64,000 nt of DNA. It comes from Tetraselmis striata. Its lineage: Eukaryota; Chlorophyta; Chlorodendrophyceae; Chlorodendrales; Chlorodendraceae. The position numbers were made by a program, and so were the translations under genes. Positions 1 through 64,000 of this stretch are shown here, in pieces. The notes below the pieces were generated by a model. That model was not told the origin of the DNA, ran no database searches, and saw only the letters and a list, made by a program, of their open reading frames with translations. The stretch lies in the NCBI GenBank assembly GCA_006384855.1, contig VCJN01000716.1, positions 1 through 64,000 on the forward strand, given 5' to 3'. The stretch's first letter is position 1, and each line of letters begins with the position of its first letter.

Positions 1-371
1 CTAGTAAATTGTCCCATTTTCAGTGAGTCATAAGTGAAGTATAGTGGCCTCTACCGTTTACGCTATAATCTTGTCCCATTCCCAGCCCCGGCAGCCATTG
101 AAGGGTGTGATGAAACCGATACACACCCGAAGCCTTTTGGCTCCCTTGAACACCCCTCTGAACACTAATTTGAACCCCTTGGATCTGTAAACTGGACTGC
201 GCTTGGGACCTACAGAATGAGCCCGCCGCCTGTAGACCCCTCCGTGCAGTTCAATTGTATTGTCCAAGAGTAGGCCGAGTACTTTCCGCTTTCTTGCCCA
301 TCGTCCCACCCCCCGGGCGCAGTCCAACTGCAGGTGGAGCGGGGTTTTTTTGATGTTGAAAAGCGCCAGTT

Positions 372-952
372 GGGGGGGGGGGGGGGGGGGGGCAGCGCGA
401 TAAGCCGCGTAACGGGTAGCACCGTAGCAACAGTCGTGTCGCAGCTCGCACATACAGCGATCTCTACGGGGCTACGAACAATACATACGATCATAACACG
501 TTGGCGCACCCCCCCCCCCTCTAGCAGGGGAGTTGTCGAAAGTAGACCGCCGCCACTCGATCGGCGCAGCGCGCATGGCGGGCAGTGGCGGCGGTCGCCC
601 TGGGCGACTGGAGGATATTCTCCACGATCCAGACATGAATCGGTGGCGTTGCCCCATTGCTCTCACGAGTTTTCTCGCATGGACAAGGTCGTGGATCATC
701 TCAAGCTCAACAAGAATGGTAAGTTCAAGTGCAAGGAGAAAGCGCGCATGGCCGAGGTGGCCAAGCGCAGTTTCGTGGCGAGCATGGAGGGGGAAGAGAT
801 TCGTCGCGCGTATTTGGTTGCAAGCCCGAACTTAATAATACCTTAATATGCATTTGGGAGCCAGAATGGCGAATCCTAAAGCGAAAATGCTTGTTTGAGA
901 CCGCACCTTCGAATTTGTGTGTGTGTGTGGTGGGGGGGGGGGGGGGGGGGGG
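372..952. repeat. Two 21-bp poly-G tracts (372-392 and 932-952)
   Basis: Two uninterrupted runs of 21 G lie 560 bp apart. The second directly follows a short GT run. They bracket the zinc-finger-like fragment at 630-800 and create artificial Gly-rich and Pro-rich reading frames on both strands. Confidence 0.9.
570..846 (+). pseudogene. BED-type zinc-finger-like fragment, possible transposase relic
   Basis: One frame reads NRWRCP near 638-655. The next frame continues from about 655 with HCSHEFSRMDKVVDHL and then KFKC. Joined by a one-base shift this gives W-x-C-x2-C, an aromatic, then HL and a final Cys, which is the spacing of BED fingers found in hAT-type transposases. The second frame then runs through a basic stretch to the stop at 844-846. 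A strong GTAAGT donor-like site lies at 720-725, so part could be a genuine exon. No other transposase segment was found nearby. The identification rests on a few residues and needs a profile search. Confidence 0.3.
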
Positions 953-1412
953 CAGTAACGCAAGCGTTGTCGTGTCCCGTGATGTCTCTGTCGGCTCCGC
1001 GGGCGTTTCGGCCAAACTATCGGCCGGCGTTGCCTTCGTAGGGTCTGCCGCCTTCTTGCCGCCTGCCATCGTAACGTTTGCAAGTGTCGTGGTGGAAAAC
1101 GTGTCGTCGAGACCGTCCACTCGTAGAGATGTTCACACCTTGCACACCTATGAGAGGCGTGATGCCGTCGCGCTATATATAGTTGGTCAGCTGGCGCAAA
1201 GGCAGAAGGTGGACTCCCCTCGTGGTGCGGGTGATGAGTCATGTAGCAGGGCTGTGGCATGCTGTCGCTAGCGCCGCTGGACGTCGGGAAGTCCAAGCGG
1301 TACGCGTACTGCGAGTACAGGTAGCTAACATTCAAACTAGAATCTTAACGTTACCAATACCGGTGACAGAATAGCCCGGTGTAATCAAACCTCTATATTA
1401 CCAATATGACCA

Positions 1413-1497
1413 TTATATCTGTGTTAGGGCAGGAACGAGCATCTGAGGTCCGGCTGCGAGGCCTCCGATGCTCGTTCCTGCTTAAACACAGATATAA
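1413..1497. repeat. 85-bp near-perfect hairpin (inverted repeat, 31-bp arms)
   Basis: The left arm 1413-1443 and the right arm 1467-1497 are reverse complements at 28 of 31 positions. The three mismatches are clustered in the middle of the arms. The 23-bp spacer can itself partly pair (GAGG with CCTC). This could be a minimal foldback element or the template of a hairpin RNA. No gene overlaps it convincingly. Confidence 0.85.
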
Positions 1498-3499
1498 CCT
1501 GAGTGATTCGAATCGAGTTTTTCCCCTACGAAATCCCGGATATTTCTGGACCCTGAAATCCCTTTATAATATGGTACGAGACTATTCTCCACCGTCCTCA
1601 AAACGCCATAAAGTACGCATACTCGTAGCCGCGCGTCGCAGGAATTTGGTGATGATATCCGGGTTGTCGGACTGCCGCGGGCGCCAACGACAGAAGACAA
1701 TAACGGCGAAGCGGAGGGACGAAGATCCATTGCCCTCCATCGGTCTCCACACTTTCTCCCAGCTAGCGACACCCTTTCCCTTCCGCCCACCGGTGCCATG
1801 TCGTCTGTTCTCGGCCACAAGAGAAGCGACAAGGCGTCAGTAGCCGAGGCGGCCAAGGAGGGCTTGCCGCCGCGTTGCTGGCGATTCGCGAGTATGGGTC
1901 CATGACTACCGGGCTCGACTACATCCTGCTCAGTCGATGCCGATGCACCGTAGTGACCACTGACGCCCCTACCGGTCACGCACGGTGCTGTGTTCGTGCG
2001 AGATCTGTCTGCATATGGCGCGGCTGATGTGAATTGACAGTCTTCTTTATTGCTTGACTAACATGCTGCTGTTAGCGACTGGTCGCTAGCACGATGAGTC
2101 GTTAGGATAGTTATCATACCAAGGTGATGTGGTAGTACGGGGAAAGTGGTGTCCCATGCGTGTTTATGCACCCCAGCGCCAACAGCCTTGCTTTTGCCTA
2201 CATGAAAGTGTTGACGACAACGGCTACCGCGTGGCCATATCGGGTGTATCGCGCTATCACGGTATTTCCCCCCAGCCGCACGACCTTGAGTAACATGCAT
2301 GCAGCCACGTGCGCACGGCCTCGGTGTAGCTGCGCGCATGTGCATGTGAATTGAATTCCAGTCCCATACTGATGTAGAGTGTATAATAATTTGGTACTGG
2401 GAGACATTACCAATTTTCAAGCCTCAATATGTTCGTGTCCTAGGAGCAACCAGAGCGCATGAGCGTAGTGCTGGCGGCTACTCGGCGCGCGCGGGGTCAC
2501 ACCTATACCGACTCGATAAAAAATAATTATGCTGATACTGCCTGCGGAATCTGTGAAACTATTATTAGCGACCTGCAGTGTGCATGTATCAGTATAAACG
2601 CGCAGAATAATACCCTGCTGTAGTCGCTACTAATAAAAAGCGCGGACGAAATATTAGTGCTGATGCATACGACGAGCAGCACGTTTTTTTTTCGCCCCCG
2701 GGACAGGACTGGCACCAGTGAAACCCTTGCAGCGTCTCTACGGGTACGACGGCCGTTTAGGCAGCAATGTTTGCAGCACGTATGGCAGCATGTTTGGCTG
2801 TCATGGCGGTTCCCGCCTCTGGTGGCCTGTAGCTGGATTTCCTTCTGGATTTTCTGAATGGATTTCTTGAATTTTGCAGCTGGCTCATGTAATCAGTACG
2901 AGCAGCATGCATGTAGCCATGTAGTAGCGGCTTTGCTGCGCGCGTGCTACCGCCGTGCTGTGTGATTATGGCCCGAAATTAATTAGGATAATGGGATAGG
3001 AGGGCGCGGAACATCAGCCGCCGGTAAATCGGCTAGCAAGGTCCCAGTCGCCGTCAAAATAAGGAAAAACGCCCAATACTACGGTGCCACTGCTTCGTAA
3101 AGGCCGAAGGCGCTGTGGGTACGGTAGCGATTACCTAGTGGTTGAGGACACTGTATAAATAACTTATACGAAGGGCAATTATAAACTCCTTCCCACTTTT
3201 AAAATAGCTCGACGCTGCCCCCTGGTACTACGCGTTATTCGGAGAAACGCCGGTTCGTCCCGCCTTGCGGCGCATCCCCGTTATCACGCTTGTGTCCCCG
3301 GGCCTGGACACAGTGCTGTAGAGGCAACACGCAGAAACGTAGCTCCGACCCATGTAGACCGCGCCCGCAGCATTCGTCGTCTATCGAGCACTAGCTGCGA
3401 CTTTGTGCCGCCCCTTGCGCCTCTGCCTTTGCTTCCGCTTCGCTATACTGCCCGCAAGTCGCCTCGTTTTGGCCGAAACTCTAAACACTTGAAACGATT
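1498..3499. other. Gene-poor stretch, nothing assigned
   Basis: Only short open frames without recognisable motifs or credible exon borders occur here. A copy of the recurring 9-mer TAGTCGCTA lies at 2621. Composition is mixed and less GC-rich than the exons elsewhere in the window. Confidence 0.5.
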
Positions 3500-4534
3500 A
3501 TGGGCGATGCACCTCGCCTCGCGGCCGTCTTGCAACCGCACAGCGGACAGCCGGCTCCCGTTGTCGCCGACGATATGGATGGCACGGCGAAGCCAATGAA
3601 ACAGAGTAATAACAAGGCGACTTCGGAGTCACCCCTGGGTATTGTGGGCTTCTACTTGGTGGTGGGTGCCGCACTGGCTAGTGCTCTTGCGCGCCACCTG
3701 ATGTGCTTGGTGTTTGGTCGTCAATCTGGCGACAATGCCATTTCCTCGGGGGGGCCGAGCGCAGACGGTCACCCCGTTGCTGAAGCGTCCGAGACGACCC
3801 CTGGCGCAAAGCTCGACGGTTCTTTCAAAACCAGACAGATTCACTTGGATGCCAGCCCGCCTCTTGTCGATGTGAGCAACAAAACACCGGACTCAGCTTC
3901 GGGCAGGGCCCGCGTAGTGTTGTCGCCCGGAACGCCGGGGCTAAAAAGTGAGCGTCAGCGGCAAGATGGCTACGGTAAAGGACGCAGCGCACTGCCGAGC
4001 ACAGCCGAGGACAGCGCACATGGCTCGGACGCCACTGGCGGCGAGGATACCACGTGCAGTGACGATGCTGCCACGGCGGAGGACGTGGTCGTGAAGGTGC
4101 AGCTCGAAAGTAGGTACGACTCTGCGGACTCGGCAATGCTTGAAAAGGCAGCACAGCCAGTGGCAGCCGACCTCGTCCAGATCCATCTCATCCTGGCACC
4201 AAATGGTCAGGTCGGCGTGGTCGAGCCTGCCGCTATTCCGGCTTCTCCAACTGCGCACCAGCTTGCAGCTGATGACTTCGACTCCAACTCGAGCCCCTTT
4301 TCGGATGAGCAGACCACTGGTGGGGCGACCGCTCCAGGCAGGCCAAAGGACGGCAGCGCCACTGCCACCGGCAGTCCATCCCCGCGTGTCTCCTGCCCTA
4401 CGTGTCTGCCCCGTATGCCTGGAAAAGCCAGGCGCAGTAGTGAGCCAGGCGAGCCCCAGTCTACCCATCATCAGTCCCTGGCGAAAGGTCTCAAGATGAA
4501 ATTCAAGCGAGCACGGAACAAGAGCACGTCTTGA
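3500..4534 (+). CDS. Intronless ORF, single-span membrane protein with disordered Ser/Thr/Ala-rich tail
   Basis: This open frame of 344 codons starts at an ATG and ends at TGA (4532-4534). Residues about 46-68 (GIVGFYLVVGAALASALARH and onward) form one hydrophobic segment, probably a membrane span or signal anchor. The rest is low-complexity, rich in Ser, Ala, Gly, Asp and Pro, with a CPTC motif near residue 300 and a basic C-terminus (Lys and Arg clusters over the last 20 residues). No enzymatic motif or known family was recognised. The length and the amino-acid pattern favour a real gene over chance, but there is no homology evidence. It has no close neighbours. Confidence 0.5.
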   Translation: MGDAPRLAAVLQPHSGQPAPVVADDMDGTAKPMKQSNNKATSESPLGIVGFYLVVGAALASALARHLMCLVFGRQSGDNAISSGGPSADGHPVAEASETTPGAKLDGSFKTRQIHLDASPPLVDVSNKTPDSASGRARVVLSPGTPGLKSERQRQDGYGKGRSALPSTAEDSAHGSDATGGEDTTCSDDAATAEDVVVKVQLESRYDSADSAMLEKAAQPVAADLVQIHLILAPNGQVGVVEPAAIPASPTAHQLAADDFDSNSSPFSDEQTTGGATAPGRPKDGSATATGSPSPRVSCPTCLPRMPGKARRSSEPGEPQSTHHQSLAKGLKMKFKRARNKSTS

Positions 4535-6330
4535 ATGATCCGGCAGCCCAAGCGGTTTGGTACAGACGCTGTCACCTCTTGCCCCGTAACGTGAGGCCTC
4601 ATCATGTAGCACCACCGCGGCCTTCTGTGACATGCAGGGTAAGCAACATTAGTCTTTCTGAGATACCGGTCGCTTGCAATGCCACTGATATCACATGTGT
4701 GACTCCATAACTGCAACATGGAGTGTTGCAGTAGTTAGCTAGCCCAGAGTACATAATTAGTTACCAAAAGCAGATGGACATATTAGACACTGCAGTTGAT
4801 TAGTGACGGTCCCTGCACATCCCGTAGTTCATATGGAATTCAGGCAGTCAATGTAACGCAGCAGTTGTAGGATGCAACAAACCCGGTGGCGCACAAGCCC
4901 TGCCCAATGGATTATACAGTGACGGTAAGTACCGCTATGTATATGTTCACCACTGTCATTCTGTGTCAGCGCAATCACACCAGTAGCACAAGCCATATGT
5001 AATGCATGCTGTAACGCAAGATCGATGTCTGCATGCTGCCTCCCATGCTCATAAAGAAGCCATGAACCGCAATCAGCATTATCATAGAAACTTCTAAACT
5101 TCGTGGCATTCGGCCTGTTTCAAGACGAATTGCAGGTATAGCAACTGCAAAAGAATGACAACGCCAAGCGCCATGTAGCAGTAGATATGACTCTATGCAA
5201 CGTTAGTCAAAGTTCGAGCGATTGCATCTGTAAGAACATCAGTACCACTATTTGCTTTGCACGGCATTTCGCGAGATGCATTTGGACATCGCGGGTATTG
5301 CCCAACAGCAGATGGATTGTTGAATAAGCCATCAGTAAATAATGACTCATGTTCCAGTAGGAAACGAGAGGCATATTGAAAGTGTGAAACGTCACCATGT
5401 GTGTGATTGAAACCTCGCCGAGTCTGCATGTCATCCATTGTTGCAGCAGGTACACTTTCATTTGATGGTACATTTCTTGTTCATCACAGCGCACTGGCTC
5501 CGCATATATGTTTGGGAGTATTCATGGGTTGTCTGAGTGCACACTGCATACGCTGGCATTTCCCTACGATAACAGTTATTCTGAAGAATAAACCACTGCT
5601 CTATAACATACTACACTTGGGTGCCGCCGCAGCACACCATGATATGGCGGTGTTACGATAGCTAAAGGATTAGAGGCCAAGCGCTAACTAATGCGAGTTT
5701 TCTCGCAATAATGGGTGTCTACTTCCGTAATAATATGAGAAGAATATGCGAGGCCTCCATGTGGGCATGCATGTGATAATGCGCATGGCCGCAGAGCGCA
5801 GCCATTTACTATTTCTTGGACGTAGGTGATGATTAAGGAGAGGATAGCGACGCCAATGATAAGTTTGCGAACCACTACTACATCTTGATTAATCATCGAG
5901 GATTACCGGTTATCCACATTTTCCGCAATTTTCAAATCGTGATGAGTACAATGACGCGATCCATGCAGGGTGCCGCCCAGCAGCACTTCTTTTTGAGTGT
6001 CGTTTCTTCTTCGATCTCCCCCCCCCCCCCCGCCCCCCCCTTTTTCTGCCCCCCACTCCGACGTTGGCGCTAGACCTGGCGCCATATGCTAGTCTGGCTG
6101 CGTGATGCGTGAGCATCTTCCCCCATTTGTGCATATAAGATAAAATTCGTGATGAACATCGACTTTGCGAGTAGCGACTACTCGCCATCCTTGGCGACGA
6201 CGCGCAACGCCAGCCCGGGTATCTGTAGTGACTAAGGATTACATGTATATCCGTATGTACTATATACATCCCCGCCGAACGGGGGATGATGTACATTAAT
6301 GTATTTATTATTACATAAAAGTTAAGTTCG
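4535..6330. other. AT-richer gene-poor stretch with possible minus-strand coding relic
   Basis: Between 4700 and 5900 the GC content drops relative to the exons elsewhere. A minus-strand frame (5438 to 5193, 81 codons) has a fairly natural amino-acid mix, and its stops and frame changes resemble a decayed gene. No family was recognised. A 14-bp poly-C lies at 6018-6031, and TAGCGACTA occurs at 6172-6180. Confidence 0.4.
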
Positions 6331-6334
6331 CCCC

Positions 6335-6560
6335 GGAACATCGGCCGACGCCGCCCCAGCACTACTTGACCTCGTGCGCCAACTGCAGTCGTAGGTCTGG
6401 CATACCCGTAGACCATTGCCTGATTCGAACCCCGAAGGGCTATCTCCTGAGATAATGTATCTACAGTACCGGGCGGGTAAACCCGGGACACGCCGGGGCG
6501 ATATTGCCGAAATACATCGGCCAAGAATCGAACCCGGGCCTCTCGCATACGAGACTACCG
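6335..6560 (-). mobile_element. tRNA-derived SINE, family A, copy 1
   Basis: Read on the minus strand the element opens with a tRNA-like head containing a perfect B box (GGTTCGATTC, about 6520-6530). It continues through a second GGTTCGAA motif and ends in a tail with CCAGACCTACGACTGCAG, then GTGCTGGGGCGGC. The same order of blocks recurs at 24990-25200, 49775-50370 and 50490-50740. The degenerate T-stem pairing and the long tail rule out a functional tRNA. Pol III transcription is expected from the A/B box layout but not shown. Confidence 0.75.
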
Positions 6561-8290
6561 CTCTACTTTATAATACATAAGTGGGGATGATGTACATCAT
6601 TCATTCAGCACAAGGGGGTTGACGATAATAAGGATTACTTGCACCGGGCAAGTACTGTAAGCGCGGCGCGCATCGTAATCGTACTAAGCGCGGCGGGCAT
6701 CGCTGCTCATATTATCGCGCGCGCGCGCTGCTGATCACCCTACCTTGAAGACCACAGCAGCCGGCGCCCCATCCGTGTGCGTAATTTTCATCCGCCTCTG
6801 TGCGTCATCATGCAAGATGGAGAAGAACCCGCCGCTCGAATCGATACGAGTAGACATGCATGCCCATTCTACATTTCTGCGCGAGATGACATCGGCGCCC
6901 AATTGACGGCTCGTGAACGTGTTGATGATGGAGGCGGAGCGAGACAGCCGACAACAGGTAGCGGGAAACAAGCCGCAACGCGCCCCAACTTGCTAGAGCT
7001 AGCCCAAAGCGGCCGTGTCGGAGCAAAATCCGCGAGTGACAAGGACGACTGCCTTGCGGTGCCTAAACTATATATTGCAACGAGCATAGTCTTATGAGGA
7101 CGTTCGACCTGTCAGCCGAGTGCCTTGCTGGGTTTGCCCTTTGGGCAGCCACCGGACGAACCAGTACCGCCTCTAGCAGGTAGACCGGCGTCTGCCGGCT
7201 ACCTCAAGGGGACTACCTTTGGATGACGTGTTTTGGGGGCCACATGGCCGCTCTTTTCGTGGCTTTCGACGAGGCAGCTGCTACCGTCCTTACGTTCACG
7301 CTGCTAATCAAGACTTCACCTCCTACCTTGCGCGAGCTCGGAATCACGCCGATGCCATCGACAAGGCGTTTCACTTTTGTCTAGCCTTCATGCGGAGGCT
7401 TTACGCGATCAAGTGTGCGTACGGAGACTAGTACGTGTGTATGCTGGACGTACTACGGGGTCAGCATTTCCAGTCCGCCGCCGAGTATTTAGGCTTTGAT
7501 GCGATTTTCGCGGACCTTTATGAAGGACTACGAGCGTCCGGTCTTCAAAGCGACGGTCGCCAACATCGCGAAGGCTACCGCTATCGCTTCAGTGGCGGCT
7601 GCGTTCTCTTACTAGCCGCGAGCGTGGACGAGGGCGTGCTAGCGGCCGCGGGCGTGGCCTCGAAGGTGAGCACAAATGACGGCGTGGGGCGCCTTTCGTC
7701 GGAGCTGATAGGGCTCTACGACGTCACCTTACGGTGATCGCCGCACAGTGAACCCTGGCAGCTCCACGGCAGGATGAGCGCCGTGTGTCCGGACCGGACC
7801 TCCGCCCCACTACTAGACAAAGTTCATTTAGACCTTCTTCGGTGCGGCGCTTCTTACAGCCACAACCGAGTGCGGCTCAACCATCCTCACACCCGCACAT
7901 GGCGGCTCAACCATCCGCCTCTTGGACCATTTCATCGCTGCGTCCGTCGGTTGTTACACTATGTGTTACAATTGGTTCGCAACAACCATAATTCGCGTGT
8001 GTACGTAACGCGCGGTACATGCGCTACGAGCGCGACGGGCGCGCGGGGCGACCCTCCTACATGAATCTTGTCCCGCAAACCCGTATTGGTGCTCTGACTA
8101 ACCCGTTCAGCAATTACCGGCCGAGAGCTAGCAGTCTAACCGGCGCGGCCGAATATTTTGCTGACATGAACCGGCCTCATGTTACTTTGTCGCCCAAGCA
8201 TCGTACTTACGTAATTAACGAGCCCGAAGCTGTCGCCAATGGGCTGCTTTACTCCGGTCCCGTCTATAGGAAGCGTTCGGCTAGGAAGAG
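6561..8290 (+). other. Possible 5' part of the decayed recombinase element
   Basis: Plus-strand frames at 7219-7431, 7435-7737 and 8019-8315 have natural-looking residue composition. They could belong to an accessory (gag-like) protein upstream of the tyrosine recombinase relic. None matches a family I know, and stops or frame changes separate them. A minus-strand frame at 6971-6735 also looks protein-like without identity. Element boundaries and terminal repeats were not found. Confidence 0.3.
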
Positions 8291-8299
8291 TTGGGACCA

Positions 8300-9145
8300 C
8301 GGGCCCTCAATATGAATACTGATTATACTCTCCAGCTCCCTCACCGCCCAAACGCTCAAAAGCTACGCCGGCAAGCTGTCTCGGTTCGCGGAGTTTTGCT
8401 ACGACTCCGAAGCATCAGCCCGCTGGAGGCGACCAATGCCGCTGTCGTCCGGTACGTCGCTTGGATTGGTGAGCAGGGCCACATAATTGGGGCTAAGTAG
8501 TCGTTGCCGCCCTACCTTCTGTCAACAATCGACACGTTCTTCGAGTTGCTGCACAACCTCGACCCCATCGTCGAGGAAAGCACGCACCTTACAGCCGCGC
8601 GTCGTGGCTTGTGGCTAAGGCAACGCCGCACGAAGGCCGTCCATATACGAATCCCATTGCATGCTTATTTCGTATAGCTTCGACGAGCGGGCCGAGCTGT
8701 CTCATTGTGTCTGCTCTCCCCCCCCCTCCCCCCCCGCTCCCCGAGTATCAATAGGGCTTCCAAGCCCTCATGATGGCCTCATCGGTTGTCAGCTTCGGGT
8801 TCTTTTTCCATGAGACTTATTGGCGTGTCCTGCCGAGTGCGGTACATCCATGTCGAATCCTACAACATCACCCTACTGCAGGTGTACCGAGAGAAGGGCT
8901 CCATTCGTCTCGCGGGTGTTGTCCCGCCTCCCGCCGGCGCTTGCTCGAGCTCTCACAGCCTTCGCAAGAGTGCAACCTCTGCTGCTAACGCCATCGGAGT
9001 TCCGCTGCCCCACATTCGCCCCCAAGGGGGCTGGGCCTCGAACTCCGACGTCGTTCTGGACTGCATCGACCCCATCGTCCTCCCTTCACATGGCGCATGG
9101 TTCTTCTTCGGTCACATTATCGCGCCCCGCCTTCGCCACTTTTAA
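8300..9145 (+). pseudogene. Tyrosine recombinase (DIRS/Crypton-like) pseudogene
   Basis: Fragments in different frames reconstruct a phage-integrase-fold recombinase. A core-binding part around 8330-8620 reads KSYAGKLSRFAEFCYDSEA in one frame, then PLEATNAAVVRYVAWIGEQG in another. The catalytic part at 8786-9145 has HSLRK (the Hx2R signature), GGWASNSDVVLDCIDP and AWFFFG. In eukaryotic transposon recombinases the VVLDxIDP position normally carries the nucleophilic Tyr; here it is Cys (TGC at 9062-9064). Several frameshifts plus the lost nucleophile indicate a dead copy. DIRS-like retroelement and Crypton-like DNA element are both possible, since no reverse transcriptase was seen. Confidence 0.75.
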
Positions 9146-9270
9146 GTTCAACAAGACTCCGCAGCGGTGGCGTTCCCGGTGCGCCCTTCGTGACCTAGCG
9201 CTACCCCTTCTTCGTCAATCTACCGCTCTCTTTCGCTCATCACTGGCAAGACCAGACTCAACTTTGAAAT

Positions 9271-10356
9271 GATCTAAAGTAGGTTATGGGGTTCCTCCTT
9301 TCCTAGCCACTTTTCCGGCTACTGTTGCTGCTTAGTGGTACGGGCTACTCGTTCACCCGTCGTTGCGCCCTTTGGGTGCAGCACGAGTATGCATAAAAGC
9401 AAGCCGTCACAGCTGAGCCTGCCATCTTCCAGTTTTTCTCTGTTACACACAGCGCCCCCCTCCCCCCGCCCCCCCCCCCCCCCCACCCCCCCCCCACACA
9501 TGACTCCGTTTCCCCTCCACTAAATCTGCTCCCTGCAGCCAATTTCGGCTCTTATGCGTGCACAGTGGCAAGCGCAACATTTTTGGCAAATCTGACTCTA
9601 CTTGAAAATATGGTAGTACATTCCACGCTAGCTCGTGTGACATACATTCTACGCTCGCGCGGCGCGCGCAAGTACACCTGCACGCGCGACTCCTACTGTA
9701 CTATAGATACAGGTAATCCGCATCAGCATTAAGCAATGCAGCATGCATCGTCCATCACAGGGCGCCGCCCGGGGCCGGCCACGCACGACCTGGCGCCTGA
9801 CGACACGGCCATCTTCACAGAATAGGCAGGTCAGTCCCCGCACTCCGCTGCTGAGGCTATCCAGGATACCGCCGAACAGGCGGGTTCACCGTGGAAGGCT
9901 GGAGGAAGCGATTCCGGCCTGAGACGCCCCACAGCAGGGCACATCCGCAGCGTGCTGAGCGTCCCGGCTACCGGTAACATCATCGGGCGGTCTGTCGGTC
10001 CGAGGAAAAACAGGCAGTAGTAGATCAGGACAGTACGACACAGCGCGCTGCTGCGGCCACCTGCTGCGGCATTAGTCCGCTCAACACTCTCAGCGGAACC
10101 CACCATCCCAGATATAAGACGGAAGAGGGCTGCCTGGGAGGTGTGCGTAGCCAGCGGCAAGCACTGACGCGTGTCGGGTGAAGACGGCGTGTGGCCGGGC
10201 AGTATTGTAGTCGGCGGTGGGGTTGCGACGGTTAACGACGCATCGTCAGACGGGCTCGTGCGGTGGCGTGTACCGTAGCGCGCCATTGAACACGGCTGGC
10301 GCCTGCACGCGTCGTAGCTGAACAAGAGCTGGGGTCCTGAGGCAGCGGACGGCGCG
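9271..10356. other. Intergenic stretch upstream of the kinesin gene
   Basis: This holds C-rich tracts around 9455-9496 and GC-rich sequence leading into the kinesin start. A long minus-strand open frame (10799-9831) overlaps the first kinesin exon in antisense and is judged a shadow. No core promoter motif could be assigned. Confidence 0.5.
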
Positions 10357-12787
10357 ATGACGCGTGCGGAGGCGCCGGTGGGCTCGCGGTCCGTGGAGTC
10401 GAGCCCGATGGGTAAGCCGTGGCGGGGCGTCGTGGGCGCGCCAGCTAGCGTGCCGGCGAGCCCGGCGCCCCGGGTGTGGGAAGACGGCAGCGACGCGATG
10501 CGGAGCAGCGGGCAGCTGCTGCGGCCCACGGTGGTGGCGCGAGTGCGGCCTATGCGGGCGGAGGAGGTGGCCGCGGGGCTGACGCCGGAGGTCCGCGTGG
10601 TTGGGGGCGACGCGGTGGAGATATCGCCGAGCGAGGGCGGCGCCGGGCGCCGCGTCGTGCGCTGTAGCGCCGCGCTGGGCGACACCGCTGGCAACGAGGA
10701 GGCGTACCGCGCGTTCGGGGAGCTGGTGGACTCGCTGCTGGAGCGCTTCAACGTCACCCTATTCGCATACGGCGAGACAGGCAGCGGCAAAACACACACG
10801 ATGGCTTACCTCACGGACCGCTTCCTCGCGGACCTGCTCGCGCAGGCGCGCTTCTACGACGCCTTCCGGGTAGAGATGAGCATGGTGGAGATAGAGAACG
10901 AGCGCATCTACGACCTTTGCGCCCGTCGCGGCGCCGACCGGCCCACCCTATCCATCCTGAACTACAAGGTCAAGGGGGCCAACTGGTGAGCACCGCCCAA
11001 TTCCACCACAATGAGCCGCCGGAACCGCAAGAATAAAAAGTCAATGATAATTAATACTTCAGGAGGAGGGAGGTCGTTAACGGCAAGGGACGGCAGAGGA
11101 ATAAGCACAGCCGGGCGATAAGCAACGGGGTTATAAGCAAGAGGACAATCGATTCGAGTTTGCCAGGGGCAGTAGGCCACCTATGTACACATGGTGTTGT
11201 CCACTTGTTGTCCCCACTCCAACCCCTCCTGCCTGCGCGCCCCGCTTTATTGAACCAGGCTGGAGCTCACCGGGCAGGCGCAGGCCCACAGCCAGCTGTA
11301 CGAGTGCTGGCGCCGCCGCAAGACGCTCTGCACCGACTCCAACGACACTAGCTCCCGCAGCCACGCTGTCTGCACCATTCGCCTGCAGGCCTCCAAGGCG
11401 GGCGTCAATTTCTCCAGCGAGGCGCACTTTATCGACCTCTCTGGTGCGCTCCCTTGCAGCCAACGGCGTGATTCAGCTCCCGCACAAGGAAGCTATCCTA
11501 TCACCACTACACATTGCGTAACGTTCAAAGTAAAAGGACAACGACCTCACATCGGAATGTCCGGCTGAAAATGCCACCCCGCGTATCTACCTTGGTGCTA
11601 CCGATATTGAGCCTCACTGCTGTATCCGCAACGACTTGCCGTGCAGGTTCGGAGCGCAGCGGCCTGGCCTCGCTGGATGGCAATCCCAACGCCAGTCTGA
11701 CGCTGCTGTCCATGATCGTGAAGGACATCGTGGCGGGGCGCGAGTGCAGCAACTTCCGGCAGAGCAAGCTGACGCACCTGCTGCAGCCGGCGCTGTCGGG
11801 GCGCTGCCGCCTGGGGCTGCTCTTCACGCTCAACCCCTGCAGCGGCCGCGGCGCGCTTTCCTCTGCCGCGTTTGCGGCGCACATGATGGCGATGCCACCC
11901 GCCAAGCCGGTGCGCAACCCGGTGGTGATGTCGGAGGAGCAGCTCGCGGCGGCGTCGGAGGCGCTGCTGCTGAAGGAGGCGCAGGTGGCGCGCGCGCTGG
12001 AGAGCGCGGAGGAGCAGCGCGCTGCGGCGGAGGCTGAGAGCGCTGGCTTGCGACGCCAGGTGAATGGCAACCCTCCTTGCTCCCCTTCGTGCCCCCCCCC
12101 CCCCCCCTCCCCCCCATGCCCCGTGCGTATAATGGCGCGAGGAGGCGCCCCGCGCCCACTCCTCTATCCTGCTTCTCGCGCCTTCCTGAGGCTGGCTGGT
12201 TGACTTGCTTGATGACGGTGCCTGGCCCAGCTGGAGGCGAGTCAGGAGGCCAACGCCGCCGTGCTGGCGGCTAGCGTCACCGCCAAGAGGGAGCTCGCGG
12301 CGCAGCTGTCCGCCAGTCGCGACCTCGTGGCGAAGGACCACGCTCTGGTGCGCCAGCTGATGGCCGCCTTTGAGGCGCACGCGGACGCGCTGGGCAGCTC
12401 CCTCGACCGCCTCGCTGCAGGCCTGGGCGGCTGCGCGGACGGCGAGGCGAGCGAGCTGCGCGCCACGCTGGCGGCCATGGGCGAGCTGCGCGCTGCGTTT
12501 TCGCGCCTGGACGGCGACTACGGCGCGGGGCGCCTGGAGGCGGTGGCGGCCGGCCTGCCGCGCGTCGCGGAAAGCTTGGCTGCGCTCAATCCCGACCTCA
12601 TGCTCAAGGTCGGCCGCCCTCCTGGTGCTCTAGCCAGTGCCAACCATAATGCCATACCACTGCCAGGGATAACAATACGATATGGCACATCCGTGTCTGA
12701 TTGAGATACTATTTAGCCGTATCCATCATGGCTTGCACAGGATTGCTGCATTTTATTATTTCTGCCACCCCCCCCTTTACTCCCCGC

Positions 12788-12836
<49 letters not shown>

Positions 12837-15800
12837 CATTAAGGATTTACATACAACTCTATTGAACCAAATAAGGATACACATGAAACTGGGAGTGTGT
12901 CCATAATCATTGCTTCACTGCTTTCATCACATGAACCCACTAAAATGGATCAGCGTATGTCTCTGGTCTGGGGCTGCTCAGACAGGAAGATGCGCCGCCA
13001 AAGCAGCACTTGACTTGTGCTGGCATGGTGCAGGGGCTGGTGGGTCGCCTGCGGCGTGCTGCCGCGGAAGGGCGCATGGGTGGCCAAGAAGTGGCACTGG
13101 TGGATGCGCTCGAGCGGCAGCTTAACCAGGACGCCGCGAGCGGGCTGGCCAGCGTAGAGCACAGCATGCTCGAGCTGGGCGCGCACGCGCAGGAGGCGGT
13201 CGCCGCAGGCCGGCACTCCGTGAAGCTGGAGGCGCAGATAGCGCAGCTGCACCGGGAGAATGAGGCATTGCGGCAGGAGCTCGCGCTCGGGCCGCCCAGC
13301 CTGACAGAGCAGGGTCGCCGGTACGCCCCCTCCCCAAGCCTCTTCTGTTCAGACGAATTGGTGCCCCAGCCCCAAGGGCTTTTAGGGGCTGGCATATATT
13401 CAATACCTCAACACATATTTTTAGAATCGGATTCCAAAACTCGGTGTTGTGTCTGATCTTGCGGATGTGTGCGTGGTGTGGGTCACCTACGGACCTCGAT
13501 GCTGACGCACAGATCTCGGAAGTCGCCATGTTCCCTGCGTGGAGGTCTTAAACCGTGCAAGATCCCGCGCCGCTTTCATGGTTTCTCATAAGTGCGCCAA
13601 TTTGTTGTTTTGCCCTATTATCGAGCTATATCGTTCTTTATTAGCTGTTCTGCGGACGGCGGTTATCAGTACCTGCAGCACAGGTAGCGACCTATGTTTT
13701 CTTTCAGCTCGTCAAGATACTGGTTTCGGAGCGTACCTCCCCCGCTCATCCCAGCCCATATCACGTTTATGTAGTCGCTGTCGTACGGCATTGTAGCTGT
13801 GTATTTGTAAGTGTACGTGGTTTTGGAGCAACGCACGAAGCTTCGGCGGAGCGGGTTTTGCGGTTGATTCGACATATGGTTTCGGAGACAAAGCCATTCC
13901 GGAGATTACCGTCGGGAAAACGGGGATCTCGGAGGGCAGGACATCAGGCGAGTCCGATGACGCGCCTCTCACTAGGCCCGTCGGACGCACGGCTGCGCGC
14001 CTTCGGAGAGAGGTCGCCGAGAAAGCGCTAATTCACTGGGCGTGTGCCCTGCTTCGCCCCCGCAGCGCGTGGCGCCGAGAATCAGGTGTGGAGCCGCCGC
14101 CGTCTGCTCCGACCGACCTCCCCGGGTCCGGCAGCTTTGACGCCGAGCTCGCCGCGGAGATCGGGCGCATCCCGGAGCCCGGATCCTACGAGCGGCTGAG
14201 CCACGTCGTGGGGCTGAGCAAGCTCTGCTGCCGCCGTTTTCTGGCCCTCGGTGGCATTGACCGCATGGTCAGCGCCGGGCTGCTGGACGGAACGCCCGCC
14301 GACGCCGTCCGCACCGCCGCGGCGCTGCCCACGTTTTGCGGCTTCCACGAGGCGCGCGACGCCGTGCGGCGTGCTGGCGGCTGCCAGCCGCTGGCCGTGA
14401 TGCTGTCAGTTGACGACAGCGACGAGCGGCGTATCGCCGCGGCGGCCGCCGTGCGGGATCTCTGCGTCGGCAACGCCGCCAACAAGGAGCTATTCTCCGC
14501 CTCGGCGATGCCCGCTCTGGTTCGCGCGCTGGGTAGCGAGAGCCAGCACCTGCAAGAGGCCGCGGCCGCCGCGTACAGCGAGCTTGTCGAGGGCTGTAAT
14601 GCTGGCAAGCAGGCGGCGCGGCGCGCGGGCGCGCCGGGGCAGCTGCTCCGGCTGTGCGCCAGTGCCAACGGCCGCGTGCGGCTGCAGGCAGTGCGCGCTC
14701 TCGCGCGCTCGCTGGCGGACGACCCGCCCAACCAAGACTTGATGCGCGCCGATGTGGTCTCGGTGTCGTCCATCGCACCGCCGACGACAGGCCTGGGAAC
14801 GCTCGCGGCGGGCCTGCGGGACACCGAGCCAGCGCTCCGTCGCGCGTTCGCGCAGGCGCTGCTCGCGTGCGTGTACGACAACTGCGCCAACATGGCGGCG
14901 CTGCAACAGCCGCAGCTCCTGGCGACTGCCGGGCTGGAGACTGGCGAGCTGCACCGCGCGCTTCTGCGCGCGCTGGCGGCCACACTGGCGGCTGAACCGC
15001 TCCTGCGCCCCTTCGCCTGGCCCTCGCCGCGTCACGCCGGTCCCGCCAGAGTAACGTGCGGACCCGACGGCGGTCTACCCCACTATGGTGTCCTCCTCGC
15101 CGGCAGCTGGAGCCCAGATGTGATCGGCATCGGGTCCGACAGCCCCCGGCTGCACGCCGCGCCGCAGTTTGCGCTCCACGCGCCCTCCCCGATGGCGCTG
15201 TCCATTCATCTCGCGCCAAACCGCCTCCTCTCGGCAACCGCATTCTCGACGTCGACCCATGGCCTTCGCCTCCTCTGCTTCACCGCCGCCGGCCCGAATA
15301 ACGGCCGCGCCGACGTGGTGTTCCACGAGATAGTTCTGCCGCCAAACGAGCCCGCGTCCGCAGCGGAGGGGCCGACAACGGACTGCGCCTCGCTGTCGCT
15401 GGACCTCCCCGCCGGCGACTTCACCGTGCTCGCGCTCTGCGGCGGCGCGTATGACGGCCCGCTCGGCTTTCGGCTCGCCTTTGCCGGCGAGCGCGAATTC
15501 GAGGTCGAGGCGGTCCCGGCGTTGGCGGGCTGGCACCGTGGCAGCAGCGGCCCCGCGTCGTCAGGCGCGTTCGCCGGCTGGTGGACAGGAGGGTCCGACC
15601 CTGATGGCGCTGCTTTCTGGCGCAACCCGCAGTTTCTCCTCACTCGGCACGTCGCCGCGCCGGTCGACAAGAGCTCCAACGACTCGACAGCCTCGCAGCT
15701 CGAGGACTCGATGAGCGCGGCCAGGAGCCTGCTCATGGGCGGGCCGAAAGAATCGGAGGCGCTGCTGGTGGAGATCCGCATCCGTCCTCGTGACGGGCAA

Positions 15801-18800
15801 TCGCCTCCAGAACTGGGGCTGTTGGCCTTCCACCATCCGTCGGCGACGGCGGGCGGTGACGGTCCCTGGCGTCGTTTCCCCGGTCGAGTGGAGCCCATGG
15901 TGGCGGAGAACGACTCCGGCGAACTGAATCGGCGTCGCAGCATGTACCGCCCCGTCGGCTCGACCGTGCTGGTTTCCGTGCCGGGGCGACTGCTCGTCGC
16001 ACTCGACTCAAACGACGACCAGCCGATCGGTGTTGTTCCCTATTTGATGAACGACGCCGCCGGCGACGTGGACTTCGACATCAACCTCTTCTCGACCACC
16101 CCTGCAAGGTAGATCGCCAACTGCAGAAAATGCACTCGTTTCCATTGATATTATCGCTCGATCTGAAATCGCAATTTGGTATTTATTAAGTGAGTACCTT
16201 TTCCTTATTAGCAGTGCCATCGCATCGTCCTCCAACTTATTTCTTCAACAAGCCTGCATGAACTGGGCCCTCTGTGACTGTGCTTGGTCTGTGTGTGATG
16301 TTTACGCCAGGCTGAGATCGATGGAGGACGGCGGTCAGGAGTGGAGTGCAGTGACGGCGGTGTCATTGCCGTGGGAGGCGGACGGTCAAGCAGAGCAGCG
16401 CCTCGAGCTCCGCAGCCCGTCGCAGCTGTGCCTGCGCGTGCTGAGCGGCTCGCCAGCCGGCAATTCCGAGGCGGTCGTGAGCCTGCTAGGCGCCGGCGGC
16501 GGGCGTGCCGACAGCATATGGTCGGTCGTTGGGCCGCTGCGCGGGCTCGCTGCCTACGCCGCCACCCTGCCGTCAGGTCGCTACCGCCTACTGGTGCAGC
16601 TGCTGGAGCCCGCGTATGCGCCGCCGCCGGAGGCGCTACTGGTACAGCTGTTCACGGAGGAGGGCGACGTGGTCCTGGATGCATCGACGGTGGTGGGCGT
16701 CGAGACGCCGCAGGCTCGGATGCCGCGGCCCTCACCGTGTGCGGCGGCGGAGCACACTGGAACGGACGGCACGCCGCCACGAGGCGCGGCCGCTGTGGGC
16801 GACGCGCTGCTAAGCGGCGTCAAGGCGTCGCAGTCGCACGGCGCCGCGCGCCACCTGCGCGAGGTGGTGGCGCAGCTGAAGCAGGAGGTGGCGTCGCTGC
16901 GGGTGTCGCACGGCGAGAAGGAGCTGCAGGCAGCGCGCACGCCGCCGAGCAGCGGCAAGCCCGCGTCGCCGCACCACCCGCAAAGACGTCACGCCGCCCG
17001 GCCCCCGCAGCGCCTCCGATATCGACCGCTCCGAAGTGGCGCTGCAGCCGCAACAGCCCCGCAGCGCTGCCTCGCCCGGAAGCATGTCGCGCTCTTCCCT
17101 GCGCGAGGAAAAGCCTCAGGTGAGGCCTGATGCTGGCAGGCGGACAGCGTTCCTGTTCCACCTGGCTGTTGCCTCGGTCTTACTAACCCACACCACCAGA
17201 CCCTCTCCTTTCCTTGCCCATGGCTTGCGGACTCTTTCAAGGCGGTACAGTGCTATTGTGTTCAACTCGTTATAATGTGAAATGGCGCGTTACTGACGGG
17301 AAAGCGGCTTGCACATCGCCAGGAGGTGAGTGGCGCGGACGCGCGCAGCAGCACCGCCAGGGCAGCTGAGATGAGCGAAGGCGGCAGCTCTGCAGTGCCG
17401 TCCCCAAGGAAGCGACGCACGCGGCCCTCCTCCTCCTCCCACGCGCGCAAGCCGTCGGATGGGTGGATCCCGGAAATGACACCACGCACAGAGCTGAAGG
17501 TACGGCTGGTGTGACGGACCCATCAGAGCAGCGCTGTGCGCATGTCCATTCGAAGCTGGCCATTACAAAACGTTATTATTACGCCAACGTATCGAGTGGA
17601 GCTCCGCTTATTCACAACGTACATGGTAGCGGTAGTAAACTTTGTCTCACGCGGGATGGATAATAAGCGCACTTTGGTAGTGGTCAACGTAATCAAAGGA
17701 AATAAAGTCGGCTAACTGGTACGTCGATGCTCATCGTAATCAGCATGTTTCTCGGTCGTAAACACATGTATGTGCTTGGCAGCGTTTTGTTATCACGTCG
17801 CACTAACCTTTATTAAGAAAGTCGGACTTGAGCTCCCGAGCCGACCTCCGCTCAAGCTGCAGTTGCGTGAACCCTTCTGAAGTTCTGTGAACTCTGAGAG
17901 TCGCCTTACTCAACGTGACTTTATTATCTGATTTGAGTCACCTCAATGTCCTTTGCCAACTTGAGTTTAAGAGTGCCAACTTCTTACCGCCCTGTTCTAG
18001 AGCACGGCATGAGGCATGCGAGATTGTGCCTCGTTTGCTGACTAACAGCGCCATGCCCACCGCAAATCCCTGCTGCAGATTGTGCGCGAAGAGCGCGACA
18101 TGGCGATGCAGCAGCTGGTGTCGATCAACATGGAGAAGGCGGCGCTGCACGCCAAGCTGCGCGAGAGCCTGGACCTGAAGTCGCACACGGCATCGCTGCG
18201 GGCCCCTTTGGCTGCTGCGGCCACGGCTGCGGCTGGCAGTGGCGCTCCCGGAACCACCAGTGCGTCGACAGAGCCTGCGGGCAGCAAGACGCGGGCGCGC
18301 CCCGCAGGCTTCAACCTGCCCCGCAAGGGACAGACCCCTTTGTCCAGGGCAGCTCCGGCCGACACGCCGCGCGACCTCCTGGCGTCGCTGACGGTGCAGA
18401 CGCCGCGCTCCAACCTGCCGCCCGGCACGCTGCAGTCGCTCACGCTGGCCACGCCGCGCTCCGCTGGCGGCAGCCGGGCCCGCAGCCTGCAGGCTTCCGC
18501 GCGGGGCACTCCCGCAAAGTCGCCCAAGCCAAGCGACACACACGCAGTGTCGCCCGCGACGGCTGCTGTCGAGCCTAGGGATGAGCACCCGGGTCAGGCG
18601 GCTCCGCCGGAGACGTCCTGTGATATTCTGGAGCAGACAGCCCCACCGCAGCCACGGAAGTCGACCGGCGTTGCGTCGGAGCAGTCGACCATGGAGTCGC
18701 CCAACCTGTCGCCGGTTCACTCGTTCGGTGCGAACTGTGAGGTGGGTGTCGGCAGCGACGCTGGGGCCATGGAGGACATGAGTGTGGAGTGCAAGGACGA

Positions 18801-19086
18801 GAGCAAGCCCGGCGCGGAGGCGACGACCGGCACGGTGGTGGTGAACGTGTCGACGGATGGCGAGGGTATCGAGGACAAGCTTGGCGAGATCCTGCTCGCA
18901 GCGGACACCGATTCCCGTGACGGCGGCAACGGCGTGCGCGAAGTCTCGGCGGCGGGGTCCAAGAGCAGCGTCGGCGCTGCGAAGACGCGCAGTATCTCGA
19001 TGGCCACGGCCGCCGCACAGATGCCGCCCAAGAGAGGGACGCCGAGCAGCCGGCCGGCGCCACAGTGCGCGTGCGTTATTTGCTGA
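10357..19086 (+). CDS. Multidomain kinesin: motor + ARM-like repeats + calpain-III-like modules
   Basis: Predicted exons are 10357-10985, 11259-11443, 11647-12059, 12231-12608, 13034-13313, 14086-16108, 16311-17119, 17323-17499 and 18079-19086; every junction keeps phase. The motor (about residues 58-350) has VVARVRP, the P-loop GETGSGKTHTM (from about 139), switch I NDTSSRSH (about 238) and switch II DLSGSE (Ser where DLAGSE is usual). FRQSKLTHLL follows. Coiled-coil-prone Ala/Glu/Arg-rich segments lie at about 370-620. Exon 6 encodes Ala/Leu helical repeats of armadillo type (about 640-930), then two calpain domain-III-like beta-sandwiches; the second has FWRNPQFLL. Exon 7 adds a third module and a short coiled coil. 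The Ser/Pro/Arg tail (from about 1600) is disordered. Exon 7 needs a one-base skip near 16975-16990. Expected role: microtubule motor with a large cargo-binding tail. Motor 0.95, full fusion about 0.8. Confidence 0.85.
12060..12230 (+). other. Kinesin intron 3 with C-tract near donor
   Basis: The donor GTGAAT follows CGCCAG at 12059. A C-run begins about 33 bp downstream (12093-12106). The acceptor is CCCAG at 12226-12230. This is an example of the recurring pattern of C-tracts shortly after 5' splice sites in this window. Confidence 0.7.
12789..12834. repeat. (GA)n microsatellite in kinesin intron 4
   Basis: About 23 GA units run uninterrupted inside the intron between 12608 and 13034, preceded by a short C-rich stretch. 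Confidence 0.95.
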
Positions 19087-20040
19087 AAGCCCGCCATGAG
19101 TGTGCTAGCTCTCAACACTGAGGCGAGTAATCTCATAATCTGACTGCCATTGTGCTGCTGCTGTAATTCATACTATATCCTGGCGTTCATAATGATTATG
19201 CTTGGTGTCGCTGCATTTTCAGCAGCAGCAGCCGTCAAAATAGTGTAAGGATTAATGCATTTATTTAGACATTGCTTACTGATGGTGATATATGTTCCTC
19301 TTTGTTGAATGCCTACCGATACTTGGGTGTCAAGTAAATATGTGCTTCTGCTGCTGAATTCGCTGCTTCTGCTTCGGATCCGTAGCACAAAAGATACGCG
19401 CTTGTATTGCAGCCCTTGTCACTTCTTCCACATTGTGCGCGCTGGCTGGATTAGTTCTTTTAATTAATGCCATAACTGTGTTAAGATGTTAATTCGTATA
19501 GACATTTATATGTTTCTGGCTTGCTGCTATCAGTGCCATCACCATACAGCGTACCACGGACCACTACAGCAAATCGGAATTAACGATAACATCATGTTTT
19601 CGTCCCGCACAAGATTTTTCGACTTGCTGCTGGTCGTATTATTCAGTAATGCCGTCATGCCAATGCTCCTTGTGCTGATATCTGCCCATTTCTGGTGACT
19701 TATATCAGCGCGCGCAATAAGAGCCGCCGCCTCGTCCTTTGCTAATATGTTATTATAAATTGATTATTGGCGGAATATTGGCGCAGCCAACTTATTGCAT
19801 GATACACTATCGTATATTCGTATCAATGTGTATTACATGCATGTTTATTGTGATGTAGCAACGAGAGCGACAGGGGGAGACCTGCCTGACGATATAATAA
19901 CGACACACTGCGTCTGATTACTGGCTTTTACTGCTAAGACTGTTTAAATCATCTTATGAAATGCCAACGTCGTCAGTCATCGACAGCGGCGCCACTACAG
20001 GGTACGCTTGTTAACATCGCTTACACGCACGGCACACTCG
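19087..20040. other. AT-richer intergenic stretch, nothing assigned
   Basis: This lies downstream of the kinesin stop codon. Only short frames without motifs were seen. It probably contains the kinesin 3' UTR, but no polyadenylation signal was convincing. Confidence 0.5.
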
Positions 20041-20185
20041 CTAGACTCACCAGTCTATTAGGATACAGGTCAGGCAATTAGAATGATAGAATTGAACAGA
20101 TAATGTCTTGATAATTTGCGTTTTCTTGAAAGAAAATTGAGATATACACCTTATTGCGAATCGATCTCGGATGGCACTTACGACA
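20041..20185 (-). repeat. Dispersed repeat family C, copy 1
   Basis: Read on the minus strand this contains GATCGATTCGCAATAAGG, TTTTCTTTCAAGAAAACG, CAAATTATCAAGACATT, TCTAATTGCC and finally TCCTAATAGACTGGTGAGT. The same blocks in the same order recur at 29741-29905 (-), 34985-35140, 38090-38185 and 47550-47635. TTTTCTTTCAAGAAAA is nearly palindromic. There is no coding content; it looks like the conserved end of a non-autonomous element. Confidence 0.7.
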
Positions 20186-20222
20186 TTTTCTTAGTATGTA
20201 CTTATGCGCTGAAATACTACAG

Positions 20223-20665
20223 GCGTCAAAAGTAATTAACGTGGTTTTATTGACAGCTCAACTACTACAAATCGGCGCCCCACGCGGTACAGCGAGCCGT
20301 TCGGTACTGGGTATAGTCGCTATGTAACAAAACAAATTGAAATTGAAATTGAAAGTTGATTGCAACGTGCAACAGTAGTCTGTTGCAAGCAAAACAAACC
20401 ACCATCGTTAATGCGGGTTGCGGCCTGAGCGTCTAAGCGGCGCTCTTCGTACGCGCGCACGCCCGTGCGCGGGTTCGATTTTCGCCGTCGGCAGATTTCC
20501 TCGTAGTGAGAGAGACGCCGCGCGCGAGCCACGGTGCCGGTGCGACTAGGTTTAACATGAGTATACAGCCGCACCGTGACCTTATATACCGCACGCTCAT
20601 TCTGCGATTTTGCGCATATAATTGCTGACCGGCAATGTCATCAGTTTTCCAGCGCGCACAAGTGG
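20223..20665 (+). mobile_element. Dispersed repeat family B with internal tRNA-like block, copy 1
   Basis: It opens with GCGTCAAAAGTAATTAACG and a TTGACAGCTC block. It runs through ACGCGGTACAGCGAGCCGT and a tRNA-like segment at about 20415-20500 with a B-box match (GGGTTCGATT), and ends at TTTTCCAGCGCGCA. The second copy at 24092-24495 is colinear over its whole length. The tRNA-like block suggests a SINE or a composite. Confidence 0.7.
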
Positions 20666-20708
20666 CGGGCACTTGGCACGGGCACGGGGTGAGCACATGC
20701 GCGCGCGC

Positions 20709-20733
20709 GGGGGGGGGGGGGGGGGGGGGGGGG
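20709..20733. repeat. 25-bp poly-G tract
   Basis: This is an uninterrupted G run directly after an alternating GC stretch, just downstream of repeat B copy 1. Confidence 0.95.
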
Positions 20734-21399
20734 CTGAATTGAAGCTCGGAATAGCTGAAATAAGAGTATTTTATGCTTATTCCTTATCAACAACATCTGG
20801 ATCTAGACCGACGAACCGTCATTGCCACATGCCCGATGATATGGCCACTTGCCGTGAGTGTACGGTGGAATTGTCATCGGTTTGTTGTACATATTAGATT
20901 GAGATGCATTCACCACGAGTTTTATGGAGTGTTCCGGGGACCTATGTCATGGCGCTTTATGCCATTTGTGAGACTCTTTAAACAGTTCATGCGAAGGTTC
21001 AGCCTGAAGTGCATGCGGTGTCGTCTGAACTGAACTAACTTCAGCGCAATAATCTTGCTCTAAACGTTGCTATGGGGGGTCGGCACGCTAGAGCCCCCCG
21101 TCATTCGGCTTGTCGGCTACCGAGGCCTCGGCTTTCGCCTTGCCCTTTGCTTTTGTCCTTGGCGGCGGTGTCCTTGGCAAAAGCAGCCCGTGGTGCCTGT
21201 GCCTCGCGCACCGATCACCACACCGATCACGCACCGCAGCACAACTATCGAGAGATACAATATCAGCTCTTGAATTATCGCGCGCGCTGTATACATGTAC
21301 GAGGCATTCCAATATTAACGCCACGCGTTGTATATCGATACTAGGTATATCATTGTTAACGCCATGCCAAATTTGTACGCAGCACCGATAATGATTTAA

Positions 21400-22100
21400 A
21401 GAGCCGACTTTTTGTAAATCAAACGCACCTCTGAGGTACCTCGTCGAGGTACCGGGCGCGCAATCTTGAAGTTGTCTCGGTTGCCGCCGTCTCGGTCGCG
21501 GTCGCTGCGCCGATGGCCATCGCCGAAACGTTGGCGAGCGGACGTCTTCGCGGCGGTCGCGATGTTGACGCGGTCCTTATAGAGCCCATCTTGGTGAACT
21601 CGGGCGACCCTAGGTTCTCGGTGCCGGGACGAAGGTAGCGCTCGCGGACGACGTCGAGGGCGAAGGTGTCACCATTCTGCATATGCGTGTCCTAGTGATT
21701 GCCAAGGTATATAGACCCAGCGGAACCGATGCCCGTCGTCGACGGCCTCCATGCTGTGGACGCCGGCCTTGAGCCATTTTCCGAGCGCGAGCGTGATGCC
21801 GTCGGTGACGCACGCAGCACCCAACAACTTGTGCAACTCGATTGTCTCACTGGCGGTTAAGGCCCCGTACAACGCGGCGTGCTAGAACTCGTCCGCTGCC
21901 GGCTGAAGAAAAGGGATACGAAGCAAATGCTCGAACACACGGTCGCGGGCGATGATGGGGAAGCTTCCGGGGCGTCGCAGGAGGTCGGGAGGCGAGCCGT
22001 TCTCGAAACCGGATAGAGCAGTGGAGAGGGCGGTTTCTCAATCAAGGTTAGTTGTGGGGTTCGCTCGAGGGAGCTAAGCGACGGTCGCACCGACGGACAT
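21400..22100 (-). pseudogene. Unidentified decayed ORF
   Basis: On the minus strand, frames at about 22040-21850 and 21872-21669 together resemble one broken protein, with segments such as LHKLLGAACVTDGITLALGK. The Leu/Ala pattern looks protein-like. Frame changes and stops interrupt it. No family was recognised; given the repeat-rich setting an inactivated element gene is possible. Confidence 0.3.
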
Positions 22101-22943
22101 TATGGTCCTTATAATTACCACCGGCGCGGGACTCGTTCTCGCCTAGAATGGCGACCTCTTCGAAGCGAACCTCAGCAGCAGCCGGCGGCATATGAATCTC
22201 TTGAGTGGGGACGAACGACTTAGGGAGTTGCTCCACCCGGATGAGCTGCGCCATCCTCGGGTCGTCCACGACGCCCCGCCTCGATGCGCGCTATTGAATA
22301 TTGGCCGATGTTTCGACGCCCTCGACAGCCGCCGTCTTGTCAGACATGGAAGTGAACCGCTGCTAGACATGTCGAAGATTCGAAGGGGCTGTCCGGAGGG
22401 AGCCGCGAGGAGAAGAGACGGAAGAGCCTCGGCTCGAGCTGGTCATGAAACAGCAACGAAAGCGCAGGTGTGGAAGTTGTGTACTGTTTCCGAAGGCCCC
22501 AGCACTCTGGACGGTTTCCGAAACCGCGAGTTAGTTTTGTGCATGTCAGACTCCGGCAAACAACAAAGACAGTGGTCCCATGTGGCGCCCGCCGCTAGGC
22601 AGCGGCCCACCAGGAGCGGAGGATAATGACTGAGGTAGGCATGGCAGGCATTACCACCCCCACCTCTACGTGGTGGGCGCTGATGGTAACCCCTAAGACC
22701 CTTGCCTAGCTGGGTGCGGTAGGGAGCGGAACAGGGTGGCCGGTTGCCGCTGATCCTCGGATCGTGCGAGTGACGACCGGGCAGCCCCACGGGGGGCGTC
22801 TCAAATAATACTCGCTACTCGTAGTCTTGGTAGCGCCTGTTGGCGCCGCCGGGCAGCAACCATGTACGTAGGGCTGGTAAAATAATTTTTGTGCGATCTC
22901 GGCCATGCGTCGGCCTCTCCGAGATCCGCCTATTGGTGTGTGT

Positions 22944-22974
<31 letters not shown>

Positions 22975-24091
22975 GGGGTCTGTTGCACGACTCGGTCCGG
23001 GGCAGCCTATCTATGCTCGCGGGGTTATTCGAGATAGAATGGTGTTCTCGTACTTCGGTGCGACCTTCCCGGTACGGGGAGTGTCACAATACTCGGCACG
23101 GCCTTGCATGGTGGCGGTTGTAATACATCCAACCGTGCACCGGGTCAGGAAGCCGCCCTCGGGCGATGACTATCTACGGCCAAGAGCGCGGGCATGTGGC
23201 TGCCGCGCGTCGGGCGATCCGGCATCGGCGGTGTGCTGCAAAGGATCGGGGAGCATACGGCCAGCGATGTAGGGGGTGTTTTCCTTGCTTTCACCTCCAA
23301 ACTCCAAGGACGTCCGGGGACTACACTGCTGGCAGCATCTCAAGGCGGGTGCTGATCCCAACAGCGCGACGGCCGAGCGGGCGAGCCGCTTAACCGTGGA
23401 CGATGGATCGCAGCGATGGAGCAAGCTGCGACTTCCATGGGAGATTAAACGGCGGGAACATGCGCATGTATATGGCGCGGTCACGCGGTCACGGGATTAT
23501 ACGATTGGGTTAGCGAGTACATGTTGGTGCCTGTGTATAAGCGTCATAAACCCCCATACGACTCACGTGTAGTGTACCGTACCCCTGATGCAAGTTAATA
23601 CATGCACTACAACATACACACCGCCGTATATAATTGGCCTTCACTATAGAGGGGGGCACGCTACGCGCTTTCCTTAGCGGACCCGTGGGACATGTGGGAC
23701 ATCGTACAGCTACGCCGTAAGATAGTTAGCATGTTCAGGAAAAAGACCGAGCGGGAATAAAGTTGTAAGAAATTTCAAACTTCAAATGGTCCCATGTAGT
23801 CCCATGTGCCACATGACGATGACAATAGTTTTATAGGATTCGGCGGGTGATTGGGTTGATCGATGAACTTGTCGAGTGCGGCACGCAAAGTGCCGTGATA
23901 CGGCATTCATTCGAGCACTACCGCGGTTGCATGTTCAGGTGTGCGATTATTTCTCTGTGGCCGCCACGTCGAATTGGCGTGGCGTAGAGGTCGCGTACGC
24001 ATGCGGGGGACATGTGTTGACACCCGCATAAGCTAGGGATGGAGGAAAGAAAGAGGAGACCCCAAGGACAGAGCTCTAAATAACGAACTAC
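22101..24091. other. Repeat-rich intergenic stretch, nothing assigned
   Basis: This contains a (GT)n run directly joined to a 21-bp poly-G (about 22935-22978) and otherwise only short frames without motifs. Confidence 0.5.
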
Positions 24092-24495
24092 ATGCGTCAA
24101 AAGCAATAAACAGGTTTTTGACAGCTCGGCTTAAAATCGTTGCCCGACGCGGTACATCGAGCCGTCCGGTACCGGGTATACATAAGAAAACAAAGCGTCA
24201 TTGTTACTTTTGGGCTGCGGCCTGAGCGTTTAAGCGCCGCTCTCCGCACGCTCGCACGCCCCTGCGGCACCAGTGGGCAGATTTCCTCGTAGTGGGGCGG
24301 GCCCGCCGCGCGCGAACCACGGTGCGCGGACTTAGCGGGCGCGGGTTCCGGTGCCGGCGTACCGCACACAGTTTACAGCCCCCCTGTGACCTTATGTACT
24401 GCACGTATATTACATAAATAGTGCATTATTGCGCGAGTTTTGCGCATTTATAAATTGGTGACCGGCAGTTTCCGTTTTTCCAGCGCGCATCAGCT
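24092..24495 (+). mobile_element. Dispersed repeat family B, copy 2
   Basis: Colinear with 20223-20665. It shares GCGTCAAAAG at the start, TTTTTGACAGCTCG, GACGCGGTACATCGAGCCGT, GGCCTGAGCGTTTAAGCG, GGCAGATTTCCTCGTAGTG, and the end block TTTTCCAGCGCGCA. The B box seen in copy 1 is degraded here. Confidence 0.7.
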
Positions 24496-24989
24496 GGAGG
24501 GTATGCAACTTCGTGGTTACAGGGAGAGCGTCAAGAGAATGCACGGAAAGCTGCAGGGTATCGCTAGATTTTGGAAACGCATACGCCAAGCGCAGCCATG
24601 CCCATAATGGGCTCGACGTTAGGTAGCGCCGCTACATGACGCCGCATGTTTCAGATTAGGTCATATTAATACCCTAGATAAGCCTAGATGTACACTATCG
24701 CATACATGTGCGATGTAACGCATTTGCATGTAGCAAATCTCACCAATGCTAGATGTCCACCATACGCCGTGGCATTCATTGTGCGACTACTAGGGGCGGC
24801 TAGCTCGAGGGAAGATGACGATATATGCCCACAAGGCGGCGATGCGTTTGGCGACAAGTGGCGTGCAGCCTGCGCACGGATTAATACCCACCCGTTCATT
24901 ACTTTTGACGCCTGTAGTACTCGTATTCGTATTCGCGTATGTAATCCTTCACTCGACGGCCGTAGTAGTGCCGGATATAGTGTAGCGAC

Positions 24990-25200
24990 TAATAATCGTC
25001 CAGGCCCTTGTCCCGGGTTTAGTACCCGGTTGATGCGTTCGGCCGTTCGCCCTTCGGGGGTTCAAACGATGCACCGGTCTTATGGCTACCAGCAGTACGT
25101 ACGGGTACAGGTACGGGCTCAGGTATGCCAGACCTATACGCAGTCCAGTTGTCGCAGTCCAGTTGTCCAAGTGTGCTGGGGCGGCTTCGGCGGATGACCC
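24990..25200 (+). mobile_element. tRNA-derived SINE, family A, copy 2 (body and tail)
   Basis: Blocks in order: CCCTTGTCCCGGGTTT, ACCCGGTTGATGCG, TTCGGGGGTTCAAACGATGC, TATGCCAGACC, then GTGCTGGGGCGGCTTCGGC. They match the copy at 50490-50740. A stretch of TACGGGTAC-like units (about 25095-25125) interrupts the middle. The tRNA-like head is not recognisable here. Confidence 0.65.
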
Positions 25201-25504
25201 GGGATGAGCTTTAGTGGTACTTTACACCCGCAGCAAGGACTAATCCTCAATAGAGATCTCCGACTGAGTAGCGACTATACTGCTAGCCTGCTCGCGGGCC
25301 ATGATCAGCATATATAGATATTAGCGACTATCATCAGCGCGGCCGGCGGCAGCATCCGCGCAAGACGATATGAAATAATGAATAATATAAAAAGTAGCGA
25401 CTCGCAGGCCGGACGACCCACCGCCATACACGCTGGGACACACTTGAGCACTTGCCCGCCCTGTTGTGCATTGGCCGGCAGGGCTCGCGGGCAGATCTGG
25501 CGCG

Positions 25505-28500
25505 ATGGGCGGCGACAGCAGCAGCGATGACGAGCCTTTGGCGGTGCGCTTCGCGGGTTCGGCAGCCGTTAAGACAGAAGGCGGCGCTCCGGCGGCCGTG
25601 GCGGTAGTGAAGGAGGAGGGCGGCGGTACCAGTAGCAGCTTCGCGCGGCGGCAGGCGGCGACGTCCGCGCCGCGCTCGTACGCCGATATGAGCGACGACA
25701 GCGACGACTTGCCGCTGGGGCAACGAGTGAAGGTGGAGAAGAACGGGACGCCGCGGAGCGCGGGCGCAGGAGGCGCCAGCCCTGCCGCCAGCCGCGCTGA
25801 GATGCTGAAGAAGCGCGCGGAGATGCTCAAGCGGAAGGCCGCGGCGGATAAGAAGAAGGAACTCGCGAATAGAAAGCGGAAGCTGGAAGAACATAATGCG
25901 AAAAAGAACGGCAAAAAGCCCGCCAAAAGTGGTTCGAACGGGACCCAGCCTGCTAAGCGGAAGAAGCCCGAGAGCGGCGGGGGCGGCGGCGGTGGCGGCG
26001 ACATCAAGTGGACGACGCTGGAGCACGGTGGTGTGGTGTTCCCGCCCGAGTACGTGCCGCACGGCGTGAAGATGAAGTACAACGGGCAGGAGGTGCAGTT
26101 GACGGCGGCGGAGGAGGAGGTGGCGACAATGTTCGCGGTGATGGCGGGCACCGACTACTTCGACAAGCCCATCTTCCGCGCCAACTTCTGGGAGGACTTC
26201 CGGGGCGTGATGAAGAAGAGCGGCAGCGGCAACCACAAGAAGCTGCTAAAGCTGGAGAATTGCGACTTCTCGCCCATCACGGAGTACTGCCTGAAGAAGA
26301 AGGAGAAAGAGGTGGAGGAGCGGAAGAAGCTGACTGCGGAGGTGCGCGCCGTCCCGCCCCCCTCCCGGGGGCCGCCCGCTGAGGCGCCCCGACGCCGGCT
26401 GAGCGGGTACCCACCCCGCGCGCGGCCTGCCCCCCCCTGCAGGACCGGAAGAAAGCTAAGGCGGAGAAGGAGGAGGCCGACAAACCGTACAAGACAGCGC
26501 TGGTAGATGGCGTGGCGGAGCAGGTGCGCGCCTGGCAGAGGGGGAGTTGCTGGCTTGTGAGTTTGTGGGTGTGCGGCGGTGGGTGCCGGTGGTGGTGTGT
26601 GGGTGGGGGTTCTTTGCGCCTCTTGAGGTGATGAAGTTGGTAGGTCGCCATGTGAGCACGGAGGGTTGCGGCCGCGTGGGCAAGTCGGCGACCCAGCGCC
26701 AGCAGATGTGGGCAGCTTGACGGCAGCAGCATCTGCTGCAGTGCGGCGTGGTGGAGCGCTGCCGTTGGGATGGGGAGGGGGGCTGGGGGCTTTAAATGCC
26801 GGTAAAGTTCCGCACCATCGCGCCTTAAAGACCAGGAGTCACGATCGAACATGATCCAATCGGGGTTCAGCTTTATGGCGATAACTTTCGGGCCGGATGC
26901 GCGCCCCGAATGGTTCGGCTCTTGGAATACCGGCGCCATGGCCTGACCTGCCCCCGGATGCCACCCAGGTGGGCAACTTCCGCGTGGAGCCGCCGGGGCT
27001 GTTCCGCGGGCGCGGGGAGCACCCCAAGATGGGGCGCCTCAAGCAGCGCGTGTACCCGCGGGACATCACCATCAACATCGGCGCCGAGGCCAAGGTGCCC
27101 GAGGTGCCCGCCATGTACGCCGGGCAGCGCTGGAAGGAGGTGCGCCACGATAACACGGTCACGTGGCTTGCCTTCTGGAAGGTGCGGCCAAATGCCCCCC
27201 TCCCCTTTCCCCGGGAGCACTCATCAGCTCAGCCGTCATCCCAACGTCATGGACGAGCCACGGGCACCCCAGACGTGCAGCACACATCCCCAAGTTATAA
27301 TCCATACCCATGGGGGCACCCGATCGGGCAGGCGGGGTGCAGAGGTGTGGAGCTAGGTTTTGGTGTGCGCAGTAGAGGGCAAGGTACCCCCGGGGGGGGG
27401 GGGGGGGGGGGGGGAGGGATGACCTCAGAGATGCAGCGTGCAGGGGCCGGTACGGGATTTCTGTGGGTCCAAGCAAAAGCGAGAGGGGGGGAGGGGAGGG
27501 GGGAAGAATATCACATGTGAAACGCGATTGCCGCGAGCATCTTCGCTGTGAGGAGGCACTCTCGGGGGGGGGGGGGGGTAGCATGGTGCGGCACGGGCGC
27601 CCCGCGTATGGCCGCGACTTGTGGCAAGAAAGTGGGGCCCAAGCGCGGCGCAGATGGAAGGTGGGTGGGCGGTGCGGCACCTATGGCGTGCCTTGGGTGC
27701 TCCGCGGCAGTGCAGCGTGGGTGGTATCGCGGCGACTGTCGATGTCAGCACAGGTTCCCCCATCCATCCGGGTAGGGTTGCCCCGGGATATGCAGCGTGG
27801 TCCCCGGACGACCCCGGACTACTCTGCGCAAACTTACAATGGATATCCGCAACCCGGGATCGTCCGAAACTGCAATCCCAAGCCGTATGGCGTAAGCCTG
27901 TGCCGCGAGGTCGTCTTGGTTAGCGCCGGATGGCGGCCCCCTCTGCTGAGCCGGGCTGACCCCCTCCACCTGGGGGCTGGACTCCCTGTTGCCGCGGACT
28001 TGGATTGGTGCAGGACCCCATCAACAAGGCGCAGTTCAAGTATGTGTGGCTGGCGGCCACCAGCTCCTTCAAGACCAGTTCCGACGTCGCAAAGTGCGCC
28101 CCCTCCCCCCTCCCCGCCTGCCCCCCTCTACCCGGGCTGTTGGCGTCCGCGTGTCCGGATGGTGGTGCTAAAGGGTGGGGGGCGCGATGGGGGATCAGGG
28201 GTGTCGAGACACATGATACCCCAGCCCCAAGTATCGTGGTCACAATATCCTAAAACGTCAAATCCATTCTTTAAAACCTGTCGGGTGCAACGCCCCCACC
28301 AGGGGAGAAGGGGGGAGGGGGGGGGGGGGGGGGTGTGAGTGTGTGGGTTTGGGTTGGGGGCGCGATTCAGCAGCGGCGCGCGTGCAACAGTTGGGGCCGC
28401 AAGGTCTATTAGAATGGGGGCAGTGCTAGGGTATGTATCATACGTTAGGGTATAGGGTGGAGACCCCCCCCCCCCCCCCCCCCCCCAACCACACACCCAA

Positions 28501-31500
28501 ACAAGTTAAGCCGTAAGCCCTAGCTGGGCCAGGTGGCTGGGTTGCCGGCGACAGCGCAGAGGGTGGCGGGGCCGGAAAGCAGCGGCGCCAGTAGAGCTGG
28601 GCAAGCGTGCGCACGTGGGGCAGGGGCTGCGCTCGGGCGGATGGTCTTGGTTGACGAGGTGGTGGGGGTGGAAGGTGCCAGGTCAAACTCCGTGTTTGAC
28701 CAAGAACCGAAACCCTAATGCAATCAGGCATGAAACCCTAGACCCCAACACCTCCCATGCCAGGCAGTGGCAATGGTCATTGTGTTTAGGGTATAAGGAT
28801 ATGTCTCTTTAGGGTATTCGGTATAGGGTCCTAGATTTTAGGGTCTTAGGTCTTTGGTCGCCTGACTGTGCGGGCCGCAGGTACGAGAAGGCGCGCAAGC
28901 TGAAGAATCACGTGGACGCGATCCGCGAGCAGTACACCAGCCTGGCCAAGTCCGAGGACTACCGCTCCAAGCAGATGGGCACCGCGATGTACTTCATCGA
29001 CCGGCTGGCGCTGCGCGCCGGCCACGAGAAGGACGACTCGGAGGAGGCGGACACCGTCGGCTGCTGCAACCTCAAGGCAAGCCCCCGCTGCGCCTTGACG
29101 CCGGGCGGCACCCCGGGGCTGATGTGCCTGTGCCTGTGTACACACACATGCACTCATAAATAATATATATATATATATGTAAGTACATGAGTATTTACGT
29201 GTATACTTTTATGTGCCGACGCGCCTATGAACCCGGATTGTACGCCCGAAATTCGGCTGGCATGCAACCTATAACAACATTCGCTATAGTTGCGTCTACA
29301 TTTGACGTGTGGTGGGCAGGGCAGGTCCTTCGCAGTGTTCCCATCACTGCGTCGGCACCCGTGAATATATGTATGCACACACACACACGCACACGCACAC
29401 CCACGCATGGAAGTATTACATATTTACCGGCGTGACGCTGTGTTGGTGGCGTGCGGGGGCCGCAGGCGGACAACGTGGAGCTCCTGGACGACCTGCACAT
29501 CAAGTTTGACTTCCTGGGCAAGGACTCCATCCGGTACGAGAACGTCGTGCTCGTGGAGCGGCACATCTACAACAACGTGAAGCTGTTCAAGAAGCGCTTT
29601 GGCGATGCCAAGAACAAGAAGGCCAAGCAGAGCAGCGACCAGGTGGACACACCGCCCGAGCCCCCCCCCCCCCCCCCCCTCCCCCGCCCGCGCGGCCGGC
29701 CTCGCCTCTTCTCTCTTTGCACTTGTAATACATCGATAATACACTAAATAATATACCTATACAATATGATGGAAGTTTCAGCAATTGGAAACAGAATAGA
29801 TTAGAAATAGAAAATGTATGGGTAGTTTGTATTATTTTGAAAGAAAACTGACAGATACACATAGTTGCATTGCGAATCGATTCCGGAAAGCACTAAGTAC
29901 ATTGTTTGAGTTGGTATTGTCCATCGATTATGGATTACTTCACGTGCACGGTTTGCGTTGGCCGTCCTTATGCGATCGATAGACGATGATGTAACGAGAG
30001 AATCGTATAGACAATTGTATAACGATAATATAACGATAGTATAGACGACAATATAACGAGATAGCGACGGCCGATTTTCGTATACTGGTTACGGGGTAAT
30101 CCCCACTGTTACGCAATTTCAACAGTATCGCGTACGCAGTGTTCCAGTGACACGGAATGCGCTAGACGGGTGGCAAAACACAACGGCTCGTCGTCGCCGC
30201 CCGGAGAAAGCATTGCCGCCTACGCGCTAGGCGTAGTACTGCCACTCGGGCGTATACTGGCCAGGTGGGGCATGTACGGGTGCCCCGCAACACGCTAGCA
30301 CACCACCGGCGTTTCTCGGTCCCCGCACGAGGCAAACCTTAGTACAACGGGGCAGCGTGAGGCTTGTCACAACGGAGTAAACAATTGTTCACAGAGGTGT
30401 GAAACGATTTTTCACAGAGGTGTGAAACAAAGTTCAGACATGTGAATGTGCAGCGTCGGACCCACGGATGTGAAAGGACGATGTGGGCGGAGTGTGGGTG
30501 TCACTGTTCTGGCACCACCCCCTGTGCTCACAGCAGTGCGTGAAACCACACACGCGCATTACAGACTAGTTGTAAGAGTGACCGTTTCTCGGGATGAGTC
30601 GAGGCGCCACTTGCTGACCCCTGGGCCTCAATCATACGGCTCTGCGTAATTGCCCCCCCCCCCCCCCCCCCCCCTACGCGTGGCTCTCTGTTTCTGCCCT
30701 TTGTATGTGGACGAGTATACATTTATAAAGTAAAAAGCAAAAAGTGTATATAAAAAAAATATATATGTGCATATAAAGTATGTATAAAGTATATAAAGAT
30801 GTACATGTGCATATAAAGTATGCATGAAGTATATGTATATGTATACGATATAAAGTTATGACTTCCGGCACTGAATCGCCACACGGCAGAGGGCCTCGTT
30901 CCCTATTGTACCAAGGAAAACACACCCCCGGCCAGTGAGAAGCCTTACCGATCCTCCACAGAATGCTGGCACCCATACAAATGTCGCCGTCGGCTTTGCG
31001 GTCAAGGCGGCACCAGCACCGGCAGCCGCTGACTTTGCTGTCTTGTGCCCCTTGTCCCCGTCGCCGCTCGGGCAGCTGTTTTGCGAGCTGGACGCCGGCC
31101 ACCTGAACACCTTCCTGAAGGACCAGATGGATGGGCTGAGCGTGAAGGTGTTCCGCACCTTCAACGCCTCCATCACGCTGGACCGGCTGCTGGCGGCGGG
31201 CGAGGGGAAGTTCCAGCCGGGCGACCTGGTGGACAGCAAGGTGGCGGCGTACAACCTGGCCAACCGCGAGGTGGCGGTGCTGTGTAACCATCAGCGCGCG
31301 GTGCCCAAGACGCACGAGCAGAGCATGACCAACCTGCGCGAGAAGCAGACCAAGCTGGACATTGAGCTGGCGGAGCTGGTGGCGAAGGTCGCGGAGGCCG
31401 AGGAGGCGGTGAGGACGGCAAAGGGGAAGGACAAGGAGAAGTGCAAGGACGCCCTGGAAAAGTGCGCTCCCCCCCCCCCCCCCTCCCCCCCCCTTCGCGT

Positions 31501-32190
31501 CTCCAGAGAGGGGGACAAACGGATGCGCACCGAGTTGATCACCGGGCGGCGTGGGTCGGTGGGGCGCGACCTGACACGAAGTCAAGGGATTGATTTAGGG
31601 CCGGGTCCCCCCCACCCCAACACGCCTGACGCCAATCACACCACATCACATCACCACCTGAGCAAACGCAACACGTGGCTACTTGTAGTTTCGTAGCCCT
31701 ATACTGCGTGAACCCACTGTTGTCCCCCCCCCCCCCCCCCACCCACCCAAACACACATCACCCGCTGGCAAATAGCAGGTACCTCCAAACAGTGTCAACA
31801 TACATCCGACTGCTGCACAAACACTCCACCCCACCATTGGCGCGATTTTGACTTAAGCGTGTCGTTGTGTTACACACCTCTCGTGGTTATTGTGCGTGCG
31901 TGCGTGCGGTGTGCTGAGCGAGCGGACACCCCCCTTCCCCTCTGCCGGGCAGGGCGGTCACCCGGATGGAGAACAAGGAGCAGGCGATCCAGAAGCTCAA
32001 GATCCAGGCGACCAACAAGGAGGACCTCAAGACGGTCGCGCTGGGCACGTCCAAGATCAACTACCTCGACCCGCGCATCACGGTGTCGTGGTGCAAGCGC
32101 AACGAGGTGCCCATCGAGAAGGTGTTCAACCGCGCGCTGTTCACCAAGTTCCTCTGGGCCATGGACGTCGAGCCCAAGTTCCGTTTCTGA
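25505..32190 (+). CDS. TOP1: DNA topoisomerase I (type IB, nuclear)
   Basis: Exons 25505-26341, 26443-26523, 26969-27181, 28014-28093, 28881-29076, 29466-29642, 31076-31461 and 31953-32190 give 735 aa in one frame. The enzyme nicks one DNA strand through a 3'-phosphotyrosine to relax supercoils ahead of replication and transcription. The N-terminal ~170 residues are acidic then Lys-rich (nuclear targeting), with a Gly run just before the core. The core starts at [20 protein letters not shown]. All five catalytic residues are present: Arg449 (LALRAG), Lys488 (FLGKDSIRY), Arg555 (KVFRTFNAS), His600 (CNHQRA) and the nucleophile Tyr694 ([13 protein letters not shown] at 32062-32064). A short linker coiled coil lies at about 605-680. 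Intron 5 has a GC donor (29077); five of the other six donors start GTGCG. The encoded enzyme looks intact. Confidence 0.95.
27392..28486. repeat. Poly-G/C tracts in TOP1 introns 3 and 4
   Basis: G-runs lie at 27392-27414 (23 bp) and 28317-28333 (17 bp), and a C-run at 28464-28486 (23 bp). The two G-runs are exceptions to the usual C-on-sense orientation seen within genes of this window. Confidence 0.9.
28725..28860. repeat. Degenerate telomere-like GGGTTTA/CCCTAAA cluster in TOP1 intron 4
   Basis: Several AAACCCTA and TTTAGGGTAT motifs occur within 135 bp, in both orientations. Similar clusters lie at about 39250-39330 (gatB intron 8), 49030-49200 (AlgH intron) and 62630-62670 (between kinase exons). 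They are scattered copies rather than a clean tandem array. Confidence 0.6.
29741..29905 (-). repeat. Dispersed repeat family C, copy 2 (TOP1 intron 6)
   Basis: On the minus strand the order GATTCGCAATGC, TTTTCTTTCAAAATAAT, ACATTTTCTATTTC, CAATTGCTGAAACTTCCATC matches the family. It is inserted in antisense orientation within the intron. Confidence 0.7.
30388..30446. repeat. Three palindromic TTCACAnnnnTGTGAA units at about 23-bp spacing
   Basis: Perfect copies of TTCACAGAGGTGTGAA lie at 30388-30403 and 30411-30426. A degenerate copy (TTCAGACATGTGAA) follows at 30433-30446. They lie in TOP1 intron 6. The dyad symmetry with regular spacing could serve as a protein-binding array or simply be a small tandem duplication. 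Confidence 0.8.
31462..31952 (+). other. TOP1 intron 7 with two C-tracts
   Basis: The donor GTGCGC lies at 31462 and a C-run starts 7 bp downstream (31469-31482). A second, 17-bp C-run lies at 31724-31740. The acceptor is GGGCAG at 31947-31952. Confidence 0.7.
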
Positions 32191-34140
32191 GCCCCTTCCT
32201 GGCCGCGCCAACCGCGGGGGCGCGCTTCTTCCCTTCTCCCCTTGTTCCCTTACCCTTTATTTCGGCCGCCCCAACACCCCACCCAATCCACCCCACGTCA
32301 AGCACCCACCAAGCCACCCGCCCCGCTTCACGGCCGGCCCCCCGCGCGAGCATCGTCGCCGGCTCCCCGCAACAGCGTCACTCTGCCGTCTCCACATCTC
32401 CTGACGACGCGACCGCCACCCGACGCCCAGCACCGGCCAGGCAGCGCGTCAAGTCCCCGCGCCTCCGGCCCTCATGTTGCCTCGCGCCGGCGCCTCCGCT
32501 CGCCCCCAAACCCACCCACCTGTTTTGCCCCGGGCCCCTGCTATCATGGAGGCAACCTCCCCGCCGCCACCCCCCCTCTCACGCCCCCCCGGGCCGGGCG
32601 GGCGATCGGCGGCCATGTGACATGCCAATTACGTGTAATCTACCGTGAGCAAAAGGCGGCGGCGAGCGGCTATGCTGTCATGCCACGTGGTCCCAGGGCG
32701 GCACTGCGCCCCCTTGCCATGCCTTGGCGGCGCCATCGAGTCCCGGGCGGCTGTCTATACCTAGGAGCATGTCCATGAATTCGAGGGAAACGCCCTCCAC
32801 AAAGAAGCCCGCCATCATGGCGGGGGTGACGGACGGGAAGCACCGTTACGTGGCCACGATGACGCACCTCGTACATGCCCGGCTGCGGAGTCTCGTGAGC
32901 GCGCCCCGTTCACACGGCGGCGGCTTGCGGCCCCTTCACAGCACCTCCAGCGGCCTCATGCTGCCGCCTGCGCCATCTCCAGTTTCAAATGCGGTGTTCG
33001 GGTGGTACGGCGGCGGGTGCGTGCGACAAGCCTGTGTGGCGGCGGGTAGTGCTTCCACCGCCTGTGCTTCCGCCCCTGCCACACAACGGTGGCGGGTAGT
33101 GCCCTCAACACGCCCCGCCGCACATGCGCGTGGGGATCATGGCGAATAGTGGTCGGATGGCCATGGATACACGGCGGGGACACGCACACGCCAAGGGCCA
33201 GGATGGTGCTGGCTGGCGCCGTGCCGTGCGTCGTGTGCGCCATTACCCTTGTGGCGGGAAACCGAGTCGCAATCGCTAAATCTGTCGCTCTACTCTGTCG
33301 ACCAGTATTTATACCCTGCTTGACAACACAATAACATTCGCAGCAGCGTCGCAGGTATGAGTAAGACTTGGAAAAAGCGTCATAAAGACTCGTTCGAAAG
33401 GAAGGCCCACCCTGAAGAGGGACCCATCCCCGGCGGATGCTTCAGCCACTTCACAAATTTGAAATTTCTGACAATCTTATTCCTGCAGGTTTAAAACCCC
33501 CACTGGCCAGCTGTCTTTCGGCCTGGTTGCATGACGACAGCATAGACCCGCCTAGGGCCGGCCGTAGCCCGCCGTAGCGCCCCTCTGAAGGCCAGTTCAC
33601 TTAATACCACAGCGCCCGCCTCAGATGACCATCATTCCTTATGGGGAAATTTAAGGCCGGACTTGGATCGTGCCGCCATGACCAAGCAATCATCATGGGT
33701 GTGTGGCATGCTACTTATACGCCACTACGCGTGCCAACATACACACACTCTGTGCACCAAGCGCCGGAATCATGCATATACGCCCATAATATTTTATTAG
33801 GCATGTGCAACTCACACCTACACAACGACAACCGTGCAATAAAGCGCCATTTTTTCATAAGTGCCCCAGCAAGGCGCTGTCATCAGGGACTCACGCGGGG
33901 TGCAACCTCTTTTAAATGTCGTGCATGTGGTTCAGTATACTGCTCGCATGAACCGTGCAACAACGCGATACCCCGCGCTGTATATCTGCTGCCTGGAATG
34001 GTCGCCGTAAATGAGGCGGTGATGCTGCCAGGCGCGGCTTGTAATGTATGTTGCAAGGCGTTGTATATATCAATACGTCGAATAACAACGACGATGGTAC
34101 TGCCCCGGGGTCGGACGACCAGAAAATGCGATTGTTATTT
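32191..34140. other. 3' flank of TOP1, nothing assigned
   Basis: GC-rich sequence (to about 33250) with many chance reading frames. A 239-codon plus-strand frame at 33641-34360 runs into a dispersed repeat and a CTA-repeat tract and was rejected as a gene. Confidence 0.5.
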
Positions 34141-34149
34141 ACTATCATC

Positions 34150-34445
34150 ATCATGGCGAGGGATTATTTGTGGCTTAGTGTATTTGTCACGAGGGCGACT
34201 ACACTTTTTGTGGCGCGGTATAGTCTTCCGTCGACGAAAACTGCTATACTGCGTGCTACTACTTCTACTACTACTACCACTACTACTACGGTACTACCTC
34301 TGTGCTGCTGCTACGAGTACGAGTAGCACGCGCCTCTCAGGGACTGATGAGGCGGGCTGAGGGAGTACAGGTAGGGTCCGCAGGATTAGCTGTCTTTACA
34401 TGAGCTTTGGGTGCGGATGCTCGGAGGCGCTGTGCTCTATTACGG
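34150..34445 (+). repeat. Dispersed repeat family D, copy 1
   Basis: It shares with 35140-35395 the ordered blocks GTGTATTTGTC, TTTTGTGGCGCGGTATA, CGTCGAC, GTGCTGCTG, TACGAGTACGAG, CAGGGACT, GAGGCGGGCTGAGGG and GCTGTCTTTACA. The middle holds an imperfect (CTA)n expansion (about 34258-34300). Confidence 0.7.
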
Positions 34446-34984
34446 TTTTCAGGCAACATAGCGCAACCGCCAACGAACATCCGACATCAGAGGACATCAA
34501 GCAACCCTGCAAAGTTTAGCCCTGTACAACGGAGCTCGGGTATCATCATTTTATTGTTCCGTATGCTGTGCGTTTTGATCAGCAAAAATCTCGAGTACGA
34601 CTGGGACAGTATACCGGTACAAAGTACATGTACGGGTACTCATAGCACGGGGCGGCATGCGCGCGTATTATTGCTGCGATGATACCCCCCAAGGATGAAG
34701 CATCACCGACGACGGGCATTTCAGTATGTAAGTGCAGTATCTGAGCGCATTTCGTGTTGTCTGATGTGGCTTGTCAGTAGTTAGGCGCTTTATATCGAGT
34801 TGGTTGTTTGATGTTGCTTTGGGGAGGAGGACGGGATGGGGCGTTTGCGGTCGTTTGAAAGCCTGAATAGAGAGGGGGCTCCTGTCCTCCATCCAACGGC
34901 AGTAGCTTTGGGCGTGTGCGGCTGACGCGTGTGTTGGCGGTTAAGTGGGGGGTTGGGGCCTGGGCGGGACTGGGATGTATCTGT

Positions 34985-35140
34985 CAGTAGTTTCCTTTAA
35001 AATAATCCAAATCATCAACACATTCTCTATTCTATTCTATTCTATTCTATTCTATTCTATTCTATTCTATTCTATTCTATTCTATTCTATTTCTAATTGC
35101 GGAACTTCCATCCGAATAAACTGCTGAGTTCGTGGTAAAT
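34985..35140 (+). repeat. Dispersed repeat family C, copy 3, with (TTCTA)n expansion
   Basis: The order AAAATAATCCAAATCATC, AACACATTCTC, a (TTCTA)n tract of about 13 units (35024-35091), then AATTGCGGAACTTCCATCC and AATAAACTG matches family C. The pentamer tract replaces the short TCTATT block of other copies, so the microsatellite probably grew inside the element. Repeat D copy 2 follows directly. Confidence 0.75.
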
Positions 35141-35395
35141 GATTTGTGGTTTGGTGTATTTGTCGCGACGGCGGCACTTTTGTGGCGCGGTATATTCGTA
35201 CGTCGACAACAACCTGTGTAAATAGTCGGCCGCGCATGTGTAGTGCTGCTGGTACGAGTACGGGTACGAGCACGAGTACCGCACACCTGTCATCAGGGAC
35301 TCATGAGGCGGGCTGAGGGGGTAGTGGGGTCCGCATGGGCTGCTGTCTTTACAAGAGCTCCGGGAGCGGATGCTAGGGGGCGCTGTGCTCTAGAG
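35140..35395 (+). repeat. Dispersed repeat family D, copy 2
   Basis: Colinear with 34150-34445. Because it is contiguous with a family C copy here, C and D may be two parts of one longer element that is usually truncated. Confidence 0.7.
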
Positions 35396-35533
35396 AGGGG
35401 GCCCCCGCCCTCCAGCAACTTGGGGCAGCCCTGGGCGTGTGCGGATGGCGCCTGTGTTGGTGGACAGGTGGGGGCTGGGGGGGCTGGGGGGGGGGGGGGG
35501 GGTCGGCTTGGCGGCGCATTGGCGGCGCCTCCT

Positions 35534-38500
35534 TCAGCCCTGCAGCCGCTGGTTGAGCATCTTGTTCATGACCGCGGGGTTGCCCTGCCCCTTGGACACC
35601 TTCATCAGCTGCCTGCAAGGCAGGCACGCGGCGCAGCAGCAACAGCAGCAGCAGGGGCTCAGCGTCACTCACTCAGCGCCCGGCAGCACGAGCAGGCGGC
35701 TCGGGGGCATGCCCGGGATGCGCCAGGGGTGTTCGTTGCCAAGGCGCGCCAGCCATCCATCGCAGGCAGTGGCAGCGCTGAGGTCATGGTAAAACCCTCA
35801 TAGGACCTAAGGACCATAGGATACTAAAGACCTAAGGACGTCACAAGCTTAAAACGTGTCCAAGATCATGCATGAGGTTGATCCAACATGCCAATCCTTG
35901 GGGGATCATCTGCGACGAAACGTGTCACGCGGCCTGCACTGCACCGTTGCGGACAATAAAAAACCAAGTGGGCAAGCAAGGTAATATCACGCTTTGAAGT
36001 TGGGAATATGCCGGCGGTATCCTTCACCCACTATAATATGTTGGCTATACGGTTAACATTACCTCAGGGTATAGTACAGGGCTATGCTTAAGGGTTAAAA
36101 CCCCTAAATCGTTAACACTAAACCATGAAGCCCATAAACACAACAAAACCCTTTGAACTCGCTAGCCCAATACAAGGGTATGTGATGACAATACAAGGGT
36201 ATACAAGGGTATGTGCAAGGGTAAGTGACAACAATACTTTAATACACAAGGGTATTAGGGTTACATGACATACAAGGGTATGTGCAAGGGTATGTGATGA
36301 CATTACTTTGATACACAAGGGTATCAGGGTTACATGACATACAAGGGTATGTGCAAGGATATATAATAACAATACTTTAATACACAAGGGTATTAGGGTT
36401 ACATGACATACAAGGGTATGTACAAGGGTATGTTATAATAATACTTTGATACACAAGGGTATTAGGGTTACATGACATACAAGGGTATGTGCAAGGGTAT
36501 TTAATAACAATACTTTAATACACAAGGGTATTAGGGTTACATGACATACAAGGGTATGTGCAAGGGTATTTAATAACAATACTTTAATACACAAGGGTAT
36601 TAGGGTTATATGACATACAAGGGTATGTGCAAGGATATATAATAACAATACTTTAATACACAAGGGTATTAGGGTTACATGACATACAAGGGTATGTACA
36701 AGGGTATGTTATAATAATACTTTGATACACAAGGGTATTAGGGTTACATGACATACAAGGGTATGTACAAGGGTATGTGATGACAATACAAGGGGATACA
36801 AGGGTGTGTACAAGGGTATTTAATAACAATACTTTACTACACAAGGGTATTAGGGTTACATGACATACAAGGGTATGTACAAGGGTATGTACAAGGGTAT
36901 GTGATAACAATACTTCAATACACAAGGGTATTAGGGCTACATCACATCATGAGCTACCTAAGAGGGTGGGCGCAGTGAGGGGGTTTCGGCATCCCCGAGC
37001 CACGCACCCCACAAAGTAGCCCTGCAGCTTGGTCTTGCCGCCGCGGTACTGCTCCAGCTGCGAGGGGTTGGCCTCCAGCACCGCGTCGATCCAGGCGCCG
37101 ATGACCGCGGGGTCGGACACCTGCACCAGGCCGCGCTCCTCCACGTAGCCGCGCAGCCCGCCCGCGCCCGCGCCCTGCGCCGGGGCACAACGGTTTACAC
37201 AACAGCGTCCGCCCCTCGAGGGTCCGGCGGGAAGGTCGCAAGGGCGGCCGGGAATGGTGACACCGCAACCACTATGATCCCGGAAACCGGAATGACTATC
37301 GGAACGACGCCGAAACTTTGGTAAGACGGGCAACTGGCTAATACTAGGGCGTTGGTGGCAAATAAGACGTAGGATGGGGCCGGGCCGTCTTACAGCCCAG
37401 TTCTGCTGTGGATGTGCGCTGTCTACTGAGTACGTGGCCTGCGTGGCGATTCCGGGCAGCGATATGTTTGACAGCGCAGAGCATCAACACCTGGGAGTCA
37501 TGTGGCATGTGCGGCAACTGCTTGCTGACCTATGCGCAGATGTGCAACATGCATTCGCCTGATGATGGTGATGACGAAACTTCATTTGCCACCCTTCCAG
37601 CGTTTTTCTTCTTCGATTCCGTTCCACCGTTAACTTGTCTTATTCCTATTATTGCTGCAGGTATTCCATCGCAACACATTGTTCAGACCCGGTAACAAGG
37701 ATTATGCGATCAGTCATGCCTACACTGCTTGATATGACAAGCACGGCGTTGGTAATGCATACCAAACGCGCTATGTATATAATCCTTACCAGGACATAAG
37801 CTATTACATATCAGGTGGTGCATGGTACGTGTTGATTTATGAAATAGCGTATACCATTAAGGAATACGAGGATACGACAAGGATACCATCGTTATCTAAT
37901 CATAACGCGCGTAGTAACTGTCAACGTAATCTTTTCGTTTTGCATCAGTCATCAGTACGCATCCTTTTATCGCCATCTAATGTCAAACGAAGCCCGTCGA
38001 CTTTCCCTTAATAAATAGGCAGTACAAGATCAATCAATGTACGAAGTGCCTTCCAAAATCAAGTCGCTATACACTAGACGTATTTGTCACTTTTCTTTCA
38101 ACAGATTCTAAATTATCAACACATCCTCTACTTTTACTCTATTAATTTTTTAATTGCCGAACATCTATCCTAGTAGAGTGGTTTATCCCACACGGCGGGC
38201 GATGTCAGAAAAAGCAATCCACAACGTCGCATGTCTTTCGAGTCCCCTTAGCAGCGTGAAAACATATTGGCGCATTGTTCATTTACACCATGGGGCGATG
38301 TTAGCGGGTAGTATCGACGGGTGCCGGCGCACCTACCCATATAACAGGAAACCTTACTAACATTAAAACGAGCCTCAAACTGGGCTGAGGTGCAAGCGAA
38401 TAGTAGAACACTAGATGTGGTTCCGCTGTCGTTCCATCTGCATTTGACCTCTGCCAGAGAGGGCAGGTTACTTATTCGCGGTGTTCCTATTATCGCGGGC

Positions 38501-40314
38501 ACCGTTCGTCCACTCTGAAGCGTCATTTCATTTGCGTCTGTGTGTTCATGCAGGGGGGGGGGGGGGGGGGGACGCCCGCCGCACCTGCAGCAGCTTGGGC
38601 AGGATCTCCTTGCAGATCTTGCCGCTGATGGTGCCGTCGTCGATGAGGGCGATCATCTCCGCCAGCGTGCCTGGCCGCAGCTGCAGGCTGTCGAACGTCA
38701 CCTTCTCGTTCTGCCCAGCAGCCGCAGATACAGGGGGGTGGGGTGGGGGGGGGCTTGCTTAGCAGCCCGCCTCGCTGAGCTTCGACACAACACACAGCAA
38801 CACATCACAACCGCGCTTCGGCTTCGCTTTATAATACTGCAGTTTGACACTTCAATGGCACCCCTTTTTCTTTGCGAGAACAAAAGGCCAAGTTGCCCGG
38901 ACATCTACCCGCACACACCACAAAAACGGCAACATGTGGCGCGCCCACGGTAGTGCGGATTACGGTGCAGCGCTGCCGACAGTTCATCCGCGCGCCGCTG
39001 TCCCTTTCAATATGGGGGGAGGGTCGGGGCGCCGCACCTTGCAGTGCGCCATGACGTCGCCCATGATCCAGTTGGCGGCGGGCTTGGCCTTGGCGCCCGC
39101 CTGCGAGGAGGTCCGCCAAAACACACGCGCCGCCAACGATCAGCCCCAACAGGGCATTCAGAGTTGCGTTTCCCCCCTCAGCAGCTGTGGGCAGCCAGTT
39201 CAGGTCGTTCAGGTTCTTGGGGCACTTGGGGCGTTGAGCAATGCACCATAGGGCTTTGGGGAGTTAAGGCCTCGGGATTTAGAGGTTTCAGGGTTGAGAA
39301 CCTAAACCCCTTGCAATCGTAATGAAACCCTGGCGGGCTCGCTTCTTGCGCGTGCGGGAAGGGGGGGGGGGGGGGGGGGCTCAATAGAGTTGTTCCAAGC
39401 TAGGAATAGAAAAGTCCTTGTACAGCGCAGCGAACAGCTCGGAGCTCAGTTTTGCTCGGGGTTTGCGCGCGTGTGGTGACACAAGTACCTCGTTTATGCA
39501 ATGAAGTGGTGGCAAATAAACAGTATCAGCAGCGCCAGCGAGCAACGGACGGACCATATCTTGATGCGTAAAACAAAATTCATGCGGTGTTTCGTAGCCT
39601 GGAACAACAGATAAAGCACAACAATTTACGGATCACAATGTAAGGATATAAGAAGACAATAACCATGTGATGAACAACATAAGGACAAACACAAAAGGAC
39701 CGCAATATAATGATTCGCGGTGGAGTCGTCATCGTAACGGGACTTCAAATGGGAATGGCCAGTACTTATTGCCTTACCGTATGATTGTGTCACATTGGCT
39801 TTAGCGGCGATGTATTCGGTAGGGAGTGCAAATCCCGGCAGTGTCGCCCTGTACCCGTACCCGTAACGCACTGCCAGATATGGTACGCATTGGTACCGCA
39901 TTGGGCAGCGGGTAGCGGGGTACCCGTGTCGGTACGTTATTCGGGCTGCTCGTGCATGGCGACATCACTACGAATCATTATTGTGGAAACCATATATAAA
40001 TACACACAAATATATATAATATATATAAATATATTTATATTTCGATATATATATCGATATATATATATATCTACATATATTATAGCACATAGTATATATA
40101 TAATGCATAGCATATGATATATAGCATATATACTTGTCATTGTGAGACCAGGAAGGACGGTGGCGAGGGTGGGCTGATGCGCCGGGAGACAAAGGAGGCG
40201 CTCATCCGGGGTACGCTCACCTCCAGCACCTCGTCAAAGTAGGCGGCCACCACGTGATCGTCCGCCAGCTGGAGCGCGTCCGCCTTTGGGAGCCCTGAAG
40301 GTGAGAGGGCCCGC

Positions 40315-40346
<32 letters not shown>

Positions 40347-41271
40347 GGCGCTCGTCATTGCTTCTTCTGTCGCGTGAAGGCGGGTCATCTCACCGCATGT
40401 GGAAACGGGCCAGCCGGGACTGGAAAATGGGACGGGGGACCAGCGTTGCAAATGAAATTGAGCGAGAGAAACATATCTCGATGCACATTGAACACCGCTA
40501 CCATGATGGAATATGAAACAAGTTGGACTAAGGTCCGGACACGTGTAACGTCACTTAATGACAATGACAATGGTTTGTCTTCCTTTCTGGACACAATCAA
40601 CTACGCACGAGGTTCGGGCTCTCAGTGAATAGTAACGACTGCGATTTTATCATTGTTGTGGTTCTGGAAATGTATCAGAAAACACCGCAAATCCAGGCCA
40701 GAGTATCTGGGTCGAGACAATGGAGCAAACCTATATTCATTATTTAGTGTCCCACGGCCCCGATGAAATGACACGGTCCGCAGCGAGGGTGCTGCAGGCG
40801 AGTGGATGCCGAGTCAGGGAACCAAGAGCCGGTGGTGCGTGTTTGACATGGGCGCAGAGGCAGAGGGGGTCTGGGGAAGAGGGCCGGGAGGGGGGGGGGG
40901 GGGGGGGGGGGGGGCTCTTGCCGAGCGAGAGGAAGCGCGCCCTACGCGCCGCGGGCAGCTCTGGCAGCGCCGCCGTGACGCGCGCCAGCATCTCCTCCGT
41001 GACAACCGCGGGCGGCAGGTCCGGCTCCGGGAAGTAGCGGTAGTCGGCGAGGCCCTCCTTCCTGGAGGTGGGCGGCGGCATGGAGAGCCCGTCAGGAGCA
41101 AGCTCCCCTGGACACATACATATATATGTACACATACATACACACATATATAACAGACATATACAATCTCCATGTACACACATGTGTATATGTGTGTATG
41201 TGTATGTGTCCACATACACAATATACAATGTACATTTACATACACACATAATAACACACACACATACATAC

Positions 41272-41318
<47 letters not shown>

Positions 41319-43917
41319 GTATTTATATTCATATGTATATGTGTATATAAAACACATACAGATATATGTATATATATATATATATCACATAGACATCTAC
41401 ACATCTACGTACACAATATACAGTATACACAGACATATACCCCGGTAGATCAATACTCTTCACCAAAGCTTACAAAGAAGCAGAAAGAAGCGCAGTGCCA
41501 GCCACCAGCCAGCTGCGCGCGGGCGGGCGCTCACTTGCGCATGCTGTAGGTGCAGAGCTTCCCCTCATCCCACAGCCGCGTCTCCTGCACGATCTCGGCG
41601 CCGCACCCCGCGTCCAGCAGGCCGCTCTGCCGCTCGATCTCAAACTCGATCGCCTTCTGCATCGCGCTGAAGGAGTTCATGTTCTTCACCTCCACCTGGC
41701 GCCGCCCGGCCGCAGGCGATCAGCCGACGCGGCAACGCCACCAGAACGGGGGATGTGTTTCCGCGCGCCGTACCTTGGTGCCGAGGGCCGCCTGCCCCTT
41801 GGGGCGCACCGAGATGTTGACGTCGCAGCGCATGGAGCCCTCCTGCATGTTGCCGTTGCCGACGCCGATGGTGCGCATGATGCGCTGCAGCTCCGCCCCG
41901 TACTCCGCCGCCTCCTCCCCGGTGCGCATGTCCGGCTCCGACACGATCTCCAGCAGCGGCACGCCCGCGCGGTTGTAGTCCACCAGCGAGTAGTCGCTGC
42001 CGGAGAGCGCCGCCGCGCCGCTGTGCACCTGCGGCCCCACATGCGGCGGTGAGCGGTGAGCCGGTGAATGACCAATCCCCTGTCAGCGGGAGCCGCATTA
42101 CTCCCGGCCACAAAAGGGCAGCTGATGCTGAGCCTTCCCACCCCGCCATACCCTCCTAGGCAGCTCGGAGCTGGTGTGCCAGATGGGGGGGGGGGGGGGG
42201 GGGGGGGGGGGTGTCCTCCTCCTCCTCCTCGCGCAGATATAGTTGCAAATCCTGACTGTTGCAGGATACCTCTAGCGTCGGCAGATGCCCCCCCCCCCCA
42301 CCCCGCCCCTTCGCCCCAAGGGAAGAGACACAATCGCAATGTCCACCCTGCATCCGGGCAATCCCATCACACGCCACACCAGGAGTTGCACTGCCGCATG
42401 CAACAGCACAGCTTGCTAACACCGGCCACATTGCGGAGTGAGATACAACAGGAATCACTCCTGAGCGGCTGAACACACTACATGGCGCGGCGCAAATAGA
42501 GCCTGTTGGCAATGATGCTGGCATGGCTTGAGAGGGTGGGGTGGGGGCGGGGGTGGGGGGGGGGGGGGGGGGGGGGGGGGGGAGGGGGGGCTGCCAGCGC
42601 GCGCACCAGCTTGCCAGCGTCCTCCTCAATGTGCGCGCGCGTGATCCCGATGGTCTTGGGCTCCTTCTGGCTCTGCAGCTGGATGACGAGCGAGCCTGCC
42701 ACCACCCCACCAGCAGCCCTCAGCATGCACCGTCTCCGTCGGTGCATATTGTTGGTGTGCATGTGGTCTGAGGGGGGGAGGGGGGGGCACCTCCGCTGCA
42801 GATGGGCTCGTCGTACTGGCTGATCTGGTAGCCCTTGGGCAGGTCGGCGTAGAAATACTGCTTGCGGTCGAACTTGGAGCGCGGCGCGATCTTGCAGCCG
42901 AGCGACACGCCCGCCGCCACCGCCTTGGCGACCACCGCCTCGTTCAGCACCGGCAGGGTGCCCTGTGGGGGTCAAGCGCCCAACGAATGGGTGGGTGGGT
43001 GGGTGGGTAGCATGACGGAGCCATGGGCATCAACAGGCCAGCCAGCTAGATCCCATGCCAGCCCCTGCCTCTGGCTCATGGCCAGCTTCCTCACTAACAC
43101 ACGAGCGCTGTGCGATGCTGGGAGCAAAGGTCGGATCTTAGCGCCCACTTGTGTGCGCGTCATGCCGCCGCCCGGGGGTCTGGGTGGGGGTGCGCACCGG
43201 GTGGCCGAGGCACACGGGGCACACGTGCGCGTTGGCCTCCGCGCCGTACTCGTTGGTGCAGCTGCAGAAGGCCTTGGTGGCGGTGGACAGCTGCACGTGC
43301 GTCTCGATGCCGATCACGGCCTCGTACGCCTGGGCGCGCACGGCGGAGGGGAGGTAGCTCAGGCATCGTGGGTGGGGGGATGACTGGTCGACTGGTGGCA
43401 TGCTGCCGAACGATCAGCATATTGTCCCATGCCGATTCTCACCTATCTACAAGGAACAACACTGCAACATCTACAGATGATACAGAATGAATCTCCGGAG
43501 AAATGATAAAGAGCCTATATATAGTAATGAACCAAGGACGGCCGAAAGGAACCCATATAGAAGAGAGGACACGCGACCCTCATCCAGCAGCATCCAGTGA
43601 CGGCGCGGGACCAGTCGGGTATGAGCCCACGCCTGCCCTTAGCGCGACCCCGCACGCCAGCACAGGCGGTTACCCACCTGCTTCGCCGGTGCCTCCGCCT
43701 TGGCGTCCGCGGCGGTGGCGGATAGCGCCACTCTCATGGACCGCCCCGCCACAGGCCGCCCCGCCGCCGACCCCTGCCGCCCGCTCTCGCCACCGCCGCG
43801 CCGCGCCGCATTGGGGGCACCGCCGCGCCCGGAGCACCGCGCGCGGGTCGCGGGCGCCAGCGGCCGGCTGCTATGTGCGCGCTGGCTGCAGGTGGCGGCC
43901 GGGGACGGCGCTGCCAT
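35534..43917 (-). CDS. gatB: Glutamyl-tRNA(Gln) amidotransferase subunit B, organellar
   Basis: Twelve exons, in transcription order: 43917-43678, 43329-43198, 42962-42791, 42695-42607, 42028-41774, 41695-41535, 41061-40922, 40294-40221, 39100-39038, 38710-38585, 37174-37008 and 35612-35534. They join in one frame to 565 aa. GatB, with GatA and GatC, converts Glu-tRNA(Gln) to Gln-tRNA(Gln) for plastid and mitochondrial translation. Family hallmarks: [11 protein letters not shown], the Cys pairs in FCSCTNEYG and [67 protein letters not shown] and [15 protein letters not shown]. The C-terminal YqeY-like tail ends [17 protein letters not shown]. The first 80 residues are rich in Arg, Ser and Ala without acidic clusters, like an organellar targeting peptide. 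Intron 7 has a GC donor. Introns 10 and 11 each exceed 1.3 kb and hold repeats. Confidence 0.95.
36175..36950. repeat. 69-bp minisatellite in gatB intron 11
   Basis: The phrase ACACAAGGGTAT recurs at 36244, 36313, 36382, 36451, 36520, 36589, 36658 and 36727, exactly 69 bp apart each time. It then occurs at 36839 and 36920 in rearranged units. Each unit also holds TTAGGGTTACATGACATAC and AACAATACTTTAATAC. Because 69 is divisible by 3, one minus-strand frame stays open through most units, which produces repeat-encoded open frames that are not genes. Confidence 0.95.
38090..38185 (+). repeat. Dispersed repeat family C, copy 4 (gatB intron 10)
   Basis: The blocks TTTTCTTTCAACAGATT, AAATTATCAACACATCC, TTAATTGCCGAACATC and TCCTAGTAGAGTGG match the family. 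It is antisense to gatB. Confidence 0.7.
40010..40140. repeat. AT-rich (TA)n-like tract in gatB intron 8
   Basis: Imperfect TATA and ATATAT units make up most of this stretch, just downstream of exon 8 in the sense direction. It contrasts sharply with the GC-rich exons. Confidence 0.85.
41100..41440. repeat. (TA)n/(CA)n microsatellite block in gatB intron 6
   Basis: About 340 bp of mixed TA, CA and TACA repeats fill most of intron 6. The purest TA run is at about 41278-41320. Confidence 0.9.
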
Positions 43918-44919
43918 CGCGTGGCAAGTGGGGGGGGGGGCCTGCGCACAGGCGGCGCCGTGTTGGTGCGCACAGCTCAGCGACAATACCGCACAGAGGC
44001 ATGGAGCCATCAGCACCTGCCCGCCAATATACCCGCAACATCCGGCGTGCCGCCACCTCGGCGCAGCGGGTCTGGAGAAATCGCACCTAGCACGAAAGTA
44101 TGACGGTGATCTCAGCAGGTTAAACCAGTGCCACTCAGCGTGCTGATATGTTTGAATAGATGGTGCCGATGTGGTGCGGGGAGGGGGGGGGGGGGGGGGG
44201 GGGGGAGGCGGTGGTGGCAAGCTCCTGTCGAGGTGCGCGTGGTGGTCGATATCGCTCGCTGTGCTGGGGTCGCTGCACGGATGATGAGACGATGTCGTGG
44301 CGGCGGCGCGGGCTGTCTGTATAAGCAAGGACAATCAGGATTAGTGAGTAGGGTTTGGTTACGAACAAGGGGTACAGTCGGGCGAAGGCAAGGGCAAGTC
44401 GTAGGGTACAATCATCTACGACGGCGCGGGGCGCGAGTGTCCGAATTTTGATGCTCCGATGCGCGCGTTTGCTGATATCAGGTAAATTGTAGTCATCATT
44501 TATTTTCGGTGCGCATGTGAATAATCGCTATGGGTTATTCCCATCGATTCCCATTTCGGACGGGCGATTTGCCAGCGATTATTATTTGCTGACGCGGCGC
44601 TTCTGATGGCTACGAAGAAGTAGCGACTACCTGTACCTCGTCCTGATGCTGAGATACGCGCGATCGCGAGTGGGGACGATACGCGTAGTACCTGTAGTAC
44701 CTGCAGTCTCGTCACCTGCCGGCCCCGCGCTTACGCGCTGCTGCGCTTGAAGTTCGTTGCGCTGCCTCGCGTCGCGCCTCCGCTGTTATTATTCCTTCGC
44801 ATCGCCACTTCACCCCAATACTTCACGGGCTGCTGTTCTCGACCAACCACGGCGGGCCTCGTGGTGAAAGCGTCCCCTTGGAGCCGACACCCTTGCCAGA
44901 CGCCTGCTCCCTGGTCGAC
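43918..44919. promoter_or_regulatory. Shared upstream region between divergent gatB and AlgH-like genes
   Basis: The predicted start codons at 43917 (-) and 44920 (+) face away from each other across about 1 kb, so both promoters must lie here or in unseen upstream exons. The region holds a 23-bp poly-G (44183-44205) and a TAGCGACTA motif (44621-44629). No TATA box or other core element could be assigned. Confidence 0.45.
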
Positions 44920-47900
44920 ATGTTCTCGGCAGTCGCCATGCGGCCGCCGTCCGGTGCGTCCTCGGCGGCGGGCCGCCGACCAGAAGTACCCTCGACAGCG
45001 CGCCACTGCCGCTCGGCGCGCCCCCTCGCCCCCGCCAGCTGCCCCCGGGCGCCCAGACCACGGACGCAGCTCCGCGCGCGCTCCTCGAGCGACAGCGAGG
45101 ACGAGCAGCAGAACATTGCTGGCCGCAGCCAGGGCGAGGAGGAGGCCCCGCAGGTGGGTTGAGCACATTTCGCACTGTCAGGGTATATTCCGCAGGATGA
45201 GGGGAAAGCTGTACTGTATTAATGAAATCCAAACCAAACAAAAGGCATAGTTATAGTTTCTCTGCAGTTTCCCGGGCGCTGTAATTGATCGTCGGAACAT
45301 CGTCGCCTCGGAAGTGGCATAGCGAGCGCACCAGCAGCCGGCTAAGTACCTGGTTGAGCCTCTAGCCCGGTGGCTAAATAGAACGCGTGATGTCTCTCCG
45401 CCACCTGACCGCTACGACGTGTGCCGGCGCGGTGGGCTCCGCGGCACTGCGACGCAGCGAGTGGGAGAGTGAACAATCCGCCGGGGCTGCCCCCCCCCCC
45501 CCCCCCCCCCCCCCCTTTTTACCAACTCACGACTCGGCACGCGCCCACCTGGCAGGTCCGGGGCGACTGGCGCGCTTTCCGTGCGGGCCTGGTAGCGAGC
45601 GAGCAAGCCAGTGTCATGACGGACGCCGGGACGCAGGGTGAGCGCGCCCAGACGGCCAGCGGCCAGCGCATACCAATCGCGCCGCGCCGAGCAGGAATAC
45701 TACCCTTACTAATTGATTAGGGGGCTACCTCCCCCACCCCCATCCCCCCCCCTTCCCGTTCTCCCTTCCCCCGCGTGGTGGCTGCTAGCTGACCCCCCCC
45801 CCCCCCCAACCCCCCCCCCCCCCCCCCCCCCGCCCCCGGCTTGGTGCCTGCCGGTGCAGACGACATTCAGCTATCATATGACCGGAGCCCGCAGAGCACC
45901 AGCCGCTGGGCGCATCTGATCCCTCAGCCGGAGGCGGGCTGCCTGCTGGTACGGAGGCGGCGGCTCTTATCACCCAGGAAAAAGGAGGAGGGAGGGCGCG
46001 CGCAATTGCCCCTCTGCCTGCCCCCCCTCCATTTTGGCATCCATGCCCCACTCATCCCTTCCCCTCTCGTGCACCCTCAGGTGTGCCGGCAGCCGGACCT
46101 GGGCTTCTTTGACCGCACCGTCATCCTGCTGCTCACACACGGTGCGCCCACCCCCCACCCCTTCTCTCAGTATCCCCCTTAAGCACTACCCCCTGCGGGC
46201 GGCGACACCACCCGCAGCTGACATGGCTGATGGGGGCACAGAGAACTCGGAGGGCAGCTATGGCCTCATCCTCAACAAGCAGTCCACGCTGATGGTGGAC
46301 GACGTGGCGCTCGAGGGCCTCAGCCGCAAGGTGAATGCTCCCGCCCCAGTAACACCCGGCCCGCACATCCGAAAGGGACGACAAGACGTTTCAGGCGGCG
46401 GGGGGGTGGGGAAGGGGGGAGGTCACAGCACCTTGCCGCCGTTGCGTGGCTCCATGTGTGCGGGAATGGGTGAAGGCGACGGTCGGTGGCAGGAGCTGTG
46501 AGGACTGCTGAGGCCAAAGCTGAATAGGGGGCGCCGGGGCTATGCGCACGCCGGTGGGGGCGCCGGCGGGACAACTACGAGGGCTACCCGCGCCATGGCC
46601 TGCCCTTCCTGTGGCAGGTCAGGTGCGGATACAGCGGCGGTGTTCCGTTGGGTAGCACCGCGCTCCCAATGCCAGGCTACCATCACACGGGGTCTTCCAG
46701 GGGCGTCGTCGTCCGCGGTCCATAGTACTGTTTTTACCAGGTGGCAGAAACTGTAAACGGCGGTGCCTACCCTGGCCGTGTCTTGCCACCCTTCTAGCGT
46801 TTTCCAGTCATGATCTGCGGTTGTTATCCGTAGACTGTTATTCTCGTGTTTTGAATAGCAATGATACTAGTGTTGCGGAAGCTCCATCGGAACAAACTGA
46901 TTGAATGTGACCGTGATATCACATTCGCAGCCGCCACGGGTGCGAGGAGCACTACGGGTACGGGGGTACAGCACCTGCTGGCGATGATTACTGGTGTGAA
47001 TTACAACAAGGGCAGTAACAAATCCACCCACTGCTACAAGCAGTACTCCACGCTCAACACAGCAATCCGCCTAGAGGCGGCCCGCATCCCGCACGAGGCG
47101 GGATGGATGAGTGATGCGCGCGCGGTTCAGAGTCGGGGCCATGATTTCTGGTGCGGGTACTGGCGTGCAATAACCCTTCCGCTCGTATTACTGCGCGCGC
47201 ACTTGTACCAGCGCAGTACCAGTCGCATCAGAACATCGATACGCGACCAAGGCAGCGTGAGGTAGGCTAGGCATTCCTGGTAATGTGGCGGTCACTTGCA
47301 AATAACACCGGTAATTTACTAGTGATACCGGTGCCAGAAGGGACTATGTGACGACACGATACGCGTAGTAATCGTGTGCGTAATCTCATCGTTCACCGGT
47401 CCGCAATCCGTGTTGCGATATATTTGCAACAATGTATGTAATATTTTCCTGGAAGAATGGCAACACCCAAGCGAAGAATGCCCCCCCCCCCCCCCCCCCC
47501 CCCGCTGTCCATAGTGTGATTCGCAATATGACCAAGATGGATCTGCTAGTTTTCTTTTAAGAAAAGCCAAATTAGCAACACATTCTATTTCCTATTTTAA
47601 GTGCCGCACTTCCACCCTAATAGACTGGTGAGTATGGACTTTCTGCTGGCAAGATATCACTTTTCGAGAGAGGGGGGTGGGGGGCTTGAATGTGGGTAGC
47701 CACAAGGGTGCGCCGAGAGCATACGGTGGCTGAGGGGCATCGCCCCGCACCGATTGGGCATCTGGCCGCCGGCCCATTTGTGAAATATTGGAAACGTGAT
47801 GACCCCGTGATGCATCTCTTTAGAGTTGGTGCTCTCTTAGGGCAGGGTAGGGTGTTGCGACATCTGTGTCACAGTTGGTCGGCACTCGTGGCAATGCAAT

Positions 47901-49377
47901 CATGCAAGTCAGTGCGTACTCGCCTGCCGCTGACCCCAATGCGGCTGGTCCTGCGACCTATCCCCCGCCCCCCCCCCACTCCTTGTGGTATCCCCCCCCC
48001 CTTTCAAAACCACCAACCAAACCCCACCCCTCTCACCCCTCTCACCCCTCTCCCGGTGCGTGGCTGCGCAGGCGTTTGCCGGAAACCCCCTCTACCTGGG
48101 TGGTCCCGTGGAGCTGGGCGTGCTGGGCATCCTGCACGGCGTCCCCGGCGTGAGTGGGGCGGAGGAGGTCTCGCCGGTGCGCGCCCCCCCCCCCCCCCCC
48201 CCCCCCTCCCCGGGGCCCCTCCCCCGGGGGCTGGCTGCGTGTGCGGCGAAGGACGGGGTGGCTGGGGACGAATGCCCCGGACCCACCGCCCGGCGGGATG
48301 CGGAACCCGGCACCACTCAGCGGCGGGTGAACCACTGCCGCACCACGCCGCGGCGGTGCGGCAGCGCCCAGCATCCAGTGCTGTCTTGCGGGAGCTGCTG
48401 CAGGGGCGGATGCTCGCCCCTCTCCGCCCCCCCTTAAAAAAAAGCTCAGCGCCATCACGCGCCCGGATGGGCCGATGGCGCGGGGGTGGTAGGAGGGAGG
48501 GCATCGCTCTGCCGCAGTTGCGGCGCTGCACGCTCTCAGCTCGCGCCCCATCCTGCGCGATTCGCTGCGACGGCACAGCGTCATTATTTGTGGGCCGTCT
48601 TTTCAGCCAAAACACCCGCGCGGCTGTCGACAATGGGCTGGTGGTGACCCGGTGGGGGGGGGGGGGGGGGGGGGGGGGGGCAGGACAACGTAGGCAGCGG
48701 GATGTGTGTCATCCGACAAAGGGGCGGTTAATCGCTCAGTTGTGGTGCTGACGGCGCTGCCGGTGCCCCCCTACCCCCCCCCCCCCCCCCCCCCCGGGGG
48801 TGCCCGTTTGCGCCAAGCAGGGTGTGTTTCACGGCGGCCTGCGGCACGCGGCGGAGATGGTGGGCGGCGGCAGCGCCGACCCCTCGGAGTTCCAGCTCAT
48901 CTGCGGCTACAGCGGCTGGGCGCCCTTCCAGCTGAGCGGCGAGCTGCACTCCAAGTCCTGGTACCCGATCCCACCCTAAGCAGCCCTAGAACAACCACAA
49001 CGACCCGACCCGTCTCCTCCCACCCGTCATGGAGCAGGATTGTTAGGGTTTCCAGGGCGATAGGTCAAGACGGTTTGTATGCCCTAAACATGTGAAATAA
49101 GGGCATGGACCAAAGCCGTAAAACTTTCGTGAAACCCCAATACAACGCTCTTACGGAACCTTGAAGTCAGACCCTAAAACCCTAATTACATGAAACCCTA
49201 CTCCGCAAGCCCCAACTATTGCACACATGCCCATGATGCATCTCAGGTACGTCATCTCCGCCAGCCGGGACATCATCCTGGAGTGCGCGCGCGTGCGGGG
49301 GAAGCACGAGCTGGACGTGCGCAGCAACATCTGGGAGGACATCCTGCGGCTCGCCGGCATCGACCCGCACAGCGTCG
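44920..49377 (+). CDS. AlgH/UPF0301 (DUF179) family protein, probably plastid-targeted
   Basis: Exons 44920-45153, 45556-45637, 45860-45948, 46081-46141, 46242-46330, 48072-48176, 48821-48960 and 49247-49377 join in phase to about 310 aa; the C-terminal end after SV is not resolved. The first ~75 residues are rich in Arg, Ser, Ala and Pro, like a transit peptide. DWRAFRAGLVASE and WAHLIPQPEAGCLL follow, as in plant members. Conserved blocks are then DLGFFDRTVILLLTH, SYGLILNKQ, PLYLGGPVELGVLGILHG, GVFHGG, ICGYSGWAPFQLSGELHSKSW and DIILE...WEDILRLAG. In this family the GxILN, LGGP and GYSGW motifs are hallmarks; the biochemical role is unknown. Intron 5 (46331-48071) carries two family C repeats. 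Exon 1 is the least certain. Confidence 0.85.
45490..45831 (+). repeat. Poly-C tracts in AlgH introns 1 and 2
   Basis: C-runs lie at 45490-45515 (26 bp), 45793-45807 and 45810-45831. The last ends about 28 bp before the exon 3 acceptor and may act as an extended polypyrimidine tract. Confidence 0.9.
46840..46905 (+). repeat. Dispersed repeat family C, partial copy 5
   Basis: TGTTGCGGAAGCTCCATC followed by GGAACAAACTGATTG resembles the AATTGCGGAACTTCCATC / AATAAACTG end of the family. Only this end is present. Confidence 0.5.
47481..47503 (+). repeat. 23-bp poly-C tract in AlgH intron 5
   Basis: An uninterrupted C run just upstream of repeat C copy 6. Confidence 0.95.
47550..47635 (+). repeat. 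Dispersed repeat family C, copy 6
   Basis: TTTTCTTTTAAGAAAAGCC, AAATTAGCAACACATTC, AGTGCCGCACTTCCACC and CTAATAGACTGGTGAGT match the family. This copy has the clearest right end. Confidence 0.75.
48184..48795. repeat. Homopolymer tracts in AlgH intron 6
   Basis: A 24-bp C-run (48184-48207) begins 7 bp after the GTGCGC donor at 48177. A G-run lies at 48654-48680 and a further C-run at about 48776-48795, close to the next acceptor. Confidence 0.9.
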
Positions 49378-49407
49378 GTGCGCCCGCCCCCCCCGGGGCC
49401 AAACCCC

Positions 49408-49409
49408 AC

Positions 49410-49440
<31 letters not shown>

Positions 49441-49441
49441 C
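49408..49441. repeat. (CA)n microsatellite
   Basis: A short CA run lies just after the last supported AlgH exon. Confidence 0.9.
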
Positions 49442-49774
49442 AACAGGCCGTCACAGTGATGAGGGGGTTGCGCCATGCGGATTTGGGGCCGTTCAGGTGT
49501 TGCCGTGGACAAACTCGGCGCTTTGGCGCTTTGCCCCCCCCCCCTCCTCCCCGCTTTTGTAGTGTGAGAGGGGACGACTGGTGACGCGCTCTTGTAAGAA
49601 AGCCACGTCATCAGAAACGTAGGGGGGTGCCTGCCGGCGCCTCCTTACAGTAACGGCATGTCTTCGTTGTATATTCGCCCAACGGTTTTGAGTGGCAAAA
49701 GGCAAAAGGGGCTTGCTTATGGCTGCTGTCTTCCAGGCGCGGCGGCACCCGTACGAAAGTAAGAGAACTAAGAG

Positions 49775-50370
49775 TTGGCCCCGTCGGGTCATCGATCATA
49801 AGCCGCCCCAGCGATTGACGTCTTTGCGCCACCTGCAGTCGTAGGTCTGGCGTAGCCCCCAGGTGACCTATTAAGTGCATTATTTCGAGGCCCCACTGCG
49901 GACACTAAGGTACTTAAATCTTATTAGTGCTTAGTGCAATACATGAGGCTGCAGCATTGGGTATGGGCCAGGGTTGGGCTGCAGTCCACTTCCCAGTACT
50001 GCAGGCTGCAGTACTGCAGGCTGCAGTCAACAGGCTGCAGGACTGCAGGCTGCAGTAGCACTGAAACTGCTGATTATAGGGAAGGGCGGGACAGTGAAGG
50101 GCATATATGTGGGGCACTTTGGGTAACTGCACTGCTGCAGCCCCTGTTCGGGAAGTACTGCAGGCGGCAGTGCAGTGGCTTAACTGCAGGCTGCAGTTTC
50201 CCAACCCTGGTATGGACCATAGCCAATTCAAACCGTTGCCTCATTCGAGCCCCAAAGGGCTAATGCGCATCAACCGGGTGTAACCCCACGGCACGGCCGG
50301 CCGTGATTCAGGCGGGGACCTCTCGCGTAAGAGACCACCGCTCCACCGAGCGGACAGACATCGAGGCCGG
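49775..50370 (-). mobile_element. tRNA-derived SINE, family A, copy 3, split by an insertion
   Basis: The tail half lies at 49775-49857 and the tRNA-like head half at about 50220-50370, both on the minus strand. In the intact copy at 50490-50740 these halves are continuous. The intervening DNA (49858-50219) is bounded on both sides by TAGCC (49853-49857 and 50220-50224). Confidence 0.7.
49858..50219. mobile_element. CTGCAG-rich foldback insertion nested in a SINE
   Basis: About 362 bp interrupt SINE copy 3 and are flanked by the 5-bp direct repeat TAGCC. The interior repeats GCAGGCTGCAG and TACTGCAGGCTGCAG many times. CAGGGTTGGGCTGCAG near 49970 is inverted near 50200 (CTGCAGTTTCCCAACCCTGG). 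This looks like a small foldback or Pst-repeat element; no coding capacity. Confidence 0.6.
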
Positions 50371-50489
50371 AGTACCCTCACGAAAGAGGCCACAGTTTCC
50401 CGAACACACCGGAATGCGCCACGCCAACGCCGCGCACGCATCCGTACAGCGGTGCGGGGCTTTCACGGCGGTGTACATTCCTTGATTGT

Positions 50490-50740
50490 CTGCTCGGTCT
50501 ATGGAGCAGCGCGGAGGTCTCTTGTACAAGAGGTCCCCGGTTCGATCCCTGGTTCTCCCTGTCGCGGGCAATAATATCCTCCGGGCCCTTGTCCCGGGTT
50601 TACCCGGTTGATGCATTGGCCCTTTGGGGTTCGAATGAGGCAACGGTCTAACGGCTACGCCAGACCTAACGACTGCAGATGGCGCAAGAGTCCGAGTGCT
50701 GGGGCGGCTTCGGCCGGTCATCGGCCCGGGGGAAGGGGGG
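50490..50740 (+). mobile_element. tRNA-derived SINE, family A, copy 4 (most complete)
   Basis: The tRNA-like head has an A-box-like region (TCTATGGAGCAGCG), an anticodon-arm palindrome CTCTTGTACAAGAG, and a perfect B box in GGTTCGATCCC (about 50539-50550). The body follows (CCCGGGTTTACCCGGTTGATGC, GGGGTTCGAATGAGGC), then the tail (GCCAGACCTAACGACTGCAG, GTGCTGGGGCGGCTTCGG). It lies head-to-head with copy 3. Confidence 0.75.
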
Positions 50741-52028
50741 GGGGGGGGGGCTGGCGTTGGAGTGAGTTTTGCGTTTCCGAACACGCGGGTATCAGGTGGT
50801 TTCGGAAATTGTAAGAGTTTTGGAAATTGCGAAAGGGAGGTGGGTGTGGCGAGAGTGAAGCCGCGCGCCGAGTGCACACGATCGCGCGCCATCCCCCCCT
50901 CTCCCTCCCTCCATCCCTCCATCCTCTCTTACACACACACGCGAGCCGCCATTTGCAGAAATTTTCGTGGACCGTTTAATGTTTTGCTATGATGTTGTGG
51001 CAATTCCGGGGTATATGTGGCCTTAGGATAACCCCCCCCCCCCCCCCCCCCCCGTTCCCCAAATGGCCCACCTCTTGTATACTTGTCCTCACACCTTCTC
51101 TGCCTGCCATACTCTGCATGGCCCCTTCCTGGCTGAGAAGGTGTGCCCCCGCTCGTTGGCGTCAGGCAATGACTACCGCGCCTGAGGCGGCCGCCGGACC
51201 CCCTCGTATGAATGCGCCCACCGGCGAGGCGCGCGGCTGCTGGCTTTTGCCCCCCTCCCCTGGGCCTCCCCCCCCCCCCCCCCCCCCTCTCATTGACACC
51301 ACCGCGCTCGTGGGCTCCCACCACGGGCGACGGCGGCAGGAGCTGGCAGCCGGCTTTTGCCTTTGTACGCTGTTGGGCGCCTTGCTGCGGGGACTCCGTC
51401 CCCCCCGGCTGCGCCCCCGCGCCCATGTAATCAATTCATCCCAAATACCCCCCCCCCCCCCCCCTCCCCCTGGTGTCCCCGCTGACTCATGGCCCCTGTT
51501 ACAGAGCTGTGATTTGACTAAGTACTAAGTGTTAGTGACTAAGTACTGCAGCCCCCTGAGCGCGCGCTGCACGCCATGCCATTAATTGTGCAGAGGGCCA
51601 TTTGGCAGTTGTAGCTCCCGAGTGGGATTTCAAGTGATGAACTGCGGTCGGGCTAGCACGAGCTGTAGCACCACCTCCCGTGGTGCGCAGCCTGCTCGGC
51701 GACCAGCAGGGGCGCTAACAGCTACCCCATCTGCTTCTTCATGACCTTCGCTGGGCTGCATGCTACGGGCTACGGCCGACCCTGTTATGCGACTTGATGC
51801 AGCCGGGCCGTCAGACAGCTGGCCGGAGTAGTTGGAAGACGGGCATGAATACAGTTGTAACCATTTTCAATTTCATTTTCCTTTTTTTTCTCCACCTTTT
51901 GCTGCCACGCTTCCACATGCACACTCACTCACACAGCAGTACCTCAGTCCCAGTGCGTGACAGTCCCCGAGCAGGCAGACCCCGCAAGTAGAGGCATAGC
52001 AGCAGCATTGTGTGTGCATATATATATG

Positions 52029-52068
<40 letters not shown>

Positions 52069-53089
52069 TATATGTATATATATACATACATATGTGTCTA
52101 TATGTGTATATATATAATATATATATGTATATATATATGTCGCCAATATGACATGATAAATATATGACTTCGATCGTATTCCCGCTACTTTACCGATACT
52201 AACCTACGCTAGAAGGGTGGGAGGACAGGGCCAAGCACCGCTGTTTCAAGTTTTCCCCGCCCACGCGCTAGTGCACTGATTTTGCCACATGACAGGTGCC
52301 GTGTGCGCACCGCAAAACGTCGGGTTGAACCTAGCATACAACGTGCACGCCCTTTCACGAGTTCCCCCGCAATGAGCGCACCGGGATAGGTTTTGCGTGG
52401 GTCTACCGACTAAAAGCGACCCAAGCGAAATCTCACCCATAAAACATACAGAATTTTGTGGCCTGCCATATAATGGCGTGCGCTTGAATGCATCGGTGAT
52501 GCTGGAGGAAATACTGTTTAATACATGTGCCAAGTATGAGTGGTAGGTGCGTGACTGTGGGAGTACGGTCATCCGCGTGGGATGTAAAGAAGATACCTCC
52601 TGTCGATACCTCCAGTGATTAGGGGTCCCACAAGGGATGACAATAACGTGGGAATATGTACGCCTGAAAATGTTATTTAGATTTGTGAATAAATACTCTG
52701 TAATTCCTGGTATCCGCCCAGGAATTACAATACCCGTTTCTCAAGATAGCGACCACAATATACAGATAGTGACGACATAAACGACAAGATCATTCATGGG
52801 AAAAGGGTGAAATATTCCATAATATATATCATTCTTCTCAAATGCACTGCTATTTCATCAAATCAATTACAAAGCTGTAGCCATTTGCTCTTCAAGAAAC
52901 AATGGTCAGTAACATCTGATACCATACTACACTTCCAGCACGGCTCATTAAGACAGCATCACTCTACTATCTACAATCATGCGGAGCAGTTGCACCAGGA
53001 GGTCATACAGCACGCAGCAGCGACGTGCCCCCAGCTACGCAGTAGGGCGCACTCATCACCTTGCTTCTGTCTTGCGGCTTTGGCTAGCT
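50741..53089. other. Gene-poor stretch with homopolymers and microsatellites
   Basis: This holds C-tracts at 51032-51053, about 51268-51287 and about 51450-51464, and a (TA)n/(GA)n block at about 52015-52140. Open frames here are Pro- or Gly-run artefacts. No gene was supported. Confidence 0.6.
52699..52729. repeat. Perfect 12-bp inverted repeat (hairpin)
   Basis: TGTAATTCCTGG at 52699-52710 pairs perfectly with CCAGGAATTACA at 52718-52729 around a 7-bp loop. It is not followed by a T-run. No gene is adjacent. Confidence 0.85.
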
Positions 53090-55228
53090 GCTAGAAGCCC
53101 GCGCGATCGCCAAGGGAACATCTGCTGCGTTCCCCACGGCAGTGGGGCACCCTGACTTCACCAAGGTGCCCTGCAGGTTCCCAATGAGGAAGAGGCCCTT
53201 CAGCTGACGCGGCGCCGCAGCGCCGGTCTTCGTCGCCTTTTTGGCCGCGGTAGGCGCTGGTGGGGACGCGGCCATGGGTACAGCCCTGGCCAGACGATAA
53301 GCGTGCTCCACATCCCTGGGGTTGATACCCGGCATTTTTGTGAAGTCGACGACCACCCGCACGCTCTCCCTCCTCTGCGGTGCACCGGCTCCTGGCTGCG
53401 TGCTGTGCTTGGTTGCGTCGTCGCCTTGGCGGCTTCTGTACTCCGCCAACACTTCGAACTGCAACCTCCCAGGCTGCGGGCAAGCAACGGCCGGTGAGGC
53501 CGTCCAGCAACGAATGGTACAGGCGTCTTGCGGGTACTCGATGTAGACACGGTGTTTCTCCCACGGCTCGCGGGTTTATAATTGGCAGCCCAGGACGGGC
53601 TTGGTGTCCAGGCTGGCACAACCTAAGGACACGCCCCGGTTCATGCGACCCGATCATCCCCTATTATCATAGATGTGTCTCAGTATCTCAGCGCTAGCGA
53701 TGTAAGTTTTCGAATAGAAGGACTGCTCCGGCAGTGTGGAATCATCATCGAACACCGAGCGCCTAGTGTGTTGAACCACAATGAGCAGCGGACACGGCAT
53801 GGCCGCCATATACCTGCGTACCCCACAGCGATGCCGTGCCTGCTGTTTGGCTGAAGCATCCCCATGCCAGCACCCTAGCAACCCACCTTTGTGTCTTCGA
53901 CCCGCCGTATCTCCAGCTGATGGCTGGTGGCCTTTGGATTGGACGGTGGAGGGCTCGCATCGGCTCTGCTTCCTTTTTGCCCGGCGTCGCTCAAGCCTGG
54001 AGAGGCATTGCCATCCCCATCGGCTGCCGGATCGCGGTCCCAGAGTGACCCTTGGATCCTGGTCAGTTTCCCAGAACACAGAGCTCAGTCAGGGAGCGGC
54101 CGGTCGGCTTGTCAATAGATCCAGCACGGAAGAACACAGAGAGCATGCAGTGTTCGAGTTGGAGCATTCGACGCGCCGTTTTCATCCGGAGGGCCGGTAG
54201 CTCATCACCCGAGAGGGGAGGCTGACCCCACCTGGGACCGTCAGCCAGCCTGGGCCATGTGCTGGGGCGCGACAGTGGCGGCGAGTCCTCGCGCGCAATC
54301 CTGGCGAGCACTAGCAGCAACTGCGCCATGCCGGGCAATGGGTTGGGGTCGATGTGCATGAAGGCGCCGTCCTGCAGGCGCGCCAGCTGGTCGACCGTCT
54401 GGCCCAACTGGCCGATGCCGCCCACTTCCGCATACATCGCCGCTGTATAGCGAGAGTGTGGAAGCATCGACATGATCGTCCGGTTCTTGTCGCTCGCGTT
54501 CAGCGCATTGAACTGCTGGGCATCCAACTTGCGGATCTTCTCCAATATCTCCTGGCGGATCCCCCGGTCGTAGGCCCATACATACGCGCCTGCCATGTCG
54601 AGGTACCTCTTCAGCATCATCTCGGGCACGTCCCCGGCCATTTCGTAGCCGCCGCCACCGCCCGCCGGTCTTGCCAGCGGCTCATTGTGTGCGGCTGCCG
54701 CCCGGACAACGCTCTGCAGGGAGGGAGAGGGCAAGGGGGCCGTCAAGGAGGGAGCCGGTCGCATCTTCAGGTAGCGTTGCAGCGATGCAGTCCGCCGATG
54801 TGATCAGAAGTAATCCTCTTTTTGACTCTCAACTCCGTTTGTCAATTGAACTTCAGCAAAGAGTAATAAAGGTGCAATGCGAGATGGTGTCCTTGCAGCA
54901 TCATGTTTAAAGGAGCAAGGAGTGGCAGCTATCAAGCGACCGCATGGTGCTGCCTCCAGGGGCGTAGGGGCGGGGGGGGGATTGGGGGTTGAGGGCACCT
55001 GCAGTGTGTCCGTCTGCAACAGATGGTCCGGCGGTTTTGTGAGGAGAAAGCTTGACGATGCACGAAACGCCCACTCGTCGACGGTGTTGGCGATTGCCTG
55101 TGCCGGCGACAGGCAAGCATTACACCGTACGCGTGTGAGGGCTAGCGAGGTGCTGTTCCAACTGTGATACCATGGTGACTTGACAGAGTAGGAAGGGGGG
55201 GGGGGGGGGGGGCTGTGGGTGGGTGAGT

Positions 55229-55259
<31 letters not shown>

Positions 55260-58200
55260 CGTCCCGATGCTGAGCCCAGCAGCTGCCAACCCGTATACGG
55301 CAGACGCAGGAAAGCTCAGAGCGTGCGATCTTCCGCTAGCACCACCGTTGACAACCTTATCTTGGAAGTGGTCCACCTGCTGATTCTGGAGGCACCGGGA
55401 AGAGGGGGGTGGGGGGGGTGAGGGGGGGGGGGGGGGGGGTTAGAATGTGTTTCTATCATAAAAACCCATCGCAGTCTGGCCTGTTGTCGGCAGCTGTATT
55501 GGCATTATTCCACCAGTTTTAAAGTTTATATTGGTCACTATTTATGCACATTCCGCTTGTGCCGTTTTCCGTGGAGATAAATCTAGCAGGGGACACTACT
55601 GGGTGCGCTGTACATCGCTAAAAATGCGGTGCAACGAGTCCACCAATATGAGAAACGTGTGCGCGGCTGAGGAAGACAACAAGAATGCAATCATCACAGA
55701 CCGGGGCGGGGTGATTGGTGACTGAACGGTGGGATCCATCGTCATCTGGAAGTCTTCATGTATTCCCTGATTGGACTTCGCTCCTGCTTGGGAGTACACT
55801 GGACCAGCACCATGGCAAGGCTACTACTAAAGCTATAGCGATATGTGCGCAGGTCTCGGGAAAGTATGAGCTGTCTCGGGGCTTGCATCCAGGAGGGCAA
55901 GTCAATAACGGCACTGTGCCTTTGTGGGTACCGGCACTGCGCCTTTACGGGTGGCATGGCGAGTTGTCCAAGGAGGCTGAGCAGCAGGGCTACTGGGTGA
56001 CGGAATGAGCAGGGGGTCAGGGGAGGGGGGAGGGGGGAGACCTCCGCCAGGCTGGTCCCCATCTTGTCCTCCGCGCCAACTCTGCGCTGTTCAGACGTCT
56101 GGCTTGTGCCCGCGAGGCGGGATGAGAGCGCTGCAAGCGCCCCGTCCTTGCGTTCTTCCCGCCGGATACGGCGCACTCCTACGTTAAACTCAGCGAAGCC
56201 GTTGAACGCCGCGCCCAGAAGCGCCTCCAGCTGCTCGCGGCACAGGAAGAGCGGCGCCATGCGGATGGGGCCCTGCGCGCCCGCGAGGATGCAGCGGCGC
56301 CCAGCGTCAGCCTCCTGTGCTGGACTGTATGCCCCCCTCCCCTTCCCCCGCCCCCTACAGGTCGAGGCCGCCCCGCTAAGGACAGAGGCCATCCATACAC
56401 CCGCCCACGGCCCAGCAACAGCACCCCATCAGTGGATGTTGGCGAGTTTTTCCCGTCCCACACACCAGTTCTCCGGGGGAGGGGTCCTACATACAGTATA
56501 GTGGCAAGGATTATGGCTCCTGGCCGCTGTGGCTGCTAAAGTGATACGCAACCGAGAAATATGCTACATGGCAGCGGAAAATACGCACGTGATCATTCTG
56601 CCCCTGCTCGCCCGCGCGGCAGTCGGCACTACTGGTATCGTCAGCAGCGACTACTAGAGCGGCTAGAATAGCGACTACTGAAGGTCATCACGTGATGATC
56701 ACGTGCAAGCATTACAATGCCCCCAGCGGGCTGACAAGCGGTACAATTTCACCACCACGGTACCCGTATCGCCCTCATGGAGTCACATTACACGCCTTGC
56801 CCACCCTTGGCGGTAAGTACCGCAAGCCCGGTACGTGGGGTGGTACGTAAGAACCAGTGTGCACGGACCCACGACCACGGAACGACCCCCTAACCTCTGT
56901 CATGAGCCCCCGCTGGCCAACTCATCCCGGCATCGTCTCATTCGGACCGCCTCCCATAGTTGGGCTGCCGCGCCAATCATGAGTGAGAGCAGGTCATAGC
57001 CGAAGCTCACTCCGGGAATATAGAGGCTCGGAGCACAATGCGGACGGTACCGACAACCCTCGTTGCTGCCCATCTGCCCTGCGCCACCGCAGCAGCTTCC
57101 AACTGAACGCAGTATCTTCAGACTGTAGCTGATTTCCAGTACGTACAGCGGCCACCGTTTGAGGTAGTCTTCTTATCGGTACAGGCTCTAGGTGGCTTCC
57201 CGGCACGCGCCGCCACAGCGGCCATGCTGCCTTATATTAGTTAAGCCTGGACAACTCATTCCGTTGTCATGCCACGAGCTCCCTTGAACCCTCGCTTTAG
57301 ACCCTCACGGAAGCATTTCCCGTATACGCTCTGCCTGTCTCCCGAGCCACCGGGGCCTACTCTCAGCTCACTTTCCAACGTGGCCGTGCGAGCATACGAT
57401 ACCTACCAGTAGAACTCGCTTGCAACCGCGGTTGTTCAGGGGATCTCTGCGCTAACGCCGTACACCGAAGCTACGCCGCGTGCATATACGACGCCGCGTG
57501 TGGGCGCGAGGTTCCGGCCGGCCAGGGCACTCGGCGGATATCCTTCCCCGCAGCATGCTGCGCCCGTGCAGGGATCCCCTAAGCGACATCCTAGTGCTAG
57601 GCATCACAACTGGATTGGTTGTTCAAGGGCCCCCTCCCTTTTCTTCTCGCCTGCTGCGCCACAGCCCCGCAGAACGGAGGCCGCCTGCCTGCTCAGGGGC
57701 GCGCCGCGCGCAGCATGTCTTCGTTGCTCCCGGCCAATACTGCACTATGTACCAATATCTTCTGTCCATACCCATCTTTCCTGCCCCCCCTTCTTTCTAG
57801 AGAAGGCACCTCAAACGAGTCAAGCTTCGGCGAAGGCCTAATGCCCACCACATGGCCACACTGTCACGATGACTGCCTGTGCCCCACCCAGCCGTGCGGG
57901 CGCACCAGCTGGCTCGGGATGACAATTTTGATGCCGGGCACGCGGTACACCGGCGTGGCGCCGTCACTCTCCGCCTTGCTCCGCGCCGAGTCCTCGCCCA
58001 CCAGGCAGTAGCGCTTCGGGAAGGCGCAGAGCATGCACATGCCCGTCTACACGACATGGCAGCATGGCGGCATGGCGGTGGAGTCAGCACGGTGGGTGAT
58101 GCTGGCGCGTGGCATCGGAGAGGGTGGGTGAGTGGGGATGGATGGGTGGATGGAGGCAGGGTGGGCCCAAGGCGGCGGCGCAGCGCCCACCTTCATGGTG

Positions 58201-60120
58201 ATATACTGCACGGCTCGCTTCTCGGACTCCGCGCCCACCAGTGTCTTGCCACTCAGCCGCCGCAGAGGGGACGCAAGCCAGTGGAGCGCGTGCCTCGCGG
58301 CGCCCAGTGGCCCGGAAGCGGGTGGGGAACCGGCCGCCTGGTTCAGCCGGTCTTCGTAGCGGGCCGCGGCCTGCGCAATAACAGTCACCCATGCAGTCAT
58401 GTACCTCAGCCACTACACAGGGTAAACTAAGGCGCCCGTGGGCGGACACTGGCTGTCAGCACTGTTAACAGCCAATAGATGGTATATATATGTAAAATGG
58501 GATACTAGATACTGTACACCTTGCATATGTAGACACGCTGCATACATACAGATGTACTTGTACAATCCACTTCGCTGCACACACTTGCATGCACATCAGA
58601 CATGTTGATAGATGTGAACAAATTATAGAACCGTCGTGGATAGTGTCCATGACAAATCACGGCTGGCTCTGTCAGACCAAGGATGAACCAACGCAATCTA
58701 ACGGGACTATATTCGATGGACTTTGGGCTGTGTCGATCAGCCGAGCATATGGCCTAACGAACTGCTGCAAACATGCAGCAAATCGAGCTGCTACCGTAGC
58801 TTGGGCACCACCGCCCGGGGAGAAATGTGGCGCGCTCAAGCAGGCGCTATACAACAAACGAACGAGATTTACCTGACGGCTGAAGAAGAGGGGTTGTTTG
58901 TCCAGGGTCGCGAATTGCGTTGCGCGCTGCGGCTGATGCTGTGACGATGGGTCGGTGCCCTTGCCGGCCACGCTCCGCCCTGCCTTGTTTCGCGCGGGCG
59001 CCATGAACCCGCACATGGTTCCGGCGAACACCGCGGGCACGAAGGGCGTCAAAGGAGGGACGGGCAATGCCGCCTTCGCTCCGCCTTTCGGCGCCATCTC
59101 AAACTGATCATGCACGGCAGCAGTTCCTCCGACTCCTCCTCCCCCGGGGCGCTGCTGAGTGCTCGCCTGTTCGACGACGCTGCCTCCGGCGGAAACTGGG
59201 ACTCCGAATAATATGGGCGCCGCCGGCTCGGTTGCGCGGCTGGTCGGCAGCGTCATAGTACCCACGCCGCCCTCCTCGCCGCCCCCGGTCACGCCCCCCG
59301 AGTCGGCAACTATGAACTCCGAGAAGTCGGCTCGCAGCCCCCGACGGAAATCCGCGGCAAGGCGGCGGCCTGCTGTGACCGTCGGCACCAACTGGCCTTC
59401 GTCGGCGCGATGCCATCCATTGGGACTGTGGTGTTTGCCCCGATGCGGGCCAACCCGTGCTGAATCCCAAACGCGCACGCCCGGGGACAGTTGGATAAGG
59501 CCCGCCGACCAGTCGGATGAGTACTCGTAGGCGGGTGCTGACACTGCCGGCGCCCGCAGCTCCCATATGCAGCTGACAGCCTCGCCGCTACTGGCGGTGC
59601 CCAAGATGGTGGACTGTGCAGGCTGTATTTGACGGTTCGATCCAGAGCAGCGGGACGCTTCCATCTCGCTGGCATATATGATGCGGGCCCGCCAACAACG
59701 CGTAGTCGGAACCGCGTGCACACCGCCAATAGTGCCGGCAGCTCCAGCTACCCGCTCAATAGCTCGATACGCGCCCTCGTACAACAGTGGCGATTGCACA
59801 ATCACCGGCACCCTGCCTTGCCAAACCGCCGGCACGAGAGGGTGAGGCTCGTCGTCTGGGCTACACGGCCCTCGAGCGCTGACGCCTATTAGAATTGCAG
59901 GACAGGACCCAGAGCAGGAGCTGAGTGCCTGCACCGGGGTGGCAGATTCATACAAAATGCTGATGGTGTCGGCTGCTTGCTGCGCCAAGCTTTTACGGTA
60001 TGCGCGCTCACTGCGGATGTGAAGAAATGAACAAAGTGCCGCTGTGCAGCCGGCCGCCAGGCGATAGCGACAAGGGAAAGGATGGCCCTGGCAGAACAAG
60101 ATATATTGGTAAGACTGCAT
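53090..60120 (-). CDS. Uncharacterised multi-exon protein
   Basis: Exons in transcription order: 60120-58873, 58370-58191, 58046-57906, 56314-56042, 55097-54999, 54713-54232 and, less surely, about 53570-53090. The first six have AG/GT borders and the first five end in phase 0, which supports one gene of roughly 950 codons. The N-terminus has a hydrophobic stretch (about residues 20-35). Exon 1 is Gly/Pro/Ala-rich. Exons 2-4 carry LVGAESEKRAVQYITMK, RYCLVGEDSA, TPVYRVPGIKIVIPSQL and IRMAPLFLCREQLEALLGAAF. The last resembles the PLFF-x2-DL motif of Tic22 import proteins, a weak similarity only. Exon 6 is helical (MMLKRYLDMAGAYVWAYDRG). No catalytic motif was seen. The link from exon 6 to the last segment is out of phase, so a short exon is missing there or the last part is a separate gene. 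Confidence 0.5.
55195..55439. repeat. Three poly-G tracts in an intron of the uncharacterised gene
   Basis: G-runs lie at 55195-55212, 55229-55256 (28 bp) and 55422-55439. All are C on the sense (minus) strand of the surrounding gene. Confidence 0.9.
56315..57905 (-). other. Long intron of the uncharacterised gene, nothing else assigned
   Basis: 1.6 kb separates the exon ending SQL (57906) from the exon beginning EADAG (56314). Two TAGCGACTA-like motifs (56645-56677) and an ATCACGTGAT palindrome with a second CACGTG half (about 56693-56704) lie in it. Plus-strand frames in 57480-57840 show no motif. Confidence 0.45.
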
Positions 60121-61456
60121 AATAGTGCGATACCGGCTCGGGGCGCGCTTTGCGCGCTAATCAGATTTATATTACACAGATACGAGTATCTACTATAGTG
60201 CTTGCAGTGACAACGGTGACGACGGCAGAGGGGTGTGCCGCGGGATCCCACTCGTCGCTCGCCATTGTTTGCGCTTGCCACTCCTGGAATGCGCTGAATT
60301 GCGAGCACATATCCCATCATGCCTGCTCGCAACCAGCGCAGTGAGGGCGATGCCAAAGCCACTACTGGTCCTTTCGCACGATCGTTGTGTCGGTCATAGT
60401 CGCTATATAGTTTGCAGGGCTTATTAGCCACCTGGATTGTGACAAGAGTGTGCACAGACTTTCAACGACATTTCGAATATCATCGACTAGCGGCGACCGA
60501 CTGCTGACAGGATGCCTAAAGTGGGGCAGCTCAAGCCGTCATCAGCCCAGCGGTCGATATTTCTCGCGCGACCAGCCCTCAGTGACACGAAACTCCCTGC
60601 AGATGAGCGTCGTCACGAATCGCGACTGTGACGGGAAATGCCTCTGAGCGTCGACGACATATCACGAAACTGCGCTGAGACTACAAGAGCGCTACGGTAC
60701 TGATGTATATCGCAGCGAGATGAATGACGGAATCGGAATCCTACTGCCGTTGCCGCAAATACGCTCGCTCGGTGGGCAGCTGTCGTTGACGGGATGCCGA
60801 CGGCAGCCGAGCGATAACAAGCCTGTCCGACATAATTGGTGCCGACGGTCATAAGTTTAACAGAAATCAGAAGGCTGCACGACGTATCAAGAGCCCGGCG
60901 CTGCAGGCTATACATATTTGTGCTGCGTATGCAGGATAGAGCGGGACGAGCCGGGAGGCGCGACCACCGCGGGAGGGGCCGAATGTCCGCTGCCCGGACA
61001 ATTCGATGGTGGCCCTGACTTAGGGCGACACGAGATAGGTATCTGTTGGCCTCCGCAACCCTGTGCCCGCACTGCGTGCGCGTGTTCTATCTGCCATAGA
61101 TATCAGACCGGCAAACGATTTTGGCAACTGCCAATATTAGCCGCACTTGCAGATGTAGCGTTACTGCAAGCATCCGCATCTCGAACCATGCCCGTGACGA
61201 CAGGAAGTATCGCCAATGTGACAAGTACAATGAAACATATCTGATTTCTCAGAATTCAATCCATGACAATCCTGCTGTGACGTATGTATTCGCGCCAGTC
61301 GCCAAGACAAGAAAAAAGATGCAGGGTTGTCTTACATGAGGTTTTCGGTCATCCCGTGAAAAACCGACGGCTGCAACGATGCGGCCGACGAGCGCCGAGG
61401 CAGCAACACCCGTGTGGTGCGTGTCCTCGGAGGGACGCGTTACGAACGCGTGATGC
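60121..61456. other. Intergenic stretch between two minus-strand genes
   Basis: No supported gene. Another TAGTCGCTA motif lies at 60397-60405. It probably contains the promoter of the uncharacterised gene and the 3' UTR of the kinase. Confidence 0.5.
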
Positions 61457-63129
61457 CTAGCTATCCGGCTGCGTGTTTACAGTGGCGCCCATGAGAGCGT
61501 CGAGCTGCCGGACGAGCTGCGCCGCCGTGGGACGCGCCTTGTCGTCCTGCGCCCAGCAGCGCTCGATTATGTCCGCGAGCGGTTGCGGGCATGACGCCGG
61601 CAACGCGGGACGCTCCTTGCGCACCGATACCGCGTAGATGACCTGCGCGAGCGAGTGACGCGTGCTCGCCTCAGCAGCCAGCACGTATATATTTGACATA
61701 AAGAAACTCGCAGGCAACCATACGACACACAGACAAAGTTCCTGGGTGCCGGCACGCCTATCGAATATATTTTAAGAATATAATCACATGGTTTGAATAC
61801 ATTCGTTTGGACATTTACGTCACAGAGTAAATGTCTGTAACGAGTTAGGACAATTCGTTAGGACAGGGCGCGTCCTTATTGACAAAACATTGCCTTTACT
61901 ATTATAGCTGCGGCCCCACATACCCATAGCAATGCCAGCTGCGCATACACAGCGGTCTGATACCACAGATCCTGAGCGTCGCCACTGCTGTCATCGGCTA
62001 CCAGGCCGCACCTGAAAGGGTGTTTCGTAGTCCCAGGGCGGCTGACGCGAGGCCATCTCGTTCAGGATGACGCCCAGCGCGTATCTGGCGGGATGCAGCC
62101 AAGGCGGCAATTGCGGGATAGAAATGAGGCAAATCCCCGATTACCATCAGCAGGAGGAGGGAGGCAGATGCAAGCGCAGTCCCGGCATCCATCTTGCAAT
62201 ATATCCCACACGCAGAAACGGGTGGGGGTCCTACATGTCTGCCTTCTCATGCAACTTGGATTGCGTGAAAGTCTCCGGTGCCTGTCACGGTGGTAGGGAA
62301 CGGCGCAGCCATGAGCGTGCAGACTGTGTGAGACGCGACTAAATGACTGCCACGCAGTCCACCTATTCCAGAGGCTCAGCCTGTGTAGTTTTTGCGACCC
62401 CCGCAGTCGCAAACATTGCCGGCACTGGCACTGAGGCTGCAGACTTCATTGTTTGGGACCTGGCCTGAAGGCCGGTGCTGTGCTGCAAAACACGCTATCT
62501 ATTATCACCTATTATTATGTCAACCGCTGTGCAGATCAATCCAAATGTATGTCTTAATAGTATCTACACTACGGGTGCTGACGCACCGATAAGTACCGCT
62601 TAAAATAGGCCTCAAAACAGGATTGGTAGCAGGTTTTAGGGTTCTATCCAAAACCCTAAACCCTTAAACCCTGAATCTATATACTAACAACGAATATTCG
62701 CTAAGTTCTGCTACAGTTTTGTCTGCATCTGACGTCTGGCAGGCAATGCATTATTACTCTTATTGCCGCGCCGGCACGTGCTCTGTGCTTGATTTCAACT
62801 GGTGTCCCCAACTTGTGTGCAGCCGGGAAGTTCGACCTGGGCACAGAATCGCTGCTGCAGGGCAAGGCGTAGAGGGGGGTGGACTGTGGGAGCGCAGAGG
62901 GGCAGGTGCGCACCATGTAGAACGGGGTTCCGCCGGCCGAGGTGATGAGGTAGCTCTTGAGCGGGTCCTTGATGCGGCCGAGGCCCAGGTCGCAGATCCT
63001 GGCGCGGCCGTCCGCGCCCAGCAGGATATTTTCGGGCTTGAGGTCGCGGTGCACCGTGGTGGTGTGCAGGAACGCCTGCGCCGCGGTGCAGGGGCGCTCA
63101 CACACGTGCGTGAGCCCGGCGCAGGTGAC
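61457..63129 (-). CDS. Protein kinase, TKL-like, partial
   Basis: Three exons are supported, in transcription order 63129-62914, 62084-62012 and 61642-61457. The first carries the catalytic loop HRDLKPENIL and CDLGLGR (DLG in place of DFG), then SAGGTPFYM. The second reads YALGVILNEMASRQPPWDY (subdomain IX). The third ends the kinase fold with ADIIERCWAQDDKARPTAAQLVRQL, the CW-x6-RP pattern typical of TKL kinases, and a stop at 61459-61457. The protein should phosphorylate Ser/Thr or Tyr targets; its pathway is unknown. The exon encoding the APE motif and the start of subdomain IX was not found between 62914 and 62084, and no glycine loop or VAIK Lys was seen upstream, so the gene continues past the window edge, uses very short exons, or is damaged. 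Confidence 0.75.
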
Positions 63130-64000
63130 CTGCCACATGCATGTTTGCTGCGCTGCTTGTGTGTGCTCCTTAGCTTTATGGCCACGTGGTCCACCCTCTT
63201 TGGCACTCGAAGACCTGAACAAGTGCCTCAAAGCAAAAGACCTGGAAGCATATGGGTATCGCCGCGGGCTCTATATTTCAGCTTCATCAAACGGAGCTGT
63301 CGCCTGTGACGTGATATAGAGCCCTCCTATGGTCGTACTATCGTCACCTTGCGAGGAGGTGCGCCGCCACGTCCGTGCGCACGTACAGTGTTCTCAAAGA
63401 AAATCCGTTGCAATGTTTGGATGATGATTTCACGCGTATCAGTCACATTGCGATCAATTGATTATGAAATCGAAGACATGTTGGGCTGCAGCAACCCACT
63501 TGGCCGCCAGCGATGCGGTGACAGAAAGTCGGAAAGAATCAATCATTACACCGGTATACTTCATTCGCGTGCTCGGCCACTCGGTCTACGGTTCTAACTG
63601 GGAGGCCGTAATTGTCGAGGACCAAAAGCACGGAGTAAAACATCTTCTACTGTTGCCCTAGCGAGAGTTGCGATCGGTAGTTTCAGCAGAAAATTGTCTA
63701 GTTACGCCCCCGGCAGACGCAGCTTCGAATAGTTCGCCTGAGAACTACCCGGGCGACAATATTTCAAGCCCTCTGCGAGCAAAATATTGCGAATCACCCG
63801 GTGTAAGGCCGATGAAAACGCGACTCCCATCATGACAAACCGATATCGTGCCATACTCGTGCTGATTTACCACTGGTACAGAACTATCTATGGATAGTCG
63901 GGTTATGTTTAAGAGGTAATGCCGGTATACGGCACAGGTCGCGGCACATACAACGGTACTTCTATATGTATAGATAGGGCCAAATAAAATGCAGACCCCC
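63130..64000. other. Right edge of the window, nothing assigned
   Basis: Expected to hold upstream kinase sequence on the minus strand, but no N-lobe motif was recognised. Plus-strand frames (63349-63661) have no motif. Confidence 0.4.

Follow-up and report, generated by a model that had tools for sequence, protein, structure and literature searches.

A kinesin gene of probable KIN-E-type architecture in the green alga Tetraselmis striata

Gene structure at the locus

The window analyzed here, a stretch of 64,000 nucleotides from Tetraselmis striata (contig VCJN01000716.1), contains a spliced gene on the forward strand at positions 10357-19086, in which all eight introns used follow the GT-AG rule. 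Exons 1-6 and most of exon 7 encode 1,531 residues in one frame, and exon GC content (0.66-0.74) was compared with that of the eight long introns (0.44-0.68). The features of the gene are as follows; P0005 and P0014 are related proteins described in the next section.

10357..10985 (+), exon 1: start Met, N-terminal extension and the motor's first half (open frame, followed by GT at 10986; Pfam Kinesin match from aa 62)
10540..11885 (+), kinesin motor domain, aa 62-351, exons 1-3 (PF00225)
10771..10794 (+), P-loop GETGSGKT, aa 139-146 (sequence)
11259..11443 (+), exon 2: switch I and start of switch II, DLSG (sequence, GT-AG introns)
11341-11364 (+), switch I NDTSSRSH, aa 238, exon 2 (sequence)
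11647..12059 (+), exon 3: remaining switch II (GSERSG), shortened loop 11/alpha4, end of the motor and start of the helical stalk
12231..12608 (+), exon 4: helical stalk, aa 410-535 (open frame)
13034..13320 (+), exon 5: remaining stalk; alternative exon end at 13313
14066..16108 (+), exon 6: an unspliced run of 2,043 nt with the ARM repeats and calpain domain III-like modules 1 and 2; alternative start at 14086
14136..14993 (+), ARM-repeat domain, about aa 655-940
15075..15518 (+), module 1 (CBSW1), calpain domain III-like, 35% identical to module 1 of P0014
15519..16106 (+), module 2 (CBSW2), calpain domain III-like, with FWRNPQFLL at 15615-15641; both P0005 and P0014 retain FWRNPQ and W-x-GG
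16311..16964 (+), exon 7: third module (weak) and putative coiled coil, aligned with P0014 through GQEW...LMVQLLS...VAELKQQV...SH (frame analysis)
about 16336-16695 (+), module 3, a weak assignment, exon 7
about 16840-16932 (+), putative coiled coil in a stretch conserved with P0014, exon 7
17011..19086 (+), low-complexity tail in three exon pieces (17011-17119, 17323-17499, 18079-19086), stop at 19084-19086

The initial annotation had described one continuous nine-exon frame, which did not hold: the corresponding CDS is 5,929 nt long, leaves a remainder of 1 and meets stops after exon 7. The exon 7 frame of module 3 and the putative coiled coil is one base off the frame entering exons 8-9, and the change lies at about 16,940-17,010, downstream of all folded domains. 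A continuous frame thus needs a tenth exon, or else an assembly or allele that differs by one base, and the copy might be a weakened allele. Removal of a 46-nt intron at 16965-17010, which creates a tenth exon, yields a 1,960-residue protein with one stop, at its end, and the conserved putative coiled coil kept; this is one among many GT-AG pairs able to bridge the change. The tail is rich in A, S, R, P and T and has a single open frame across its three exon pieces, its far sequence being uncertain because of the exon 7 break. The locus is a real gene whose earlier model was partly wrong at the 3′ end.

Two splice junctions had been singled out for confirmation. The join 13313/14086 is in frame, but 13320/14066 (GTACGC...CCGCAG) is equally so, and the choice is not unique. 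The join 16108/16311 is supported by alignment: FSTTPAR joined to LRSMEDGGQEW has a spacing identical to that of the corresponding stretches, FSTMPGLELRPYSRGQEW for P0014 and FSTQSGVQLLGYAPEQEW for the paralogue, whose frame continues across the matching site without an intron.

Intron 4 of the kinesin gene carries a perfect AG dinucleotide repeat of 22.5 copies (12790-12834). Elsewhere in the window, exons of an ordinary nuclear neighbour gene, DNA topoisomerase I, were identified at 25448-26503 and 30875-31693 (+) by its N-terminal DNA-binding part (PF02919, 112.7 bits) and its catalytic core (PF01028, 106.9 bits), and long open frames at 3485-4531 (+), 54066-54803 (-) and 58675-60156 (-) have no Pfam match at E ≤ 0.01.

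A diverged paralogue with the same domain order

In the 224 Mb and 2,903 contigs of the organism's own genome, the window gene is found at full identity on its own contig only. A second locus lies on contig C964 (L018/L021) and has a copy on contig C12 (L019) that is 90-97% identical in blocks of at least 900 bases, the two being possibly haplotigs. This paralogous locus is matched piecewise, mostly at 94-100% and at lower values for pieces spanning introns or indels, by protein P0005, whose label (jgi/Tetstr1/428028) we take to denote an annotated Tetraselmis protein, most likely of T. striata. The window protein aligns with P0005 at 40% identity over 1,120 columns (622 bits), and the score rises to 654 bits once the module 1 exon is taken from C964. 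At P0005 residues 947-1032, the C12 copy of module 1 (L019 9165-9422) follows the P0005 frame throughout at 100% identity, while the C964 copy (L018 8980-9330) has a frame resembling other calpain-III modules; these small, frame-changing differences make small indels plausible in this assembly.

The domains and their order were read directly from the sequences, and motor, stalk, ARM repeats and calpain-III modules follow one another identically in the window protein and its 40% identical paralogue. Furthermore, both genes have within switch II an intron that interrupts the same Gly codon, and the intron preceding it has a homologous place in the paralogue, where the exact splice site is approximate. 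A second, more distant relative, P0014, is a 928-residue ORF of a partial transcript from MMETSP that is 28% identical to the exon 6 protein of the window over 413 columns (104 bits); its similarity, confined to the tail, runs in the same order and extends through module 3 to the putative coiled coil. Homology to P0014 starts where P0005 has an exon start, so that the 5′ part of P0014 is possibly unspliced and this ORF is uninformative on the presence of a motor in its species. At E ≤ 1, the ARM/CBSW tail had nine matches in the organism's own genome: two in the window, two in the paralogue (C964 and C12) and five weak ones limited to the ARM part (E 3e-5 to 0.09), among which that on C1881 (L020), judged by eye, is an ARM protein whose listed frames contain no motor.

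Protein searches returned few relatives. The whole-core search, in which the best 7,991 candidates by word sharing were scored, gave four proteins among those candidates, all with a Pfam Kinesin domain and three named as kinesins; we think that Ala-rich words swamped this search. The motor part alone (aa 205-400) retrieved P0005 and eight weaker proteins, all with a Kinesin domain, and the CBSW region of the paralogue retrieved, at E ≤ 10, P0005 and P0014 only.

These comparisons bear on two alternative readings of the locus. The first holds that a motor gene and an adjacent ARM/calpain-III gene were wrongly joined, and the stalk-ARM join (13320/14066 or 13313/14086) indeed spans the longest intron (745 nt); yet the paralogous locus and the annotated P0005 have motor and tail in one chain and in the same order, and we regard a misjoined pair as very improbable. 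Judged from these alignments, the motor-tail fusion is not an artefact of the gene model, since the diverged paralogue and P0005 are colinear with the window protein along some 1,120 residues (40% identity). The second takes the exon 7 frame change for a real lesion in a pseudogene or decaying copy, with the paralogue retaining the role. The nine exons give no closed frame, and the window gene itself is absent from the protein matches of the core and motor searches, in which the paralogue is present; however, the frame stays open and conserved through about 1,500 codons that include the motifs and every folded domain, the exons keep their GC contrast with the introns, the break sits in the low-complexity tail where a splice pair can close the frame, and the C964/C12 differences within module 1 make small assembly indels plausible. 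On balance, decay of this copy seems unlikely, if less so than a misjoined gene pair, and we treat the locus as a single gene.

A divergent kinesin motor followed by a helical stalk

The motor domain matches PF00225 over model positions 1-324 of 327 (5e-45; 154.3 bits, cut-off 29.3). With the P-loop GETGSGKT, switch I NDTSSRSH and switch II DLSGSE (aa 269, spanning the join of exons 2 and 3) all present, the motor has intact nucleotide motifs, as had been proposed. A search of solved-structure sequences with the motor gave 154 PDB sequences at E ≤ 0.001, the best at 85.5 bits. The best 60 of these 154, at 85.5 to 69.4 bits, are nearly all named kinesins, and within them kinesin-2, kinesin-1, Ncd, KIF15, KIF13B and others score similarly, with no clear family preference.

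The segment from GSER to NxSL is seven residues shorter in the window motor than in the two kinesins compared, a kinesin-2 and a kinesin heavy chain. This short loop 11/alpha4 form (11647-11720) is common to both paralogues and might change microtubule binding; because the motor is very divergent and this loop is shortened, motility is not assured. In a motor tree of 14 rows, 13 of them different and with the own-genome kinesin loci L001-L004, L007 and L008 left out, the window motor groups with P0005 (100/100), a branch of 3.54 separating the two from the remaining 12 rows, and the references are too few for family placement. The long branch and the pairing indicate that the pair is divergent, and nothing more.

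For the stalk, a crude heptad score was reached by 62 of 2000 shuffles at aa 366-450 and by 34 of 2000 at aa 366-420; two other stalk pieces did not rise above shuffles in this test (1912/2000 and 342/2000). In the favored reading, the stalk is partly coiled coil.

Armadillo repeats and calpain domain III-like modules

When the ARM region was scanned alone, PF00514 was matched at 9.8e-13 in three stretches. Its best solved-structure matches are designed ARM proteins, followed by ARMC4, VAC8, importin alpha and beta-catenin, which together with the Pfam match bears out the proposed ARM-type helical repeats. An importin-alpha-like ARM domain is thus present downstream of the motor, as in the architecture of the trypanosome kinesin KIN-E discussed below.

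For the region that follows, the initial annotation had claimed three calpain-III-like sandwiches, the second with FWRNPQFLL. The motif is indeed in module 2, and modules 1 and 2 are supported through their relatives. Module 1 of P0014 matches Calpain_III (PF01067) at 28.0 bits (cut-off 21), and the paralogue tail scanned alone is also above the Pfam Calpain_III cut-off. Window module 1 scanned alone has no Pfam match, and window module 2 (13.1 bits, E 0.12), paralogue module 1 alone (18.6 bits) and the full-length paralogue composite (19.9 bits) all score below the Calpain_III cut-off. Module 2 of P0014 has a Calpain_III E of 0.26, and P0005 as annotated has no Calpain_III match at E ≤ 1. The assignment is weaker for module 3, which is conserved in P0014 yet matches no Pfam family. 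Structure prediction, which had been suggested as a check on these folds, agreed in part: a low-confidence model of P0014 module 1 aligns first to calpains, but the CBSW parts are poorly modeled in both AlphaFold2 predictions. A Calpain_III profile search of the organism's own genome gave zero matches, as it did in 14 control genomes, and is hence uninformative.

The window modules have in common with calpain domain III/CBSW (PF01067; m-calpain 1kfu/1kfx and the calpain-7 distal domain 2qfe) the signature W...GG...(F/Y)xxNPQ(F/Y), and the fold match was seen for the P0014 copy. In contrast with calpains, and as had been claimed, no protease domain (CysPc, the catalytic core of clan CA calpains) was found: the 12 Pfam families reported for the 1,531 residues at E ≤ 10 do not include Peptidase_C2. 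In the putative C-terminal coiled coil, the heptad score of the window stretch is not above shuffles (reached by 915 of 2000); the P0014 model has a helix at this stretch, with block pLDDT of 66-77 in its middle.

Relation to KIN-E and other kinesins

In plant armadillo-repeat kinesins, the motor is followed by a coiled coil and ARM repeats, and we know of none with calpain-III modules; these kinesins were set aside as the closest relative on architecture. KAP3 is a separate ARM adaptor subunit of kinesin-2. The kinesin-2/KAP3 system (9w9i) thus differs in having its ARM repeats on a separate subunit, and many ARM proteins score alike against the window ARM region.

The order of motor, ARM repeats and calpain-III-like modules is that of T. 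brucei KIN-E (Tb927.5.2410; An & Li 2018), the two being compared by architecture, not sequence. As described in PMC5993322, KIN-E consists of a motor, an importin-alpha-like ARM domain and two calpain-III-like domains; it leaves the flagellum when the calpain-like part is missing (aa 713-997 deleted) and binds FLAM3 through its importin-alpha-like part. KIN-E is also listed as flagellar and tip-enriched (PMC8141408). The kinesin calpains LbrM.17.1220 of L. braziliensis and TcCLB.511307.10 of T. cruzi, described as KIN-E orthologues in the available portions of PMC6759280 and PMC7552305, have a kinesin domain, three ARM repeats and CBSW in the order of the window protein; they are kinetoplastid, and a single CBSW is named there. 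Likewise, a figure legend in PMC7912814 places kinesin, ARM and CBSW among calpain-family domains. The combination, which had been said to appear unusual, recurs in KIN-E and in the counterparts of KIN-E from Leishmania and T. cruzi: the architecture is unusual, not unprecedented.

We found no report of a kinesin-ARM-calpain-III protein outside kinetoplastids in the open-access literature, which is weak evidence of absence. Neither calpain nor armadillo occurs in the main text of a kinesin survey from 2010 (PMC2867816), and the accessible text of PMC13413365 does not mention KIN-E.

There are also differences. The window protein has a likely third module where KIN-E has two calpain-III-like domains, and its tail of about 430 residues after the modules is unlike KIN-E. 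About 300 residues separate its motor and ARM domain, forming a stalk much longer than that of KIN-E, whose ARM region begins at aa 413 (PMC5993322) and therefore leaves little room for one. The spacing, the possible third module and the long low-complexity tail would fit a convergent fusion, in which the alga, starting from a different kinesin, assembled motor, ARM and calpain-III modules separately from kinetoplastids and with a function unrelated to KIN-E, as would the finding, in the survey of 45 eukaryotes, that most kinesin architectures are restricted to one organism (PMC2867816). Moreover, none of the 14 distinct proteins from our protein searches is named as kinetoplastid, seven of them (P0004, P0006, P0008, P0010, P0011, P0013 and P0014) showing no organism; but these searches require common five-residue words, which puts a distant KIN-E out of reach and makes this absence uninformative. 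Against convergence also stands the occurrence of three unusual modules in the same order. We thus consider an independent origin a serious possibility that falls short of being probable, and we favor the reading that the locus is probably one Tetraselmis gene for a kinesin of KIN-E-type architecture.

Proposed function and significance

Tetraselmis is a four-flagellate alga, which makes a flagellar role a natural one to propose, by analogy, for the window kinesin. By analogy with KIN-E, the protein is most likely a flagellar or membrane-associated cargo kinesin working in a similar manner. Its N-terminal motor would presumably be plus-end-directed, ATPase activity, dimerisation and direction being inferred from general kinesin biology. 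As in T. brucei KIN-E, the ARM domain could dock a protein cargo or adaptor, and the tandem calpain-III-like sandwiches, perhaps binding lipid with or without calcium, could target the motor to the flagellum or to some other membrane site. The earlier suggestion that motility is coupled to flagellar or membrane cargo fits the KIN-E reports in T. brucei by this analogy.

The new point is the occurrence of this architecture in a green alga, in two paralogues. With a colinear protein present in a flagellate green alga, neither parasitism nor the flagellum attachment zone is a requirement of the design, and there is a hint that the flagellar-tip motor type extends beyond parasites. On a more tentative note, we can envisage, with less than even confidence, that motor, ARM and tandem calpain-III modules define an ancient eukaryotic kinesin class that predates the split between kinetoplastids and green algae and was lost in most lineages; its original role would have been the delivery of cargo bound by the ARM domain to a site at the flagellar tip or membrane addressed by lipid or calcium, and trypanosomes would later have used the class for cell-shape control. 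The Tetraselmis protein offers an independent system for asking what calpain domain III does without an attached protease, and in what way a kinesin is directed into cilia by ARM and lipid-binding modules. If orthologous to KIN-E, it would add one more class to the ancestral kinesin set.
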